Assembly: GCF_001550135.1 (NCBI RefSeq)
Contig: NZ_LRUE01000010.1
Location: 1-64,000 of the forward strand
DNA length: 64,000 nucleotides
Direction: 5' to 3'
Source: Pseudoalteromonas shioyasakiensis
Lineage (GTDB): Bacteria > Pseudomonadota > Gammaproteobacteria > Enterobacterales > Alteromonadaceae
Shown here: positions 1-64,000 of the stretch, one piece after another
How the letters are laid out: every line of letters starts with the position of its first letter
Position numbering within the stretch: position 1 is the stretch's first letter
Made by a program: the position numbers and the translations under genes
Notes under the pieces: model-generated
Told to the model about the DNA's origin: nothing
Database searches by the model: none
Seen by the model: the letters and a program-made list of their open reading frames with translations, nothing else

Positions 1-2157
1 TTTGTCGGATAGACGACACTTGTTACCAAGTGCCGCCCTCCTAAGAACCGTACGTGCAACTTTCACCGCATACGGCTCAAGCCTCCACTAAGGCAACATA
101 ATGTCACCCAGCAATGTCACAAACTTGCTACGACAGGTTGGGCCCAAGTATTTCGTCCGTAATTATTGGTCTTCCTATTCTCCAGGTAATCCCGATATTT
201 AGGATCGTACGGGGTTGACGCACTTCGGATCTTAACGTGTCTTCTGATTGGCGTTTTGTTAATTTGAGCAAGAATGAGAACTCGTATTTCATTGTTTATC
301 ATTTGATAACCATGAAATAGCCATTGACCATTTAAACCTTGAAAGTATTTACGACCAACCCACATTCTGCTTCTACGGGTATGACGCCGCCGCGCCCACC
401 GCCATAGCGCCCAGAAGATCTGATGACCTACATAGGTAAAGGTTCGCTTTGCCACACAATGGCGATAATAATTCGCCCAACCGTGCAACTTTGGATTCAT
501 TAGTTTAATGAGATCTGTCGTTGATACAGTTGCGTGTGATCTGATAAGTTCACGCATGTTACTTAAGAATGACAGCACGTTGCTCTTGCTTGGTTTAATA
601 AGCAGTTTTCCTTTGTACTTTCGAAGGTTAAACCCTAAAAAGTCAAAGCCGTCATCAATATGGGTAACATGTGTTTTCTCCTCAGATAGAGTTAACCCTC
701 TTTCCTTTAGGAACTTAACCAGTTGCGGTTTGACCTCATTAACGAGCACATCTTTCGATGTACCTGTGATAACGAAGTCATCAGCATAACCAATAAAGTT
801 TATCCTTGAGCCAGTTTTAAGCGCTATCGATTTCACTTGCTTCTCCAAGCCTGCAAGCGTCAATAACATCAGTGTTGGCGAGATTATTCCACCTTGTGGC
901 GTTCCTTCGTCTGTTTTGTAGAATAACCCTTTGTCGATAAACCCGCACCCAAGCCATTGTTTCAATATTCGTTTGTCCATTGGAATGTTATCTGTTAGCC
1001 ATTGGTGGCCAATTTTATCGAAACAAGCCTTGATATCGCCTTCGAGTACCCACTGCGCTGAGCTTGGTTTACACAAGCACTTAAAGCATTGTGCAATCGC
1101 ATCAGCCGTGCTGCGGTTCGGTCGAAACCCGTAGCTGTTTGGGTCAGCAATAGTTTCAGATATTGGCTCCAAGGCTAGAAGATGTAACGCTTGTTGCGCA
1201 CGGTCTATCATGCACGGAATACCTAATGGTCTGAGTTTGCCGTTTTTCTTGGGGATATAGATGCGTCTGAGCGGTTTCGCTTTATAGCCTTTTCTGCTCA
1301 ATTGGTTAACTGCCGCAAGTTTTTGTGCATCAGAATTCCATGTGATGCCATCAATTCCTGCCGTTCGTTTACCTTTATTTTGTGATACTCGTCTGACAGC
1401 AAGTAATTTTGCTGACTTCGAGTGAGTCAGTATCCATTGCAAGGCTTTAGCCTTACCCCGTTTACCTTCTCGAATTGCCTTTGCAATACGCATTTGAAGC
1501 TTTAATACATGTTGCTCAACGACTTTCCAGTTTATGGATTGCCATTCGCTGTTGTCTGAAGAGGCACTAACTTCAAGCGAAGTCATCATTTGCGTTTCTC
1601 CATCAATAAAGTTCTTCAAATCATCTTGCAACGGGAGACCAGTTGGAAGTGGGCTCACTTTCGTGCCAGATAAAATCTGTATCTGCATCATTACAACGCA
1701 GCATTGGCTTTTTCCAACCTCCTTTACCTGCACATCTATCGGCAACCTTCACAGGTTACTTTCCCGTAAGGAGAAATACAGGCTTACCTTGTTCCGTATG
1801 TCGCGCAATATCAGGTTAGATGCCCACTATAGTGCGGTGAGCCTATCGATCACGAAAGAGCACTGTCCAATCTCTTTCCTACTCACGTTGCCGTTTGGCC
1901 ACAGCATATAAACCACTTCCGCTGCTTCTCGTATAACGCACCTTACATGGATTCACATACGTTCATCATACTGACACCCTAGCACTTACCCGATTGTGGT
2001 TATCAGGAAGAAACGCCTCTCGCGATTTGTTTCCCGCCAATTGGCTTTGTTACATTGTCTGGCTCGCTGCTTTATTCAGAGCCATAGGGTCATCTGGTGA
2101 TACAGATGGTTCACTCTTATCGCGGTGAACAGCGCTTCATACGACTTCAAGTCGCAC
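1..2157 (-). mobile_element. Group II intron (ribozyme plus maturase ORF)
   Basis: The minus strand reads as a full group II intron. Its 5' end is the GTGCG motif (complement of 2153-2157), matching the family consensus GUGYG. Domain V is the 34-nt hairpin at 45-78, beginning GAGCCGTATG with a GAAA-type loop region and ending ACGGTTC. A domain VI-like hairpin (CACTTG-GTAA-CAAGTG) lies at about 12-40, followed by a short tail. The 3' splice site must fall within roughly the first 10 bases of the window; I cannot place it exactly because the 3' exon lies outside. The maturase ORF sits in the domain IV position. The about 570 nt between the maturase start and 2157 hold the 5' ribozyme domains and no gene. 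Confidence 0.88.
117..1589 (-). CDS. ltrA: Group II intron reverse transcriptase/maturase
   Basis: This multifunctional protein splices its host intron and reverse-transcribes it into new DNA sites. The N-terminal segment has the typical W-x-x-I-x-W start followed by a GK-rich RT0/RT1 region (NKGKRTAGIDG). RT motifs follow: IPKKNGKLRPLGIP, SYGFRPNRST, GTPQGGIISP and the catalytic YADD box. A domain X/maturase region comes next (NPKLHGWANYYRH). The C terminus ends around PYDPKYRDYLENR and has no Cys/His HNH endonuclease domain, so the protein looks En-minus. The frame is open upstream to a TTG at 1745, but I chose the ATG at 1589, which has a GGAGA Shine-Dalgarno 7 nt before it and gives the usual family N terminus. 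Confidence 0.9.
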   Translation of the reverse strand: MMTSLEVSASSDNSEWQSINWKVVEQHVLKLQMRIAKAIREGKRGKAKALQWILTHSKSAKLLAVRRVSQNKGKRTAGIDGITWNSDAQKLAAVNQLSRKGYKAKPLRRIYIPKKNGKLRPLGIPCMIDRAQQALHLLALEPISETIADPNSYGFRPNRSTADAIAQCFKCLCKPSSAQWVLEGDIKACFDKIGHQWLTDNIPMDKRILKQWLGCGFIDKGLFYKTDEGTPQGGIISPTLMLLTLAGLEKQVKSIALKTGSRINFIGYADDFVITGTSKDVLVNEVKPQLVKFLKERGLTLSEEKTHVTHIDDGFDFLGFNLRKYKGKLLIKPSKSNVLSFLSNMRELIRSHATVSTTDLIKLMNPKLHGWANYYRHCVAKRTFTYVGHQIFWALWRWARRRHTRRSRMWVGRKYFQGLNGQWLFHGYQMINNEIRVLILAQINKTPIRRHVKIRSASTPYDPKYRDYLENRKTNNYGRNTWAQPVVASL

Positions 2158-2177
2158 GGACAATTATGAGTTAGGGC

Positions 2178-2191
2178 TAATGCGTGCATTA
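2178..2191. repeat. 14-bp palindrome beside the intron insertion site
   Basis: TAATGC-GT-GCATTA is a perfect inverted repeat lying 20 bp from the 5' exon/intron junction (2157/2158), within the 199 bp of gene-free DNA between the intron and the nuclease-like ORF. Several group II intron lineages prefer sites next to DNA hairpins, so it could be part of the target. A role in targeting is inference. Confidence 0.4.
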
Positions 2192-2356
2192 TGCCAAATC
2201 TGAGCCTTGATATAGCGAGGCAGATTTTCTATTTCTGATTTTCCAGAAACCATAATCATTATAAATAAACAGACAACCTTACAAGCTCAATTAAAATTTC
2301 CTCGTTGAATAGGTATCAATCATTTTGATCCTATGTGTACTATTACTTTAAGGAAA

Positions 2357-2818
2357 TTATTTAGAGAAGGCCTTTAACCGCGTCATGACCAGTTTCTCAC
2401 TTAGGCGGTCGGTATATGAAAATAGGACAAGTGACACATTGTTTGCTTTACACTTTGCTACCTTATCTCTGTCTCTTTGCTGTGTCTTTTTAAGCCCTTC
2501 AACTCCTCCAAATAACTTAACAGGCTTGTAGTGTTGCTGACCCTGATATTCAACAGCTAATACCAGTTCTGGGATGTATATATCAAATCTCTGTTGCCCT
2601 AGCCAATCAGGTGACGCTTCTCGTAATACTTCATAATCCGCAAAAAGTGCGTCAATGTACTGGAATAGCATAGTTTCGGCAATCCATCGCTCACCTATGC
2701 GGGGATAACCTTTTAATTCTCTTACTTCGTTTTCAGCTTCACGAGGGTTTAATCCCTTCTCAATCGCCAGTTTTTCAATATACGCACCATATCTAACTCT
2801 GAATACCGAACCGTACAT
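2357..2818 (-). pseudogene. PD-(D/E)XK-like nuclease, C-terminal part of a frameshifted gene
   Basis: The 153-residue ORF contains RFDIYIPELVLAVEYQGQQHY, followed by a lysine-rich stretch and VSLVLFSY. A D-x(n)-E-x-Q core followed by a basic helix is the pattern of VSR-like or homing-type PD-(D/E)XK nucleases; the specific family is not recognised. The reading frame does not begin at the ATG: it is open from 2989 and encodes a zinc-knuckle-like segment just upstream (GICHIC, then a third Cys before the Met). The same frame overlaps the end of the preceding ORF. The natural protein is therefore probably the fusion of both ORFs (about 400 residues), broken by a 1-nt loss in the A-run at 2970-2973. 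Whether the shift is real, programmed or a sequencing error cannot be told here. Confidence 0.6.
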
Positions 2819-2943
2819 ATTGGAGCAGTAACTTAGGCTTGAATTTGTATTCGCACAAATATGACAAATCCCTTTTTTAAAGCTGTTGTGCTTTAGTGCA
2901 TAGTCGATATGGGGATGAGACAGGTTGCTTTGGTTGTTAATTG

Positions 2944-3552
2944 CTAACGCTTCTCTAAAACATTCACAGAAAAGGCTTCGCCGGAAAGTCTATCATAAAA
3001 AGTTTGTCGCCACTCGTAAGGATATGTGTGTGACGTCGGTGATAGAGAAGTGGTTTCCCCTTTCAACAAATTGTGCAACCGCCTAAGTGTTTCTCTTTCG
3101 AGTGTTGTTTTAAATTTAACGACCGCACGGCTTTTGGTTTTTAGAGAATACACTTTTATCTTATGTACATCTCTGCAATCACTGTCTGCGTAAAAAGGCA
3201 CCTTCTTAAAAAAGTCGGGGATACTGATACTTGTGAGCTTGCTTAGTTCATTGGGCTTTGCAGTTTGTATCTCCATTTCTATGTAAGTCAATTGCAAGCC
3301 ACCGTCATTAATAAGCTCAGGGAGAGACAGTGAAGCCTGAGTATCATAATATTTGGAAAGCTTTTTAAGTGTACAACTTGTCAAGGCAACATTGTCGGCT
3401 TGCTGAAGACACCCTGAAAATACTGCAAAAATTGCATCTGAGATAGACTCATTATGTTTCTTAACTCGCTCAGCACAGGACGTTAAAAAAGCTCCTTCAG
3501 AAAAGCTGTATTGAATAATCAAATTATTAATCACCAATAGTTCATCGGACAT
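2944..3552 (-). pseudogene. N-terminal half of the same frameshifted gene; unknown domain
   Basis: The 202-residue ORF starts at an ATG and has no recognised domain, signal peptide or membrane segment. Its last ten or so residues (after LSGEAF) are likely out of frame. Adding one T to the TTTT run on the coding strand (complement of 2970-2973) continues the reading as FFCECFREALAINNQ into the zinc-finger/nuclease ORF downstream. The two ORFs overlap by 46 nt in different frames with no ribosome-binding site or start codon that would let the second start inside the first. I read them as one gene: an N-terminal recognition-like domain, a Cys cluster, then the nuclease core. Confidence 0.5.
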
Positions 3553-3731
3553 ATCATAACCATACTGTGGAATTGGTATTTATTCCAACGCTTTACCATC
3601 CGCTTTTCACTCTTTAGAGATATCTCAGCTTTGTGCCATTTTCGGTCTTTCGACTGTAATATTACATCTTAAAACTAATTGCGACTACAGATGTTCACCA
3701 TCTCATTTTTGATTAAACTTATCGTTGAGTA

Positions 3732-5702
3732 TTATTTTCTCTGCTGAGAATACCAATAGTTTTTATATGCCAAACTTCCCCACAATACATGAGCCAATGC
3801 GATCTCTGAAGTGTCACGGTTAATATCTATTGGCGATAGTTTGTTGAGTTCATAATTATATTGAAAGTTCAAAGGTGCTTTACTTGGCTGAAGGATGGTT
3901 ACTTCATCATTAACCATATAAGCAAAATTCTCTGCATACTGCATCATAGCTCTATTAGAAGCCGTTGGATCTGTTAGGTCTTGACCTAACATTGGTGAAA
4001 TATTCTCTATACCCATTAATGACAAAAGTGTTGGTGCTAAATCGATTTGACTGACTATTCGTTGATCTAAAGAGGGTCCTTTACCTGAGTTTAGAATCAC
4101 ACCCGGAATGTGGAAATTGTTAATGGGAACAAGATCTTTGCCCATTGCTCTCGCATCATGGTCGGCAACAACGAGGAATATAGTATTTTCCCAATAGTCT
4201 TGCGCTTTTGCTTTTGCAATAAATTGTCCTAAGGCATAATCTGCATATTGTATGGCTTTATGGCGCAGTAATTCTTTGTCATCATATTGTTGTAATTGTT
4301 CAGCAGTGTATTGAATTGGTGAAACAATACCATCAGGTATTTCAAATGGATCATGGTTACTTGACGTAAATATGAAACTAAAAAATGGTTTTCCTTCGTT
4401 ATGAAGCTTAGTTAATTCAATATCAGCTTGATTAAACAAATCACCATCGCTTGCCCCCCAAGACGCTACAAATTGTGGATTTTCAATATCATTAAAGTCA
4501 ACAATGTCAGTAAAGCCGTTTCCTAGAAAGAAGCTTTTCATGTTGTCGAAATGACTTTCTCCACCATAAATGAATTGAGCCTCATAACCATTTTCTTTGA
4601 GCAGAGATGCAATAGTAAAGAAGTCCTTTTGCGATTTATCTAACTTAACAACTGCCCTAGAGGGCGTTGGAGTAAAGCCAGTTATAACTGCTTCAATACC
4701 TCTAACGGAGCGAGTGCCTGTTGCGTACAATCGTTTAAATGCCCAGCCTTCTTGATTTAATTTATCAATTTCAGGTGTTAGCGGGATTCCACCAAGAGAT
4801 GATACATATTGGGCACCTAAGCTTTCTTCTAAGATTATTACCAAGTTTTTTGGTTGTCCCTTAAAGCTCGGAGAGCGTTTACTTAGAGTGGGTAAGTTGT
4901 TGTTTTTGAAGCTTTCTAAAGGTTGTTTTGACTCCTGACGAACCAGCTCAATAACTCTACTATCTTCCATATTGCCATACAACTTAGCTGCATTTTTTTC
5001 GTCACCAAATTGATTAAGTGCATAAGCAACACTATATGTTGAATTTAATGTCAGTGAGTTTACTAATGGATCAGTAGAAAAATATACTAAGGCAGGGTTG
5101 ATTGGTCTATGCCCCAATGTCCCCCGTGCAGATAAAGCAATTACTACAAAAAGCATCAAACAAGAAACCAGCCTACTTCCGATTGTTGCGTTATCTTCTT
5201 TTACTTTGTTAGAGACTACCTGATTAGTAAACTGCCATAACTTTTTAACAGGTAATAGCAGTAGAGCAAACACAATCAGTATTGTCATCAAATGACCATT
5301 TACCAGCATTTTAGACACTTCATCAGGATAAGCTAGATATTCAATAAATAGCCTGTTTGGTCTAAAGCCGTATTCATTTATAAATGCGGGCGTTGCTAAT
5401 TCAAAAAACAATATGCCCATAAAGCAGATCAGAAACCAAATTCGCAAAACCAATGACCAATACTCTTGAAATCTAGTTTTTGACACCCAAGGGTGCAATA
5501 ACGCAGGGATCGCGCATAAGTAACCTACGCTACTTAAGTCTATGCGAAAGCCATTTGTGAGTAGGCTCCAAATACTATTTAAGTCATTAAATCTATCTAA
5601 TTGCCAGATAGCCAACCCAGTTCGTACTAAGGTTAGGAATAGCATGACAGAAATAGAGAAGAGTAAGAATGGTCTAATAAAGCTGTAGATAGAAGTAAAC
5701 AT
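3732..5702 (-). CDS. LTA synthase family phosphoglycerol/phosphoethanolamine transferase-like membrane enzyme
   Basis: The 656-residue protein has about five N-terminal membrane helices (residues ~8-195) and a large periplasmic sulfatase-fold domain (~285-640). The metal and nucleophile positions of the LtaS/MdoB family are visible: Glu292 in VIILEES, Thr330 in ATGTRSVRG, and the metal-binding VADHDAR segment. In Gram-negative bacteria this family moves head groups from phospholipids to periplasmic glucans or other glycans and releases diacylglycerol; a teichoic acid role is not expected. It is the last gene of the envelope island and has its own CTTAAG-type box 48 bp upstream, so it can be transcribed alone. 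The acceptor cannot be read from the sequence. Confidence 0.85.
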   Translation of the reverse strand: MFTSIYSFIRPFLLFSISVMLFLTLVRTGLAIWQLDRFNDLNSIWSLLTNGFRIDLSSVGYLCAIPALLHPWVSKTRFQEYWSLVLRIWFLICFMGILFFELATPAFINEYGFRPNRLFIEYLAYPDEVSKMLVNGHLMTILIVFALLLLPVKKLWQFTNQVVSNKVKEDNATIGSRLVSCLMLFVVIALSARGTLGHRPINPALVYFSTDPLVNSLTLNSTYSVAYALNQFGDEKNAAKLYGNMEDSRVIELVRQESKQPLESFKNNNLPTLSKRSPSFKGQPKNLVIILEESLGAQYVSSLGGIPLTPEIDKLNQEGWAFKRLYATGTRSVRGIEAVITGFTPTPSRAVVKLDKSQKDFFTIASLLKENGYEAQFIYGGESHFDNMKSFFLGNGFTDIVDFNDIENPQFVASWGASDGDLFNQADIELTKLHNEGKPFFSFIFTSSNHDPFEIPDGIVSPIQYTAEQLQQYDDKELLRHKAIQYADYALGQFIAKAKAQDYWENTIFLVVADHDARAMGKDLVPINNFHIPGVILNSGKGPSLDQRIVSQIDLAPTLLSLMGIENISPMLGQDLTDPTASNRAMMQYAENFAYMVNDEVTILQPSKAPLNFQYNYELNKLSPIDINRDTSEIALAHVLWGSLAYKNYWYSQQRK

Positions 5703-5750
5703 CGCAATTCTTTTTGGTGAATAACACGATGTTTACTTTATTAGGTGAAA

Positions 5751-5776
5751 CTTAAGAATTACTTAATTAAAACTGA
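5751..5776 (-). promoter_or_regulatory. PmrA/QseB-like tandem box before the LTA-synthase-family gene (site A)
   Basis: On the plus strand the site reads CTTAAG-AATTA-CTTAAT, then TAAAACTGA. The two hexamers repeat every 11 bp, the spacing used by OmpR-family dimers. The box is 48 bp from the start codon at 5702 and matches sites B, C and D upstream of the other units of this island. Confidence 0.65.
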
Positions 5777-5786
5777 TAATTAGATA

Positions 5787-6545
5787 TTAATGTTGTTTTA
5801 AAGCTGGTCGCTGAGGTAGAAGTATAATCAAAACTATTATTACAAACAGTAGTGTCGCGGTAGCTGAATATCTACTCAATTCCAAACCGCCGTGCGCAAC
5901 AGGCTTGTCTAAAAAGTCACCTACAACAGCTCCTAGGGGGCGAGTCAAAACAAACGCAAGCCAGAATAGTACTGTTCTAGATACTTTAGTGAACAAGTAT
6001 AGGAACAATACAACTACTAGACCTGTACTGAAAATATATGCAGCTCCAATATAACCCAATCCAGCAGTATCAGCAGTCCAATCTCCCAGTGCAGTCCCAA
6101 GTGTTTGAGAAAACATAATAGTTAACCAGTAAAACGATTCTGCTTTAGGGTTGTCAATAGAAGAAACACTGATACTCCCAATTGTTCTATACCAAATAGC
6201 CAATGTAATAATTAAGAGAGTAGCTAATAGAGTTGAGCCTCCTAAATACCCAATTCCCAACGATCTATCGGCAAAATCAGCAAGTGTTGTCCCCACTGTC
6301 GTTGATGCAATAATAGTGATCCAATAAATAAACGGGCTAAATTTTGTAGATTTTACTTGCATAACAACAGCGGCAATAAAAAAGGACATAAAGATTACAG
6401 TTCCAACTAAATAGCCCAAATTCATTGACATTGAAACAGCATCACCACCTGTTTCACCTAACGTAGTCGCGAGTATTTTTATGATCCAAAACCCTATTGT
6501 TAATTGAGGTACTTTTATCAGTGCATCGTTTAATTGTTTATTCAT
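5787..6545 (-). CDS. COG4705-like integral membrane protein with four internal repeats
   Basis: The 252-residue protein is almost entirely hydrophobic. It contains four copies of a unit of the form (W/Y/F)-W/L-x-x-x-x-x-T-x-G-x-x-x-x-D followed by a glycine-rich G(L/I)GY-type stretch, beginning near residues 19, 74, 140 and 195. Each unit would span two membrane helices, so eight or so are expected. Proteins of this type are annotated only as uncharacterised membrane-anchored proteins. The start has a good AGAGGAA ribosome-binding site. It follows dgkA by 27 bp and probably shares its transcript with the Omp85-eptA-dgkA unit, which points to an envelope role, possibly transport or lipid handling. 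No function is established from the sequence. Confidence 0.75.
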   Translation of the reverse strand: MNKQLNDALIKVPQLTIGFWIIKILATTLGETGGDAVSMSMNLGYLVGTVIFMSFFIAAVVMQVKSTKFSPFIYWITIIASTTVGTTLADFADRSLGIGYLGGSTLLATLLIITLAIWYRTIGSISVSSIDNPKAESFYWLTIMFSQTLGTALGDWTADTAGLGYIGAAYIFSTGLVVVLFLYLFTKVSRTVLFWLAFVLTRPLGAVVGDFLDKPVAHGGLELSRYSATATLLFVIIVLIILLPQRPALKQH

Positions 6546-6572
6546 ATAAAATTCCTCTATGTAGGTATGTCA

Positions 6573-6938
6573 TTAAAAAAGAACTATCAACCAAATACAT
6601 ATGGCAATCACTATACTCACTAATACTGCGGCAGACCCTAAATCTTTCGCTAATCCAGACAGTGGGTGTATTTCGAAACCAATACGGTCAACGACTGCCT
6701 CTATTGCAGTATTTACTATCTCGGTAAACATAATAAACAGTACCGCAATGATAAGTATGAGTTTCTCTTTCAGTGTAATATTGAACAAGAAAGTTACTGG
6801 GATCGACAATACAAGCAACAGCAACTCTTGTCTGAATGCGGCTTCATTCCTTAGGAGCCACTTGAACGCTCTAGTTGAATTTAATGTTGCGAGATACACT
6901 CGTTTAAGACCTTTAGGTTTATTTTTACTATCAAACAC
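6573..6938 (-). CDS. dgkA: Diacylglycerol kinase DgkA
   Basis: This is a 121-residue prokaryotic DgkA with the expected size and three membrane helices. The surface helix NEAAFRQE and the active-site segment EIVNTAIEAVVDRIG followed by HPLSGLAKDLGSAAV are plain. The enzyme phosphorylates diacylglycerol to phosphatidic acid in the inner membrane. It starts at a GTG only 3 bp after the eptA stop, with AAGGAG inside the end of eptA, so the two are translationally linked. The logic is clear from known chemistry: EptA-type and MdoB-type enzymes leave diacylglycerol behind when they take the head group from a phospholipid, and DgkA recycles it. Confidence 0.95.
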   Translation of the reverse strand: MFDSKNKPKGLKRVYLATLNSTRAFKWLLRNEAAFRQELLLLVLSIPVTFLFNITLKEKLILIIAVLFIMFTEIVNTAIEAVVDRIGFEIHPLSGLAKDLGSAAVLVSIVIAICIWLIVLF

Positions 6939-6941
6939 GGA

Positions 6942-8624
6942 TTAGTTTACTCCTTGAAAAATTGTTGGCGACTTTGCATTTGCTACGGAAAGATCATTAG
7001 TACACTGACTAAAAGGGTTGTTTTCAGGTTGATAAACTTTTGACTTTACCTGCATTTCCGCAAGTAAAATATCGAATATGTTGTCATGGGATATAGGCTG
7101 TTCACTCATTCCATTCAAACAATCTAACTTGGCTTTGTGATGTAATAGATCTCCCCAGTAAATTAATGGCACTTTTGTTTGCTCTTCTGGTGCAAATGCA
7201 TAAGGTAGCCCATGTAAATAGACGCCACTTTCGCCTAAAGATTCGCCATGATCAGAGACATAAATCATTGATGTTTTGATATTGTTCTTATTGCTCAATG
7301 CCTCAAGTTCTGTGATGATTTCTGACAAGACTAAATCGGTATAAGCAATCGTGTTGTTGTAGGTATTAACAAGTTCCTCTTGACTACAATTTTGGATATC
7401 ACTGCGTTGACAGTCGGGAGAAAATACTCGTTTGTTTTTGGGGTAGCGTTTGTAGTAAGTTGGTCCGTGAGAGCCAATCATATGTAATACAATCAACGTA
7501 TTGTCGCTTTTTAACGAATATAGTTTATCTCTTAATGCTTCAACCAACACCTCATCAAAGCAATATTCACCATCACATAATGGCTTATTACTATTTGTTG
7601 AAATTTGCTCAGTTTTGACACGAGCGCAGACACCCTTACAGCTACCATTATTGTTACTAATCCAAAATACTTCAGCCCCAGCCAAATGAATTAAGTCAAT
7701 GGCGTTTTGTTGGGCTGTAGCCACTCGTTTTTCATAGTTTTCTTTGTTTAATCTAGAAAACATACAGGGAACTGATACTGCTGTTGCTGTGCCACAGGAG
7801 GTAACATCTTTAAATGAAACAACGCCTAAGTCTTTGGTTTGGCTATTGGTCGGCTTGTCATAACCATTTAGAGAAAAGTTTTGGGCGCGAGCTGTTTCAC
7901 CAAGCACCAAAACGGTAATGCTTTTAGTGTTGTTCGGACTAGAAATAGTTGGTGAAGTATCTAGTAAAGTAAACTTTAAAGGCGGATAGATATAATTTCT
8001 GTTTGCATATTTCACAGTAGAATCAATTAACGCATAGGGAGTTAAATAGCCGATCAAGTCACGGTTATTTCTTCCAATTGATGCATAGCTAGAATAAAAA
8101 ACGATTGTTATTAAAAAAATGGTTGCAAAACTACCAATGATTAACTTTGCTCTGGATAGCAACTCTCCCATAAAGGATGAATATGTGAGCTTTACTTTCG
8201 CAATCAGTATTGATGGCAGAATACCTAAGACAACAAAAAATACACAAGCAGAAAAATTAACATATGAAAGTGCTTCGGCTCTGTCAGTTTCAAATGTGTT
8301 TTGTATCATCCCATAATCAAAAACAATGCCGTAGGTCACTGTGCTATAAAAAACAAGGGAAGATGTTAGTACTAGTAGTATTAGTATAGGTTTAGTTATC
8401 CAGCGAAATGCAAAGAAACATTGAATGATGATCGATAATGACAGGAGAAATATTGGGACAGATAATAAAAAGAAAATATTATATTCACTAAGTGCCACTA
8501 TTGCAGAAGACGTTTTTAAAATAAACGGAGCGTTCAACACCAATGTTACATACGCACAAGTGAACATTACTAACTGATTGGTGGTTAGTGTGATATTTTT
8601 TAGAAAAACTAAAGCCTTGTTCAT
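6942..8624 (-). CDS. eptA: Lipid A phosphoethanolamine transferase (EptA/MCR type), copy 1
   Basis: The 560-residue protein has five N-terminal membrane helices (to about residue 180) and a periplasmic sulfatase-fold domain. Catalytic features align with EptA/MCR enzymes: Glu243 in LGETARAQNFSLNGY, the Thr281 nucleophile in SCGTATAVSVPCMFS, GSHGPTYYKRYP, and VSDHGESLGESGVYLHGLP with the metal-binding Asp-His. Cysteine pairs typical of the family are present. It transfers phosphoethanolamine from phosphatidylethanolamine to lipid A phosphates, lowering negative charge and giving resistance to cationic peptides. It lies 9 bp after the Omp85-like gene and 3 bp before dgkA, in a transcript controlled by site B. 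The acceptor (lipid A 1- or 4'-phosphate) is inferred from the family. Confidence 0.9.
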   Translation of the reverse strand: MNKALVFLKNITLTTNQLVMFTCAYVTLVLNAPFILKTSSAIVALSEYNIFFLLSVPIFLLSLSIIIQCFFAFRWITKPILILLVLTSSLVFYSTVTYGIVFDYGMIQNTFETDRAEALSYVNFSACVFFVVLGILPSILIAKVKLTYSSFMGELLSRAKLIIGSFATIFLITIVFYSSYASIGRNNRDLIGYLTPYALIDSTVKYANRNYIYPPLKFTLLDTSPTISSPNNTKSITVLVLGETARAQNFSLNGYDKPTNSQTKDLGVVSFKDVTSCGTATAVSVPCMFSRLNKENYEKRVATAQQNAIDLIHLAGAEVFWISNNNGSCKGVCARVKTEQISTNSNKPLCDGEYCFDEVLVEALRDKLYSLKSDNTLIVLHMIGSHGPTYYKRYPKNKRVFSPDCQRSDIQNCSQEELVNTYNNTIAYTDLVLSEIITELEALSNKNNIKTSMIYVSDHGESLGESGVYLHGLPYAFAPEEQTKVPLIYWGDLLHHKAKLDCLNGMSEQPISHDNIFDILLAEMQVKSKVYQPENNPFSQCTNDLSVANAKSPTIFQGVN

Positions 8625-8633
8625 TATTACACC

Positions 8634-10244
8634 TTAAAATGAATGCTTTGTAGTGATACGGAATTCGATACCATTGACGTTTTGATCTGAGGTCATTGGC
8701 TTGATGATATCTACATGTATTACGCGAGCTTCGCTGGTTTGCGTCGAATAAAATCGAGCGCCAATGCCTACGGAAGTCATCCACGAATCTTGGTTGGTGG
8801 TATTATCTGAACTACCGAAAACTCTGCCTGTATCGACAAAAATAGCTCCGCCTAACTCAAGTAATTTATAGATATTGATGTGAGGGTAATAACGAGCTTC
8901 AGCCGTAAATTGAGTGCTGTGATCGCCATGCCTGTATTGTAATGGATAACCCCGTAAGCCAGTTTCACCACCTAAGACAATAGGGTTGTCTTGAAATTGA
9001 TTCTCACTAAATTGACTGTTGTTTTTTAAATAGGCACCCCAGCTATCATTTAATTTATGAAAGTATTCATTATTGACGCTTAATACAGTTCTATTTGCAT
9101 TGTTGGAATCACTGTAAATTTCCCCATCTAAGGTTGCACTAATAAACCAAAAAGTATCATCAAATATTTCTATGCCTTTTGTTAAACTTGACTGCCAAAG
9201 TAATGTTGGTGAGGTATCTGTATTCCCGATATCAGTGCCAACCTGAGTTGTTAAATTCCACCCAAGGTTGAAGTCTTCTATATGATTTATCAGGTTGAGG
9301 TTAGATAGTTTTCTGAAGTCTTTTTGCAAATACTCAACACTTAGATAAGGGTATATAAACTCTCTATTAGAAGGTACGACAGAAATTAAATCGGGGTTTT
9401 GTATCTCATTAATTGCTGAAAATTCATGCTGTTCATTAGTAAAACCAATACCAAATCTTAATGTATCTTCATTGGAGTCATTTTTAAGCCATTGCCAGCT
9501 AGCTGTTGAGTAACGTTGATTGTGTTCAAATTGGTTGTAAGTTTTGCCAAGTTTGTATTGGGTATCTATTTGCCTAAAGTTGTCAAAGCCAATATTAAAT
9601 GCATTGTTGGTATCAAAACTTACAAAGTCTTTCTGTATGAATACAGATTCAGATGTGCCGTCGTCGCTGTTGGTTAGATTAACTTGCGCGTTAATATTAT
9701 TATTGAGGAATAATGGGAAATGAGTTTTAAATTTATATCCACTGCGTTGATCATTGGTAAACGATTCAAGCTCAGCGTCTATACCCAAGCCTAAGAAATT
9801 TCTGTCTTTGATACCAATAGCGTATTTATTCTTTCCCCCCTTACGGCCAAAATCTACTGTTGGCATTAGTGACCAGTTATCCCAAGTTTCAACTGTGATT
9901 TTGTCAGAGTTATCGTTTCGAGTTACTCGTGCATCTCTTATGTATTTTTTACTTCTGAGGTGGCGTTCCAGTTCTTCAAGATCTTCTTGGCTTACATCGC
10001 ACTTTTTTATGAAAAATGCAGCTTCATTGTACAGTGTTTTATTTTTGGTTTTGATATGAAAAAAGTTAGCCCAGCGATGGAGAAAAATAGTGTCTGGATC
10101 TTCTAAGTTAAAAATGTCGTAGGTCTTTAATTCTATTTTATCTTTTTGATTACAATTATCGTCAGTTGCATTCGCTGCTTGTGCTCTACAAGTTAAGAAA
10201 ATTATTGATGTTGCAAGTAGGTTGATAACAAAATGCTTTTTCAT
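8634..10244 (-). CDS. Omp85/TamA-like outer membrane beta-barrel protein
   Basis: The 536-residue protein has a signal peptide (cleavage near CRAQA|AN), one POTRA-like segment at about residues 85-120 (SQEDLEELERHLRSKKYIRDARV and following strand), and a C-terminal beta-barrel ending in F. The barrel holds GGETGLRGYP, equivalent to the conserved lid-loop motif of Omp85 proteins, and FVDTGRVFG near the end. With a single POTRA unit it is smaller than BamA or TamA. It opens the four-gene unit with eptA, dgkA and the COG4705-like gene, and has site B 43 bp upstream. The context suggests a role in outer-membrane assembly or lipid/LPS transport under envelope stress; its actual client is unknown. 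Confidence 0.75.
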   Translation of the reverse strand: MKKHFVINLLATSIIFLTCRAQAANATDDNCNQKDKIELKTYDIFNLEDPDTIFLHRWANFFHIKTKNKTLYNEAAFFIKKCDVSQEDLEELERHLRSKKYIRDARVTRNDNSDKITVETWDNWSLMPTVDFGRKGGKNKYAIGIKDRNFLGLGIDAELESFTNDQRSGYKFKTHFPLFLNNNINAQVNLTNSDDGTSESVFIQKDFVSFDTNNAFNIGFDNFRQIDTQYKLGKTYNQFEHNQRYSTASWQWLKNDSNEDTLRFGIGFTNEQHEFSAINEIQNPDLISVVPSNREFIYPYLSVEYLQKDFRKLSNLNLINHIEDFNLGWNLTTQVGTDIGNTDTSPTLLWQSSLTKGIEIFDDTFWFISATLDGEIYSDSNNANRTVLSVNNEYFHKLNDSWGAYLKNNSQFSENQFQDNPIVLGGETGLRGYPLQYRHGDHSTQFTAEARYYPHINIYKLLELGGAIFVDTGRVFGSSDNTTNQDSWMTSVGIGARFYSTQTSEARVIHVDIIKPMTSDQNVNGIEFRITTKHSF

Positions 10245-10287
10245 AAAGACACCTCTTCTGAGTATGACTTTATGGTAATTTTGTTAA

Positions 10288-10313
10288 CTTAAGATTTGCT
10301 TAGTTCAAACTGA
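10288..10313 (-). promoter_or_regulatory. PmrA/QseB-like tandem box before the Omp85-eptA unit (site B)
   Basis: The plus strand reads CTTAAG-ATTTG-CTTAGT, then TCAAACTGA, starting 43 bp upstream of the start codon at 10244. It shares the hexamer pair, 5-bp spacer and the AAACTGA tail with sites A and C. Confidence 0.7.
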
Positions 10314-10447
10314 TAAATAGCAAAGTGTTGCTATTTTTTGCTTAGAAAGGCTTTGCTATTATTGAATTACGGTAGTTAGTTTTAGAAGTTAATTAGAAAT
10401 GTAGTTTTTATCTTTTATTTGTAGGAAGGTTATGCCGATATTGCTTC

Positions 10448-11206
10448 TTAATGTTTCTCAATAGAACTTATAAGTAGTGTTGCGACTTCTTCTTCCTTGT
10501 GTTCTTGTAAAAGCATAATAGGAATATAGTCGTAATCAATTGCCAGCCAAATATGCGTCTTTCTAGTACTATTTTTTCTAATCCTGCTTAATTTTATGCA
10601 ATTAAGTTCCCCAAGAGGTGTGTCAATAGTAACTCGTCCACCATTCAGGAAGTTAAATTCTTTGAAGCCACTTGTATCATAAACGGTGTAATGCAATTGT
10701 TTTACATTAGAAAACCCATCGTTTTTCAGTGCGTCAAGCCTTAACATTTCAAACACAAATAGTGGGTCTAACACGTCATCTTTTAAGGTTTGTTCACTAA
10801 TTTCGCCATTCTTTTTAGCTATTAAAGTTTGGTTATTATGATCAAAATTTAACTGTAAATGTTTTTCTTTTTTAAAGGTTCTCGAATCTTTTCCTTTATA
10901 GCTCAGTAGCGCTACTTTATTGTCCTGCCATAGAAAAGTACTTGTCTCACTCGTATCTATGCTATAGAAAAAAATTGATGCGCTAGTATTGAATGATAAC
11001 GAATAAGAAGTGTTATTTTTACTTAGTGTTCTTGTGGCTCGACCATATTTTTTCTTGCCACGTAATACACTGTATTTCGCGGTATATAAATTCAATTCAG
11101 ATGTTTCTTCAGAACCACTTTTAATAAGAGGGGCAGCAGTTATTGGTAAGGCAAAATAAAGTATTACCAATATAATAATTTTAATAGCGCTGTTGTAGTT
11201 CAACAT
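10448..11206 (-). CDS. DUF3108 family periplasmic protein
   Basis: The 252-residue protein has an N-terminal signal sequence (hydrophobic to about residue 24, ITAA|P). The body has the DUF3108 pattern: a Y-x-V-x-(R/G)-G-x-x-x-G opening, a central DPLFVFEMLRLD, then TPLGELNCIKLSR and WLAIDYDYIPIML near the end. The family is a soluble beta-rich periplasmic fold of unknown function, often found near lipid or cell-wall genes. It begins 5 bp after the second eptA-like gene and is the third gene of the PAP2-eptA-DUF3108 unit under site C. I infer an accessory role in lipid A or phospholipid modification. Confidence 0.8.
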   Translation of the reverse strand: MLNYNSAIKIIILVILYFALPITAAPLIKSGSEETSELNLYTAKYSVLRGKKKYGRATRTLSKNNTSYSLSFNTSASIFFYSIDTSETSTFLWQDNKVALLSYKGKDSRTFKKEKHLQLNFDHNNQTLIAKKNGEISEQTLKDDVLDPLFVFEMLRLDALKNDGFSNVKQLHYTVYDTSGFKEFNFLNGGRVTIDTPLGELNCIKLSRIRKNSTRKTHIWLAIDYDYIPIMLLQEHKEEEVATLLISSIEKH

Positions 11207-11211
11207 AATTT

Positions 11212-12792
11212 CTAATGTTCACCAGAGTTATACAATACATCAAGCGTACTATCATATATTGATGACTCAAGGCTAAGCGCTCCTAAAACGGTATGAAAGA
11301 CATTAAACTGATTATGGCTATTAGCTTGATTTAAGTTTTTAAGCTTTAAATTTCTTGCATCTAAAAAAGTATCAGATGCCCAAAATAAAAATGGGATATC
11401 TTTTTGATAATCTGGTGCAAATGAATATGGTGTGCCATGCAAGTAAAGTCCATGCTCACCAAGTGACTCACCGTGATCAGAAATATACATCATTGCTGAT
11501 GAAGTTTTCGCTAAGGTTTGTAACTCCATTATCAGTGTCGTCAGGAAATGATCGGTATACAGCAGGGTATTATCGTAGGCATTAATCAATTCCTCCGGAC
11601 TACATTTGCTAATTTCTTCATCACGGCAGACAGGAGTGAATTGGTTAAATTCTTTTGTGTATCGTGAATAGTAGCTTGGTCCATGACTCCCTTTAGTATG
11701 CAAAACAACAAAGATCTTTTGTTTATCAGATGAATCGATAGCGTTAATTAAATTAGTCAGTAGTACTTCATCTAACTTACAGCCTTCACCCACGCAGTCA
11801 GCTCGTAATTCAACCGCCTCGGTATAACTTGTTGCTTTTATTGGTGGTTCACCCCAGTTATTGGTTCGCCACTGTACATCAACGCCATGTCGAGCTAAGT
11901 AAGTTGGTAATGCTTCAAAGTCTAAGTATTGATCACTAGGTGCTAAAATACATGCCAGAGAACCTGTGGTATAGGTAGTGCAGGATTTTGTATTGTTCAG
12001 CACTAGTAGATTAGACTGTTCTGCGAGCTTTGGGTTAGTTAATTTGGAATAGCCATACAATGAAAAATTGGCAGCACGAGCGGTTTCACCAATGACCAAT
12101 ACAAAGACTGTTTTATTGTTATTCAGAAAATGGCCATCTGGTAACGCTTTCTGTCCGTCAGTTGTTCTATTTATAGATGAGTAATATCTACCTGAATTTA
12201 TTATGTATGACCAAGGTAAAATCTTTCCGCCTAAAACGCTGGCATGCTTATCAATCCAAAGCCAACTAGTAGAATTCGTATACAAGAATGCACCAGAGAT
12301 TACTAAAGCAATTGACGCGTTACCTAATATTTTTACTCTATCAACTTGTTTAATTTTTATTAAGGCAACAAAACAAGCTGGCATTAACCCCAACATTATT
12401 ATCGGGAAAACTAAGCTTACGGTGAGTAGTTCAATAGATTCTGAATAGCGGGTGTTAAATATATTTCCCATCATGGTTCTATCTAGCACCACTTGATAGT
12501 TACTCATGTAATATATAGCGGAAGCATTTAAAACAGTGATGATTACGAGAAATATTTTCAGAACTGTTGGTGAAATAAACGCTAGCAATGAAAATATGGT
12601 GTATGAAAAGATAAATACTATCACAACAGTAGATAGTAATATTCCAATTCCGCTAGTGCTCCATACATTGGTGTTTTGATTAACATACTCTAACAGCACC
12701 AAATTGTAAGCAAACGTCATTACAATGCTCACCCAAAAAGTGAAGCTGCTTGCCTTCAAAATTGAAATTTTAGAAAGGGCTTTAGTGTTCAT
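11212..12792 (-). CDS. Phosphoethanolamine transferase (EptA-like), copy 2
   Basis: The 526-residue protein has the same layout as copy 1: five membrane helices, then a sulfatase-fold domain with Glu236 in VIGETARAANFSLYGY, a Thr nucleophile position (Thr275) in SCTTYTTGSLACIL, TKGSHGPSYYSRYT, and YISDHGESLGEHGLYLHGTP. The catalytic loop differs from the usual CGTATAVSVPCMF of copy 1, with Thr-Tyr-Thr-Thr-Gly and no Pro before the second Cys, hinting at a different acceptor. It overlaps the PAP2 gene by 11 bp and is followed 5 bp later by the DUF3108 gene, so the three are one operon. Alternative acceptors in this superfamily include LPS core heptose and periplasmic glucans. Confidence 0.88.
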   Translation of the reverse strand: MNTKALSKISILKASSFTFWVSIVMTFAYNLVLLEYVNQNTNVWSTSGIGILLSTVVIVFIFSYTIFSLLAFISPTVLKIFLVIITVLNASAIYYMSNYQVVLDRTMMGNIFNTRYSESIELLTVSLVFPIIMLGLMPACFVALIKIKQVDRVKILGNASIALVISGAFLYTNSTSWLWIDKHASVLGGKILPWSYIINSGRYYSSINRTTDGQKALPDGHFLNNNKTVFVLVIGETARAANFSLYGYSKLTNPKLAEQSNLLVLNNTKSCTTYTTGSLACILAPSDQYLDFEALPTYLARHGVDVQWRTNNWGEPPIKATSYTEAVELRADCVGEGCKLDEVLLTNLINAIDSSDKQKIFVVLHTKGSHGPSYYSRYTKEFNQFTPVCRDEEISKCSPEELINAYDNTLLYTDHFLTTLIMELQTLAKTSSAMMYISDHGESLGEHGLYLHGTPYSFAPDYQKDIPFLFWASDTFLDARNLKLKNLNQANSHNQFNVFHTVLGALSLESSIYDSTLDVLYNSGEH

Positions 12793-13636
12793 CTTGTAAT
12801 ATTGATTTTAATGTGATGTATGTACCAACAATAGCGCTGACTGAAATTGCTATCCAAATTATAGTTAGTTCAGGAAGCTTTCCACTGATAGTACATACTA
12901 AAAGGATGAAGCAAAATCCAAGGACAAAATATCCTAAAATAGCAGGCTTTACTTTTGCCCAATTCCACCATTTTGAATAATGTTTTGATAAGTATTCGCC
13001 ACTTAACCCTGAAACAGTGCCTATTATTGCTCCAAATGCTAAATCTGCGGGCCAATGAGCACCAACAGCGACTCTAGAAATGGCGACTACTGTAGCGACC
13101 ATAAGCGATAAATATATCCAATACGTTTTATGTTGCTCACTGATTTTAGCTTCTCTCAAAAGAACAAATACCATTGCAGAGATTGCTGTAAAAATCGTAA
13201 TAGTATGACCAGATGGAAAACTTGTATAAGCAGTCAGGGTTTCGCCAATAATAGTAAATTGCTGATGTTCTAAAACAGCAGCGGGTCTAGGAATGGCAAA
13301 GAAACTTTTACCTAAATGACTAAGTGCGCAAGCGAGAGGAACAGCTCCGAACATAGCTGCCCACATTCTCGTATTCACAAGGCAAATGAAGGAAAGCAGC
13401 GGAATTAGAATCAGAGCATCCCCCAAGTACGTAATATTGTGCCAAATTTCACTGGGTAGTATTTGCAGAGCATTGTTACTGAAAGAAAAGATATCTTTTT
13501 GGCTGGCGATATAGGCGTCTTTATTCAGTGCCATACTTACCATTATGGCACTCATTAAACATATAAAACTTATAAGTTTCCAAAATGGGAAATAGCCTTT
13601 AGAATATTGTTGACCAATTGTTAGCTTTACTGGCAT
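12782..13636 (-). CDS. PAP2-family membrane phosphatase (LpxE/LpxT/PgpB-like)
   Basis: The 284-residue protein has about six membrane helices and all three acid-phosphatase motifs: K110-x6-R117-P (KSFFAIPRP), PSGH at 141-144, and SR187-188-x5-H194-x3-D198 (SRVAVGAHWPAD). Enzymes of this type act at the periplasmic face on lipid phosphates: undecaprenyl pyrophosphate, phosphatidylglycerophosphate, or lipid A phosphates. Being the first gene of a unit with an EptA-like transferase, it may remove or move a lipid A phosphate before or alongside phosphoethanolamine addition. The substrate cannot be decided from motifs alone. Site C lies 42 bp upstream. Confidence 0.88.
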   Translation of the reverse strand: MPVKLTIGQQYSKGYFPFWKLISFICLMSAIMVSMALNKDAYIASQKDIFSFSNNALQILPSEIWHNITYLGDALILIPLLSFICLVNTRMWAAMFGAVPLACALSHLGKSFFAIPRPAAVLEHQQFTIIGETLTAYTSFPSGHTITIFTAISAMVFVLLREAKISEQHKTYWIYLSLMVATVVAISRVAVGAHWPADLAFGAIIGTVSGLSGEYLSKHYSKWWNWAKVKPAILGYFVLGFCFILLVCTISGKLPELTIIWIAISVSAIVGTYITLKSILQDEH

Positions 13637-13678
13637 AAAATCACCTCAATGTTGGTGATTACATGCTAAAAATTAAAA

Positions 13679-13704
13679 CTTAAGTTTTGCTTAGTTGAAA
13701 CTGA
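13679..13704 (-). promoter_or_regulatory. PmrA/QseB-like tandem box before the PAP2-eptA2 unit (site C)
   Basis: The plus strand reads CTTAAG-TTTTG-CTTAGT, then TGAAACTGA, 42 bp from the start codon at 13636. It differs from site B at only a few positions over 26 bp although the surrounding DNA is unrelated. Confidence 0.7.
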
Positions 13705-13738
13705 AACTTTAAATAAGATTGATTGAATGTTGCCTTAA

Positions 13739-15958
13739 TCAAAAATGAAGTCGAATTTTCGCAAATAGATTATGAGCATCTTTTGCATTTATTGATTGTT
13801 TATAAAGGTTTCTTTTTCCAAACTTCGCGAGATCGTCTTCAAATTCCCCACCAAAACTATAGCTGAGGTAAAGCGCGGTTAATTTACTTAAAGAATATTT
13901 ATAGCGAAGCTGGAAAGCACTTTCAGAAAATGAAAAATCATCTTGGTTTTTAGAGCCTATCAACTCACCCTGTCTATCAACGATGTATTGATTTAGGTGA
14001 TTTGCTTTCCCGATAACAGACTCAAGTTTAAAACGTACTTCCTGACTTTCACTAATTTGATAATCTACACTTAGTTCAATGCCTTGCTCTGTGAAGTTAA
14101 ATTCATCGACGGTATTACCGTCATCCCATTCAAGCCAACTATCACTATTGTATTGTGATACCGTTAGTCCAATGAGTAGTAGAGTACTAATCTGCTGCTC
14201 AATGCTCACTTCAGCGTTGTAAAAGTTACCAGTCAGGCCCTCCGTTCCCATCTCTAGTGCGACTCCAACACTTCCCCAGTCATATTCTGGAGAATTTAGT
14301 TCAAGTTCGGCTATATAAAAGGACGGTAGCCATACGGAATTATTCCCTCGCGTTAGTAAATCATCATATCCAGACGAACCCAACTCCAAAGAAAGTTGAT
14401 ATTCAAATTCTGTACTTGTCACCAATTCAACACCTGCACCAACAATACGAGGCAGTTTTTCATTTTGGTGGTTCTTTTTTAATTCAGTTTCAAACGCAAA
14501 TGTAACATCTCTTATCAACCATCTATCTAAATCTGGAATTTGAAATTGATATTCATATTCAAATTGCTTTCGATTGACTCGCTTGACATAGCCGATGTCA
14601 TTTAATTGTAAGTCGTCTCCATAGTTAAAAAGACTAAACTCATGACTATGCTGCTCGGATGGTTCTGTACTTCCTGTAAGCCACCAACCGAAGTCGCTCG
14701 TTGTTTCAGGCTCTTGTTCTATATCAGATCTGACTATGCCGAAATTTAGCTTAGTATTATCTGAGTATGCATAATTGAAATCAGACTCAATTATAATTGC
14801 CTTTCGCTCAATGCTGGGCGTATTAACCCTATTAATTGAAGCGCCAAACTTGTTAGCTCCTAATCGGTACTGCCCTCTTAATATCCAAAAATCTCTACCA
14901 AATTTCCCGCTATCGGCACTTTCAAATGCAGATAAAAGCCCAAAATCTAATTGTTCACTACTTATTGTGTATTTAATTGCAGAATCCAACTCACCTGAAT
15001 AGTCTTCATCATAATATGACTCCCCGCCAATTCTTGGCGTATGTACTACTCTGAGAGACTCTGGCCCGGAAACTTCAAATAAACTTTGATTATCATTGAA
15101 AAAAGGTCGTTTTTCTGAGAAAAAGCTTTCTATGGCTGAAAAATTAACAACTAACTCATCTGACTCAACCTGTCCAAAGTCAGGGTTTATGGTGGCACTT
15201 AATTGCTGACTTTTAGTAGGTTTCCAAAACAATTCAGCCCCTATATCAGTAGAGTTTTTGTTGTTCGCAATGTCTCGATTAGCCGAAATGTATGGAAAAA
15301 TATCTAGGCTCGACTGATTGTTAATTTCAACTTTTTGTTTGCTGAAATTTGTTAAAAAACTATTCATTGAAGCGTTTGCCGGAATTGATGAATAGGTTGC
15401 ATTAGTGGATTCATCAAAACGAGTAATAGAAAGGCCGAATTCATTCTGCTCTTGAATAGCAAAAGACATAGTAGTCCAAGGGATATAAATTTCAGCGTTC
15501 CATGAATTGGTAAACACTTTAGTTTTGAAGTACCACTGACTACTCCAATCTAAATCTAACTCTTTATTCTGCTTATAGATACCATCATAAAAATATCCTT
15601 GATGATTGACTGAAAATACATAACTTGTTTGTTCGGTATTATTCATATCTATCATTAATTGAATATGATCATTAGTGAAAAGCGTGTCGTTTTCTTGTGT
15701 CCTTACTCTCAATGGCGGCTTAGTCGTTGCCACAACACCTATGTATATGCCGCGGTCAGTTGTTATCACTTGATAAGAAAAGTTGCTCTCTACCTTTGTT
15801 AGCGTTTGTGGAACAACTTGATAATTAACAGTGTTTCGCTGCGCGCTTTGCCAACCTGAATCATTCAGGGAGCCATCAACGACAACTTCAGTTGCAAAGG
15901 CAATACTTGAAGCAAACAGATAAAGAAATAGTAAAGAACCGTTATAATGCTTTTTCAT
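13739..15958 (-). CDS. CBM9-like domain plus DUF5916 outer-membrane beta-barrel protein
   Basis: The 739-residue protein has a signal peptide (about 1-22), a carbohydrate-binding family 9-like domain (about 23-205, opening VVDGSLNDSGWQSA), and a long beta-barrel region of the DUF5916 type. The segment FSEKRPFFNDNQSLFEV is the family hallmark, and the chain ends in aromatic-x-F (KIRLHF), as outer-membrane barrels do. Function is not established for the family. Its ATG overlaps the histidine kinase stop by one base (TAATG), so it is the third gene of the regulator-kinase operon. That linkage is unusual and suggests it reports on, or responds to, the surface state sensed by the kinase. Confidence 0.8.
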   Translation of the reverse strand: MKKHYNGSLLFLYLFASSIAFATEVVVDGSLNDSGWQSAQRNTVNYQVVPQTLTKVESNFSYQVITTDRGIYIGVVATTKPPLRVRTQENDTLFTNDHIQLMIDMNNTEQTSYVFSVNHQGYFYDGIYKQNKELDLDWSSQWYFKTKVFTNSWNAEIYIPWTTMSFAIQEQNEFGLSITRFDESTNATYSSIPANASMNSFLTNFSKQKVEINNQSSLDIFPYISANRDIANNKNSTDIGAELFWKPTKSQQLSATINPDFGQVESDELVVNFSAIESFFSEKRPFFNDNQSLFEVSGPESLRVVHTPRIGGESYYDEDYSGELDSAIKYTISSEQLDFGLLSAFESADSGKFGRDFWILRGQYRLGANKFGASINRVNTPSIERKAIIIESDFNYAYSDNTKLNFGIVRSDIEQEPETTSDFGWWLTGSTEPSEQHSHEFSLFNYGDDLQLNDIGYVKRVNRKQFEYEYQFQIPDLDRWLIRDVTFAFETELKKNHQNEKLPRIVGAGVELVTSTEFEYQLSLELGSSGYDDLLTRGNNSVWLPSFYIAELELNSPEYDWGSVGVALEMGTEGLTGNFYNAEVSIEQQISTLLLIGLTVSQYNSDSWLEWDDGNTVDEFNFTEQGIELSVDYQISESQEVRFKLESVIGKANHLNQYIVDRQGELIGSKNQDDFSFSESAFQLRYKYSLSKLTALYLSYSFGGEFEDDLAKFGKRNLYKQSINAKDAHNLFAKIRLHF

Positions 15959-17376
15959 TACAGTGACACAGTAAATGTAATTTTCCTCTCAACTAACGAT
16001 ACTGAAACAGTTGCTCCAATTTTTTCACAATAGGATTTTACTATTGCTAAACCTAATCCAAATCGCTCTGTTGATGTTCTTGATTCGTCTTTTTGCCATA
16101 AAGGCTCAAAAAACAATTTAAGTTCATTTTCTTGATAGTTTTCGTAGCAGATATTTGAAATTTTGATTAAAGCATTTCTGTTATCAGTCTTTGCTGTTGT
16201 TATCTCTATTGCTGAATTAGTTGGACTATAAAAGATTGCATTGTTAATTAAATTTGATAACACAGTTTCTAAAGCAAATTTATTGGTTTCTACTATCAAT
16301 GATGGCAAATCGAAAAGAAGTATAATTTCTCTGTCATCTGAATTTTCTCTTGCGATAACATTACTAATCAGATCCGTTAGGTTAATTTCGTTAGTTTCTA
16401 ATTCATTGCTACTACTACTTTTTTGCAATAGCATGATGCTACTAACGATATTTTTTAAGCGATAGGATATTCCATGGACATCGCTTGCAAGGTTATCTGA
16501 TATTTCCTTTTCATGAGGAAACTTTAAGGCAACTTCGCTCAAACTTATAAGCTCTGCGATTGGTGTTTTTAATTCGTGAGCAATGTCAGAAGCCATCCTC
16601 TGCTCTCGAATGTACAGAATATGATTTTCTTTAATAAACTGATTAACGCCTTCAGCTATCGGAACGAGTTCTTGCGGTAAAAATTCTACTGAAACTTCCG
16701 GGTTTTTAGAGTTTAAACTTATTTTTCTTAGCTGCTGACTGAGTTGAGTTATTGGCTTTAAACTCCTATAAACAACAAGTTTGACAATTATTCTGATAAT
16801 AAATACAGAGAATATAGATGTGAAAATAAAGATAATATCAACAAACCAGAGGATATAGTCTAACTCTTCTCTACTTAGCGCATAGGCAAGTTCCATTGGT
16901 TGTTGATTTTTTGCAAATTCTTCTCTGCTTATACCGAGTGTTTCTCGAATGTCAGAGTCAACCTGAGGAAAAAATTTTGTATAAAGCATCCTGCCATTTC
17001 TGCCGTCTGGTAATACGGTATCTTGAATAATAAATTCATGTAGTTTTGCATCTAGTCGAGAGAGATCTTTTATTTCAAAAAACTCTAGAGTGTCCGATCT
17101 CTCAAATACTTCGCTTTTGTGCCAAAGTTGGTAATATTCAGGGTTTTCTTTGCCTTCAAATTCCGGCATAAACTCCCCAGCAAAATCAAATTCTATTCCG
17201 TCCTCATCTTCTTCAACTAATGTTTCAAGTAGCCCAACCTTGTTGACCATGGCTCGGTCAAACTCATCACTTATCCATGTATCAACACTGATATCAGTTG
17301 CTAATAAGATACAAATTAAAAGTAATGAAATTGAAATTGATAGATAGCGACTTAGCTTTTTATGAATTGAATTCAT
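15958..17376 (-). CDS. Two-component sensor histidine kinase (PmrB/QseC-like)
   Basis: The 472-residue kinase has TM1 (about 11-28), a periplasmic domain (29-174), TM2 (175-200), a HAMP-like linker, a dimerisation helix with phospho-acceptor His267 (ASDIAHELKTP), and an ATPase domain (LSNLINNAIFYSP; GLGLAIVKSYCEKIG). The periplasmic domain is striking: residues 51-80 contain 13 Asp/Glu. Acidic patches of this kind bind divalent cations or cationic peptides in PhoQ, and acidic ExxE motifs bind Fe(III) in PmrB. The start overlaps the regulator stop as TAATG. I infer that it senses cationic peptides or metals and controls the surrounding lipid-modifying genes. Confidence 0.9.
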   Translation of the reverse strand: MNSIHKKLSRYLSISISLLLICILLATDISVDTWISDEFDRAMVNKVGLLETLVEEDEDGIEFDFAGEFMPEFEGKENPEYYQLWHKSEVFERSDTLEFFEIKDLSRLDAKLHEFIIQDTVLPDGRNGRMLYTKFFPQVDSDIRETLGISREEFAKNQQPMELAYALSREELDYILWFVDIIFIFTSIFSVFIIRIIVKLVVYRSLKPITQLSQQLRKISLNSKNPEVSVEFLPQELVPIAEGVNQFIKENHILYIREQRMASDIAHELKTPIAELISLSEVALKFPHEKEISDNLASDVHGISYRLKNIVSSIMLLQKSSSSNELETNEINLTDLISNVIARENSDDREIILLFDLPSLIVETNKFALETVLSNLINNAIFYSPTNSAIEITTAKTDNRNALIKISNICYENYQENELKLFFEPLWQKDESRTSTERFGLGLAIVKSYCEKIGATVSVSLVERKITFTVSL

Positions 17377-18050
17377 TAATGACTCTCAACGAAGTAACCA
17401 AAGCCACGCTTAGTTTTAATTGGAAGCTCGTAACCAATAGCTCTTACTTTTTTCCGAGCAGAAGAAAGGTGAGCCTCTATAGAATTTTTTGCAATTGCAT
17501 CATATTGTCCGGCGAGGTATTCGCTAAGCTTTTCAGAAGAAATGACTTTTCCTTGATTGGAGAATAAGCACTCAACCACTTTGTATTCATTAGGGGTTAG
17601 CTGAGCATCTTTACCACCACATCTTAATTGTTTTAAATGTAAATCTAGCGATATAGAACCAATGTTAATACTGTTAGCGTTCATATTCAAAGTACCTCGC
17701 CGCATTAAACAGAGTAAACGGACATGCAGCTCGTCAAAAGAAAAAGGTTTAGTAAGGTAGTCATCTGCACCGTTGAGAAGCCCTTCAACTTTATCTTCTG
17801 TAAGGTCTTTCGCAGACAAAATTAATACACGGATATCTTTACCTGCATTACGGATTGCTTTCAGTATTGAAGTACCATCGACAGAGGGGAGCATTAAGTC
17901 GAGAATTAGTAGTGAATAATCTCCAGACAAAGCCATGCTTAGCCCCTCAGAACCATCACCAGTATCATCCACGGTGAAACCGAGGTTGGTTAATCCTACC
18001 CTTAAACTTCGTCTAAGTGATATTGAATCTTCGATAACTAAAACTTTCAA
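17376..18050 (-). CDS. OmpR-family response regulator (PmrA/QseB-like)
   Basis: The 224-residue protein has a receiver domain with Asp51 as the phosphorylation site (LLILDLMLPSVDG), the usual acidic pair at residues 7-8 and the Lys of TKPFSFDEL. A winged-helix DNA-binding domain follows (LTPNEYKVVECLFSNQGKV ... KNSIEAHLSSARKK). It begins at a TTG with AAAGG about 10 nt upstream; no ATG is available in frame. Its promoter carries three hexamers with 11-bp period (site D), consistent with autoregulation. It is the natural candidate for binding sites A-D. It is one base coupled to the kinase. Confidence 0.92.
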   Translation of the reverse strand: MKVLVIEDSISLRRSLRVGLTNLGFTVDDTGDGSEGLSMALSGDYSLLILDLMLPSVDGTSILKAIRNAGKDIRVLILSAKDLTEDKVEGLLNGADDYLTKPFSFDELHVRLLCLMRRGTLNMNANSINIGSISLDLHLKQLRCGGKDAQLTPNEYKVVECLFSNQGKVISSEKLSEYLAGQYDAIAKNSIEAHLSSARKKVRAIGYELPIKTKRGFGYFVESH

Positions 18051-18095
18051 TGATGCATGCCTTTGAGTAAATATTATTCAGAATATCGCTTTAAA

Positions 18096-18123
18096 CTTAA
18101 GAGTAGCTGAATTTACACTTAAT
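18096..18123 (-). promoter_or_regulatory. Triple PmrA/QseB-like box before the regulator gene (site D)
   Basis: The plus strand reads CTTAAG-AGTAG-CTGAAT-TTACA-CTTAAT: three hexamers exactly 11 bp apart, starting 45 bp upstream of the regulator start. The position relative to the gene matches sites A-C, which supports autoregulation by the encoded OmpR-family protein. Confidence 0.65.
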
Positions 18124-18717
18124 TTATGTCAAAGCTATTTCGTTAAAGCTCTAGCTTTCCCTCTAAGTTTTCAGATTCTTTTTGTGAAAAATCAATTTTA
18201 AATCACAAATTAGAGTATTTAAGTTAACTGAACATGGGGAAATAAGAGGCTTAATGTCCGTTTTGTAGATATATTGATACAACTCAAACATAAAATCAGT
18301 GTCTCAAATTCGCTCAAAGCCGACCTATAGAGTATTTACGTTAACCCATTATGGGGCATTTTTGAGTTAAGAGACAGCGCAAAAAAGGCAGGTTTTTGAT
18401 TAATCCAAACTGAGCTTTGTATTACCTCCAGTACTTGATATTTTAATTATGATTCATCTGTAGCTTTGAGGTAAATATACAGGTATCACGCCTTATCAGA
18501 AAACCCCAAATATCGACATTTCCCTCCACCCTAAAACCCTTGCCAGACAAGACTTTCTATTCCAATCTTGTCAGAAACCATTCCAGTTTTGGAACAGAAA
18601 GAACACTTTCCTCTGTTTTTGATATAAATAATCCGCAATATGACAATAGTCATAATTCTGTCATCTAACTGATCAATAATTGACGCTAATTTAATCACCT
18701 AACGTAATGAAGAAGTA
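18124..18717. other. Intergenic region without a gene
   Basis: About 590 bp between the divergent regulator operon and the 158-residue ORF. It is AT-rich. An inverted repeat GACAAGA / TCTTGTC lies near 18546-18572 and a shorter TTCCA-GTTT-TGGAA near 18584-18597; either could be an operator or the remains of a terminator. No ORF with coding character or RNA gene was recognised. Confidence 0.5.
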
Positions 18718-19194
18718 ATGGACAGTGCCTTGGTGCAACTTTCGTTTGCACTCCCCTCTAGTGAAGATCCTTTATGTGCTGCGCTTGCGCATACTATGGA
18801 ATATGAACAATTGCATTTTGCGGCTAATGAGCAAAAGCGTGTTGTATTTTGTTGTGTGCTGCCAGATGATGCCCATGAAGGTGATGTGATCTCTATCAGT
18901 GCAACGCGCCCTGATGCACGTGAGTCTGCGTACTTTACTGCGCATACTTTAACGCAACACGATCTAGATCAGCACGTTATTATGCTTACGTTAGAGGATG
19001 TTACTCACAGTGGTGAATTTGTATTGCAATTAATGCTACACGGCATGCATGCAACACTTAAAGACAGCGCCCAGTTTGATGTCAGCATTGCAGCAAGCAC
19101 ATCACCAGAGCTGCTAACTGGCGATCAATCTAAAAACAATGGCTTACGCCATTACATCAGTAATATTGGCGCAAGCTTTTTAGCCTTTTTCTAG
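18718..19194 (+). CDS. Hypothetical protein, 158 residues
   Basis: No domain is recognised. The protein is soluble-looking, without a signal peptide or membrane helix, and predicted mostly beta: alternating hydrophobic runs such as KRVVFCCVLPDD, GDVISISATRPDA and GEFVLQLMLHGMHATL suggest an Ig-like or C2-like sandwich. The last 20 residues are aromatic and hydrophobic (GASFLAFF). It converges with anmK with 3 bp between the ORFs. The codon use resembles that of its neighbours on the right, so I consider it a real gene. Confidence 0.6.
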   Translation: MDSALVQLSFALPSSEDPLCAALAHTMEYEQLHFAANEQKRVVFCCVLPDDAHEGDVISISATRPDARESAYFTAHTLTQHDLDQHVIMLTLEDVTHSGEFVLQLMLHGMHATLKDSAQFDVSIAASTSPELLTGDQSKNNGLRHYISNIGASFLAFF

Positions 19195-19197
19195 GGC

Positions 19198-20403
19198 CTA
19201 GTCAGCAAAGCTAATTTTACCCATGGTAATATCGGGGATCCCTTGCTCGGTATTACCAAAGCGTTGTTGTCCGCCCGACAAACATTCGTTCGCTAAAATA
19301 GCAAATAACACGGCTTCTTTTGCATCTGGGTTTATCCCCAACGAATCGGTGTTTTTTATAACAGAAAGTTCTGGGCAATTAGCCAAAATAATGTCCATTA
19401 ATAATGGGTTATGAACTCCACCACCACTGGCGTAAACAGCCACATCGGTCAAGCCTTCGCTGCATTGGTTAATTGCTTTAGCAATCATTACCCCTGAAAA
19501 CTGCACCAAAGTTGCCATCACATCAAAGTGCGATAAGCTCTGCGTATTCGAGCGTGCTTGTGCTGCAAATAAATACTCTAGATTAAACACTTCTGGCCCG
19601 GTTGTTTTTGGAAACCCTAAAGCAAAAAACGCATCATCACACAGCGCTGCGAGTAAATCTTCACTTACCGTGCCTTTTGCTGCAATAGCGGCATCTTTAT
19701 CATAATGAAGTGGTGCAAAATAACGCTGCACATAGGCATCCATAATGGTATTGCCAGGGCCAATGTCAGAGCTAAAAACCGCTCGTGCATCTGCAGATTT
19801 AGGTAAGTAGGTTAAGTTTGCAATACCGCCCATATTTAGCAAAATACGGTTTTCGCTGGTACTTGTGAAATACAAGTAGTCACCATATACCGCAAGCGGT
19901 GCGCCTTCGCCACCCGCAGCAATGTGCTTTTGTCTAAAATCAGCTATGGTCGTAATACCTGCAGTCACCGCTAAATGATCGCTGTCACCAATTTGTAGTG
20001 TTGCATTGCCATATTCTGCACGCTTGTGTTGGTTTTTAGGGCAGTGATAAATAGTTTGTCCGTGGCTGGCAATCACATCAACAAGTTCTTTTGCTACTCC
20101 CCAGCTGGCTAACGTTTTGGCAACCATTTCACCATGTAATTGGCCAATCCAAGGGTTGAGTAAAGTGACTTCTTCAAGATCACATTCGCGTTTGGCGAAC
20201 ACTCGCTTTACACGCGTTTTATAATCATCGTCGTAGTCGACCGTCGTAAACTTTAATACTTCTACATGAGTGTTCATGCCCTGCCCTGATACTTCGCATA
20301 GCGCGATATCAAGGCCATCTAACGAGGTACCACTCATTAGACCAATTATTAATTTTCTTTCTTTTTTTGCGCTTAAATACAGTTTTTCAATATGTTGATG
20401 CAT
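19198..20403 (-). CDS. anmK: Anhydro-N-acetylmuramic acid kinase
   Basis: The 401-residue protein carries the AnmK signature LMSGTSLDGLDIALCE near the N terminus, SHGQTIYHCPKN, the nucleotide-binding GGIANLTYLP, SSDIGPGNTIMDAYVQ and YASGGGVHNPLLM. It is of normal family length. It converts 1,6-anhydro-MurNAc from recycled peptidoglycan to MurNAc-6-phosphate using ATP, in the cytoplasm. It stands alone between a convergent hypothetical gene and a divergent TonB receptor; no MurQ or NagZ gene is next to it. Confidence 0.95.
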   Translation of the reverse strand: MHQHIEKLYLSAKKERKLIIGLMSGTSLDGLDIALCEVSGQGMNTHVEVLKFTTVDYDDDYKTRVKRVFAKRECDLEEVTLLNPWIGQLHGEMVAKTLASWGVAKELVDVIASHGQTIYHCPKNQHKRAEYGNATLQIGDSDHLAVTAGITTIADFRQKHIAAGGEGAPLAVYGDYLYFTSTSENRILLNMGGIANLTYLPKSADARAVFSSDIGPGNTIMDAYVQRYFAPLHYDKDAAIAAKGTVSEDLLAALCDDAFFALGFPKTTGPEVFNLEYLFAAQARSNTQSLSHFDVMATLVQFSGVMIAKAINQCSEGLTDVAVYASGGGVHNPLLMDIILANCPELSVIKNTDSLGINPDAKEAVLFAILANECLSGGQQRFGNTEQGIPDITMGKISFAD

Positions 20404-20662
20404 AAATAAATCACTTAAAATCAGCTTATTAGATGTAAATAAGCGGGTTGATGAGTTGGAATAGTTTATATTTTAAAATAATAGATTTAAAGAATAATTA
20501 TTGCAAAGACTTTTAAATTGCTTTAAAACTGTACCGGTGAGCTCCCCAAAAGGAGAACACACAAGCATCATAACAAAAAGTATGACTCATTAAATTAACT
20601 AAATGGTCTAGGTCACTCACCAACCTGCGTTGATTTAAATGATAAAACGCAAGGGAATCATC

Positions 20663-23398
20663 ATGAAAGCAAATACATCAACAGGGCATCGCTCGCTATT
20701 GCTGCTATCACCTTTAGCTCTCGCTGTAAGTTCAGTAATTAGTTATGCCCACGCAGAAGAAACTACTGAAGTAAAAAAACCTGAAGTGATCACCGTAACG
20801 GGTTCACGTATTCAACGTACCGAGCTGGTTTCAAGTAGCCCAGTGGTGAGCGTTGATGAAGCACAAATTCACCTAGACCGTGCAGTGAACGTTGAAGATA
20901 TTACAGCAAAACTGCCACAAGCTGCGGCGGGTGCAAACAGCACCGGTGCCACAGTCGGTGACTCATTTGGCTCATCAACCATAGATTTACGCGGCCTTGG
21001 CCAAAACCGTACATTAGTACTTATTGACGGTACTCGCGCAGTACCATTTAGTTTTCGTAACTCGGTTGACGTAAATACCATTCCAGCCGGGTTAATTAAA
21101 CGCGTTGATGTATTAACTGGTGGTGCAGCAGCGGTTTATGGTGCCGATGCAGTAGCAGGCGTTGTAAACTTTGTTTTAGACGATGATTTTACTGGCGCTG
21201 AGTTCTCAACCAGTTACGAAAGTGCCGACGGCGGTAACGAAAAGCTTAACTTTGAGGCTATTTTTGGTGGCGACATCGCAGATGGTCGCGGCCATGTAAC
21301 AGGCTATATTGGTTATACAGAGCGAAAAGAGTTATTAGCCGGCGAGCGTGACTACGCACTTGAAAACTCTACGGCAATGATCAACAGCGGTGGTTATTAT
21401 ACTGACGTTGTATCTGGCAACAGCATAGGTATTGCTGACTCAGGAGCTGTAACAAGTGATCGTCAAACATCTGATTTCACAGCTGACCGTTATTTAACTC
21501 AACCGATGGACCGTTTTTCTGCGGGCTTATTATTTGACGTTGATGTAAGCGACAGTGCCATTGCCTATGGTCGCGCAATGTATTCTAAAGTGACCGTAAA
21601 TGGTGCTGGTGCCAGTGGCCAAACACCGATTTTTGTTAACGAGCAAGTAACCCTAACGCAAGACAATGCGTATATTCCAGATGAACTACGCGACCAACTC
21701 ACGTTTGATAGCGAAGGCAATGCCCTTGTTAATGTTGAACGTAACCTAGGTTTAGGCGTGCAACACACCGAAGCGGTGCGTGATTCAATGCAATTTCAAT
21801 TGGGTTTAAAAGGTGATTTAACTGACTACTTACGTTATGACGTATATGGCCAGTATGGCAAAACTGACGAAGTAGCCACCATATACAACAACGCATACCG
21901 TAATGATAACAGCGGTAATAGTCGCTTTGCTGCCCTTGCAAATTCAGTGGATATTTTTGATCCAAACCATGATTTTAGCGACTTTAGCGACCCATTGCTA
22001 TATACCACTCGCGACCGTACACAAAGTGTGATCTCAGCAACACTGTCAGGTGACTCTGGATTCTTATTTGAATTACCAGCCGGCGCTATCGATTTTGCAA
22101 TTGGTTATGAATACCGTAAAGAAACCGGTAAACAAACCCCAGGTGATGCATTTAGAAACGGTACCAGCTTTGCGTCTATCAGCGCATTTGATATGGATGC
22201 AAGCTTTAGCTCTGAAGAGTTCTACGCTGAAATTTTAGTGCCTATCTTAGTTGATAAACCTTTTGCTGAAGAGCTTAGCTTTGAAGGTGCCTACCGTATT
22301 TCTGATTACTCAAATACCGAAGCAGAAGACACTTACAAACTAGGTATCAACTGGGCAATAAACAGTGACATTCGTATTCGCGCCAACCGCTTAACCGCGT
22401 TTAGAGCACCTAACTTAGGTGAGTTTGCCAGCCCAATCACAGCGCTATCGTTATCGTTATTTGACCAAAACAGCGATCAGTTTGTACCACGCCTAGCAGG
22501 GCGTTATAACGGCGATCCTTGTTTACTGGGCACCGGTGATGCGACTCAATGTGCTGCGTTTGGTGCGCCGCCTGTTGGCACCGAGTTTGATTCAAGCACG
22601 GCAGAGTACACCTACGGTGGTAACCCGAATATTAAACCTGAACAAGCTGAATCTGATACATTAGGCATTGTTTATACACCTGGCTATTTAGAAGGCTTTG
22701 ATTTATCACTCGATTACTACAGTATTCGTGTAACAGATGCGGTAAGCCAAATTCAACCAGGTGCTGCACTGCAAAGCTGTTATGTTGATGACCCGAATCC
22801 AAACAACCCATTGTGTGGTGCGGTACTTCGCGATCCAAACACTGGTTTTATTAGCACAGCTATCGTCAATGACTTTAACTTAGCCGCAATTGAGCAAGAA
22901 GGTATCGACGTTGCAGCAAATTATGTGATTGATGCACCTGAGCAAATGGGTGGTCGTTTTAGATTCTCGTACCAAGGTAACTTTGTTACTAAGCAAACGC
23001 GCCAAAACAACAGTACGGTGGCTGAAATTGACTGTAAAGGAACGTACGGCAGCGCCTGCTCGGGCGACTTTGCGAGTATCCTGCAAGCTGATTACAAACA
23101 CCGCGCAAGCATTGATTGGCAGTTAGATAACATGAACTTCCAACTTGGCTGGCGCAGAATCGGTGAAGTAGAGTATGCTGTTGACCGTTCAGAAACAATT
23201 TCAGCACAAAATTACTTAGACTTTGCCGCGGCATGGCAAGTTAATGAGGAACTTGCTGTTAACTTTGGTGTCGATAACTTATTAGACCGTGAACCACCAA
23301 CACCTGAAGTAGGCGCAAACCACTTTAACACCGTGAGTGATTATAGTGTGATTGGCCGCTCAGTCGGTGTTTCACTGAGATATGCTCCAAGCTTCTAA
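20663..23398 (+). CDS. TonB-dependent outer membrane receptor
   Basis: This receptor of about 911 residues has a signal peptide ending near SYAHA|EE, then a TonB-box-like EVITVTGSR, a plug domain (RGLGQNRTLVLIDGTRAVP ... VYGADAVAGVVNFVL), and a 22-strand barrel with the typical FRAPNLGE and GGNPNIKPEQAESDTLGI. The C terminus ends in RYAPSF. The ATG at 20663 has AAGGGA 6 nt upstream and is preferred over the in-frame ATG at 20639. The family imports ferric siderophores, cobalamin, oligosaccharides or peptides; plug and barrel alone do not show which, and no hydrolase or inner-membrane transporter is adjacent. It is followed by a strong terminator. Confidence 0.92.
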   Translation: MKANTSTGHRSLLLLSPLALAVSSVISYAHAEETTEVKKPEVITVTGSRIQRTELVSSSPVVSVDEAQIHLDRAVNVEDITAKLPQAAAGANSTGATVGDSFGSSTIDLRGLGQNRTLVLIDGTRAVPFSFRNSVDVNTIPAGLIKRVDVLTGGAAAVYGADAVAGVVNFVLDDDFTGAEFSTSYESADGGNEKLNFEAIFGGDIADGRGHVTGYIGYTERKELLAGERDYALENSTAMINSGGYYTDVVSGNSIGIADSGAVTSDRQTSDFTADRYLTQPMDRFSAGLLFDVDVSDSAIAYGRAMYSKVTVNGAGASGQTPIFVNEQVTLTQDNAYIPDELRDQLTFDSEGNALVNVERNLGLGVQHTEAVRDSMQFQLGLKGDLTDYLRYDVYGQYGKTDEVATIYNNAYRNDNSGNSRFAALANSVDIFDPNHDFSDFSDPLLYTTRDRTQSVISATLSGDSGFLFELPAGAIDFAIGYEYRKETGKQTPGDAFRNGTSFASISAFDMDASFSSEEFYAEILVPILVDKPFAEELSFEGAYRISDYSNTEAEDTYKLGINWAINSDIRIRANRLTAFRAPNLGEFASPITALSLSLFDQNSDQFVPRLAGRYNGDPCLLGTGDATQCAAFGAPPVGTEFDSSTAEYTYGGNPNIKPEQAESDTLGIVYTPGYLEGFDLSLDYYSIRVTDAVSQIQPGAALQSCYVDDPNPNNPLCGAVLRDPNTGFISTAIVNDFNLAAIEQEGIDVAANYVIDAPEQMGGRFRFSYQGNFVTKQTRQNNSTVAEIDCKGTYGSACSGDFASILQADYKHRASIDWQLDNMNFQLGWRRIGEVEYAVDRSETISAQNYLDFAAAWQVNEELAVNFGVDNLLDREPPTPEVGANHFNTVSDYSVIGRSVGVSLRYAPSF

Positions 23399-23438
23399 TT
23401 AATCCTACTGTTTTAGCTACACAGGATTGATCCCCTCA

Positions 23439-23466
23439 AGCGCACCCTGCCCGGTGCGCTTTTTTA
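23439..23466 (+). terminator. Rho-independent terminator after the TonB receptor
   Basis: AGCGCACC-CTGCCC-GGTGCGCT makes an 8-bp perfect stem followed by TTTTTATTTT, 40 bp after the receptor stop codon. Confidence 0.9.
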
Positions 23467-23562
23467 TTTTAAACAGGCTGTAATTATGTCAACAATAAAA
23501 AAGGGACAGTGTTTAGATTGTTGGTTATGATATGAGCAACAAAAAGCAGCAAGGAAGATGTA

Positions 23563-24558
23563 ATGCTCAAATCAATAAAGTCCAAAATCCCATTTATTTT
23601 CCTAATTAGTATTAGTCTTTTTTGGGGTATGTATTACCAAGGTAGCCACCCGTTAAATGACTTTGGTAAAGCAAACTTTGAATGGTTATACCTGCTTGAT
23701 GCACTGATAGTATTACCTGTACTTTGCTTAATATTAATTAAAAATAAGAAAGAAGCAGCTTTAAAAGCCTTGATGTTGTGCTCACTAGCTATTTTAGTGG
23801 GGAGTTACATTGTTCCCGAACAAAACAAGTTTTTAATGCATTTCTTAGAGCAAGGTCGTTACGGGATTTTAGCTTTGATTGTAATTTTAGAGCTAAGCGC
23901 TCTTATTACTGTGTACCTGGCAATAAAATCCGCTTTAAGCCAGCAGACCGACCCAGACACAGCTATAGAAAGGCCAATTAAAAAGCTTTTCAAACAAAGT
24001 GCTATTGCAAACTTTTTATGTTTCGAAACACGGATGTGGGCTTTCTTATTTTACGCTAAACACATTAAACCTAGTTATTTCACTGGTGAACAACATTTTA
24101 GTTATCATAATAAAGACGGCGCACAAGCTAACTTACTTGGCTTTATTTTTATTATCTTATTAGAACTGCTCATGATGCACTTCTTCATACACTTTGTGTG
24201 GTCATCAACAGCAGCAAACATAATCACTGGTTTAACTATATTTAGTCTTTTATTCTTCATTGCAGAATACCGAGCAGTTGCAAAGCGTCCTGTTTCTATT
24301 AGTAAATCACAACTCATTATTCGCTGTGGGCTCTATCCTGCTTACAATATTGCTTTAGAAAATATCAAATCCATTGATTTAAATACCGACTTTATTGCAC
24401 GCGCTCGTTCAATCAAACGTTACAACTATTCTGGCTACCCGAATATTAAAATTAAGCTCATTGAACCTATGGGTGATATCAACACTGTTTTCCTGGGACT
24501 AGATGACCCTCATCATTTTATAAACGCAATGAACAAGGAACGAACAAATGCCATTTAA
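23563..24558 (+). CDS. Hypothetical integral membrane protein
   Basis: The 331-residue protein has about seven predicted membrane helices (near residues 10-25, 42-60, 68-85, 98-120, 150-165, 195-215 and 220-238) and a soluble C-terminal domain of about 90 residues. This tail (SISKSQLIIRCGLYPAYNIALENIKSID and on) resembles bacterial PH-like domains, which often follow membrane helices. No family is recognised with confidence. It overlaps the HhH gene downstream by 11 bp, so the two are probably co-transcribed. Nothing here reveals a substrate. Confidence 0.65.
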   Translation: MLKSIKSKIPFIFLISISLFWGMYYQGSHPLNDFGKANFEWLYLLDALIVLPVLCLILIKNKKEAALKALMLCSLAILVGSYIVPEQNKFLMHFLEQGRYGILALIVILELSALITVYLAIKSALSQQTDPDTAIERPIKKLFKQSAIANFLCFETRMWAFLFYAKHIKPSYFTGEQHFSYHNKDGAQANLLGFIFIILLELLMMHFFIHFVWSSTAANIITGLTIFSLLFFIAEYRAVAKRPVSISKSQLIIRCGLYPAYNIALENIKSIDLNTDFIARARSIKRYNYSGYPNIKIKLIEPMGDINTVFLGLDDPHHFINAMNKERTNAI

Positions 24559-24781
24559 CGAGCAAGAGCGCAACGCGCTTTTAGCACTCAAAGGTGTTGG
24601 GCCAACGGTGATAAAACGGTTTGAAGAAATCGGTATTGAATCGTTTGAGGAGTTAGCCGGGTTTGATGCCAACACAATTGCTGAACGTGTAGCATCAATG
24701 CTGCATTCAAGTTGTTGGCAAAATAGTCCGCAAGCAAAAGCGGCAATCACCGCCGCGATTGCACGAGCAAAACAAGGCTAA
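24548..24781 (+). CDS. Helix-hairpin-helix (Cdd1-like) small protein
   Basis: The 77-residue protein is a helix-hairpin-helix domain: ALKGVGPTVIKRFEEIGIESFEELAGFD is the canonical hairpin pair, and the remainder (SMLHSSCWQNSPQAKAAITAAIARAKQG) fits the Cdd1 family, members of which are sometimes annotated as mitomycin-resistance or pathogenicity-locus proteins. HhH domains bind DNA non-specifically through the hairpin glycine region (GVGP). It overlaps the membrane-protein gene before it (11 bp) and the convergent SMP-30-like gene after it (4 bp). Its cellular role is unknown. Confidence 0.8.
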   Translation: MPFNEQERNALLALKGVGPTVIKRFEEIGIESFEELAGFDANTIAERVASMLHSSCWQNSPQAKAAITAAIARAKQG

Positions 24782-25620
24782 AGCTCAATCACTTCTATTG
24801 CACCGCGCTTTTGCATGGTGACATACACTTTGTTTTGCGTCTCATTGAAAGCCAAATTCGTCGGATGCTGGCCTTTTAATTGATAGCTATTTAAGAGTTT
24901 GCCGGTAGGCGATACTTCAAGCACTTTCCCTTCGCCGTAACGAGTAATAAAGACGTGCCCTTGATTATTAACGCGCATGCCATCTAAGCCATGATCAGCA
25001 AACTTAATCAAAGCTTTTTGGTTACTAATGTTTAAGTTCTCATCTAAGTCATATTGCCAAACAACTCGCTGCACACTCTCGTTCACATAAAGCTTCGTGT
25101 TGTCGTGATTAACCGCTACCCCATTGGTGGTACCCATGTTTTTTTCGAGTAAATGAGTGCTGCCATCTGCATTAATACGCCACAGCTGGCCCGTTTCGTT
25201 CGCCCAGTTAGGGTCACTTGCAAACAGCGCCCCGCTTTTGGTGATAGCAATGTCATTGGGTTGATTCATTTTACTATTATGGGCGAACACTTCTGCTTTA
25301 TTGCTGCCAGCAGGTACTTTTAAAATATTGTGGTTAACATAATCAGCAATAAACAAATTGCCTTGTGAGTCAAACTGTAAGCCATTACCAACGCTGTCAT
25401 TTGGTAGCCTTACAAATAACGATGTTTTGCCCATGTTATCAACGCGGCCAATGGTTCCTTGCTGGGCATAGTTCACCGCGTACAAGGCACCGTTATACAT
25501 GGTTGGCCCTTCAACGCCTTGCGTAAAAACGTTATCTTTAACAAAGTCTTGGCTATCAACTGCAAAGGTTAACGGTGAGTTTAAAAGTAATGTAATTGCC
25601 AGTGGCTTAAGTAGTTTCAT
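24778..25620 (-). CDS. SMP-30/gluconolactonase-like periplasmic beta-propeller
   Basis: The 280-residue protein has a signal peptide (about 1-20, LTFA|V) and a six-bladed propeller of the SMP-30/gluconolactonase/LRE family. Conserved ligands for the central divalent metal are visible: EGPTMYNGALY, GNGLQFDSQGNLFIADYVN, NQPNDIAITKSGALFASDPN, TTNGVAVNHDNTKLYVNES and GLDGMRVNNQGHVFITRYGEG. Enzymes of this family hydrolyse sugar lactones or similar esters. Exported members often have unknown substrates. It is followed 11 bp upstream by the small periplasmic protein gene, so they form a two-gene unit. Confidence 0.85.
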   Translation of the reverse strand: MKLLKPLAITLLLNSPLTFAVDSQDFVKDNVFTQGVEGPTMYNGALYAVNYAQQGTIGRVDNMGKTSLFVRLPNDSVGNGLQFDSQGNLFIADYVNHNILKVPAGSNKAEVFAHNSKMNQPNDIAITKSGALFASDPNWANETGQLWRINADGSTHLLEKNMGTTNGVAVNHDNTKLYVNESVQRVVWQYDLDENLNISNQKALIKFADHGLDGMRVNNQGHVFITRYGEGKVLEVSPTGKLLNSYQLKGQHPTNLAFNETQNKVYVTMQKRGAIEVIEL

Positions 25621-25631
25621 AGGTCTTCCTT

Positions 25632-26039
25632 TTACTCATCTAAACTCGTGTATACCGCTAAAATTGGGTATTCGTTTTCACCAAAAGATAATGTCAAAGA
25701 ACGCTTTTCGCCATCATCTAACTTAATACCTTCGTCAAAGCTCTGAGGATGAACACGACGCCCATCGGCAAACAGCGCCATAATATGGTCAGCCTGAAGA
25801 ATTCGCGACCCCGATGCTTTATTTTCAATCGTCACAACCGCTAAACGGCGACCACTTTCACTGCTCATTAATACACTATGGACAATGCTAAATTGGCTTT
25901 GCTTAGGGTAACGCTTGGCATCATTCTCAAATGAAAAAGCACTGCCAGAGAGCATGACCGGATCCACTGATAGTACATCGGTATTGGCTTGACCAGAGGT
26001 TGCAAAAACCGCTGCACATAATAGTAAAATGCGCTTCAT
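25632..26039 (-). CDS. Small periplasmic hypothetical protein
   Basis: This protein of about 135 residues has an N-terminal signal peptide (MKRILLLCAAVFATSGQA|N). The start chosen is the ATG at 26039, with AAGGA 6 nt upstream; the frame extends to a TTG at 26054. The mature part is beta-rich (FSIVHSVLMSS, RLAVVTIENKASG, RSLTLSFGENEYPILAVYTSL) and resembles an immunoglobulin-like or chaperone-type sandwich, but no family is recognised. It is the first gene of a unit with the SMP-30-like gene, 11 bp apart. Confidence 0.65.
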   Translation of the reverse strand: MKRILLLCAAVFATSGQANTDVLSVDPVMLSGSAFSFENDAKRYPKQSQFSIVHSVLMSSESGRRLAVVTIENKASGSRILQADHIMALFADGRRVHPQSFDEGIKLDDGEKRSLTLSFGENEYPILAVYTSLDE

Positions 26040-26226
26040 ATCAATCCTTTTCAATTAACTCAGCCTAAAAACAGCATACACCGTTCCTATAACCAGTGCA
26101 AAACCGTGAATAACCCTATAATGAGCGTGTTACTCAGCAATTACAATTTTAGTGTTGATTTTTAATGTTATGCCCGCAAAACGTTAAAGGCGTATCTTAA
26201 TTTACTGCTGGCAAAAGGAGCCTAGT

Positions 26227-27258
26227 ATGTCTGATATTCAAAATCGTCAATATATTCTTGAGACACGTCCAAAAGGCGTAGCGAATGATAAAAATGTTGT
26301 TTTAAAAACTAACTCAGTATCAGCGCCAAAAGATGGCGAGGTATTACTCAGGACCATTTATCTATCACTTGATCCCTACATGCGAGGACGAATGAGTGAT
26401 GCTGAATCATACGCTGATCCTGTAAAGATTGGTGATGTGATGGTAGGCGCAACCGTATGCCAAGTTGAGCAATCAAACCACCCTGACTACCAAGAAGGTG
26501 AATGGGTGTTGGCATACACAGGCTGGCAAGAATACGCAATAAGCGACACTGAAGGCTTAATGAAACTGGGGAAAAACCCTGAAAATCCTTCGTATGCACT
26601 TGGAATTATGGGTATGCCTGGTTTTACCGCCTACATGGGGCTTTTAGATATTGGTGAGCCAAAGCCGGGCGAAACAGTCGTGGTTGCTGCAGCTACAGGG
26701 CCTGTCGGTGCAACTGTAGGGCAAATAGCTAAATTAAAAGGCTGTAAGGTCGTTGGCGTAGCTGGCGGTAAAGAAAAATGTCAACATGCCGTTGAAAACC
26801 TAGGCTTCGATGCCTGTATTGATCACAAAGAAAATGATTTTGCAGAGCAGTTAAGCGCAGCGTGTAATAATGGTATTGATGTTTATTACGAAAATGTCGG
26901 TGGCCATGTATTTGATGCTGTGTTACCCCTGTTGAATACAAAAGCACGTATTCCGTTATGTGGTTTAGTATCACAGTACAACGCTACCGAGCTGCCGCCA
27001 GGTCCAGATCGCTTATCTATGCTTATGAGTCACATTTTAAAGAAACGCATTAAAGTACAAGGGTTTATTATTTTTGATGACTACGCCCATCGTTATGAGG
27101 AATTCGCAAAAGATATGCAAACATGGTTAAGCGAAGGAAAAATCAAATATAAAGAGCATCTTGAAGCTAATTTCGAAAATACGCTGAACGCCTTTAATGC
27201 GATGTTAAATGGTGAGAACTTCGGTAAAACTGTCGTGCAAGTTCAGCAGCCAATTTAA
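26227..27258 (+). CDS. curA: Zinc-independent NADP-dependent oxidoreductase (CurA/PTGR family)
   Basis: The 343-residue medium-chain dehydrogenase/reductase has the family opening (LRTIYLSLDPYMRGRM), a Rossmann motif VAAATGPVGATVGQIAKLKG, VVGVAGGKEKC, and YYENVGGHVFDAVLP. The structural and catalytic zinc ligands of alcohol dehydrogenases are missing, as expected for the leukotriene B4/prostaglandin reductase branch. These enzymes reduce alpha,beta-unsaturated ketones and aldehydes with NADPH, and E. coli CurA reduces curcumin. A glutathione S-transferase gene follows 47 bp later beyond a terminator-like hairpin. Both would serve electrophile detoxification. Confidence 0.88.
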   Translation: MSDIQNRQYILETRPKGVANDKNVVLKTNSVSAPKDGEVLLRTIYLSLDPYMRGRMSDAESYADPVKIGDVMVGATVCQVEQSNHPDYQEGEWVLAYTGWQEYAISDTEGLMKLGKNPENPSYALGIMGMPGFTAYMGLLDIGEPKPGETVVVAAATGPVGATVGQIAKLKGCKVVGVAGGKEKCQHAVENLGFDACIDHKENDFAEQLSAACNNGIDVYYENVGGHVFDAVLPLLNTKARIPLCGLVSQYNATELPPGPDRLSMLMSHILKKRIKVQGFIIFDDYAHRYEEFAKDMQTWLSEGKIKYKEHLEANFENTLNAFNAMLNGENFGKTVVQVQQPI

Positions 27259-27265
27259 ATTTCAA

Positions 27266-27294
27266 GGCGTAGTCAGCTTGGCTACGCCATTTTT
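27266..27294 (+). terminator. Terminator-like hairpin between curA and the GST gene
   Basis: GGCGTAG and CTACGCC pair across a 9-nt loop and are followed by ATTTTT. It sits just before the GST ribosome-binding site (AAGGATAACG), so it may attenuate rather than end transcription. Confidence 0.65.
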
Positions 27295-27305
27295 AAGGAT
27301 AACGA

Positions 27306-27923
27306 ATGATTAAATTACACCATTTAAATAAATCACGCTCTAAACGTATTATTTGGTTACTGGAAGAGCTTGGTGTCGATTACGACATTGTTGCTTATCA
27401 ACGCAATAAAGAAACCTTCTTAGCACCTGATGAACTAAAACAAATTCATCCGCTGGGTAAATCGCCCGTTATTGAAGATAACGGTAAAGTAATTACAGAA
27501 TCTGGCGCAATTACCGACTACTTAATTAGTAAGTACGGTAAAGGCAAGTTTATGCCAAGCCTGCAAAACGACAACTATGTTGATTATCAGCAATGGCTTC
27601 ATTTTGCCGAAAGCTCAGCAATGGTCCCTTTTTTATTAAAATTATTTATTACAAAAGATGGCTGTAAAACCAACTTTATTGGTGATTATGCTGATCATGA
27701 AATTGGCAAGATACTGAGTTATGTTAATCAGCAATTAAAAGGTAAGCAGTACTTAGTGGATGAAACTTTGACCGGCGCTGATTTTATGATGTCTTTTGTT
27801 GTAGAGAAAGCTGATGAGGCAGGCCTGCTAGCACATTTCCCTGAAATTAAACGTTATTTAGAGCAACTGAAAACTCACGAAAGTTATCACACAGCCAATG
27901 AGCTAGAAGCAAAATACGGTTAA
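27306..27923 (+). CDS. Glutathione S-transferase
   Basis: The 205-residue protein has a thioredoxin-like N-terminal domain (KLHHLNKSRSKRIIWLLEELG; HPLGKSPVIEDNG; ITESGAITDYLISKYG, the last containing the Glu-Ser that contacts the gamma-glutamyl group) and an all-helical C-terminal domain with LTGADFMMSF, the N-capping/hydrophobic staple region. The N-terminal catalytic Ser/Tyr is probably one of the two serines in NKSRSKR. The class is bacterial, near the MAPEG-unrelated soluble GST3-like group. It follows curA and ends in a strong terminator. Confidence 0.9.
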   Translation: MIKLHHLNKSRSKRIIWLLEELGVDYDIVAYQRNKETFLAPDELKQIHPLGKSPVIEDNGKVITESGAITDYLISKYGKGKFMPSLQNDNYVDYQQWLHFAESSAMVPFLLKLFITKDGCKTNFIGDYADHEIGKILSYVNQQLKGKQYLVDETLTGADFMMSFVVEKADEAGLLAHFPEIKRYLEQLKTHESYHTANELEAKYG

Positions 27924-27929
27924 CTCAAT

Positions 27930-27962
27930 AAACAAAGGTACTTCCTGTACCTTTGTTTGCCG
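27930..27962 (+). terminator. Rho-independent terminator after the GST gene
   Basis: AAACAAAGGTAC-TTCCT-GTACCTTTGTTT forms a perfect 12-bp stem 6 bp after the GST stop codon. The 3' arm ends in TTTGTTT. Confidence 0.85.
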
Positions 27963-28036
27963 CAAAGCGTTGAAGGTGGACTACAGCCATACTTTTACTT
28001 CACCAATATTATCAAATAAGTCAGCGCAGCTACCAT

Positions 28037-28939
28037 TTAAGCCGCACACACTCGATTGCGGCCTGACTTTTTAGCCTGATACATGGCTTCGTCAGCCCTT
28101 TCGATTGCCGCCTCGATATCGTCATCGGCATTTATTAACGAAACACCAAATGAGCCTGTCACATTGATGTGTTTACCTTTGCCAATTTCAATTTTTAAAA
28201 CTTCAACGCCAGCTCTTAATCGCTCAGAAAGTGATTTGGCACCTTCTAGCTCTGTTTGGGGTAAGCAGACTAAAAACTCTTCACCGCCATAGCGATATAG
28301 TTGGTCGTACTTCCTTAAGTGAGATTTAATACATTTAACAAGGGCTATTAATACCTTATCGCCCGCAGCATGGCCAAACTCATCGTTCACTTGCTTAAAG
28401 TGATCAAGGTCGATCATTATCAGTGCGCAGCTCAGCGATTTACGTTTGCAAAGCTCATGCTCTTTTTGTAGGTTTTCAACTAAATTTGTTCGGTTTGATG
28501 CACCCGTTAAAGGGTCTCTTGTGTGCAGCAATTCAGAGAATTCATCGATAAGGGTTTCAAATAATTCATGCAAGCTATCTAAATCGGCATGAAACTGGTC
28601 CAATAAATTAGCCGGAATAACGGACTTAGACTCTTTTAACGATAACAGGACTTTGGCACCTTGATGCATCTTTTGATGCGCACAAGCGATTTCAGAAAAG
28701 TAAGGGTGAAGACTTATGGTCTGTTCGGGTAGCTTATTAAACCATTGCCCAAAACGACAAAGGTTATGAGCATTATCTGCTAAGTCTTGTTCATCTGCAG
28801 GTATGTCTGCAATTAAGCACCTTAATAAATTTCTATACCATGACTGGTGCCACTCAATGGCCTGCTCGATTTCTGCAATCACGTCTTCAAGCTGTGTATT
28901 CGACAGAGAATTAATGCCCTGCTCGGTATTTTGATGCAT
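28037..28939 (-). CDS. Zinc-sensing diguanylate cyclase (CZB-GGDEF, DgcZ-like)
   Basis: This protein of about 300 residues begins with a chemoreceptor zinc-binding (CZB) domain. The four ligands are His31, Cys61 (NLCRFGQWF), His88 and His92; their spacing (30, 27, 4) is the same as His22-Cys52-His79-His83 of E. coli DgcZ. A GGDEF domain follows, with an active GGEEF motif at about 218-222 and an intact RxxD inhibitory site (RKYD) five residues before it. It should make c-di-GMP when zinc is low. I chose the ATG at 28939; a TTG lies two codons upstream. It is a single-gene unit. Confidence 0.9.
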   Translation of the reverse strand: MHQNTEQGINSLSNTQLEDVIAEIEQAIEWHQSWYRNLLRCLIADIPADEQDLADNAHNLCRFGQWFNKLPEQTISLHPYFSEIACAHQKMHQGAKVLLSLKESKSVIPANLLDQFHADLDSLHELFETLIDEFSELLHTRDPLTGASNRTNLVENLQKEHELCKRKSLSCALIMIDLDHFKQVNDEFGHAAGDKVLIALVKCIKSHLRKYDQLYRYGGEEFLVCLPQTELEGAKSLSERLRAGVEVLKIEIGKGKHINVTGSFGVSLINADDDIEAAIERADEAMYQAKKSGRNRVCAA

Positions 28940-29033
28940 AGCCAATGAAAAGACTTCCGCTTATTATTTTATTTCCTAAAACAGTACCTAAGGTAAGTTA
29001 CAAACTCAACCTAAAGCGCTAGAAATAGATGGC

Positions 29034-29702
29034 TTAATCAACTAATCGATAACCAACAGCGGGCTCAGTTAAGATATGTTTAGGGCTTGCCGCATTTTGC
29101 TCAAGCTTTTGTCTTAACTGACCAATATGTACACGCACATATTCAGGGCGATTAATATACTGCTCTCCCCACACCTCAGATAAAATAGCGTTATGCGTTA
29201 ATACCTTGTCTTTTTGCTGAAATAACAACAGCAAAATAGCGTACTCTTTTTTAGTTAGTTTGACTTCTTCAGCACCTTTACGCACCACATGTTTATGTGG
29301 GTCGATGTGAATATCGCCACATTGCAGGGTCAGGCTTGGTGTTGTTTGCATACGCAGTAGCACCCGAATACGTGCTAGTAATTCGTTTGCGCTGAATGGT
29401 TTGGTCAGGTAATCGTTAGCGCCGTTATCAAGGGCGGTGACTTTTTCTGTTTCGCCGTCACGTGCAGAAAGTACCAAAACAGGGAGCAGGCTCCACTGCC
29501 TAAACTCCACCAGCCAATCTTGCCCATCCATATCGAGCAAACCTAAATCAAGCAGCACTAAATCAAACTGCTGCTGGCTTAAAAGTGCAAACGCATCAAG
29601 CCCTTTCGCGCACACACTGACTTCATGGTTACTTGCTTTGAGCAGTGTTTTTAAAAAACTTTGCAGAGGCGGTGAGTCCTCTAAAACCAAAATATTAGCC
29701 AC
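29034..29702 (-). CDS. kdpE: KdpE-like response regulator
   Basis: The 222-residue OmpR-family regulator has a receiver with Asp52 (LVLLDLGLLDMDG), the conserved Thr/Lys positions (VLSARD, TKPFSANELLARI), and a winged-helix domain (LTKKEYAILLLLFQQKDKVLTHNAILSEVWG, the KdpE-type wording). It starts at GTG and overlaps the kinase gene by 8 bp. KdpE normally activates the kdpFABC potassium pump; here no kdpABC genes are present and the divergent neighbour is ktrAB, so this regulator probably controls Ktr. The symbol denotes homology, not proven function. Confidence 0.85.
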   Translation of the reverse strand: MANILVLEDSPPLQSFLKTLLKASNHEVSVCAKGLDAFALLSQQQFDLVLLDLGLLDMDGQDWLVEFRQWSLLPVLVLSARDGETEKVTALDNGANDYLTKPFSANELLARIRVLLRMQTTPSLTLQCGDIHIDPHKHVVRKGAEEVKLTKKEYAILLLLFQQKDKVLTHNAILSEVWGEQYINRPEYVRVHIGQLRQKLEQNAASPKHILTEPAVGYRLVD

Positions 29703-30999
29703 GGCTGTTACTCCAAATTAATATAGCTGTTGCCTGCTTTGTCTGCTCATTGAGGGTTAATTCAAAGCGCCCCTGATGACATTTAGCAACCACATCGCAA
29801 ATAACACTCCCTAGGCCAACGCCTTCATCTTGACTCGTCTCGTGCTTATTAGCAAAAGGGTTAGTTAACACAATTTGGTATTCGTCTTGTGTTTCAATAA
29901 ATTGCATGCTCGCCGAACCATCTCCGTAACGAGCTGCGTTTTCGAGCATATTGGCAAAGGCAATTTCAAGTAAGGTTTCATCGCCAAAACATATGCTTTG
30001 TTGCTGAGCTTCGATGTGCAGTTTAAAGTTTTGTAGTTGTTGCTGACGGCGTGATTTAGCTTCGCTGATTAAGGTCAAAATGGGTAGTTTTTGCCATTTA
30101 ATATTCTCAGCTAACTTATTCACTTTACTGAGCTCCATGACTTTATCAAAGTGCTGGTTAAGTATTTTACTTTGCTCATAAATATTAGCAGCTTGCTCTT
30201 TGATAACCTCAGAGCTTAGTTGAATATCATCATCAGCCAACATGCTTGATGCGCCCATAATGGTCGCTAATGGCGTGCGTAAGTCATGGGATAAACTCCG
30301 TAATAATGTATTTTTTGACCTCTCTAGCTCCGCCTGTACTTTTATCGCCGCTGATTGCTCGCGTAGTAAGGTTTTTTCTTGAACCTGATACAGTAAAGAG
30401 CACGCTGTATTCGCCAAAGCCTGTTGCTCTGCATTAAGTGCTTTGGCAAACGCGATGCCGCCAAATTCAGCTTGTTGTTCATTTAAATAAATAAACTGCT
30501 TAGAGGCTACTAACTGCCAATCACACGCAACCTTTAAATGTGCGGCCATGGTTGTTAAAAACAGCTGCTTTTGCTCCTCAAGGCTATCGAGATCATTAAG
30601 CTTTTTAGCTAATTCATACAATAAGCGACTATTACTTGCATGGGCTTGCACATCGCGAACCTTGGTATTGAGCTCCCCGGCTAAGTGGCTTATCACTAAA
30701 CCCACAATCAACATCACCAAAAAAGTGACCACATATTCAATATTTTCGATATGAAAAGTAAAATACGGCACCACATAAAACCAGTCAGTACAGGCGACAC
30801 TTACTAAGGTGGTAAGCGCAGCAACACGACGATTACTGCGCACCGCAACCCAGGTCACCCACAGCAGCTGTAGCATCACAATATCAGTGGTTGTAAACAG
30901 TTCTCGAAACGGAAATATCGCGAGCACCACCACAAGTGGCATCAACACACTTAAAAATGCGGCTTTTAAATACTGTATTTTGAATACTGACTGCATCAT
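29695..30999 (-). CDS. Shortened KdpD-like sensor histidine kinase (DUF4118)
   Basis: The 434-residue kinase has four clustered N-terminal membrane helices (about residues 10-106, the DUF4118 module of KdpD), a GAF-like linker (starting SRLLYELAKKLNDLDS), His238 in LRSLSHDLRTPLATIMG, and an ATPase domain (FANMLENAARYGDGS; GVGLGSVICDVVAKC). Unlike KdpD it lacks the whole cytoplasmic N-terminal KdpD/USP part of about 390 residues that binds ATP, c-di-AMP or stress signals. It should therefore read only membrane-borne signals such as potassium, turgor or ionic strength. Overlaps the regulator by 8 bp. Confidence 0.88.
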   Translation of the reverse strand: MMQSVFKIQYLKAAFLSVLMPLVVVLAIFPFRELFTTTDIVMLQLLWVTWVAVRSNRRVAALTTLVSVACTDWFYVVPYFTFHIENIEYVVTFLVMLIVGLVISHLAGELNTKVRDVQAHASNSRLLYELAKKLNDLDSLEEQKQLFLTTMAAHLKVACDWQLVASKQFIYLNEQQAEFGGIAFAKALNAEQQALANTACSLLYQVQEKTLLREQSAAIKVQAELERSKNTLLRSLSHDLRTPLATIMGASSMLADDDIQLSSEVIKEQAANIYEQSKILNQHFDKVMELSKVNKLAENIKWQKLPILTLISEAKSRRQQQLQNFKLHIEAQQQSICFGDETLLEIAFANMLENAARYGDGSASMQFIETQDEYQIVLTNPFANKHETSQDEGVGLGSVICDVVAKCHQGRFELTLNEQTKQATAILIWSNSRG

Positions 31000-31052
31000 C
31001 TTTTCACTTATTGTTTGTCCCTATTAGATTAAAGGGTTTTCAGTTTTGTCAC

Positions 31053-31102
31053 TATAAAGTTTTTATAAAGTTTTTTTATCTCAGCATAAAATCTTTATAA
31101 AG
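31053..31102. promoter_or_regulatory. 11-bp direct repeats between kdpDE-like and ktrAB genes
   Basis: TATAAAGTTTT occurs twice head to tail at 31053-31063 and 31064-31074. A second pair with the same period follows at 31085-31095 (CATAAAATCTT) and 31096-31106 (TATAAAGCTTT). The 11-bp spacing and AT-rich half-sites suit an OmpR-family dimer array. It lies 54 bp from the kinase start and about 75 bp from ktrA, so one array could serve both directions. Confidence 0.6.
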
Positions 31103-31176
31103 CTTTCAACCTCTCTAAAGACTTCTGTTTTTTTGCTATTAGCATTTAGCGCGTACCCACAATAGCGAGAAAGACA

Positions 31177-31836
31177 ATGGCTCAGTTTGCAGTAATCGGA
31201 TTAGGACGTTTTGGCGTAACCGCCTGTTTAGAACTTTCAAAACAAGGTCATACAGTGTGTGCCGCCGATATTAGCGAAAGCACCGTTAATCACTATGCCG
31301 ACCAACTCAGTTTTACCGTGGTGGTTGATGCCAGTGATGAAACACAATTAGCACGGCTCGATTTACCCAGTTGCCAAGCCGTATTGGTGGCCATTGGCGA
31401 GAATATTGAAGCCAGTATTTTATGTGTATTGCATTTAAAAAACTTAGGCGTAAAGCAAATTTGGGTAAAAGCCTGTACCAAAAGCCACCATCAAATACTA
31501 AGTAAACTCGGCGTTGACCGCATCATTCACCCTGAAGAAGAAATGGGCGTGAGGGTTGCACAAGCGCTTAACTACCCAATGGTTAATCAATATTTCCCGC
31601 TTAACCAATCCACGTTTATTGTTGAACTAGGCATTGATCTACAGCTTTCAGGTCGCAAAATTGGCTGGCTACTCAAAGAGCGTAATAGCGATATTAAACC
31701 GCTCACACTACGACGTGATGATTATTTCAATACAGAGCTGACTAACGACACCGAACTGCGCCACGGAGATAGTCTGGTGTTACTGGGCTCTAAAACCTAC
31801 TTAACTAAATTAGCAAAACGGTTTCGTGCATTATGA
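31177..31836 (+). CDS. ktrA: Potassium uptake regulatory subunit KtrA (TrkA family)
   Basis: The 219-residue cytoplasmic protein has an N-terminal RCK/TrkA-N Rossmann domain (VIGLGRFGVTACLELSKQGH; DASDE for the adenosine end; KACTKSHHQILSKLGVDRIIHPEEEMG) and a C-terminal RCK domain (SGRKIGWLLKERNSDIKPL; LRHGDSLVLLGSKTYLTKLAKRF). It forms the octameric ring that opens KtrB in response to ATP/ADP. Its stop overlaps the ktrB ATG (ATGA), so the two subunits are translationally coupled. Confidence 0.93.
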   Translation: MAQFAVIGLGRFGVTACLELSKQGHTVCAADISESTVNHYADQLSFTVVVDASDETQLARLDLPSCQAVLVAIGENIEASILCVLHLKNLGVKQIWVKACTKSHHQILSKLGVDRIIHPEEEMGVRVAQALNYPMVNQYFPLNQSTFIVELGIDLQLSGRKIGWLLKERNSDIKPLTLRRDDYFNTELTNDTELRHGDSLVLLGSKTYLTKLAKRFRAL

Positions 31837-33200
31837 TTAACTGGCAAGCCAATGTTTACCCTAAACAATTTAGCGGTGTAAAGTGTCGTAAGCGGCAAAA
31901 AGTAAACCCACCTTTAGTGCTCACTATCGGCTTTATTGTGTTAATTATGCTCGGCACGGGCTTACTCATGTTGCCAATGGCAAGCACCCAACCGATCAGC
32001 TGGCTCGATGCATTATTTACGGCAACCTCTGCGGTTACAGTAACAGGGCTGGTGGTCATCGACACTGGTACTGATCTGACTGTATTTGGTCAAAGCGTAG
32101 TAATGCTGCTGATTCAAATAGGTGGTATTGGCTTTATGACCGTGGCGGTGATTTCAATATTAAGTTTAGGAAAAACTCTAGGCTTACAGCAACGCTTACT
32201 AGCCAGTCGCGCTTTCGACACTAACGATTTAACCTCGGTGATCAAGGTTGCTAAGTATGTTTTAGTGTATTCATTAGTGATTGAGTCAGTGGCATTTTGC
32301 TTACTCTTTATTAGTTGGTTTGATGAATATGGCGCACTAAAAAGCGCCTATCACAGTCTGTTTTATACGATTTCGGCGTTCAATAATGCGGGCTTTGCGT
32401 TAAGCGGCGATAGCTTATCGGCATTCAAAGGCGATATAACCGTAAACGTGATAATCACCGCTTTGTTTATCATCGGCGGCTTAGGGTTTACTGTACTGAT
32501 TGATATCTACAAACAAAAGCGCTGGTCGTTACTATCAACCAATACCCGCTTGGTGTTGATTGCCACCTTTGTGCTCAACTGCATCGCATTTATATTGATT
32601 TTTTTCTTTGAACACGCCAATCCGGCGACATTAGCGCCGCTATCAACGTCTGAGCAGATATTAACGGCTTGGTTTCAAGCGGTGACACCTCGTACCGCAG
32701 GGTTTAATACCCTACCGATTGATGGTTTGAGTCAAGATTCAACGCTTTTGACTATGCTGCTGATGGTGATTGGCGGTGGTTCAGTTAGTACGGCGAGCGG
32801 CATAAAGCTCGGCACCTTTGTGATCCTAATTCTAGCGATGCGCAGCTATTTAAAACAGCAAACCACGGTCACCGTGTTTAACCGTCAGCTGAGCGACAAG
32901 TTAGTGATCAAGGCATTAAGCGTCATGATACTGTACTTATTTATCGCTTTTACCAGCATTATGATCATCACCAAGCTTGAACAAGGGTCGTTACTTGATA
33001 TTACCTTTGAGGCAATTTCGGCACTCAGTACCGTAGGTCTTTCGCGAGGTATTACTGGGGATTTAAGTGCGCCTAGTCAGCTCATCATCATATTGCTGAT
33101 GTTGATAGGTCGGGTTGGGCCATTAACATTTGCTTATTGTTTTGCTCGCCAGCACAGCCAACCTTTGACCTACCCTACTACCAGTATTCAAATTGGCTAA
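31833..33200 (+). CDS. ktrB: Potassium channel-like transporter subunit KtrB (Trk/Ktr family)
   Basis: The 455-residue membrane protein has four M1-P-M2 repeats. Selectivity-filter glycines are seen in the four pore loops: TSAVTVTGLVV, ISAFNNAGFAL, VTPRTAGFNTL and ISALSTVGLSR. The central M2C gating loop region (GGGSVSTASGIKLG) is glycine/serine rich, as required. It takes up K+ together with KtrA; in related marine organisms the uptake depends on Na+. Overlaps ktrA by 4 bp and ends in a terminator. The divergent kdpDE-like genes probably set its expression. Confidence 0.95.
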   Translation: MINWQANVYPKQFSGVKCRKRQKVNPPLVLTIGFIVLIMLGTGLLMLPMASTQPISWLDALFTATSAVTVTGLVVIDTGTDLTVFGQSVVMLLIQIGGIGFMTVAVISILSLGKTLGLQQRLLASRAFDTNDLTSVIKVAKYVLVYSLVIESVAFCLLFISWFDEYGALKSAYHSLFYTISAFNNAGFALSGDSLSAFKGDITVNVIITALFIIGGLGFTVLIDIYKQKRWSLLSTNTRLVLIATFVLNCIAFILIFFFEHANPATLAPLSTSEQILTAWFQAVTPRTAGFNTLPIDGLSQDSTLLTMLLMVIGGGSVSTASGIKLGTFVILILAMRSYLKQQTTVTVFNRQLSDKLVIKALSVMILYLFIAFTSIMIITKLEQGSLLDITFEAISALSTVGLSRGITGDLSAPSQLIIILLMLIGRVGPLTFAYCFARQHSQPLTYPTTSIQIG

Positions 33201-33211
33201 AAATCTGTAAA

Positions 33212-33238
33212 AAAGGCAACCAAGAAAAGGTTGCCTTT
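33212..33238. terminator. Terminator between ktrB and the convergent DUF3037 gene
   Basis: AAAGGCAACC-AAGAAAA-GGTTGCCTTT forms a 10-bp stem with A-rich left and T-rich right sides, so it can end transcription from both directions. Confidence 0.85.
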
Positions 33239-33256
33239 GGACTTTATTTGGAATTT

Positions 33257-34102
33257 CTAAGTAGAAATTAACTTAAATTCTTCATCTTCAAAACTAGTAG
33301 CAAAACTGTAGATACTTTTCCTATCTTCAAAGAGAGTGAATTTTGTATTAAGCATTTTCATTTCATTAGTAACTTCATCGTATGCTTTTAAAAACTCTGT
33401 TTTTTGGCTTTTGGGCTTCTCAAGCGTAAATAGCATGTTTTGTGCTTCAATAGCTCCAGCCTGAATTAATCGCCTAACGCGATTTATCCATTGTTCACCG
33501 TGTTCTATTAATGCTAATGGTTTTGTTTGATTAAAAGACAATGGCTTTATTGCTTTAGTAATTTGACTTCCTTTTGTTACAAAAGGAATATCAATTTGAA
33601 CACCCAAGCCAGCAGGCAATTTCTGCTGAGTATAATGCACGCCCCTGATATTATCTTTTAAATCTTGTCTTAGAGCCTTAACCATTTGCTGTTCGCGGTA
33701 CTCTTTAGTCACAAAGTTTCTGGCTATATACTTGTTATATAGCTGTTCAAGTGCGATTTGAGGAGCTTCATGCAGTACAGCTCTTGTCTCACTAAAACTA
33801 ACAATCCCTTCCCTGAACCGAGTAACTTCTTCAAGCAACTTAACTTGTTGTTCGCCATAAAACCTAGAGCCTAAGCTTTTCACTCTTGTTAATTCTTTTT
33901 CAAAAGTAACTAAAGCACTTTTATAAAGCTCACCGTTTAAATCGTCAAAAAATTCTGTAACTCGACCAAAGCTTTTAGGTGCTAATTTGTAGTCAACAAA
34001 ACCTGTTTTTGGAGAGAATAATAATATTCCAACATTGGCAAATTCTTGTGTTTCACTGAAAGGCATAAAACGTATGATTGAGTATTTGCATAAATTTTTC
34101 AT
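33257..34102 (-). CDS. DUF3037 family protein
   Basis: This protein of about 281 residues starts with CKYSIIRFMPFSETQEFANVGILLFSPKTGF, the signature of DUF3037, a family of unknown function. The middle is basic and probably helical; no catalytic motif is evident. The ATG at 34102 overlaps the stop of the upstream kinase-like gene (ATGA) and has GGAGG 8 nt upstream, inside that gene's last codons; an in-frame TTG at 34117 is less likely. Obligatory coupling to a HipA-like kinase is a recurring arrangement and suggests one functional pair: a kinase with its target, inhibitor or antitoxin. I do not assign a role. Confidence 0.85.
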   Translation of the reverse strand: MKNLCKYSIIRFMPFSETQEFANVGILLFSPKTGFVDYKLAPKSFGRVTEFFDDLNGELYKSALVTFEKELTRVKSLGSRFYGEQQVKLLEEVTRFREGIVSFSETRAVLHEAPQIALEQLYNKYIARNFVTKEYREQQMVKALRQDLKDNIRGVHYTQQKLPAGLGVQIDIPFVTKGSQITKAIKPLSFNQTKPLALIEHGEQWINRVRRLIQAGAIEAQNMLFTLEKPKSQKTEFLKAYDEVTNEMKMLNTKFTLFEDRKSIYSFATSFEDEEFKLIST

Positions 34103-34809
34103 CTTATATCCTCCCAAAATTTTGCCAATTTAAATTGTTTTAATACTACGATTATTTCACTCTCAATGCTATCTAAATCATAATATTCAAGCCATTCTTC
34201 AGGTAAAGAGTTTATGACAGCATCAATATTTTTTAATGAAGCCTCCATCTTATCTTCGTACTCAACCCGGCTCCAAAGTGGTAACTGCGGATCATTCCAA
34301 GCTGACCTGCCTAAGTGTAATTCTTTATGCTTCTCTAAAGAAAAATTAGGTTCAAAAGACAAATTATGATCGAGTACATAAACTTCTTTTTTTAAGGGCT
34401 CATAGAACAGATTTGGATTACCTCCAAGGCTTGTTAGATTCCTATCATCATTTTTTATCCAATAATCAAAAATATAGAGATCTCTTAAAAGTTCATTTGA
34501 TAAAAATTCCAACTCAGCAAATGTAACATCTTGAATATTAGGTATGAATCTAGAACCAAAACACATACCAGGACCAAGATCATCATATCCATATTCAACA
34601 AGTGCATCATCAACATATATGAGATCATAATCAGGGTTAGGTAAACCAAAACTTCTACATAAATGCGCAGCAATCCACTCTTTAACCAACCCTTTAGCTG
34701 TAGCACGAGCACCTTTTACAATGTATTGCTCATCATTTTCAGTCCTACACAAAAATGGTGTCGTCTGGCCTTGTTTAAATTGTCTGACAATTTCCGTAAC
34801 AGCTAACAT
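34099..34809 (-). CDS. HipA-like kinase
   Basis: The 236-residue protein has a reduced HipA/CtkA-type kinase fold. A Lys-bearing segment (EQYIVKGARATAKGLVKEWIAAHLCRSFGLP) stands in for the ATP-binding lobe. DYWIKNDDRNLTSLGG contains the catalytic Asp plus Asn, and VYVLDHNLSFEPNF gives the metal-binding D-x-N/S position. It is about half the length of E. coli HipA (440) and lacks the HipA N-terminal subdomain; no HipB-like helix-turn-helix gene is next to it. Instead the DUF3037 gene follows with an ATGA overlap. Its own upstream region is 119 bp and very AT-rich. Confidence 0.85.
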   Translation of the reverse strand: MLAVTEIVRQFKQGQTTPFLCRTENDEQYIVKGARATAKGLVKEWIAAHLCRSFGLPNPDYDLIYVDDALVEYGYDDLGPGMCFGSRFIPNIQDVTFAELEFLSNELLRDLYIFDYWIKNDDRNLTSLGGNPNLFYEPLKKEVYVLDHNLSFEPNFSLEKHKELHLGRSAWNDPQLPLWSRVEYEDKMEASLKNIDAVINSLPEEWLEYYDLDSIESEIIVVLKQFKLAKFWEDIR

Positions 34810-34928
34810 TTATATCCTTAAAAACTCAAAGCCTTATATAGAAAGTATAATTTTATTTCGCGAATAAACTTTATACACGTTTTTGTATATTTCAAACTAT
34901 AAATATTTATTAAACATTAATCTATCCG

Positions 34929-36863
34929 CTACAACTGCTGGAGCAAGGCATTAATATCACTGTAGCGCTGCTGTTCACAAAGGCCAAAACCTGAAAGCTG
35001 CCTGACTTTGTTGCGGGTAAATAAAGGCACGCTCATGCCCGCTAAAAACCGGCACTGTGTATCGATGCTCACATCACTAATCCCTTTAGCAGCTAAGTGC
35101 TGTTTAAGCTCAGCAACTTTGCTGGCAATCACATTTTGCTCAGGCATTTGATGCACTAGTGAGTAACTAAGTTTTACCTGCTGGCCTCTACACACTGAAC
35201 AATGGCCACATTGCTGGGGTGCATGTTGATCATCAAAATAGCGAGCTAAGTTATAACTTAAGCAGCTATCAAGCTCAAAAAAGCGTACTAAAGTAGCGAT
35301 ACGTTTAATTTCGGCCTGCTCTTTTTCGATAAAATATTGGTGAAGTTGCTGTGCTAAATCAGCGTGATTTATTACCGAGTTATTCACCTCATACACTTGC
35401 GTGATACGTTTAGTTTCAAGGGCTATGTGGCCCTTTTCAGCCAAATAATCGAGCGCTGCAACCACGCGCTTTCTATCAACTTGAGTGGCACGGGTTAGTG
35501 CATCAAAATTAAGTGTGCCCCAAATTTTCTTAAACTCAGTGTGTTTGAATACCTGTTGTAAAAACGCTTGTCGGTCAGCATCAAACTGGCTAAGTAGCTC
35601 GTTTTGCTCCGTTAAAAACTTATATTTAAAATCGGCGTAATAGGCATATAAAGGCGTAATAGCCCCTTGCATCTCTAACTGTACTAGTAAGGTTTTTAAC
35701 GCTAAAGCACGAATATTACTTTCGCTCGATAAGCTGTACTCTTGCATTTCCCACTGGTTGTTCGTTTGTTCGTTGCGAATGTTATTAATGACATAGTCAA
35801 TCCCACTTTGCTCGGGAGTGTCGGCATAAACGAAGTTCTCAACGGTATTTAAGCCATCAAGGTTTGCTAGGGTAAAACAGTTTGACGGCGCACCATCTCG
35901 CCCTGCACGGCCAATCTCTTGGCTATAGTTTTCAATCGATTTTGGCAAATCATAGTGGATCACAAAGCGAATATCAGACTTATCAACGCCCATTCCAAAA
36001 GCAATGGTTGCCACAACGATATTGATTTTACCCGCCATAAAATCATCTTGGATTTGCCAGCGTTTATCATCCTCAAGGCCTGCATGATAAGCCACCGCAT
36101 TAAAGCCCGCTCTTGCCAAGCCTTCTGCTACTTGCTCAGCGGTATGTTGTAAGGTGACATAAACAATCCCAGCACCTTGTTGGCTGGCTATAATACTGGC
36201 TAATTGCTGAGGTTTTTCTTGGCTTGCAACACTGAGCACTGATAAGTCGAGGTTGCTTCGGTAAAAGCCAGTTTGCACCACACATTCTGGGGCAATAGCA
36301 AAACGCTCGCACATATCGCGCTTTACTTTTTTAGTCGCTGTAGCAGTGAGAAGTAATACCAGTGGAATATTAAGCTCTTCACTATAGCGCGGCAGCTTTA
36401 GGTAATCAGGCCTAAAGTTGTGACCCCATTCAGATATACAGTGCGCTTCATCAACCACCAGCATCGAAATAGACACTTGTTTAATAAATTCACGAAAGCG
36501 CTCATTCTTAAAACGCTCAACTGAGACCATTAAAATTTTCACCTTTCCTGCTCGCACATCACTCATTACCGTATGACTTTGCTCACTGGTTTGGCTTGAA
36601 TCAAGGCTTGCCGCGTAAATACCTTTGCTATTTAAAAAGCTGATTTGATCTTTCATCAGTGCCAATAATGGCGAAACTACTAAGGTCAAATTAGGTAGGT
36701 GCATTGCAGTTAATTGATAGCACAAAGATTTACCCGAGCCAGTTGGAAAAATTGCCAACGACGATTGCTGATTTAATAACTGCTCAATGGTTTGTTGCTG
36801 ACCTTGGCGAAACTCATTAAAGCCAAAGTATTGATTCAACGAAGTGTGTAGTGGTGTAGTCAT
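34929..36863 (-). CDS. recQ: RecQ-family ATP-dependent DNA helicase
   Basis: The 644-residue helicase has motif 0 (FGFNEFRQGQQQTIEQLL), Walker A TGSGKSLCYQL (41-46), DEAHC, TATATKKVKRDM, the aromatic-rich and Q-type motifs, and motif VI (QEIGRAGRDG). A zinc-binding RecQ-Ct region follows (CLSYNLARYFDD, C-x2-C-x2-C of CGHCSVCRG). The rest is a winged helix and a short C-terminal extension (QLSGFGLCEQQRYSDI) that replaces an HRDC domain. It unwinds DNA 3' to 5' in recombination and fork repair. Paralogues lacking HRDC are common in this order, so this may be the second RecQ of the genome. Confidence 0.88.
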   Translation of the reverse strand: MTTPLHTSLNQYFGFNEFRQGQQQTIEQLLNQQSSLAIFPTGSGKSLCYQLTAMHLPNLTLVVSPLLALMKDQISFLNSKGIYAASLDSSQTSEQSHTVMSDVRAGKVKILMVSVERFKNERFREFIKQVSISMLVVDEAHCISEWGHNFRPDYLKLPRYSEELNIPLVLLLTATATKKVKRDMCERFAIAPECVVQTGFYRSNLDLSVLSVASQEKPQQLASIIASQQGAGIVYVTLQHTAEQVAEGLARAGFNAVAYHAGLEDDKRWQIQDDFMAGKINIVVATIAFGMGVDKSDIRFVIHYDLPKSIENYSQEIGRAGRDGAPSNCFTLANLDGLNTVENFVYADTPEQSGIDYVINNIRNEQTNNQWEMQEYSLSSESNIRALALKTLLVQLEMQGAITPLYAYYADFKYKFLTEQNELLSQFDADRQAFLQQVFKHTEFKKIWGTLNFDALTRATQVDRKRVVAALDYLAEKGHIALETKRITQVYEVNNSVINHADLAQQLHQYFIEKEQAEIKRIATLVRFFELDSCLSYNLARYFDDQHAPQQCGHCSVCRGQQVKLSYSLVHQMPEQNVIASKVAELKQHLAAKGISDVSIDTQCRFLAGMSVPLFTRNKVRQLSGFGLCEQQRYSDINALLQQL

Positions 36864-37122
36864 CCTGATCCCTCACTTTCATTTCCCTTTTCAGGTAATG
36901 ATAGGTCTCTTACTGCGAATTAGCCATGTTAACGTGTTTAACTCAATCTCCCAAGGCCATTGATATAACTAAGCGCACTATATTGTTCTTAACAGGTACT
37001 GACAAAATCAGTAAAAAGGCGCACAATGGACGCGTTGCCATGGGGTATTGATGGATGGACTTACAATACCTAAGCGCTTTTTCGCAAGAGTGTTTAGGTA
37101 TTATACTTTTGAGGGCAACGTA

Positions 37123-38427
37123 ATGATTAACCAACCTCCTAAAATCGTGATAATCGGTGGTGGCGCTGGTGGCTTAGAACTAGCAACACAATTAGGACAC
37201 AAACTCGGGAAAAAACGCCAAGCAGAGATACTTTTAATCGATAAAAACCGCAGCCATATTTGGAAGCCGTTACTTCATGAAGTAGCGACGGGGTCGATTG
37301 ATGCCGATTTAGACGGCGTTGTATACTCAGCTCATGCAGCAAAACATCATTATAATTTTCAACTCGGCAGCTTTTGCCACTTAGATCAAACCAACAAAAC
37401 CATTACTTTAAGCGAGTTAAAAGACGAACTTGGCCACCGTATTTTACCTGAGCGCCAAGTCAGTTATGACTACCTCGTACTTGCTATAGGCAGTGTCAGT
37501 AACGACTTTAATACCCCAGGTGTTAACAAGCACTGTTTTTACCTTGATTCAAACCAACAAGCTGAGCGCTTTCAGCATGCCCTACTCGATAACTTCACCC
37601 GCTTACATCAAGATGACGACCCACAGCATTCTTTAACCATTGCCATAGTGGGTGGTGGTGCAACCGGGGTTGAGCTGTCGGCAGAGCTTTATCATGTATC
37701 AGACATGCTGAAAATGTATGGCCTGAATAAAATGACCGCTAAACGCTTACACATTGATTTAATTGAAGCAGGGCCGCGAATTTTACCCGCGTTACCAGAG
37801 CGTATTGCAAACTCAGCTAAGCGTGAACTGGTTAAATTAGGGGTAACGGTGCGCGAAGGCACGCAAGTAAAAGAGGCCACAGAAAACAGCTTTATCACCA
37901 AAAACGATGAACATATCAAAGCCGATATTATGGTTTGGGCTGCGGGTGTAAAAGCCCCTGATTTCATTAAAGACATTGGTATCTTTGAACTTACCCGCAA
38001 TAACCAAATTAAGGTGAACCAATATCTGCAAAGTAGCGTTAACGACGATATTTTTGTGATTGGTGATTGCTGTGCATTTACTCAAGAAGATGGCACGCAA
38101 GTGCCGCCCAGAGCGCAATCGGCTCATCAAATGGCGCAATGTGTTGAAAAAAACCTTATAGCCACACTCAAAAACCAGCCTCTGAGTGCCTTTAACTACA
38201 GTGATCATGGCTCTTTAGTTAACTTGTCACGCTACAGCACAGTAGGCAGTTTAATGGGCAACCTAACCAGTAATAGCTTTTTTATAGAGGGTAAAATAGC
38301 GCGATTTATGTATATTTCGCTCTATCGTATGCATCAACGTGCCATCCATGGCAGTGCAAAAACCTTTGCACTGTGGATCAGCGAAAAAGTACTACGCGTT
38401 GTTAGGCCAAAAATGAAACTGCATTAA
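37123..38427 (+). CDS. ndh: Type II NADH:quinone oxidoreductase
   Basis: This protein of about 434 residues starts at ATG 37123, with GAGGG upstream; the frame is open from 37048 but the GxGxxG motif should lie near the N terminus. FAD-binding IVIIGGGAGGLELATQLG, NADH-binding IAIVGGGATGVELSAELYHVS, DYLVLAIGS and IFVIGDCCAF (FAD-binding) are all present. A hydrophobic/amphipathic C-terminal stretch anchors it to the membrane. It oxidises NADH and reduces ubiquinone without pumping protons. Single gene, ended by a hairpin. Confidence 0.93.
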   Translation: MINQPPKIVIIGGGAGGLELATQLGHKLGKKRQAEILLIDKNRSHIWKPLLHEVATGSIDADLDGVVYSAHAAKHHYNFQLGSFCHLDQTNKTITLSELKDELGHRILPERQVSYDYLVLAIGSVSNDFNTPGVNKHCFYLDSNQQAERFQHALLDNFTRLHQDDDPQHSLTIAIVGGGATGVELSAELYHVSDMLKMYGLNKMTAKRLHIDLIEAGPRILPALPERIANSAKRELVKLGVTVREGTQVKEATENSFITKNDEHIKADIMVWAAGVKAPDFIKDIGIFELTRNNQIKVNQYLQSSVNDDIFVIGDCCAFTQEDGTQVPPRAQSAHQMAQCVEKNLIATLKNQPLSAFNYSDHGSLVNLSRYSTVGSLMGNLTSNSFFIEGKIARFMYISLYRMHQRAIHGSAKTFALWISEKVLRVVRPKMKLH

Positions 38428-38439
38428 GCTACAGCATAA

Positions 38440-38470
38440 AGCCGGCAAATTAGTTGTTTGTCGGCTATTT
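38440..38470 (+). terminator. Terminator-like hairpin after ndh
   Basis: AGCCGGCAAA and TTTGTCGGCT pair with one G-T wobble across a 7-nt loop, followed by ATTT. It lies 13 bp after the ndh stop codon. Confidence 0.6.
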
Positions 38471-38547
38471 GTGCACTTCGTCCCCAAGTCATTGACATCA
38501 AAATATAAAACCATACACTTCAGGCAAAATAAATCCATGGATTGAAT

Positions 38548-40677
38548 ATGAAAAAAGGTATTTCACTAACCGTTTTTGCAGGGCTTTGTGCCTGTGGGAC
38601 CTACCTGATATTAGATAAACCCACTCCCATCGAAGCGATAAGCAACAAAGTCTCGACATCTTCTGCTAATATCGCTGAACAAAAGAAAGCTACGAGTTTC
38701 TTTGAACCATCAAGCCAGCCAAATAGTAAAGCATCAGAGCTGGCTAAGCTCAAGCTAGCCAAACACCAGTGTAAGCAACAAAGTTTAAAAGCCACTCAAG
38801 CTGCAGCTGATCACAGTCAAATAGAGGCAGCGATTAAACAAGCATTAAAAGACGGTGACTCTCTTGAAGATATTTTAAGTTATTCAGAGCTTGTGAAAAT
38901 ATCTTACCGTTCATTTAATACCTTAGTTATTAACGCAATCAAAGAGAATGCAGAACAGCAATTTCAATATGCCTCATCTGTTAACATACTAAAAAGCTGG
39001 CAAGGACTTGAGGTCATTGATTATTTTGATGCTGATACAATCAACCAACTAACGGCAGTTAATGGACCCCTTAGTCAAAATACAGGTTCAATGATGTTTA
39101 ATGTTCCATTACCTGAGCAAGTAAACAAAACAGCATTGTACAAACTATTAGATAACAACGATGATTTTAATACCTATTTAAAAACACCATTTAAAATCGG
39201 TCCATCACGGCTCATTTCACCATCTATTTTGTTTCTTGCTAATGCTCATGCGCTTAGTTTGACTGAGTTTGAAAACGCAATATCCAGCAAAGAGTTTACT
39301 GTTAACGACATTGCTGTGGCTTTAAAAAGCAACTTACCTAATGATTATTTAACAGCCCTCATCTCTCAAACAGCACAGCTAGGCGGCTCGCCTACAGCAA
39401 TGAGTGATGACTTTATGGATGAACAATTGTATTTAAACCTTGCTGATGTGGCTGTGAGTGAATTTAACGTACCAATTTTAAAGTTGTTAAGTGAACGAGG
39501 TATTGAGCCCACTAATCAGCCAAATGTATTTACAGCGATGGATATAGCCATTGTAAACCTAAAGGGCAGCTCAAATAGCGAAGTACAGCCACTAGAGAGC
39601 AAACACTTAGAAACACTAAGTTATCTAAAAAATAAAGGTTATCGAGCTCACGGCGAGCTTGTGCGCGACACACCGAACGATAGGCTACTGATGCTTAAAT
39701 CTTCATTTTTACCGAGTAGCCTTTTATTTGTTGGCGACCAAGTTGCTAATGATGCTTTTTCTCAGTTCAAAGATTTAAAGCTAATCCCAAATAACCAAGC
39801 ATTTAAACGTAAAGAAAAAGATAACTCTGCAATATCAAAAGCACTCAGTGCCTATGAGAGACAAAAACAGCAAGCCAAAAAAATAACTCCTGAGTGTGAA
39901 ACGATAGATCAGCGGATCAATTCACTAGAAGCGATAAAAACACGCTCTCAAGCACTCGAAGAATTAGAAACGCTCGAAGCGCAACAAGGCTTACTAACTC
40001 CCAATACGCTTCAAGAAATCGACCCTGTACAAGTTCATAATTGGCAATTCTTGCATTCAAATGAGTATAAATATCAAACCTCAACGCAGTATCAAGCCTT
40101 TAAAGAAGCAATTGTCGAAAAAGACTTTAGTACTGTTGCAACGATTACCCAAACAGCAAAGCTCAGTACCCACCAGACAAATATGTTGCTTGCAGCAACA
40201 ATAGCAAACGCTCAACAATTGACGTCTATTTGGCAAAACAGAGTCGCTCCAACTGCACCTGAAAATCTTTTTGTATTTACTAAGTTACCATTAGCACAAT
40301 GGCAAACATTAGCCGATAGTGGCTTTGATTTTTCATTAAAAGACATGCAAAACAACGATATGTATTTTTATGCAAGCATGCATTCAAAAGAAGCAGTTAA
40401 GTTTTTAATGAGCCTTGCAGTTGCACATGATTTTTCTAAACCTGGGCTTGATATTCTCGACCAAGCACTGGAGCAAAGCTATAACACACAAACCCTCGCA
40501 GACTATATGCCAAGCGCATTAAAACTTGTTGAGCAATATGAGCCTAACCACTTTCGCCGTGCTGAGCGTCTAAAAGTTTTTGTCCCTGATGTTTATGAAG
40601 AGCTTATTAAACTTGAGCCAAAACTTGCACCCAAAGGTGGCACTGTAATGAATAACTATCAGTACAGCGCTTATTAA
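38548..40677 (+). CDS. Exported protein of unknown function, ankyrin-like segments
   Basis: This protein of about 709 residues begins MKKGISLTVFAGLCACGTYLILD, a signal sequence or N-terminal anchor; GLCAC could be a lipobox but the charge pattern fits a membrane anchor as well. After a Ser/Ala-rich linker it is helical and rich in Leu, Ala and Gln. Two stretches look like degenerate ankyrin repeats (LYLNLADVAVSEFNVPILKLLSERGIEPT; HSKEAVKFLMSLAV). The chain also has a coiled-coil-like region around residues 430-480. No catalytic motif is visible and no family is recognised. It is monocistronic, with an inverted repeat after its stop. Confidence 0.6.
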   Translation: MKKGISLTVFAGLCACGTYLILDKPTPIEAISNKVSTSSANIAEQKKATSFFEPSSQPNSKASELAKLKLAKHQCKQQSLKATQAAADHSQIEAAIKQALKDGDSLEDILSYSELVKISYRSFNTLVINAIKENAEQQFQYASSVNILKSWQGLEVIDYFDADTINQLTAVNGPLSQNTGSMMFNVPLPEQVNKTALYKLLDNNDDFNTYLKTPFKIGPSRLISPSILFLANAHALSLTEFENAISSKEFTVNDIAVALKSNLPNDYLTALISQTAQLGGSPTAMSDDFMDEQLYLNLADVAVSEFNVPILKLLSERGIEPTNQPNVFTAMDIAIVNLKGSSNSEVQPLESKHLETLSYLKNKGYRAHGELVRDTPNDRLLMLKSSFLPSSLLFVGDQVANDAFSQFKDLKLIPNNQAFKRKEKDNSAISKALSAYERQKQQAKKITPECETIDQRINSLEAIKTRSQALEELETLEAQQGLLTPNTLQEIDPVQVHNWQFLHSNEYKYQTSTQYQAFKEAIVEKDFSTVATITQTAKLSTHQTNMLLAATIANAQQLTSIWQNRVAPTAPENLFVFTKLPLAQWQTLADSGFDFSLKDMQNNDMYFYASMHSKEAVKFLMSLAVAHDFSKPGLDILDQALEQSYNTQTLADYMPSALKLVEQYEPNHFRRAERLKVFVPDVYEELIKLEPKLAPKGGTVMNNYQYSAY

Positions 40678-40693
40678 GCTCCTTACCTATTTG

Positions 40694-40722
40694 AGCCGTA
40701 AATTAACCTATCTGTTTACGGC
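40694..40722 (+). terminator. Terminator-like inverted repeat before mntP
   Basis: AGCCGTAAA and TTTACGGCT are perfectly complementary across an 11-nt loop, 16 bp after the stop of the upstream gene. There is no T-run on the plus strand after it, so it may act weakly or as an operator. Confidence 0.5.
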
Positions 40723-40731
40723 TTAGCCGCG

Positions 40732-40737
40732 TATAAT
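40732..40737 (+). promoter_or_regulatory. Probable -10 element of mntP
   Basis: TATAAT matches the sigma-70 -10 consensus and lies 26 bp before the mntP TTG. No good -35 is present 17 bp upstream. The leader would be only about 20 nt, too short for the manganese riboswitch that precedes mntP in E. coli. Confidence 0.5.
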
Positions 40738-40762
40738 GCCCACTTTTTGTGGGGCGCAAAAA

Positions 40763-41335
40763 TTGAATATTATTACTCTAAGCGTTTTATCGCTTGCTAT
40801 GTCGACTGATGCTTTTGCAGCTTCAATCACCAAAGGTAGTACGCTTAAAAATCCTCGTGTTCTGAGTGCAATCAAGCTGGGTTTATTGTTTGGCTGTATC
40901 GAAGCTATCGCACCGATTGTTGGCTGGCTAATTGGCAGTGCTGGTGCAGATTACGTTGAAGCCTTTGATCACTGGATTGCCTTTGTGTTGTTAGTGGGTT
41001 TAGGTGTTCATATGTTGCTTGAGAGTCGTAAAGAAGATGACGACGATGAAGAAGAACTTGCCCCGAATACCAAACGCTCTTTCATTGCCACATTACTAAC
41101 CGCTGTTGGCACTAGTATCGATGCCATGACAGTAGGTATTAGCCTTGCTTTCATGAAAGTGAACATTTACTTAGCAGCCGCCATGATAGGCCTAGCAACC
41201 ACAATTATGGTTACCATCGGCGCACTACTTGGTAACGTAATGAGTGGCTGGGTTGGCAAAAAGGCCGAAGCAATCGGTGGTGTTGCACTTATCTTTATCG
41301 GCTGTGGCATCCTATACAGCCACACCATGGCTTAA
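40763..41335 (+). CDS. mntP: Manganese efflux pump MntP
   Basis: This protein of about 190 residues has six membrane helices in two repeats, each with the DAxxxS/G-type motif (MSTDAFAASITKG and TSIDAMTVGISLAF), the Asp residues of which bind Mn(II). An acidic loop (KEDDDDEEE) separates the halves. The N terminus aligned with known MntP proteins (MNIIT-) falls on a TTG at 40763 with GGGG upstream. It exports manganese and protects against its toxicity. It converges with the GGDEF-EAL gene, overlapping it by 4 bp. Confidence 0.92.
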   Translation: MNIITLSVLSLAMSTDAFAASITKGSTLKNPRVLSAIKLGLLFGCIEAIAPIVGWLIGSAGADYVEAFDHWIAFVLLVGLGVHMLLESRKEDDDDEEELAPNTKRSFIATLLTAVGTSIDAMTVGISLAFMKVNIYLAAAMIGLATTIMVTIGALLGNVMSGWVGKKAEAIGGVALIFIGCGILYSHTMA

Positions 41336-43785
41336 CCTAACAGCTTATCAAACTCTTCTTTGGGCATGGGCTTATGAAAATAGTACCCTTGCCCAAGCTC
41401 GCAGCCTAAATCGATTAAACTATTTAAGTGTTGCTTTTCTTCAATACCTTCAGCCACAATTTGCAAATTCAAGGTATGCGCTAAGCTGGTGATGGTTCTA
41501 ACAATGTCCATACTTTCTGTATCGGTGAGCATATCTCTCACAAAAGATTGATCTATTTTGAGTACATCCACGGGAAAGAGTTTTAAATAAGACAAACTTG
41601 AATAGCCCGTACCAAAGTCATCAATGGCAATGGCTAACCCTAAGTCAGAGAGCTTATTAAGCATCATTTTTATTTCTTCAAAATCATGCATCAACGCGCT
41701 TTCGGTTACTTCAAGCTCTAACAGTTCGCTGGCAAGCCCCGCTTGTTCAATGGTATCAGCAACGAGATTACAAAAATTACCATCGGTAAATTGTTTTGCT
41801 GCAATGTTCACGGCAACCTTTATGTTATGCCCTTTATCGGCCCACTCTTTAGCCGCTTTACAGCTTTGCTTAAGCACTGACTGGCCCAAAGCATGAATAA
41901 GACCTGTTTCTTCTGCAAGGGGTATAAAATCCAGTGGTGAAATTAGCTTATTCTCGTCATCTCTCAGTCGCACTAGGGCTTCAACACCAATAATTTTTTC
42001 TGTCAAAAGCGCTAGTTTCGGCTGATAAAACACCTCAATCTTATCTTGCTCAATAGCATGTCTTAAGAGCTTTTCAACGCTTTGACGCTGCTTAAATTGA
42101 TACTCTAAGTCATCGGAGTAATAGCAAAAACGGTTACGCCCCTGCTCTTTCGCACGGTACATGGCTGCATCGGCATGAGTCATCATCTCTTCTGCTTGAG
42201 TAGAGTCCGCAGGGTTAACACTCACCCCCACACTGACCGATAATATATACTCTTGGCTATCAATACGAAACGGCTCATTCATAGTATTAATAATATCGCT
42301 GGCAATGGCATCGACCACAGAAGTACTCTGCACGTCAGGTAATAAAATTACAAATTCATCGCCGCCAATTCTAGCTAACGTGGTATTTAAATCGATGAGA
42401 GACTCAAGGCGCTTAGCCACATGTTTAATAATTAAATCGCCTTGATGATGACCTAGGGTATCGTTTAAGTACTTAAAGTGATCGATATCAATCAGCATTA
42501 AAGCCACTTTCTTTTTCATGCTCATAGCGACTTTACATGCATGAGTGACCCTATCATGCAATAACACCCGATTAGGCAAGTCTGTTAGTAAATCATGATT
42601 AGCTAAATGGCTCATTTTCACTGCCATCGCGATTGATTCACTGACATCATGAAACACGATAATACCGCCAATGATATTACCTTCAATATCACGTATTGGC
42701 GCAGCTGAATCTTCTACCCTATATACTCGCCCATCAAGCCCAGTTAATTGACTATTTAACGCCATAGCAACAATGCGCTGCTCTTTTAAAGCAACAGATA
42801 TAGGATTGACGAGTGTTTTGTTAGATGTTGCATCAACGAGCTTCATTACCTCTTCAATATGACGCCCTTTTGCTTCTTCAGCGTGCCAACCTGTTAATCG
42901 CTCAGCAATAGGGTTCATAAAGTTAATAATTGCATTATTATTTGTAGCTATTACGGCATCACCAATAGAATTAAGCATAACCCGTAAACGTTCAGACTCA
43001 TTCGATAGCAGTTTTTTTGTATGGGTAATTGAGGTGATATCCGAAAGAGTAAGAATAACACCAACAACTTCTCGCTCTTTTATTCTTAAATTTATTTGCG
43101 CTCTAACATATTCAATCTTATTGCGAGGGCTAGGCAACTGAATATTTAAAACTTCTTGCTCTATGCCCTTAGTCAAGCAGCGATGAAAAGCCTCATACAA
43201 TTCATCTGGTAATACATCTTTAGCGAAACAACCTAACATTTGCTCGCTGCTTTTTGAAAACCAATGGCTGGTTTCATCATTACTAAAGAGGTTTTCCTCG
43301 GTATTTGACCAGTAAGATATATACACAGGTACTTGCGCAACGAGTGTCGAAATATCATTTTTTGCAGCCAGTATTTGCGCCTCTTGGTGTTTAAGCTTTA
43401 ACTGGTTTTGTACTCTCAGGCGACAAATGTTCAAATCAACGGGTTTATGAATAAGATCAATCCCACCGCTTGCAAAACTTTGATATTCAAAAATTTGCTC
43501 ATTATGAGAGGTAACGAAAATCACATGACTTTGCGCGGTTTTAGGGTTGTTTTTAAGTTTTTTACACACCTCAAAGCCATTCATGCCAGGCATTTCAATG
43601 TCGAGCAAAATCACATCTGGCTGAAAGAAAACTGCTTTCTCAATTGCTTGAGTGCCATTATCGCAACAAACAATCTCACCAAGGTCGCTAAGCGACTCGG
43701 CCATAATCATCAAACTAGTCGGCTCATCATCCACTACAAGCACTTTATTGTGTGAATTTTCATGATGAGAAAAAAGCATATCCAT
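41332..43785 (-). CDS. REC-PAS-PAS-GGDEF-EAL c-di-GMP regulator
   Basis: The 817-residue protein has a receiver domain (about 12-130, phosphorylation site in VILLDIEMPGMNG), two PAS domains (about 145-250 and 262-380), a GGDEF domain with intact RIGGDEFVILLP, and an EAL domain with a full catalytic set (EALVRL, VAVNIAAKQF, LELEVTESAL, IDDFGTGYSSLSYLK, LKIDQSFV, VAEGIEE). The inhibitory RxxD site is missing before GGDEF. Both synthesis and hydrolysis of c-di-GMP are therefore possible, with the receiver as switch. No transmembrane segment. It is divergent from the REC-GGDEF gene at 43.9 kb. Confidence 0.93.
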   Translation of the reverse strand: MDMLFSHHENSHNKVLVVDDEPTSLMIMAESLSDLGEIVCCDNGTQAIEKAVFFQPDVILLDIEMPGMNGFEVCKKLKNNPKTAQSHVIFVTSHNEQIFEYQSFASGGIDLIHKPVDLNICRLRVQNQLKLKHQEAQILAAKNDISTLVAQVPVYISYWSNTEENLFSNDETSHWFSKSSEQMLGCFAKDVLPDELYEAFHRCLTKGIEQEVLNIQLPSPRNKIEYVRAQINLRIKEREVVGVILTLSDITSITHTKKLLSNESERLRVMLNSIGDAVIATNNNAIINFMNPIAERLTGWHAEEAKGRHIEEVMKLVDATSNKTLVNPISVALKEQRIVAMALNSQLTGLDGRVYRVEDSAAPIRDIEGNIIGGIIVFHDVSESIAMAVKMSHLANHDLLTDLPNRVLLHDRVTHACKVAMSMKKKVALMLIDIDHFKYLNDTLGHHQGDLIIKHVAKRLESLIDLNTTLARIGGDEFVILLPDVQSTSVVDAIASDIINTMNEPFRIDSQEYILSVSVGVSVNPADSTQAEEMMTHADAAMYRAKEQGRNRFCYYSDDLEYQFKQRQSVEKLLRHAIEQDKIEVFYQPKLALLTEKIIGVEALVRLRDDENKLISPLDFIPLAEETGLIHALGQSVLKQSCKAAKEWADKGHNIKVAVNIAAKQFTDGNFCNLVADTIEQAGLASELLELEVTESALMHDFEEIKMMLNKLSDLGLAIAIDDFGTGYSSLSYLKLFPVDVLKIDQSFVRDMLTDTESMDIVRTITSLAHTLNLQIVAEGIEEKQHLNSLIDLGCELGQGYYFHKPMPKEEFDKLLG

Positions 43786-43925
43786 CGCCTCTGTAAATAG
43801 TACTTAAAAAAACTCTAGTCCTATCTCAGCAGACGCGCCAACATAAAAAATAATTTTTTAATTCTTAAGTTGTAGAAAATCCCAAAATCCGGTCTATGAT
43901 TTATTTATCGCGTGGAGGGAATAGT

Positions 43926-44876
43926 TTGCAACCGGTAGCTAGTCGCACAGATTTAAAGCTTAATAATTCTGTTATTTTGATTGTTGATGATGAACCAATT
44001 AATACAACCGTAATAGAAAGTTTGCTCTCGCCCTACTATAAAACTCACACTACAGATTGCGGTGAAAACGTGCTGCACCTGTGCGAAACCGTTAAGCCAG
44101 ATTTAATATTGCTTGATGTGATGCTTGGTACTATGAGCGGCCTAGATGTTTGCAAGCAATTAAAAAAACACTCCCAATACAAAGATATTCCGGTGATATT
44201 TATTACCGCTATTATGGATCAAGATGACCAAAATCGCTGCTGGCAAGCAGGCGCCGTCGATTTTGTATCAAAACCGGTTTATGGCGTCACATTACTTAAT
44301 CGCGTAAAAGCGCATTTGACCTTAAAAAAACAAGCTGATTTGCTCAAAAACCTTTGTGAACACGACAGCCTCACTGGTTTAAACAACCGACGATTTTTAC
44401 AAAACACCCTTGATCAAAACATTCGTTTAGCCATCAGAAACGATAAAGCCCTTTCGGTATTAATGCTCGATATTGATTACTTTAAACAGTACAACGACTC
44501 TCTTGGCCATCAACAAGGTGACGAATGCCTAAAACGCGTTGCTGATGAAATCAAAAAAAGTGTTAACCGCCCAACTGATACCACTATCCGCTATGGCGGT
44601 GAAGAATTTTTATGTGTATTGCCAGACACCGATATTCAAGGGGCACAATTTATTGCCCATAAGCTATTGGCAAACATTCGTGAACTAAATATTGAACACC
44701 CACATGCAACCTCTGGAGTCCTCTCTATTAGTATTGGTAGCGCAACATTTTCTGGGCATGAAGCCATCGACACTGACGAACTAATTCGCAGTGCCGACAA
44801 AGCGCTCTATCAAGCCAAGCATCAAGGGAGAAACCGCTGTGTTTGCATACTTGCTGAACCCAGTTTTAGCTTTTAA
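43926..44876 (+). CDS. REC-GGDEF response regulator diguanylate cyclase
   Basis: This protein of about 316 residues has a receiver domain (VILIVDDEPINTTVIESLL; LILLDVMLGTMSGLDVCKQL; VSKPVYG) followed directly by a GGDEF domain with active RYGGEEFLCVLP and an intact RxxD inhibitory site (RPTD). The layout is that of a phosphorylation-controlled diguanylate cyclase. Two starts are possible: ATG at 43896 without ribosome-binding site, or TTG at 43926 with GGAGGGA 5 nt upstream; I chose the latter. The hybrid kinase gene begins 52 bp after its stop and is the likely partner. Confidence 0.9.
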   Translation: MQPVASRTDLKLNNSVILIVDDEPINTTVIESLLSPYYKTHTTDCGENVLHLCETVKPDLILLDVMLGTMSGLDVCKQLKKHSQYKDIPVIFITAIMDQDDQNRCWQAGAVDFVSKPVYGVTLLNRVKAHLTLKKQADLLKNLCEHDSLTGLNNRRFLQNTLDQNIRLAIRNDKALSVLMLDIDYFKQYNDSLGHQQGDECLKRVADEIKKSVNRPTDTTIRYGGEEFLCVLPDTDIQGAQFIAHKLLANIRELNIEHPHATSGVLSISIGSATFSGHEAIDTDELIRSADKALYQAKHQGRNRCVCILAEPSFSF

Positions 44877-44928
44877 GCTAAATCAAACCTTACTACCGAC
44901 TCACGTTTGCGGTATGGAGGGCTGAGCC

Positions 44929-47900
44929 ATGGATTACGAAGTATTACACCAGAAAAAAACGACAACATCTGAAGGACGCTTTTTAATACCATTAGCGATT
45001 GCTTTTATAGCCGCAATTATGTGCTCAGCAATCTTCTTTTTCGAACTACAACTTCATAAAAATATTAATAACAGTGTTGCTGAACGACTGAGAGAATCAA
45101 GCGCTACCGTAGATGTGCAAGTCCATGAAAAAATAAATAAATATAAAAACGATTTACAGTTTTTATATTCCACTCCACCTATAGCAGGACTTGCCAGAGC
45201 TGCAGCAAATGGTGGTAACGACCCTCTTGATAACACTACCTCAGAGCAATGGAAAAAACGTTTAGAAACGATATTCGTTGCATTTTTACAATCAAATTCT
45301 GAATTCGAGCAATTACGTATCATCAGTACACAACAAGCAGGACAAGAACTTATCAGGGTAGACAGAGCTGCCGGTGGCATAGTTGTAAAATCCGATAATC
45401 AGTTACAGGATAAAAGTGGCCGTGATTACTACCAACAGAGTTCGCAATTACCACAGGGTGATATGTATTTATCAGCAATAACACTTAACCGGGAATATGG
45501 AAAGCTCGATTATCCATATAAGCCTATGCTGCGAATAGCCTTACCCATTTTTGATGAAAATATGCAGCGCTATGGGCTGATTATTGCAAACATTAACACC
45601 TCTCACCTATTTGCATCTCTTAATGCGATGGTACAAGCACCAAACTCATTGATCCTAACAGACAGCGAAGGCTACTTTTTAGTTCACCCAAATGAAGACT
45701 TACGCTTTAGTCGCGACTTAGCGCCAAACAAACGTTGGGACTCAGTGTATAAATCTGAACCCGCCTATCTAGAAAATATACTCAGCATTAGCTCTAACTT
45801 TGCTGGTGAACAACAATACGAAGCGTTAAGTAAACGCATACCTCTTACTGGGGATTTAGAAACCGGGTTTATAGATGCCCACATTATGCTTCCTCACTCT
45901 GAAATTAATGTGATGGAGCGCGAACAGAGGATCAGCACCTATGTTTTTTTGCTGGGTGTTTCTGCTTTTTTAGTGTTTGTGCTTGGATTTTTACATCGGA
46001 ATTTAAAGCGTAATCGTGAGCTTGCCGAGGCAAGAGCAGTATCTTCAGCCATTATTAGCGGCTCAAAAGATGCCATTATTGCGGTCAGTGATATTGGTCT
46101 TGTGTCTAGTTGGAATAAAGCGGCCACTGAACTGTTTGGGTTTCAACGGGAACAAGTTCTAGGCGCTGATATAAACAAACTGAACCTATTTCCAAATATT
46201 AATATTAAAGAGGTATGTAACGAGGTTAAAAGCCAACGAAAGCAACATGAAATTGAAGTCGACTACCAGCAATCAAATCAACAAACAACTCATTTAGCAC
46301 TCGCTTTTTCAGCTATTTTTGATGAACATCATCAACACAACGGCTCAGCCATCCTCATTCGCGACACTACCGTTGAAAAGCAAGCGAGCGACAAAATTAA
46401 GCAAATAAATAACGAACTCGAAATTAAAGTCGCACAAAGAACTGCCCAGCTCGAAAAAGCCAGCCAAGTTAAAAGCGCTTTTATATCCAATATCAGCCAT
46501 GAAATGCGTACTCCCTTAAACGGCATTATCGGCACACTTAATTTAATTAAACGAGAGTCATTAAGTAACCAACAGCAACATTATTTAGAAATGACCGAGG
46601 TAAGCGTTAATAGCTTAAATGTGCTTATTAACGACATTCTTGATTTATCAAAAATTGAGGCTGGCAAACTCGACTTGGACAAAAAAGCGTTTAACCCTAT
46701 TAATTTTTTTGAAAGCTTAAGTGGCAGCATGGCTGTTAAAGCACAAGAGAAAAACCTTGAATTTATTTTAGATATTGCCGATGTTGAGTACAGCTCGATT
46801 GTTACTGACCCTCATCGCTACTCACAAGTGCTTACCAATTTAATAAATAACGCGATCAAATTTACTAAAACAGGCTTTATAAAATTTACCGCCACAAGCA
46901 AACGACTTAGCGATGATAACGTTGAGCTATGCTGCACAATTCAAGATACTGGCATTGGTATTGCGCCTGAAAATCAAAATAAATTGTTTAGTGCTTTTAC
47001 CCAAGCCGATAACAGTGTGGCCGCACAATATGGGGGCACAGGGCTTGGTTTATCGATATGTAAGCAACTAGCTAGTTTACTCAATGGACACATATCCTTT
47101 GAATCAACCGAGGGGAAAGGGAGTGCTTTCACATTTACCATTCAGTTAGACAGCCAAAATGTAGAAGAACGCCAACCAAGCAGCCGCTTAAAAGACAGCG
47201 TTTTTGCTGTGTCGGTCAAACAACCTGAGCTTGAACGAAGCCTAACAAAACTAATCTCTCATTGCGGTGGACAGCTCACGAATGTTGACCTAGAAAGCTT
47301 TGAGGTAAGCGATAACATGCCCTTTGATACGCTAATTTTAGAGCCTGGCAATCCGTTACTCGCAAAACTTGATAGCTTTAGTGAAAATACCTATGACTAT
47401 AGCCTGCCCTTTAAATTAGTGGTGCTTATAAACCCAACCGAACCACCACCACAAGCTAAATTCTGTGCCTATACGCGGTTATCTAAACCTGTGCTTATCT
47501 CTGAGTTTTTACTTAAACTAGCTGATGAACGACTCATCCAAGAACAGCCAACTCAAGATACAATGCCAATGCGCCGCGAGACAGATACGCACATTCACAT
47601 TGATGTTGATATTGCAGGCGCTAAAGTACTCATTGTTGATGATAACGATATTAATGCTGCAGTTGCCAAAGGCACATTAATGAGCTTGGCGCTGCGCTTT
47701 GAAATGGCATCGAATGGTAAGCAAGCCATTGAAATATTAGCAAATGCAGCAGATGGCGACCCATTCAATTGTGTTTTGATGGATTGCCAAATGCCTGTAC
47801 TAAATGGCTATGATGCAGCAGCACAAATACGCAAAGGGGCTGGTGGAGAGCACCATAGCGACATTCCTATTATTGCTATGACTGCCAATGCTATGCTCGG

Positions 47901-48450
47901 TGAGCGTAAAAAGTGCTTAAACGCAGGTATGAACGACTACATCACAAAACCAATCAGTGCCGATAAGCTCATCACCACCACAGCAAAATGGGTTGCATCA
48001 ACGTACCCTAAACATCATACAGCGCCAAAAACGATTGCTGTGTCTGAGGTAAATCAATCGCAAGCTTTACAGCAAGAAGAATTAATCGATGAAGAAAAAC
48101 AGCATTGGAATCGCGAAGCAGCCCTTGGTCGCTTAATGAATAACGAAGTACTATTAAACAAAGTGAGTAAGATGTTTTTAGAAAGCTCACATAAAAAAAT
48201 AACGCTACTAACACAAGCAATCAAAGACAAAGATTACCATGGGATTGCAACCACCAGCCATGCCCTAAAAGGGACCTGTGGCGATGTGGGCGCAGCCAAA
48301 TTGCACCAGCACTTTACTGAGCTTGAGGTGCTGGCCGCAAGTAAGGGCAATACGCTAAAAGATATTCAACTTAAGCTACTCGAAATCGAGAAAGACTATG
48401 AGGTTCTGTTAGAAATTTTACAAAAGCATACCGTAGCCAGAGTCGGCTAA
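44929..48450 (+). CDS. Hybrid sensor histidine kinase with REC and HPt domains (BarA-like layout)
   Basis: The 1173-residue protein has TM1 (about 20-40), a large periplasmic Cache-type sensor (about 45-325), TM2 (about 333-356), a PAS domain (AIISGSKDAIIAVSDIGLVSSWNKAA), a coiled coil, HisKA (FISNISHEMRTPLNGIIG), ATPase (LTNLINNAIKFTKTGF; GGTGLGLSICKQLASLL), a receiver (VLIVDDNDINAAV; LMDCQMPVLNG) and a C-terminal HPt domain (TTSHALKGTCGDVGAAKLHQHF). A phosphorelay through REC and HPt to a separate receiver is expected. The REC-GGDEF protein encoded just upstream is the most likely receiver. A strong terminator follows. Confidence 0.93.
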   Translation: MDYEVLHQKKTTTSEGRFLIPLAIAFIAAIMCSAIFFFELQLHKNINNSVAERLRESSATVDVQVHEKINKYKNDLQFLYSTPPIAGLARAAANGGNDPLDNTTSEQWKKRLETIFVAFLQSNSEFEQLRIISTQQAGQELIRVDRAAGGIVVKSDNQLQDKSGRDYYQQSSQLPQGDMYLSAITLNREYGKLDYPYKPMLRIALPIFDENMQRYGLIIANINTSHLFASLNAMVQAPNSLILTDSEGYFLVHPNEDLRFSRDLAPNKRWDSVYKSEPAYLENILSISSNFAGEQQYEALSKRIPLTGDLETGFIDAHIMLPHSEINVMEREQRISTYVFLLGVSAFLVFVLGFLHRNLKRNRELAEARAVSSAIISGSKDAIIAVSDIGLVSSWNKAATELFGFQREQVLGADINKLNLFPNINIKEVCNEVKSQRKQHEIEVDYQQSNQQTTHLALAFSAIFDEHHQHNGSAILIRDTTVEKQASDKIKQINNELEIKVAQRTAQLEKASQVKSAFISNISHEMRTPLNGIIGTLNLIKRESLSNQQQHYLEMTEVSVNSLNVLINDILDLSKIEAGKLDLDKKAFNPINFFESLSGSMAVKAQEKNLEFILDIADVEYSSIVTDPHRYSQVLTNLINNAIKFTKTGFIKFTATSKRLSDDNVELCCTIQDTGIGIAPENQNKLFSAFTQADNSVAAQYGGTGLGLSICKQLASLLNGHISFESTEGKGSAFTFTIQLDSQNVEERQPSSRLKDSVFAVSVKQPELERSLTKLISHCGGQLTNVDLESFEVSDNMPFDTLILEPGNPLLAKLDSFSENTYDYSLPFKLVVLINPTEPPPQAKFCAYTRLSKPVLISEFLLKLADERLIQEQPTQDTMPMRRETDTHIHIDVDIAGAKVLIVDDNDINAAVAKGTLMSLALRFEMASNGKQAIEILANAADGDPFNCVLMDCQMPVLNGYDAAAQIRKGAGGEHHSDIPIIAMTANAMLGERKKCLNAGMNDYITKPISADKLITTTAKWVASTYPKHHTAPKTIAVSEVNQSQALQQEELIDEEKQHWNREAALGRLMNNEVLLNKVSKMFLESSHKKITLLTQAIKDKDYHGIATTSHALKGTCGDVGAAKLHQHFTELEVLAASKGNTLKDIQLKLLEIEKDYEVLLEILQKHTVARVG

Positions 48451-48467
48451 TTTTATTAATAGCAAAT

Positions 48468-48498
48468 AAATGGGCTTTGAAAATCAAAGCCCATTTTT
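48468..48498 (+). terminator. Rho-independent terminator after the hybrid kinase gene
   Basis: ATGGGCTTTGA and TCAAAGCCCAT form an 11-bp stem with a short AAA loop, followed by TTTTT. It lies 17 bp after the stop codon. Confidence 0.9.
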
Positions 48499-48577
48499 CA
48501 TTAAAGCGCCGCATATTTGTCTTCTAATTTTCATAAAGTGGGAGTATGTTTATACAAACCACTAAAGGAATGACGCT

Positions 48578-50083
48578 ATGACCGCTAAAACGCTGATTTT
48601 CAACTTTGATGGCACAGGCAGCGAACCTCGTGATGCTGAACAATTCAGCGCTGCACACTTCAAAGAAGACGCCAGTATTTCTAATATTCTTAAACTTCAT
48701 TTACTTTTTGGTGGCGCACTCAATAGTGAACCCGAAACACCATTTCCAACCCAACTTAGCTTTTATTATCAGGGTATAGGCACCCAAGGTAGCCGCTTTC
48801 GACGTTTATTTAATCAAGCCCTTGCACCAAGAGGCGATGATGTTGCCAGCATTTTAAATCGTGCTATGAGCGACTTTAAAAGCTACTACACTGTAGGTGA
48901 TAAAATACTTCTGACTGGTTTTAGCCGAGGTGCTGCCCTTGCTAGGCGCTTTGCCAAATGTTTAGAGCCACTTATTAGTGATGATGTTTACTTATGTGTA
49001 TTTGATACCGTTGCATCTATTGGTTTTTCAAAAGTAACAAAAGCAACCCGCGGTGCTGAGCACGTTATTTTTGAAAACTACACACTTGCAAGCAATATAA
49101 AAGCAGCCCTTCATTGCGTAGCACTTGATGAAAAGCGCCGTGCATTTGAACCCACACTTATTAATAGTGCGCCGCATGTGCAAGAGATCTGGTTTGCGGG
49201 CGCTCATTCAGATGTGGGTGGCGGCTATTATCGTGATGGTTTAGCCGACATTTGCCTGCGCTATGCAATTGAGTGGCTGATTGAACAAACCGTTGCATTA
49301 AACTTACTTACCAGTGCGGATATCAATTACAACACCTTGCTCCCAGAAGAGCATCGTAATCTCATTGCTCAAGATGATGTCACCGTAACACCAGATCCAT
49401 TGGCACTAAGCCATCAGCAAAACTATTTTTGGTTTAACCCTTTGTTTAAACTGGTAGATCGCGAATGCTGTGTATTGGTTGATAACGAACAAAGCACGCT
49501 CACGCCAACTATTCATTACACAGTAGCAGAGCGTATTAATCGTTTAACAAGCTATCGCCCTGAATCGTTAAAGAGCCTTCACTACGACGTACTTTATAAT
49601 GACGAAACTCGCTTAAGCTTTAAGGGTTTAAGCCCGCATATTGCGCTTGATAAACAAAATATGACGGTGCTGAGCGTAGACGAAAGTAAAGATGTGTTTG
49701 TTTATGGCGCTGAAAAATACAACCACACAGGCTTAATGTTAGAGCAAGGTGGTACGTACCGATTTATGCCTTACCCAGAGCAAACTTGGTATGACGATGG
49801 CATTAGTTGTGGCCCTGCAGGCTGGCACCGTGACAATATTCAACTAGGGGTGAAAGAAATCCCGATGGCCGTGCTTGAACCGTTTAGACGATTACCGCAC
49901 GCACAATGGTTTGCGTTGATTGGCGCTATCGATAACAACGATGAGCATTTGTTTGAAATTGCTGAGGGTGCTGATATTCGTATTGCTAAATCAGGCGAGT
50001 TTTGCCCGTTTGCCAACGACCTAAACCGCTTTTATGGGGCGAATGCGGGGCGTATTAAACTGCGCGTGACTCGTTTAGGATAG
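48578..50083 (+). CDS. Tle1/DUF2235-type alpha/beta hydrolase
   Basis: The 501-residue protein begins with a typical DUF2235 opening (LIFNFDGTGSEPRD), followed by the nucleophile elbow GFSRGAALARRFAK and IWFAGAHSDVGGGY, the Asp/His region of the catalytic triad. This is the catalytic domain found in Tle1 phospholipase effectors of type VI secretion. No signal peptide, PAAR, Rhs or VgrG sequence is attached, and no immunity-like or T6SS gene is next to it. The C-terminal 150 residues are of unknown fold. It could be a housekeeping lipase-like hydrolase, or an orphan effector delivered from elsewhere. Confidence 0.8.
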   Translation: MTAKTLIFNFDGTGSEPRDAEQFSAAHFKEDASISNILKLHLLFGGALNSEPETPFPTQLSFYYQGIGTQGSRFRRLFNQALAPRGDDVASILNRAMSDFKSYYTVGDKILLTGFSRGAALARRFAKCLEPLISDDVYLCVFDTVASIGFSKVTKATRGAEHVIFENYTLASNIKAALHCVALDEKRRAFEPTLINSAPHVQEIWFAGAHSDVGGGYYRDGLADICLRYAIEWLIEQTVALNLLTSADINYNTLLPEEHRNLIAQDDVTVTPDPLALSHQQNYFWFNPLFKLVDRECCVLVDNEQSTLTPTIHYTVAERINRLTSYRPESLKSLHYDVLYNDETRLSFKGLSPHIALDKQNMTVLSVDESKDVFVYGAEKYNHTGLMLEQGGTYRFMPYPEQTWYDDGISCGPAGWHRDNIQLGVKEIPMAVLEPFRRLPHAQWFALIGAIDNNDEHLFEIAEGADIRIAKSGEFCPFANDLNRFYGANAGRIKLRVTRLG

Positions 50084-50101
50084 TTTAGTGTTTGGGATAG
50101 T

Positions 50102-50854
50102 TTATTGCTTAACATAGCGAGCGATGATCTCCGTTATCGCTTGCTGGTTGTTTAAAATTGCTGAGTTAATAGCCGCTCTGTCTTCTGCTAAAAGGGTTGT
50201 TTCGCTCAGCATAAAATAAACGCTGTCATTATTGACAATATACGGATGCAGCTCGATACCCTGCTGATTATTTTTTTGAATTAAATATAAACCAGCTAGT
50301 TCATCATCAACAAAAAAATCGACCCGCCTAGCAACTAGCATAGCGAGACGCTGACGCAAAGATGACACAGTAACGAGTTGTTCTTTATATTTTGCGTCTT
50401 CTTTAAAATGAGTGAAGTCAGGGCCAAAGTAACTACCACTGTTAGTTAAAATAACTTGCTGATGTTCGAGCAGCCCTTGTAAATCAAGAGATTCTAACCG
50501 GCCATGCGGGTACCAAAACAAGCGCATCACTTCATTACGGTAAGGCTTGGAAAAGAAACTAAAAGAGTCACGTTCTGTGCTATAGCTTGCCGCGGGTAGT
50601 AAATCGACTTTACCGTGCTTAAGCTCTGCAAAGCCGCGTTTAGATGAAGGCATAACAACGTATTTAGCGCAAAATCCTGCCTCTTTTAGCACTAAATTAA
50701 CCACATCAATATCAATGCCAGTAAGCTTGCCATTTTGCTTAAAAGCATAAGGTGCCCACTGCTGACTAATCCCCACTTTTAGGGTTTTATCGCAGCTAAA
50801 AGCCGAGTTACTCAATACAGCAACAACAAGTAAAAACAGCGCTTTTAACCCCAT
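50102..50854 (-). CDS. Periplasmic solute-binding protein (SBP_bac_3 type)
   Basis: The 250-residue protein has a signal peptide (about 1-20, AFS|C) and a periplasmic binding fold of family 3: LKVGISQQWAPYAFKQNGKLTGIDIDVVNLVL, a hinge region, and RVDFFVDDELAGLYLI. No ABC transporter permease or ATPase gene is adjacent, which is common for the many stand-alone members in this order. They may serve amino acid sensing rather than uptake. Not enough sequence detail to name a ligand. Confidence 0.8.
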   Translation of the reverse strand: MGLKALFLLVVAVLSNSAFSCDKTLKVGISQQWAPYAFKQNGKLTGIDIDVVNLVLKEAGFCAKYVVMPSSKRGFAELKHGKVDLLPAASYSTERDSFSFFSKPYRNEVMRLFWYPHGRLESLDLQGLLEHQQVILTNSGSYFGPDFTHFKEDAKYKEQLVTVSSLRQRLAMLVARRVDFFVDDELAGLYLIQKNNQQGIELHPYIVNNDSVYFMLSETTLLAEDRAAINSAILNNQQAITEIIARYVKQ

Positions 50855-50943
50855 TAAGCCACCTTAGTTTAAATACTTACAGATCATATTATTCAAGTAT
50901 GGTTGATAATGTCTGAAAGACCAATGTGTGATGTGGGAAACCA

Positions 50944-51540
50944 TAAGTTAGCGAGTTTCAAGGGGAAAGAGTAAAGTTGCGAGGTGCGAGGTGCGAGGTA
51001 CGAGTCTGTAGCAGCGATTTTACATCGCGTTTGATTGATTGGTTTATCTTTTAAAATAAAAAGGTTTACATGGATTATGTTGGGTATCGCTCCGCTCGAC
51101 CCAACCTACCCTAAAAATGTGCAGTTCAAATGCTGAGAAAAGCACACGACCTAATCAACCCCACTGATCGACTGACATCTAATATCTGACCTCTAACGAC
51201 TAAAAGCCAGCGATTTTACATCGCGTCCTAGCGCCTAAAACCTAGCGCCTGATGTTTCCCCCGTAGGCGTGAAACTTGTTTCGCGCGTCTGACCGCTGAA
51301 GGCGGAGTAGGTCGTCATTTATGGCGACACAAAACCGTTAACATAAACGGGCTAAAGCCCGACCTACAAGTTATTTTAGTGGTTTAAATACTCCTCCCGC
51401 GAAATAAATTTCAAACATTTCACTTTAATTGTCGCGGCATAAAGCCGCTGCTACAGGTCGTCTGACCGCTGAAGGCTGAAAGCTGACAGCTTCTTTCCCC
51501 TTTCCCCTCGCTAACTTTACTCTTTCTAACTTCCCCCCAC
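50944..51540. repeat. Left intergenic repeat array (REP-like modules)
   Basis: About 600 bp with no gene. It contains heptad repeats of the GAGGTGC/GAGGTAC type (50977-51002), the module GTAGCAGCGATTTTACATCGCG (51008-51029), a GTTGGGT/ACCCAAC hairpin (51079-51105), the REP hairpin GCGTGAAAC-TT-GTTTCGCGC (51267-51286), and a long inverted repeat GTAGGTCG/CGACCTAC (51307-51314, 51360-51367). It is framed by inverted forms of one motif: AAGTTAGCGAG...GGGGAAAG on the left (near 50945-50970) and CTTTCCCC...CTCGCTAACTT on the right (near 51493-51517). The same modules recur, inverted, at 61.9-63.0 kb. Confidence 0.75.
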
Positions 51541-51566
51541 AAAAAAGCAGCCATAAGGCTGCTTTG
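51541..51566 (-). terminator. Terminator of the chitin-degradation cluster
   Basis: On the minus strand AAAGCAGCC-TTAT-GGCTGCTTT forms a 9-bp stem followed by TTTTG. It lies about 48 bp beyond the stop codon of the last chitinase gene. Confidence 0.88.
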
Positions 51567-51613
51567 AAGGGAAATCACATTTTAATGATGGGCATTAAAT
51601 GTGGTTATTACAC

Positions 51614-54247
51614 TTAAAGTGCTTTCCATACATCCGCGACACCTGGCTCGTCTCCTTGAGTCCACCATTTCGCTTCGTATTTATTACCTTGGTAAGTGAC
51701 TTGGTCGCCACCGTTGTAGATACCCGCAGCTTGCCACACAACATCACCGTTCCCATCGGTTGGTTGTGAAGTTGCTTCCCATGGGCCGCCTAAATCAGGG
51801 CGCTCACCTTGTGTCCACCACTTAGCGGTGTACTCTACGCCGTTATAAATCACCGTATCACCACCAACATAAGTCGCCGCTGCATCCCATGTGGTTTCAC
51901 CATCTGGCGGAGTTGTTGTACCAGAATCTGTCACGGTGACATTAAAGCTCACTGCTGTTGCAGTTTGACCATCACTTACCGAAACCGACACAACATAACT
52001 TGTATCTGCATCAACGCTGCCCGCTTGTAAACTCACATCAGCACCAGAGCCTACTAACGTTAAGCCTGCTGGCACTGTCCAGCTGTATGAAAGCGTATCT
52101 CCATCAGCATCAGATGCCGAAACAGCCACGTCCACACTCGCGTCTTCTGCCACTGTTTTATCAGTAATTGCCGCAACGACTGGTGCTTGGTTCTCGCCTG
52201 TCGTTGGTGCTACTACATTCACTGTAACGTTACGGCTTACACTTGCCTCGCCATCGCTCACACTGACAGTAACCGTGTATTGCGTATCAGCACTCACTGA
52301 TGGCGCTGTGATTACAAGGGTATTTGAATTTTCACCGCTTACTGTTAACGCACTGTCAGCTGTCCAGCTAAAGCTTAGCGGATCGTTATCAGCATCTGTT
52401 GCCGATGCACTAACAGATACACTTTCGCCAGAGTTAACAGATACAGTGCTTGATACAGATACCACTGGCGCTCTATTGCTAGGCTCAGTGACGGTACCAC
52501 CAAGTGCCTCGTGCATGGCATTAAGAATATCGCCATTATCAGCATCAATTTCCCATGCAAACAGACCACCTAAATTATATTGATTAACATAAGCACCTTT
52601 TGCCAAAACAGAACGACGGTTATCGTATGTAATTAATTTACCGTTGCTACGGTTCCATACATAAGCGGCTTCGGCTTGTTCGTCATAACCTGTTTCAAAC
52701 CCATTGATGCCATTTTCTGCAGCGCCCAACATGTAAGTTTTGATGCCTTTGTAATCAATAACACCGTCTTCCCATACGCCTTGCGCTGTAGTGCCTTTAA
52801 GTTTGCCGTTTCCTGGTGCTGTCATAGGGTTATCAGCGATAGTCGCGTTTTCTGGATAAACACCTTCCCAGCCACGGCCATACATAGCAGCACCTACCAC
52901 GATTTTCTTCGATGGTACGTTTTGCGCAAGTAGATTTTGCACTGCATTATCAGTTGTATAAGCAGGGCCTTTATATGGAACGCCTTCTTCATCAACACCC
53001 GTGCCATCACACTGACCAACACGGAAATGCGATGAACAATAAAGCGCAGCCTGATGGCCAGTTACATTGCTCCATGCACCATAGTAGTCGTAGCTCATTA
53101 AGAAAATGTAATCCATATATTGCTGAGCTTGTGAGTAGTCGACATCTTCAATTTTGTCGTAACCAGCACCAATCGCTGATGTTAACTCATACTCACGACC
53201 TGTCTCTGCTTCAAGCTTATCAAGCATCGCGCGCAGCTCTTGCATTAACGCAACGTATGCTGGGCCGTCAGCAACTGGGTCGCCTAAGTTTGGATTAGCC
53301 CCCTGACCACCTGGGTATTCCCAGTCAATATCAACACCGTCGTAGAACTTCCACGTTCTTAAAAACTCTTCCATTGATGCCACAAATGTGTCGCGGTTTG
53401 CTTTATCGGTAAAGTAGGCAAATGGGTCTGATAAAGTCCAACCACCCACTGATGGTAAAATTTTCAGATCAGGGTAGCGCTGCTTTAACGCCATTAACTG
53501 CGAATACGTACCACGAATTGGGTCATTACTATCAACACCCGGTAGCGCTTTTTGAATCGCAGCCCAAGGGTCGTGGATCACCACTTCAAAATCTTGCGAG
53601 CCTGCACAGGCAGTATTTAACGCGTTTTTAGGCCCACCTGTTAACGAGTCATTAGGTCCACAAATTGGAATAAATCCATACAAGATATGACTGAGGTTTT
53701 GCGCTGGGATATTAGTTACGTCGAAATCGCGACCATAAATACCCCATTCAACAAAGTAGGCACCGGTTACAAGGCCATCTTTAGTGCCAATATTTTGGTT
53801 ATTTGGATCATAATCCATCGGCAATGGCGCTAAGTGTCCACCATCTGTATCGGCAATAACAATTGGCTTACCTTCACTGCGAGCACAGGTGGTACCGCCT
53901 TCACATAGTTCTACATATAATGTGTGACGACCTGCTTTATCATACGGGAAGCTAATAACACCACTTTTAGTGCCTGCTGCCAGCGAGCCTTCATTAACCA
54001 ACATATCATCGAAATACACTTTATAGCTGTCGCCGCCATCCCCACTCCATGCGTTCCATTCAATGCTGATAGTGACTTCATCAACGCGGTTCACCAAGCT
54101 CTTATATGAACCTGTGCCCTCAAGATCAACCTCAACAAATGAGTATTCTTGTGGCTCCCAAATAATGGTTGGTGTTGAAGGTGCTGCATTCGCTGCACTT
54201 GCAAAGAGTGCAACACCAATGGCTGCGGTTAATTGTTTTATATTCAT
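51614..54247 (-). CDS. GH18 chitinase with PKD-like and two CBM5/12 domains
   Basis: The 877-residue exported enzyme has a signal peptide (1-21), an N-terminal Ig-like chitinase domain (about 25-135) and a GH18 barrel (about 160-590). The catalytic D303-G-V-D306-I-D308-W-E310 motif is intact. Two PKD/cadherin-like linker domains follow (about 595-690 and 690-780, each opening NRAPVV or NQAPVV), then two CBM5/12 modules at the C terminus, each with the AKWWTQG chitin-binding aromatic platform. It hydrolyses chitin outside the cell. It is the last gene of a three-gene cluster, 65 bp after the LPMO gene. Confidence 0.93.
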   Translation of the reverse strand: MNIKQLTAAIGVALFASAANAAPSTPTIIWEPQEYSFVEVDLEGTGSYKSLVNRVDEVTISIEWNAWSGDGGDSYKVYFDDMLVNEGSLAAGTKSGVISFPYDKAGRHTLYVELCEGGTTCARSEGKPIVIADTDGGHLAPLPMDYDPNNQNIGTKDGLVTGAYFVEWGIYGRDFDVTNIPAQNLSHILYGFIPICGPNDSLTGGPKNALNTACAGSQDFEVVIHDPWAAIQKALPGVDSNDPIRGTYSQLMALKQRYPDLKILPSVGGWTLSDPFAYFTDKANRDTFVASMEEFLRTWKFYDGVDIDWEYPGGQGANPNLGDPVADGPAYVALMQELRAMLDKLEAETGREYELTSAIGAGYDKIEDVDYSQAQQYMDYIFLMSYDYYGAWSNVTGHQAALYCSSHFRVGQCDGTGVDEEGVPYKGPAYTTDNAVQNLLAQNVPSKKIVVGAAMYGRGWEGVYPENATIADNPMTAPGNGKLKGTTAQGVWEDGVIDYKGIKTYMLGAAENGINGFETGYDEQAEAAYVWNRSNGKLITYDNRRSVLAKGAYVNQYNLGGLFAWEIDADNGDILNAMHEALGGTVTEPSNRAPVVSVSSTVSVNSGESVSVSASATDADNDPLSFSWTADSALTVSGENSNTLVITAPSVSADTQYTVTVSVSDGEASVSRNVTVNVVAPTTGENQAPVVAAITDKTVAEDASVDVAVSASDADGDTLSYSWTVPAGLTLVGSGADVSLQAGSVDADTSYVVSVSVSDGQTATAVSFNVTVTDSGTTTPPDGETTWDAAATYVGGDTVIYNGVEYTAKWWTQGERPDLGGPWEATSQPTDGNGDVVWQAAGIYNGGDQVTYQGNKYEAKWWTQGDEPGVADVWKAL

Positions 54248-54312
54248 GATTCTCTCTTATCTGTTTTTATATAGCGTTACGCTGTTATTGATAAAGTTTG
54301 AACTACAAAACT

Positions 54313-55920
54313 TTAGATTTCTGTCCATACTTGGCTGGCACCCGGTACATCTCCTTGGGTCCACCACTGCGCTCGATAGCGCTGTCCTTGATAGGTTACT
54401 TCGTCGCCGCCTTGATAGGCTTTGCCGCTGTTCCATTCGATTGATGCACTGCCAGATTCAAGCTGCCATGCATCACTACTGTCTGGTTGTGCGCCTTGGT
54501 TCCACCATTTCGCGCTGTAGATTCCACCGTTGAAACTCACTTTATCGCCCGTGTTGTATTGGCTTGTGCTATTCCAAGCAGGCACGCTCGGATCAACTGG
54601 ATCAGGGTCGACCACAGTGCTATTAAGCACAGTCACGGTAAAACTTACTTGGCTTGTGAGCTCGCCATCTGACACAGATACACTTACGGTGTAACTTGCA
54701 TTAGCATCCACAGCAGGGGCGTTTAGCGTGATGTTGGCATCATTACCCGTAAAGCTCAGTGGTGCCGGTACATCCCAGCTATAAGTTAAGGTGCTTTGCT
54801 GATCATCAAAGGCGTGCAGGTGTATCGCAGTGCTGCTTTCTTCTTCGACTTGAAGGTCATCTGGTTGATGAATTCTCGGCGCGGTATTGTCAGGAGCTGC
54901 TTGTATGCTTAGTGCAAAGCTGTAGTTTACATTCGTTGTAAAGACCTGATTAGTCATTAAATCAGACGCATCAAAGGCAATATCTCCGGCGCTATTTTGC
55001 ACGCCAATATTAACTAAGTGCGCGTAATTAAGGTTTAACAGCGCTGCAAATTCAGCCTGCCAATTAGCTTGATTATCAGCTGTGATCTGCATTTGTTGAG
55101 TAAGTAACTCTTGGCCATTTTCATCAAATAACCGAGCTGACACACTACCGCCAACCTCAGCGTCTTGTCCTTGACGAACAAAGTAGCTGATTGCTGTCCA
55201 ATCGCTTGGCTCTGTCGGGGTCGCATCGCTAACGATATTAATATCGCTACAGTTGTAGAAGCCTTCGCCACCGGCATCATCTCGTTGCCAACGCGTGTAT
55301 AAAATGGCATCGCCACTGCGCCCTTGTGGAATCGATACGCTCATTTCATAGTAACGGTCGTTGTTAGCATCAATGCTAAAATCAAGATTACCGTACTCTT
55401 CAACAAGCTCTAGGTCATCCCAAGTAAGCACTTGAGTCGCACTATCAAAGCCCGGTTTTGTTAAATAAAACTGCCAAAAACTCGGGTTATGCGGCGTACT
55501 CGCTAAAAAGCGCACTAAAATATCGCCATTTGCATTAGGAATAACCTCACTGCGTTGCCAATGCGCTGAAGGTAAATCCATACCGCGTTTTTCTGGGTCG
55601 CCTGCGGCACATAATCGGCCATCAGGTACACTTTGTTTTACTGCTTCAAGGTCAGTGTAGTTAACCGTATTTGCCGAGTATTCAATGTCTTGCACAAACT
55701 GCACATGCCCTGCTTCAACAAACGCTGCGCGACAAGCAAGGTTAGGGATCCCCGTGCCATCCGCAGGCCACCAGTACCCGCCATCGGCATTACAAAATGC
55801 TTGGCGCGCCTTCGGGCTCTCTAAGAATCCGTGGGCATTCACATGGCTTGATGCACAGGCAAGCAGCATGCTGGTTGCCACTGCCGATAAAGACAATGCC
55901 TTTGATTTCATTACTTTCAT
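54313..55920 (-). CDS. Chitin-active lytic polysaccharide monooxygenase (AA10, GbpA/CBP-like)
   Basis: This exported protein of about 535 residues has a signal peptide ending HVNA|H, so that the mature chain begins with His30 of the copper-binding histidine brace (HGFLESPKAR). The second His is in TPHNPSFWQFYLTK, and the axial aromatic in EGFYNCSDI. A linker domain and a PKD-like domain (PRIHQPDDLQVEEESSTAIHL and on) precede two CBM5/12 modules (AKWWNQG, AQWWTQG). It oxidatively cuts crystalline chitin and makes it accessible to the two flanking chitinases. The ATG at 55920 is chosen over a TTG at 55950. LLAC at 19-22 resembles a lipobox, but lipid attachment there would abolish the His brace. 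Confidence 0.93.
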   Translation of the reverse strand: MKVMKSKALSLSAVATSMLLACASSHVNAHGFLESPKARQAFCNADGGYWWPADGTGIPNLACRAAFVEAGHVQFVQDIEYSANTVNYTDLEAVKQSVPDGRLCAAGDPEKRGMDLPSAHWQRSEVIPNANGDILVRFLASTPHNPSFWQFYLTKPGFDSATQVLTWDDLELVEEYGNLDFSIDANNDRYYEMSVSIPQGRSGDAILYTRWQRDDAGGEGFYNCSDINIVSDATPTEPSDWTAISYFVRQGQDAEVGGSVSARLFDENGQELLTQQMQITADNQANWQAEFAALLNLNYAHLVNIGVQNSAGDIAFDASDLMTNQVFTTNVNYSFALSIQAAPDNTAPRIHQPDDLQVEEESSTAIHLHAFDDQQSTLTYSWDVPAPLSFTGNDANITLNAPAVDANASYTVSVSVSDGELTSQVSFTVTVLNSTVVDPDPVDPSVPAWNSTSQYNTGDKVSFNGGIYSAKWWNQGAQPDSSDAWQLESGSASIEWNSGKAYQGGDEVTYQGQRYRAQWWTQGDVPGASQVWTEI

Positions 55921-55972
55921 TGTTGTTCTCGCTGTAGAAATGCGGAGCAAAGTGCTTGCTCCGCTTAGTTGG

Positions 55973-58900
55973 TTAAAGCGTGCAACTCACCGTCCAGTCA
56001 GCCGATGTGCCTGGCTCTGTGCTCGTCCACCACTTTGCTTCGTAAATCACGTTGTTGTGATTCATTAAGTCGCCGCCAACAGCATGGCTTGGGTTACCAG
56101 CCCAGTCAGTTTGCGGCCAATTTGGATACACAGGGATGCTTGCTACATCAACACCATTACAGCTTCCCTCGCCACCCGTATCACCACCGGTATCACCACC
56201 GGTATCACCGCCAGTATCACCACTGCCTGCAGTGCCATCTGGTAGCATTGGGTATTCGTATTTAAAAGCGTAAGTTTTGCCATTTTTCTCAATAGTGAAA
56301 TTAGTTGGCCCCGTAATTGGCATGTAGTACATAACTTGTGCCTCAACGGTTTCACCTGTGTTAAATGACTTTTCGATACCGCCCCACTCATTCACTAAGG
56401 TGATTGAAAAACGATGGAACTCATTTTCAAAGCCGCCGATATTATCGCCAGCTGCATTCGAGCCATTCGCTTCAACAGCCATGCCGAGCTTTTCTTGTGC
56501 ATTCCAATTTGATTTGAAAATTGCCGAGGTAGAAACGGGCACATCAAAGCTGATTTTTGCGCCGCTTAAGTCGATATCTGAGTTATTGGTGAATGCGAAT
56601 GTAGGTGAAATTGGGTAGTTATCATCACCAATTGGGAAGTCTTTCACTGTAAAGCTTACGTCTACAGCTTCGCTTGGCAGGGTAAAATCGACATTGCCTT
56701 GATGAGTGTTGTAAGCCACACCACTTTGGTTAAATTTATCGTAAGCAAGTGTGGTTAAGCTTGAGCCCATGAAGTACTCACCTTTCGCTGAGTCATAATC
56801 ATAGTCACCAGCAAGCTCCCAGAACATAATGCCACCAAGGCCATTGTTGATAACATAATCAACTTTGGTTGCCATTGATTGCTCATCTTCAATTGATAAG
56901 AATACCTTTTTCTCTGCATTCCATAGCCATGGAGCAACCGCTACATCATCGTAAAAACGTGTGTAAGTACCCGTTAATACATCATCTGCATCGGTTTCTG
57001 GCGTTAGGCCATAGATTTCAAGGTAAGAAGGGTTAATGCCATTTTCGAGATTTTTCGCATGCCATAGCGGGTTCGAACCTGCTGGCATTTCTTCACCAAC
57101 ATCGTTCTTATCGTGCCATAGGTTATCTATGCCAAGTGCGCCATTACCGCATTGGTTTTTCTCACCAACGCCTGTCCCTTTAGCACATTTTGATTGATCT
57201 GGCAGCGCTGCTTGGCCCCATAAACCATTAGTACCGCCCGACACATCTTTAAAGCCACGGGTGTAATATGGAATACCAATATTGATTCGACCCGCAGAGA
57301 CCGCACCGCGGAAGTAACGCACAGCCCAATCCGTATTTAAGTAACCAATACCTTCAAACTCAGCGGTGGTATAAACGCCCCATTGCGCTAATTCAGAATC
57401 AAGACCGGTATCAAACAAGGCTGCGTTGTGGCCTACATGTGAATTCCATGCACCATGTAAGTCATAAGACATAATGTTAACGTAATCGAGATACTTCACG
57501 CTTTGGAATGTTTCCATACCACGTAATAAGTAACCTGAAGATGGCGAAGCAATTGTTAACAAATAATGCTTACCTGCCTTTTCACCTGCAATATCAAGTT
57601 CTTCACGTAGTTTTTGCATCAATACGCGATACGAGGCATTAAGACCTGCACGACGTGCATTAGAGATAGGAAAATCATCAGGGTGGCCTGAGTCATTCAT
57701 TGACGATGGGTATTCGTAATCAATATCGACACCATCAAAGCCGTAGGTTTCAATAAATTCAACGGCACTTTTCGCAAAGGCATCAATTCCCGCTTGATTC
57801 ACGGAGCCATCGGCATTGGTTGTCATCGTGTAGAAACCACCGCTATTTACGCGAGTACCGTCTTCACCAAAATAACCGCCAGTTTCAGCCCAACCACCTA
57901 CAGAGATTAAGGTTTTTACATCTGGGTGTTGTTTTTTGAATTTATTGAGTAAGTTAAAGTGACCTGTGTAACTAAAACTTGGATCCATTTCAGCGCCTGT
58001 AACGCCCGGCCAAGTCATATTTGTCGCTGGGTTGCCAGCTGCATTGGGATCACCAATCGAGACCTTGTTATTGCCATCAACATGCGCAAAGGCATAGTTA
58101 ATATGGGTGATCTTGTCCCAAGGGATATCATTCACTAAGTAGCTTGGCTGACCATTGGCACCATTTCGCCAACTCGTAAAATAACCAATAACTCGGCGTG
58201 GATGATCGGCGCCCATTTTCTCGCGGCCATTTGTATCATACACACTACAGTATGGGGTATTCACACCCGGTGTTTGGTATAAGCCTTGCGGTTTACAATC
58301 GCTACCAGGTTCTGTTGCTTCAACAACATTAACAACTTTGCTTTGTGTATCCGTCGCGCCTTCGTTATCGGTCACCGTTAAGGTAAATGAAAATTGCCCA
58401 AGTGCTGGAGCCTGCCACGTATAACTTGAAGAAGCGGCACTTGCTTGATGAACTTCAGTGCTGTTTTCAGTTAACGATAACGCAGTCACTTGGCCATCGC
58501 TATCAGTGCCAGAAAGCGCAAACACCACACTGTCACCCACAGTTACTTGTGATGGCAGTGAGCTAAATTCAATGCTTGCCACTGGCGCTTGGTTAACCGG
58601 CTCAACGTCATCAGACACACTCACTGAATGTGCAACCGCTGTAGAGGTTAGCCCCAAATCATCCGTTGCGACCGCGCTTATCACATGGCTGCCTTGCGTT
58701 GCTTGCCAGCTCGCTGAATAAGGTGCGCTTGTCACTACACTCAGCGATGTACCATCAACAAAAAACTCTACACTTGCCACGCTACCATCAGGATCAGCGG
58801 CGACAGCGCTTATGACAACGCTGTCACTTGTGGTAAATAAAGAACCCTCTGCGGGTGTTAAGCTGCTAATTTGAGGTGCTTGATTCTCATTGACAACGCT

Positions 58901-59149
58901 GTCACAAACACTCAATAAACGCCACTCTTGATCGACACCAGAAGTCTCCACAGGGTTGGTTTGCGTCCACCACTTCGCTTCATAAGCGCTACCTTGTGCC
59001 TGAACCTGATCACCACCAACATGTGTTTGCCCTTGTTGCCACACTTCTAAGTTGCTGCAATCAATCGCAGCCTGTGCTGTAAAGCCGTATAAACCTAGTG
59101 ACAGCGCACTCAGTTTAAAGGCATTTCTTATTAATTTATGCGAGCTCAT
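55973..59149 (-). CDS. Large GH18 chitinase with N- and C-terminal CBM5/12 domains
   Basis: The 1058-residue exported enzyme has a signal peptide (1-27), a CBM5/12 module (about 33-80, AKWWTQ), an Ig-like domain (90-180), a PKD domain (185-275), and a GH18 barrel (about 315-790) with catalytic D472-G-V-D475-I-D477-Y-E479. Next come a beta-sandwich domain typical of marine chitinases (about 800-970), a Gly-Asp-Thr repeat linker (GDTGG four times) and a final CBM5/12 module (AKWWTSTEPG). GGAGGGA precedes the ATG. It is the first gene of the cluster, 52 bp before the LPMO gene. Confidence 0.93.
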   Translation of the reverse strand: MSSHKLIRNAFKLSALSLGLYGFTAQAAIDCSNLEVWQQGQTHVGGDQVQAQGSAYEAKWWTQTNPVETSGVDQEWRLLSVCDSVVNENQAPQISSLTPAEGSLFTTSDSVVISAVAADPDGSVASVEFFVDGTSLSVVTSAPYSASWQATQGSHVISAVATDDLGLTSTAVAHSVSVSDDVEPVNQAPVASIEFSSLPSQVTVGDSVVFALSGTDSDGQVTALSLTENSTEVHQASAASSSYTWQAPALGQFSFTLTVTDNEGATDTQSKVVNVVEATEPGSDCKPQGLYQTPGVNTPYCSVYDTNGREKMGADHPRRVIGYFTSWRNGANGQPSYLVNDIPWDKITHINYAFAHVDGNNKVSIGDPNAAGNPATNMTWPGVTGAEMDPSFSYTGHFNLLNKFKKQHPDVKTLISVGGWAETGGYFGEDGTRVNSGGFYTMTTNADGSVNQAGIDAFAKSAVEFIETYGFDGVDIDYEYPSSMNDSGHPDDFPISNARRAGLNASYRVLMQKLREELDIAGEKAGKHYLLTIASPSSGYLLRGMETFQSVKYLDYVNIMSYDLHGAWNSHVGHNAALFDTGLDSELAQWGVYTTAEFEGIGYLNTDWAVRYFRGAVSAGRINIGIPYYTRGFKDVSGGTNGLWGQAALPDQSKCAKGTGVGEKNQCGNGALGIDNLWHDKNDVGEEMPAGSNPLWHAKNLENGINPSYLEIYGLTPETDADDVLTGTYTRFYDDVAVAPWLWNAEKKVFLSIEDEQSMATKVDYVINNGLGGIMFWELAGDYDYDSAKGEYFMGSSLTTLAYDKFNQSGVAYNTHQGNVDFTLPSEAVDVSFTVKDFPIGDDNYPISPTFAFTNNSDIDLSGAKISFDVPVSTSAIFKSNWNAQEKLGMAVEANGSNAAGDNIGGFENEFHRFSITLVNEWGGIEKSFNTGETVEAQVMYYMPITGPTNFTIEKNGKTYAFKYEYPMLPDGTAGSGDTGGDTGGDTGGDTGGEGSCNGVDVASIPVYPNWPQTDWAGNPSHAVGGDLMNHNNVIYEAKWWTSTEPGTSADWTVSCTL

Positions 59150-59553
59150 TCGCTCCCTCCGCCCAAAGTTTTAATAACATTTATTTTACAAATCCAACTT
59201 TAAAGTAACACAAAGCGCTATTACGTCAAGCTTGTATTTACCTTTAAAGGGTAAAATAAACACACTTTTTGATGCGAGATTCAGTTAAAACCACTAAAAA
59301 AGAATTAATTATTTTTATCAACAAGCAAAAACGAGGATGATTCTACCGAGTAAGAATGAACATAAAGTTAACAATATTTTAACCATGGAAAGCACGGCAC
59401 TTCTGGCTTGTATAAAAAACAAGCAACGTTTGTGTGAGGGTAGGCGAAAATAATTACCGTATCGATTATGGGTATATAACGAATAAATTAGTTTTCAGGT
59501 AATAATTTCTATAAAAATAGAGTGAAAATTATTCTTAACACGAAATTTAGTCA
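59150..59553. other. Intergenic region upstream of the chitinase cluster
   Basis: About 400 bp of AT-rich DNA carrying the chitinase promoter region. A hyphenated palindrome, TTTACC-TTTAAAG-GGTAAA (59237-59255), lies 88 bp before the chitinase start and could be a repressor operator. No ORF of coding character was seen. Confidence 0.4.
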
Positions 59554-59557
59554 TAAA

Positions 59558-59584
59558 AAAAGCAAACACTCAGTGTTTGCTTTT
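59558..59584 (-). terminator. Rho-independent terminator after arfA
   Basis: AAAAGCAAACACT and AGTGTTTGCTTTT are fully complementary and, on the minus strand, followed by further T residues. It ends arfA transcription 30 bp after the stop codon. Confidence 0.9.
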
Positions 59585-59613
59585 CACAAAAATCCTATTT
59601 GATCACAACTTAA

Positions 59614-59805
59614 TTAAGCAGCGATTAAATAGGACTCTCGTCCTGCATGTTTTGCCTTACGTTGATATGCACCTTTACCTTTTTTAGGCTTCTCTACTTT
59701 TGCTGTGAACAGCTTAGATGTCACCATTGCGGCGTACACATTATCGTTAATGACACCGCGACCAGTATCTACTTGGCCTTGTGTGCGTTGTTTCTTTTTG
59801 CTCAT
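59614..59805 (-). CDS. arfA: Alternative ribosome-rescue factor ArfA
   Basis: The 63-residue basic protein matches ArfA: RGVINDNVYAAMVTSKLFTAKVEKPKKGKGAYQRKAKH contains the conserved DNA/NVxAxxxxxLF, the VE-x(2)-KKGKG(S/A)Y basic segment that enters the empty mRNA channel, and RKxKH. ArfA recruits RF2 to ribosomes stalled without a stop codon, as a backup to tmRNA. TAGGAG lies 6 nt before the ATG. In E. coli a hairpin near the end of arfA makes truncated mRNA; here GGAC-GAGA-GTCC lies at the corresponding place. Alone between the chitinase and antiporter genes. Confidence 0.9.
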   Translation of the reverse strand: MSKKKQRTQGQVDTGRGVINDNVYAAMVTSKLFTAKVEKPKKGKGAYQRKAKHAGRESYLIAA

Positions 59806-60039
59806 TTTTTGCTCCTATTAAATGTGTTGCGAGTATATACCTAGCCTAGCGCTACGCAAGTATTTTTAAGGAAAAATCGATGATTTTTTACCCCTTACTT
59901 TGTCTTACTCGTTTTGACTAAACACCATGCCTTGTTGTCATTTTACTGACTAAATTCGTATTTTGATTGCATTCACTACCTAACTGCTGGCAAAACTAGC
60001 GAAAACAACCATAGTTAATTAAAAACAAACAGGATTACG

Positions 60040-61911
60040 ATGACTGACTTTCTCTTAATCGCCTATATATTCCTCATTGCAGGCATTATCGCCGTGCCTA
60101 TTGCCAGCAAATTTGGGCTTGGCTCTGTGCTTGGCTATTTACTCGCAGGTATTGTTATTGGGCCAACACTGACATTTTTAAATGTTGATGTGATTGCCAT
60201 CCAGCATTTTGCTGAGTTTGGTGTAGTAATGATGCTGTTTATTGTTGGCTTAGAACTTGAACCCAAAGCGCTTTGGTCAATGCGAAAACAGCTTATTGGC
60301 CTTGGTGGCGGACAAGTGATTTTATCAGCTGCCGCGTTTACTGGGATTGGTTTAGCATTTGGCCATGCTTGGCAAACAGCACTTACAATAGGCTTAATTT
60401 TATCGCTTTCATCGACCGCGATTGTGCTGCAAACGCTTTCAGAGCGCGGGCTATTAAAATCAGATGGTGGCCAAGCCTCATTTAGCGTACTACTCACCCA
60501 AGACATAGCCGTTATTCCTATGCTTGCGTTTATTCCCTTGCTTGCTTTACCTGAATTAGCACCCGCCATTGCAGGTACAGCCCATGCAAGCGAAGACGGT
60601 CATGGTGGTTTGAGTTTGGTAGCAAACCTTGAGAGCTGGCAAGCAGCGCTGGTTACTTTAGGTATGATTACGCTCGTCGTTTTTGGCGGTAACTACTTAA
60701 CCGCACCGATTTTTAGATTTGTTGCACAAGCACGGCTTCGCGAGCTATTTACCGCTACAGCCTTATTCTTCGTGATTGGTATCGCTTTGATGATGTCATT
60801 AGTTGGCTTATCACCTGCACTTGGCACCTTTTTAGCGGGTGTTGTGCTTGCAAATTCACCTTATAAACATGAGCTTGAAAGTAATATCGATCCCTTCAAA
60901 GGGCTATTACTTGGATTATTCTTTATCACCGTTGGCGCAAGTATCAATTTTCAATTACTCGCAGATAACCTAGCTACCATCGTGCTATTAACCGGCGCAC
61001 TGATTGCAACTAAAACAGTTGTGCTATTAATTTTAGGCCGCATTTTTGGCTTAAGAGGCGCCGCACTTTGGTTGTTAGCACTAGGGCTTGCACAAGCTGG
61101 TGAGTTTGGTTTTGTACTACTGGCTTACAGTGTGTCTAATAATGTTTTAGCCGCAGCCGTTGCCGACCAACTATTACTGGTTGTGACCTTATCAATGCTG
61201 CTTTCGCCGGGGTTATTTATTCTCTATCAACGTGTGATAGCACCGCGCTTTATTTGTGAGCAAGCAGGAAAAGAAACAGAAGAGTTCCCTGATGATAGCC
61301 ATGTGATCATCGCAGGCTCAGGCAGAATGGGTGGGCTGGTTGACCGTATTTTACAAGCTGGCGGCTATAAAACCACCGTGATTGATTACAACTACAAACA
61401 ACTTGAGGCCCTTGAGCGTGTTGGTATTCGTAACTTTTTTGGTGATGCCACTCGACCAGATCTACTCAGTGCTGCAGGCATTGAAGATGCAAAACTGCTG
61501 GTTGTTGCGCTTGATGATGCCGAACAAATCACTAAATTAGTTCGCTATGCGATGCAAAATTACCCGCATTTACATGTGGTTGCCCGCGCCGTAGACCGCC
61601 ATCATGTATACGATTTATGGGCTTACGGCTGTCGAGATATTATTCGCGAAACCTACGACAGCACCATGCGCATGGGCCGTTCATCATTTGAAGCACTCGG
61701 TATTGAACGAGAAAAAGCCCAAGAAATGGTCGATATTTTCAGTGAGTTTGATAAAGAAATGCTACGAGAAGCTGCCGATGTCTACGAGATCGGCGTGCCA
61801 TTCGAAGAAAACCATGCCTATATCGAACGTATCACCAAATTATTCGATGAAAAAGAACCCGAAATAAAACAACAAATGCGCGAGATATGCGAGCGAGTTA
61901 AAAGGGACTAG
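60040..61911 (+). CDS. CPA2-family cation:proton antiporter (KefB/KefC-like)
   Basis: The 623-residue protein has 12 or so membrane helices of the Na+/H+ exchanger fold (residues 5-400; SKFGLGSVLGYLLAGIVIGP, LFIVGLELEP, SLSSTAIVLQ, LGTFLAGVVLANSPY). A cytoplasmic TrkA-N Rossmann domain follows (VIIAGSGRMGGLVDRILQAGGYKTTVID; FFGDATRPDLLSAAGIEDAK), as in KefB/KefC. A helical tail completes it. KefB/C export K+ in exchange for H+ under glutathione-adduct control; no kefF/kefG ancillary gene is adjacent. AGGA precedes the ATG by 6 nt. The stop is followed directly by the right repeat array. Confidence 0.9.
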   Translation: MTDFLLIAYIFLIAGIIAVPIASKFGLGSVLGYLLAGIVIGPTLTFLNVDVIAIQHFAEFGVVMMLFIVGLELEPKALWSMRKQLIGLGGGQVILSAAAFTGIGLAFGHAWQTALTIGLILSLSSTAIVLQTLSERGLLKSDGGQASFSVLLTQDIAVIPMLAFIPLLALPELAPAIAGTAHASEDGHGGLSLVANLESWQAALVTLGMITLVVFGGNYLTAPIFRFVAQARLRELFTATALFFVIGIALMMSLVGLSPALGTFLAGVVLANSPYKHELESNIDPFKGLLLGLFFITVGASINFQLLADNLATIVLLTGALIATKTVVLLILGRIFGLRGAALWLLALGLAQAGEFGFVLLAYSVSNNVLAAAVADQLLLVVTLSMLLSPGLFILYQRVIAPRFICEQAGKETEEFPDDSHVIIAGSGRMGGLVDRILQAGGYKTTVIDYNYKQLEALERVGIRNFFGDATRPDLLSAAGIEDAKLLVVALDDAEQITKLVRYAMQNYPHLHVVARAVDRHHVYDLWAYGCRDIIRETYDSTMRMGRSSFEALGIEREKAQEMVDIFSEFDKEMLREAADVYEIGVPFEENHAYIERITKLFDEKEPEIKQQMREICERVKRD

Positions 61912-62120
<209 letters not shown>

Positions 62121-62873
62121 TAGTAGGAATGGCTTCAGCCATGAGCTCTCAAACACCACACAAATGTAAAACTAGTAGACGTAGGCGTGAAATTTATTTC
62201 GCGCGCCATGCAAGCATAACGCCTACGTAGCTAGGTTCGAGGTTCGAGGTTCGAGGTTCGAGATACGAGGTGCGAGATACGAGAGTAAACGCGATATAAA
62301 TCTGATGCGTTCGTAGGAATGGCTTCAGCCATGAACTCTCAAACACCACACAAATATAAGACTACTCGACGTAGGCGTGAAATTTATTTCGCGCGCCATG
62401 CAAGCATAACGCCTACGTAGCAGCGGCTTTATTCCGCGCCATTGGTGAGGGATGTGAATTATGAGATGAGATGTTCGAGGTGTTAGGAGCTAGGAGCTAG
62501 GTGCGAGATGCGTGGTGAGAGATACGAGATACGAGAGTAAACGCGATATAAATCTGATGCGTTCGTAGGAATGGCTTCAGCCATGAGCTCTCAAACACCA
62601 CTCAAATGTAAAACTAGTAGACGTAGGCGTGAAATTTATTTCGCGCGCCATGCAAGCATAACGCCTACGTAGCTAGGTTCGAGGTTCGAGGTTCGAGGTT
62701 CGAGATACGAGGTGCGAGATACGAGAGTAAACGCGATATAAATCTGATGCGTTCGTAGGAATGGCTTCAGCCATGAGCTCTCAAACACCACTCAAATGTA
62801 AAACTAGTAGACGTAGGCGTGAAATTTATTTCGCGCGCCATGCAAGCATAACGCCTACATGGCTAGGTTCGAG
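62121..62873. repeat. Four near-identical ~190-bp tandem units
   Basis: The landmark GGCTTCAGCC begins at 62131, 62321, 62573 and 62763, giving periods of 190, 252 and 190 bp; the longer period contains an extra 62-bp heptad/REP stretch. Each unit carries TGGCTTCAGCCA, an inverted repeat ACGTAGGCGT...ACGCCTACGT, the REP hairpin GCGTGAAA-TTTA-TTTCGCGC, a run of GAGGTTC heptads and AAACGCGATATAAA. Copies differ at only a few bases, so amplification is recent. Confidence 0.85.
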
Positions 62874-62945
62874 AGAAACGCGATATAAAATCGCTGCTAC
62901 AGACTCGTGTCTCGCATCTCATGTCTCGTATCTCGCACCTCGAAA
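62874..62945. repeat. Inverted copy of the left-array module
   Basis: The stretch with ACGCGATATAAAATCGCTGC, TACAGACTCGT and CTCGCACCTCGAAACTCGC matches, in reverse complement, the sequence at about 50950-51030 in the left array. Confidence 0.7.
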
Positions 62946-63033
62946 CTCGCTAACTTTCCCCTTTACTCTCGCTAACTTTCCTCTTTACTCTCGCTAACTT
63001 TCCCCTTTACTCTCGCTAACTTTCCCCTTGCAA
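62946..63033. repeat. 22-bp tandem repeat, four copies
   Basis: CTCGCTAACTTTCCCCTTTACT recurs head to tail with starts at 62946, 62968, 62990 and 63012 (exact 22-bp period; one C-to-T difference in copy 2, last copy degenerate). The same CTCGCTAACTT and TTTCCCC words frame the left array. Confidence 0.85.
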
Positions 63034-63094
63034 CTTTCTAATTAAAGACAGCTGTCATTAATTAGAGTGAAAAATGTCGAATACTACAATTAAG

Positions 63095-63123
63095 CAAAAA
63101 AATAGCGCCGTTAGGCGCTATTT
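63095..63123 (-). terminator. Rho-independent terminator after the second TonB receptor
   Basis: On the minus strand AAATAGCGCC-TAAC-GGCGCTATTT forms a 10-bp stem followed by TTTT. It lies 22 bp beyond the receptor stop codon. Confidence 0.92.
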
Positions 63124-63145
63124 AAGTTTCATATCAACTTAGGAA

Positions 63146-64000
63146 TTAAAAACTAAAACTTAATTTTGCGTAGTAGGTCATACCATCAAAGCCATAAGGT
63201 AGTGCTCGAACAGGGTATTTAAAAGCTTTATTCGTAATAAAATCAAGCGCTTCATCTTCACCTAGCTCGTCTGGCGTTACATCAAAGATATTATCAATAC
63301 CCGCCGATAGCATGAGTTCGTCTGTTAGCTGATAGCCCACGTTAACATCCACTAATACCGCTGATTCTACCGTGCTTGTGTCTTTAAACTCACCGGTAGG
63401 TGATAACTCATCAGGTAAACCAATGTGGTCATTACCAAAGTATTTAACGTCTGTTTCACCATAGTAGTTAAAGCGTAGCATGCTGTTGAAATCGCCACGA
63501 TCGTATTCAAACGTTAGCGTTGCACGCTCACCAGGTTGACCGTCTGTTAAGAAACTACGTTGTAAATCATCAAGGGCGATTGACTCAGGAATCCCCTCAG
63601 GTGCATTTACATCATCAATTTCAGTTTCGTTAATGTTACCCGCAAAGGTTGCTGAGAAATTACCGTCATACAAATCGGTGCGGTACGAAGCAATAATATC
63701 AACCCCTTTGGTGGTTGAATCAACTGAGTTTGAGAAGTAGTTAGCTTGCTGTGCTCCTGTTGCATTAAGCGCGGCCACGGCCTCGGCACTAAATGAAACA
63801 TCGTCCGCCGACATTAAGCTGCCAAGGGTAATTCTGTCTTTAATAGCAACATGGTAAAAATCAACGGTTAGCGATAAATCGCTAGTTACGTTGTAAACAA
63901 AACCTGCACTTAAGTTTTCTGAGCTTTCAAGGCCAAGGCTATCAACGCCAAGTGCTGATGGGAAATCAGAGCCCGCTGTTGCTGTGAATGATTGCAATAA
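63146..64000 (-). CDS. TonB-dependent receptor, C-terminal part (runs off the window)
   Basis: About 284 residues of the C-terminal barrel are visible; the start lies beyond the right edge. Typical segments are LSAGFVYNVTSDLSLTVDFYHVAIKDRI, DIIASYRT, VDVNVGYQLTDELMLSAGIDNIFDVTPDE and the C-terminal MTYYAKLSFSF ending in Phe for BAM recognition. The receptor imports an unknown ligand in a TonB-dependent way. The wording differs clearly from the receptor at 20.7 kb. Its relation to the chitin cluster is unclear: it is separated from it by the antiporter gene and the repeat array. Confidence 0.9.
   Translation of the reverse strand, partial: LLQSFTATAGSDFPSALGVDSLGLESSENLSAGFVYNVTSDLSLTVDFYHVAIKDRITLGSLMSADDVSFSAEAVAALNATGAQQANYFSNSVDSTTKGVDIIASYRTDLYDGNFSATFAGNINETEIDDVNAPEGIPESIALDDLQRSFLTDGQPGERATLTFEYDRGDFNSMLRFNYYGETDVKYFGNDHIGLPDELSPTGEFKDTSTVESAVLVDVNVGYQLTDELMLSAGIDNIFDVTPDELGEDEALDFITNKAFKYPVRALPYGFDGMTYYAKLSFSF

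Follow-up and report, generated by a model that had tools for sequence, protein, structure and literature searches.

A putative three-half-site PmrA-type operator precedes four predicted envelope-remodelling operons in Pseudoalteromonas shioyasakiensis

Gene content of the island

We analysed a 64,000-nucleotide stretch of the P. shioyasakiensis genome (GCF_001550135.1, contig NZ_LRUE01000010.1, positions 1 to 64,000), referred to below as the window. Window position 1 is also the first base of the contig, and the left end of the island described here was not found within it. The island holds four transcription units (TU A to TU D) with the following predicted products.

3732..5702, minus strand: TU A, LtaS/OpgB-type membrane phosphotransferase (PF00884)
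8634..10244, minus strand: TU B gene 1, BamA-like protein, predicted outer membrane
6942..8624, minus strand: TU B gene 2, EptA1, lipid A phosphoethanolamine transferase
6573..6938, minus strand: TU B gene 3, DgkA, diacylglycerol kinase (PF01219)
5787..6545, minus strand: TU B gene 4, DUF347 protein
12782..13636, minus strand: TU C gene 1, PAP2 phosphatase, LpxE-like
11212..12792, minus strand: TU C gene 2, EptA2, overlapping gene 1 by 11 bp
10448..11206, minus strand: TU C gene 3, DUF3108 protein
17376..18050, minus strand: TU D gene 1, OmpR/PhoB-family response regulator, PmrA-like, TTG start
15958..17376, minus strand: TU D gene 2, sensor histidine kinase
13739..15958, minus strand: TU D gene 3, DUF5916/CBM9-like protein

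The best solved relative of the TU A protein is VP1736 (3LXQ). EptA1 scores 567.8 bits against NF028537 (cut-off 500), falls short of the more stringent EptA equivalog threshold (501 of 660 bits) and is 37% identical to E. coli EptA. EptA2 is under the NF028537 cut-off (443 of 500 bits) and reaches 567.3 bits, just over the cut-off of 561, against NF007160 (PRK09598-type EptA), presumably a Helicobacter-type model; its nearest solved relative is 5FGN, which we take to be the Neisseria enzyme. The LpxE-like protein contains PF01569 and all three of KX6RP, PSGH and SRX5HX3D, which we take to be the PAP2 family motifs. Its best PDB match is LpxE 6EBU (E 3.6e-12), with PgpB-like 5JKI at 4.8e-5, and its top NCBIfam match, SepP, lies far below cut-off (47 of 250 bits). 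The BamA-like protein has no Pfam hit and no PDB match, and its 29 bits against TIGR03303 are far under the cut-off of 297.

The island regulator combines PF00072 and PF00486, a receiver plus a winged-helix output domain of the OmpR/PhoB type, and is 35% identical to E. coli BasR. Among the best 25 of its 86 matched NCBIfam families, the top match is the PmrA model PRK10643 at 164 bits, half of the cut-off of 330. The QseB model PRK10336 gives 141 bits for a cut-off of 345, which rules out assignment as QseB. An earlier sequence-only reading had called the protein PmrA/QseB-like; PmrA-like holds as a resemblance, with both scores far below the curated cut-offs. By eye, two hydrophobic stretches of the sensor kinase flank a periplasmic domain of some 145 residues.

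Architecture of the predicted operator and promoter core

Each transcription unit is preceded by a repeat on the coding (minus) strand in which three half-sites of 6 bp recur every 11 bp; a predicted -10 hexamer follows it.

5751..5778, minus strand: site A, half3 CTTAAG 5751-5756, half2 ATTAAG 5762-5767, half1 TATCAG 5773-5778
10288..10315, minus strand: site B, half3 CTTAAG 10288-10293, half2 ACTAAG 10299-10304, half1 TATCAG 10310-10315
13679..13706, minus strand: site C, half3 CTTAAG 13679-13684, half2 ACTAAG 13690-13695, half1 TTTCAG 13701-13706
18096..18123, minus strand: site D, half3 CTTAAG 18096-18101, half2 ATTCAG 18107-18112, half1 ATTAAG 18118-18123
5735..5740, minus strand: predicted -10 at site A, TAAAGT
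10272..10277, minus strand: predicted -10 at site B, TACCAT
13663..13668, minus strand: predicted -10 at site C, TAGCAT
18080..18085, minus strand: predicted -10 at site D, TATTCT

The consensus of sites A to C is [TWTCAG]N5[AYTAAG]N5[CTTAAG], and site D reads [ATTAAG]N5[ATTCAG]N5[CTTAAG], with the half-site order swapped. The sequence-only reading had placed the 17-bp pattern CTTAAG-N5-CTTARY before all four units; because all island genes lie on the minus strand, the boxes need to be read as the reverse complement. The pattern is exact at 5751, 10288 and 13679 and carries one mismatch at 18096 (CTTAAG-N5-CTGAAT), since site D is CTTAAG-N5-CTGAAT-N5-CTTAAT. Its distances of 48, 43, 42 and 45 bp to the start codons are correct for starts at 5702, 10244, 13636 and 18050, the last of which is TTG. 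The AAACTGA tail that it reported is seen at A, B and C and is missing from D; this tail is the third half-site (TCAG on the coding strand), in the same 11-bp period. The regulator gene does lie under a triple box of its own, as had been proposed.

In sites A to C, half2 and half3 have the form of a PmrA box, a head-to-tail pair of YTTAAK-like half-sites separated by 5 bp, and D departs from this form (TTCAG). A box of only two half-sites does not describe these sites, in which a third phased half-site is conserved. The predicted operator is a set of three half-sites, not two, and occupies the place of a -35 element. A TANNNT hexamer lies 10 bp downstream of the box at all four island sites, with columns T16, A17 and T21 conserved; a -10 placed 15 bp below CTTAAG was dropped because the conserved hexamer sits 10 bp below. 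No TTGACA-like -35 was seen by eye in the promoter regions of the sites.

Rarity of the box in the genome

The 17-bp pattern has five exact matches in the 4.8-Mb genome, three of them in the island, and its reversed control has one. With two mismatches allowed, the window shows no enrichment (30 found, 25.9 expected); the signal of the box resides in exact or near-exact sites. The triple pattern has exactly six matches in 4.8 Mb. Four are the island sites and two are at paralogous loci, one at a distant BamA-like paralogue (contig C5) and one at a second regulator-kinase locus (contig C17). Half2 and half3 together have 20 exact matches, and TANNNT stands in the -10 register at 6/6 triple sites and at 1/14 of the others, the single case lying inside an ORF on contig C8. 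Chance similarity of the boxes is ruled out by this rarity, by the genomes of the same genus and by shuffles of the upstream regions (both below).

The C17 locus encodes a second, core regulator that is 68% identical to the island regulator and has the same recognition-helix residues, KNSIEAHLSSARKKV. Because this paralogue shares both these residues and the box, the two circuits are possibly cross-wired, and judged by these likenesses the two two-component systems appear to share one operator. The predicted regulon extends outside the island to the C5 and C17 sites.

Co-occurrence of site and regulator

At least one triple site is present at all 23 loci whose regulator is 82-97% identical to that of the island. 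Across 48 Pseudoalteromonas genomes the site occurs in 11/11 whose regulator is at least 68% identical, in 1/8 with only a 60-64% relative and in 1/29 with no regulator or a 41% one. The Fisher p value for 11/11 against 1/29 is 5e-9, which overstates the association because related sequences are not independent. Where the regulator is 60-64% identical, half2-half3 is present and half1 is only loose. Exact sites number 47 in the 14 genomes that underlie the named loci, and 43 of them are no more than 15 kb away from the island regulator; the reversed control gives one match in these genomes. No triple site was found at 56 loci (1.07 Mb) with 36-47% identical regulators, a control set that is mostly GC-rich (59.8% overall), with just 15 loci below 50% GC. 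Lone triple matches were observed in G032 and G045, and a palindromic place in G099.

Conservation before orthologous operons

The box lies upstream of orthologous transcription units in nine named genera, including Colwellia, Paraglaciecola and Marisediminitalea. Among 59 upstream regions picked by gene, 50 have an exact site on the coding strand and none on the other; shuffles expect 0.0. The nine regions without the exact pattern are six regulator promoters, two EptA1 regions in which the site is located further upstream, and one Sulf region. CTTAAG is entirely absent from one of these regulator promoters (L158); the other five contain it, with neighbours one base off or altered.

We also aligned the 43 of 59 regions with exactly one CTTAAG, using that hexamer alone as anchor. 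Half-sites 1 and 2 and the -10 come out conserved: columns T16, A17 and T21 are kept in 28/28 targets and 15/15 regulator promoters, and the third half-site columns T-20, A-18 and G-17 in 28/28 targets. Half2 is TCAG in 18/18 exact regulator promoters and TAAG in 33/33 targets. Arrays reach five phased half-sites in some relatives, and a locus from another family (L089) has a triple site without a -10. Half-sites persist while the rest of the promoter diverges. The sequence-only reading had proposed one regulon read by the island regulator, and comparison strongly supports this through orthologous operons, co-occurrence and rarity elsewhere.

Comparison with known systems

PmrA boxes are described as head-to-tail CTTAAG/YTTAAK-type half-sites with N5 spacing (PMC3973317, PMC10927774), an arrangement that the island shares with the PmrA (BasR) regulon of Enterobacteriaceae. 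Both have an OmpR/PhoB-family regulator tied to eptA, and in island relatives eptA, regulator and kinase are consecutive, as in E. coli eptA-basR-basS. The E. coli K-12 arnB promoter reads CTTAAG-N5-GTTAAT-N10-TAAAAT, with the same distance to the -10, and E. coli eptA has GAGCAT rather than TANNNT in that register. Both E. coli boxes have two half-sites and no third, whereas the island operator has three (five at most in relatives) and includes a TCAG half-site. The island sensor is longer than its E. coli counterpart (472 versus 363 residues), and the LpxE-like, VP1736-like, BamA-like, DUF5916, DUF3108 and DUF347 genes are extra to the PmrA regulon.

Other systems resemble parts of the island. 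ColS-ColR/RaxH-RaxR likewise pairs a two-component system with lpxE-eptA genes whose ends overlap (PMC8306577). Among 17 sensors aligned without ColS, inspection by eye showed no ExxE metal motif conserved beside TM2. Vibrio RstAB/CarRS-dgkA-eptA is also a marine eptA-dgkA pair under a two-component system, in which DgkA is needed with EptA (PMC12064563); the gene content of the island is larger. In H. pylori, LpxE and EptA act in a two-step order of 1-position modification (PMC8306577), and in the island the gene for the predicted LpxE-like PAP2 protein similarly overlaps one for a predicted EptA. Among the literature matches listed, no title or opening of an abstract describes this regulon or a PmrA-type operator with three half-sites; either may have been published even so.

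Proposed mechanism and alternatives

We propose, with a probability of roughly 0.8, that sites A to D are three-half-site repeats bound by the island PmrA-like regulator, which would activate four operons with a predicted role in outer-membrane remodelling. The neighbouring regulator is the likely ligand because six gene-start regions carry the repeat and relatives keep it before the same genes; activation is suggested by the position of the box. On our preferred reading, a PmrA-like activator with an extended operator would control a regulon of lipid A modification, comprising the LpxE-like phosphatase, both EptA enzymes and DgkA. The regulator would be phosphorylated by the sensor kinase, and its dimers or higher oligomers would align head-to-tail on one face of the DNA, roughly from -50 to -23. 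The bound tract would cover the place of a -35 and recruit RNA polymerase. The LpxE-like phosphatase and EptA2 would replace the lipid A 1-phosphate with phosphoethanolamine, EptA1 would add phosphoethanolamine and DgkA would recycle the by-product diacylglycerol. The VP1736-like phosphotransferase and the BamA-like protein would alter further components of the envelope, and site D would provide autoregulation. The half-site order, TAAG-TCAG at the regulator's own promoter and TCAG-TAAG at targets, may set different strengths.

The sites might instead be read mainly by the core C17 regulator, the island then being a set of transferred target operons that joined a resident circuit and its own regulator being redundant. 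The shared recognition-helix residues, the core regulator's own triple site, the same box at the distant BamA-like target, and triple sites in Pseudoalteromonas with the core regulator only (for example G001, G006, G012 and G025) speak for this. We nevertheless consider it unlikely, if the most credible of the alternatives, since the locus of the island regulator accounts for 43 of the 47 triple sites in the 14 further genomes, and a second known module carries them in a single genome, Planctobacterium. The swapped form of D also suggests a separately tuned circuit for the island regulator, given the invariant TCAG in its exact promoters.

A bound tract over the -35 region and spacer could also act as a repressor, blocking RNA polymerase until a signal relieves it, and the box does span the -35 region and extend into the spacer, stopping 10 bp short of the -10. 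We regard repression as improbable, because no blockable TTGACA-like -35 was seen by eye, the register equals that of the PmrA box at E. coli arnB, which is an activated promoter, and PhoB/PmrA-type boxes at such a position are known to activate. Least probable by some way is that the boxes are alike through recent promoter duplication inside the island rather than selection by one protein. B and C do agree in 24 of 26 triple-box letters and A to C share TCAGTTT, but 26 target promoters, a set restricted to those with the exact pattern, retain it at no more than 72% mutual identity, and the loci of the core regulator, as well as other families, have sites with different spacers. Half-sites kept amid such divergence contradict local duplication.

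The island was probably transferred, and it is likely that a regulon for lipid A remodelling has passed from one marine family to another along with its operators. More tentatively, and with somewhat less than even confidence, we suggest a model in which a PmrA-type regulator polymerises on DNA that carries an array of 11-bp half-sites, three to five in number. The TCAG/TAAG order would separate its own promoter (TAAG-TCAG-TTAAG) from its targets (TCAG-TAAG-TTAAG), and the regulator-plus-operator package would move between marine genera and could share operators with a resident paralogue.

With these results, what was a suggestive motif becomes a regulon that can be tested and whose operator is defined. 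PmrA boxes have been described with two half-sites; here a third is conserved, arrays of up to five occur in relatives and the autoregulatory order is swapped. The sites form a natural promoter series for studying cooperation in the OmpR family and how promoter strength is encoded, and a genome in which two paralogous two-component systems appear to share an operator offers a direct test case for cross-talk.

Four units share a predicted operator of three half-sites

The boxes stand before four apparent transcription units on the minus strand:

3732-5702, minus strand: unit A, a single gene for an enzyme nearest to 3LXQ
10244 down to 5787, minus strand: unit B, BamA-like protein, EptA1, DgkA and DUF347
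13636 down to 10448, minus strand: unit C, LpxE-like PAP2 protein, EptA2 and DUF3108
18050 down to 13739, minus strand: unit D, response regulator, kinase and DUF5916

The sequence-only reading had placed 17-bp boxes at 5751, 10288, 13679 and 18096, at 48, 43, 42 and 45 bp from the start codons. The spacings are as claimed and the first three boxes are exact; the fourth is present, but with one mismatch to the 17-bp pattern. An AAACTGA tail ascribed to sites A-C is real, but it forms a third half-site that keeps to the 11-bp period rather than a mere tail. Read on the coding strand, sites A-C are [TWTCAG]N5[AYTAAG]N5[CTTAAG] and site D is [ATTAAG]N5[ATTCAG]N5[CTTAAG], with the elements referred to here as half1, half2 and half3 and together as a triple site. 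A TANNNT hexamer starts ten bases below CTTAAG in all four (TAAAGT in A, TACCAT in B, TAGCAT in C, TATTCT in D). A -35 position for this predicted -10 would span the end of half2 and the gap before half3, and its letters at sites A-D (AGTAAT, AGCAAA, AGCAAA and AGCTAC) do not resemble TTGACA. Judged by spacing, half1 would be located near -50.

The triple site is rare in its own genome

The genome-wide scan proposed for the 17-bp pattern returned five exact matches in 4.8 Mb, three of them in the island, one at a BamA-like paralogue on contig C5 and an unassigned one at C17:30438. The three-half-site pattern TMAGN6YTMAGN5CTTAAG has six exact matches: the four island sites, C5:379962 before the BamA-like paralogue (31% identical to the island protein), and C17:459621 before a second regulator-kinase pair, from which a paralogous phosphotransferase gene diverges under a site with one mismatch. 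Among the 20 exact half2-half3 matches in the genome, a -10 hexamer is in register at 6/6 triple sites versus 1/14 others, and that one sits within an ORF. With two mismatches allowed, the triple pattern occurs at 123 places versus 35 for a reversed control, which differs from the real pattern in its palindrome; loose matches therefore carry little information.

The C17 pair belongs to a second, paralogous module (locus L036, 5570-11772), in which DgkA, EptA and phosphotransferase genes diverge from the regulator-kinase genes and boxes overlap in the shared intergenic region. The box of the C5 paralogue (locus L037, 9962-9987) recurs letter for letter in genomes G001, G012, G025 and G086 and, altered at a single position, in G006; in G012, G025, G086 and G006 the same gene stands behind it.

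The triple site accompanies the regulator across genera

We searched 48 genomes of the genus for both regulator and triple pattern. The pattern is present in 11/11 genomes with a regulator of at least 68% identity, in 1/8 with only a 60-64% relative (G032, whose 3-kb locus shows no module genes), and in 1/29 with no regulator or a 41% one (G045). Fisher's test of 11/11 versus 1/29 gives 5e-9, although relatedness makes the counts non-independent. Twelve further genomes were scanned for the pattern alone; four carry a triple site, with the regulator adjacent in three (G082 being the fourth). The reversed control occurs in 0/60 genomes. No triple site is found in 1.07 Mb from 56 loci with 36-47% identical regulators, which are mostly GC-rich (59.8% overall), nor in 0.29 Mb from the 15 of these below 50% GC.

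Among the best 80 of 413 relatives retained from a scan of named genomes, 23 loci (L140-L162) encode the regulator at 82-97% identity. They come from Pseudoalteromonas, Colwellia, Cognaticolwellia, Pseudocolwellia, Thalassotalea, Marisediminitalea, Paraglaciecola, Psychrosphaera and Planctobacterium, and from some MAGs. None of the 23 lacks a triple site, and together they hold 55. When 59 units were picked by gene alone and their 260-bp upstream regions examined, 50 held an exact triple site on the coding strand (order-1 shuffles, 0.0) and none held one on the opposite strand. The nine exceptions are six regulator promoters, EptA1 of L145 and L161, whose sites are located farther upstream, and the PF00884 phosphotransferase gene of L151. 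Five of those regulator promoters (L140, L150, L154, L161, L162) keep CTTAAG with adjacent half-sites one base off or altered; that of L158 lacks CTTAAG.

Anchoring on CTTAAG only was possible in 43 of the 59 regions, those with exactly one CTTAAG and room around it. T-20 A-18 G-17, T-9 A-8 A-7 and T16 A17 T21 are invariant in all 28 target promoters, and the 15 regulator promoters share the same -10 (T16 A17 T21). The 14 genomes behind these loci contain 47 exact triple matches (reversed control, 1), of which 43 lie by coordinates within 15 kb of the island regulator; two others are at a second module in Planctobacterium and two, a single palindromic place, elsewhere. The palindromic box is in Cognaticolwellia aestuarii (genome of L155, C12:204033-204060).

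Half-site order differs between target and regulator promoters

Half2 is TAAG in 33/33 targets and TCAG in 18/18 regulator promoters, all picked by the exact triple pattern with either letter allowed at both places, so that promoters missing it are excluded. Among 26 of the 33 targets that are at most 72% identical to one another, extra in-register half-sites matching three or more of the four letters occur at -33 in 18 and at -44 in 13 (TCAG itself in eight), whereas out-of-register positions average 2.3 and reach 11 at most. In some promoters TCAG and TAAG thus alternate over five half-sites. Sixteen regulator promoters show no excess (4/16 at each position; out-of-register maximum 6), and sites A-D have only weak traces beyond three half-sites.

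More distant regulators have similar arrangements. At 67-70% identity, 10/10 loci (nine from Pseudoalteromonas and the second copy of Planctobacterium) have a triple site that faces the regulator and keeps its -10 in register. At 60-64%, half2-half3 and the -10 are in register in 9/10 loci, and half1, loosely matched, ends in AG in 9/9; the tenth contig ends within EptA. Other families of the order contribute two loci, L090 and L089. Each carries a triple site, and the -10 keeps its register in L090, not in L089. The arrangement therefore looks older than the island. In L073 and L075-L078, CTTAAG runs at 11-bp steps are readable on both strands of the intergenic region, so a single array may act on both of two divergent promoters.

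The island was probably acquired horizontally

GC content is 36.1% over 2944-18200 versus 42.2% over 18700-64000. The flank from the right junction, 18568, aligns at 94% with the close relative G012, whereas 1-18567 has no alignment in the 18.5 kb of G012 to which it was compared. In G019 and G009, a look at the 10-11 kb preceding the regulator did not reveal the right-flank genes. In the regulator tree the island type is one clade (99/93; 26 rows, two repeating named genomes) in which three families are mixed. Horizontal transfer is likely. There are no tRNA genes in 1-30000. A group II intron adjoins the island at the left contig edge (4-2109, minus strand; Rfam RF00029, RF02012), with its reverse transcriptase/maturase ORF at 117-1745.

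A PmrA-like regulon predicted to mask lipid A charge

E. coli K-12 arnB (CTTAAG-N5-GTTAAT-N10-TAAAAT) has the same -10 register as sites A-D but, unlike them, AATATT at the half1 position. E. coli eptA (CTTAAG-N5-CTTAAT, AACCTT in place of half1, GAGCAT in the -10 register) is a poorer match. PmrA boxes are described in two published accounts as two half-sites (PMC3973317, PMC10927774); the operator here is larger than the known PmrA box. The proposed likeness to PmrA stands for the logic but not for family membership: the regulator shares 35% identity with E. coli BasR, and its score of 164 bits is below the curated PmrA cut-off of 330. It would work like PmrA, yet by the curated test lies outside the PmrA equivalog. 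Its partner kinase (15958-17376) has an acidic stretch in its periplasmic part (FDFAGEFMPEF in the window), conserved across 17 aligned kinases.

EptA1 and EptA2 pass the curated lipid A phosphoethanolamine transferase models NF028537 and NF007160, respectively. The PAP2 protein has all three PAP2 motifs and LpxE as its nearest solved relative, and its gene shares an 11-bp overlap with eptA2. According to PMC8306577, LpxE of H. pylori takes off the 1-phosphate before EptA attaches phosphoethanolamine, and overlapping lpxE-eptA genes adjoin RaxRH in Xanthomonas; PMC12064563 has diacylglycerol from the EptA reaction recycled by DgkA. The structure nearest to the unit A enzyme, 3LXQ, is an 'uncharacterized protein VP1736'. 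The earlier proposal that the four boxes form one regulon is upheld at the sequence level by their rarity in the genome, the cross-species footprint and co-occurrence with the regulator. This is a real, conserved regulon with PmrA-like logic, for which binding and activation by the island regulator, perhaps shared with the second regulator on C17, are predicted, and its predicted output would be the masking of lipid A charge.
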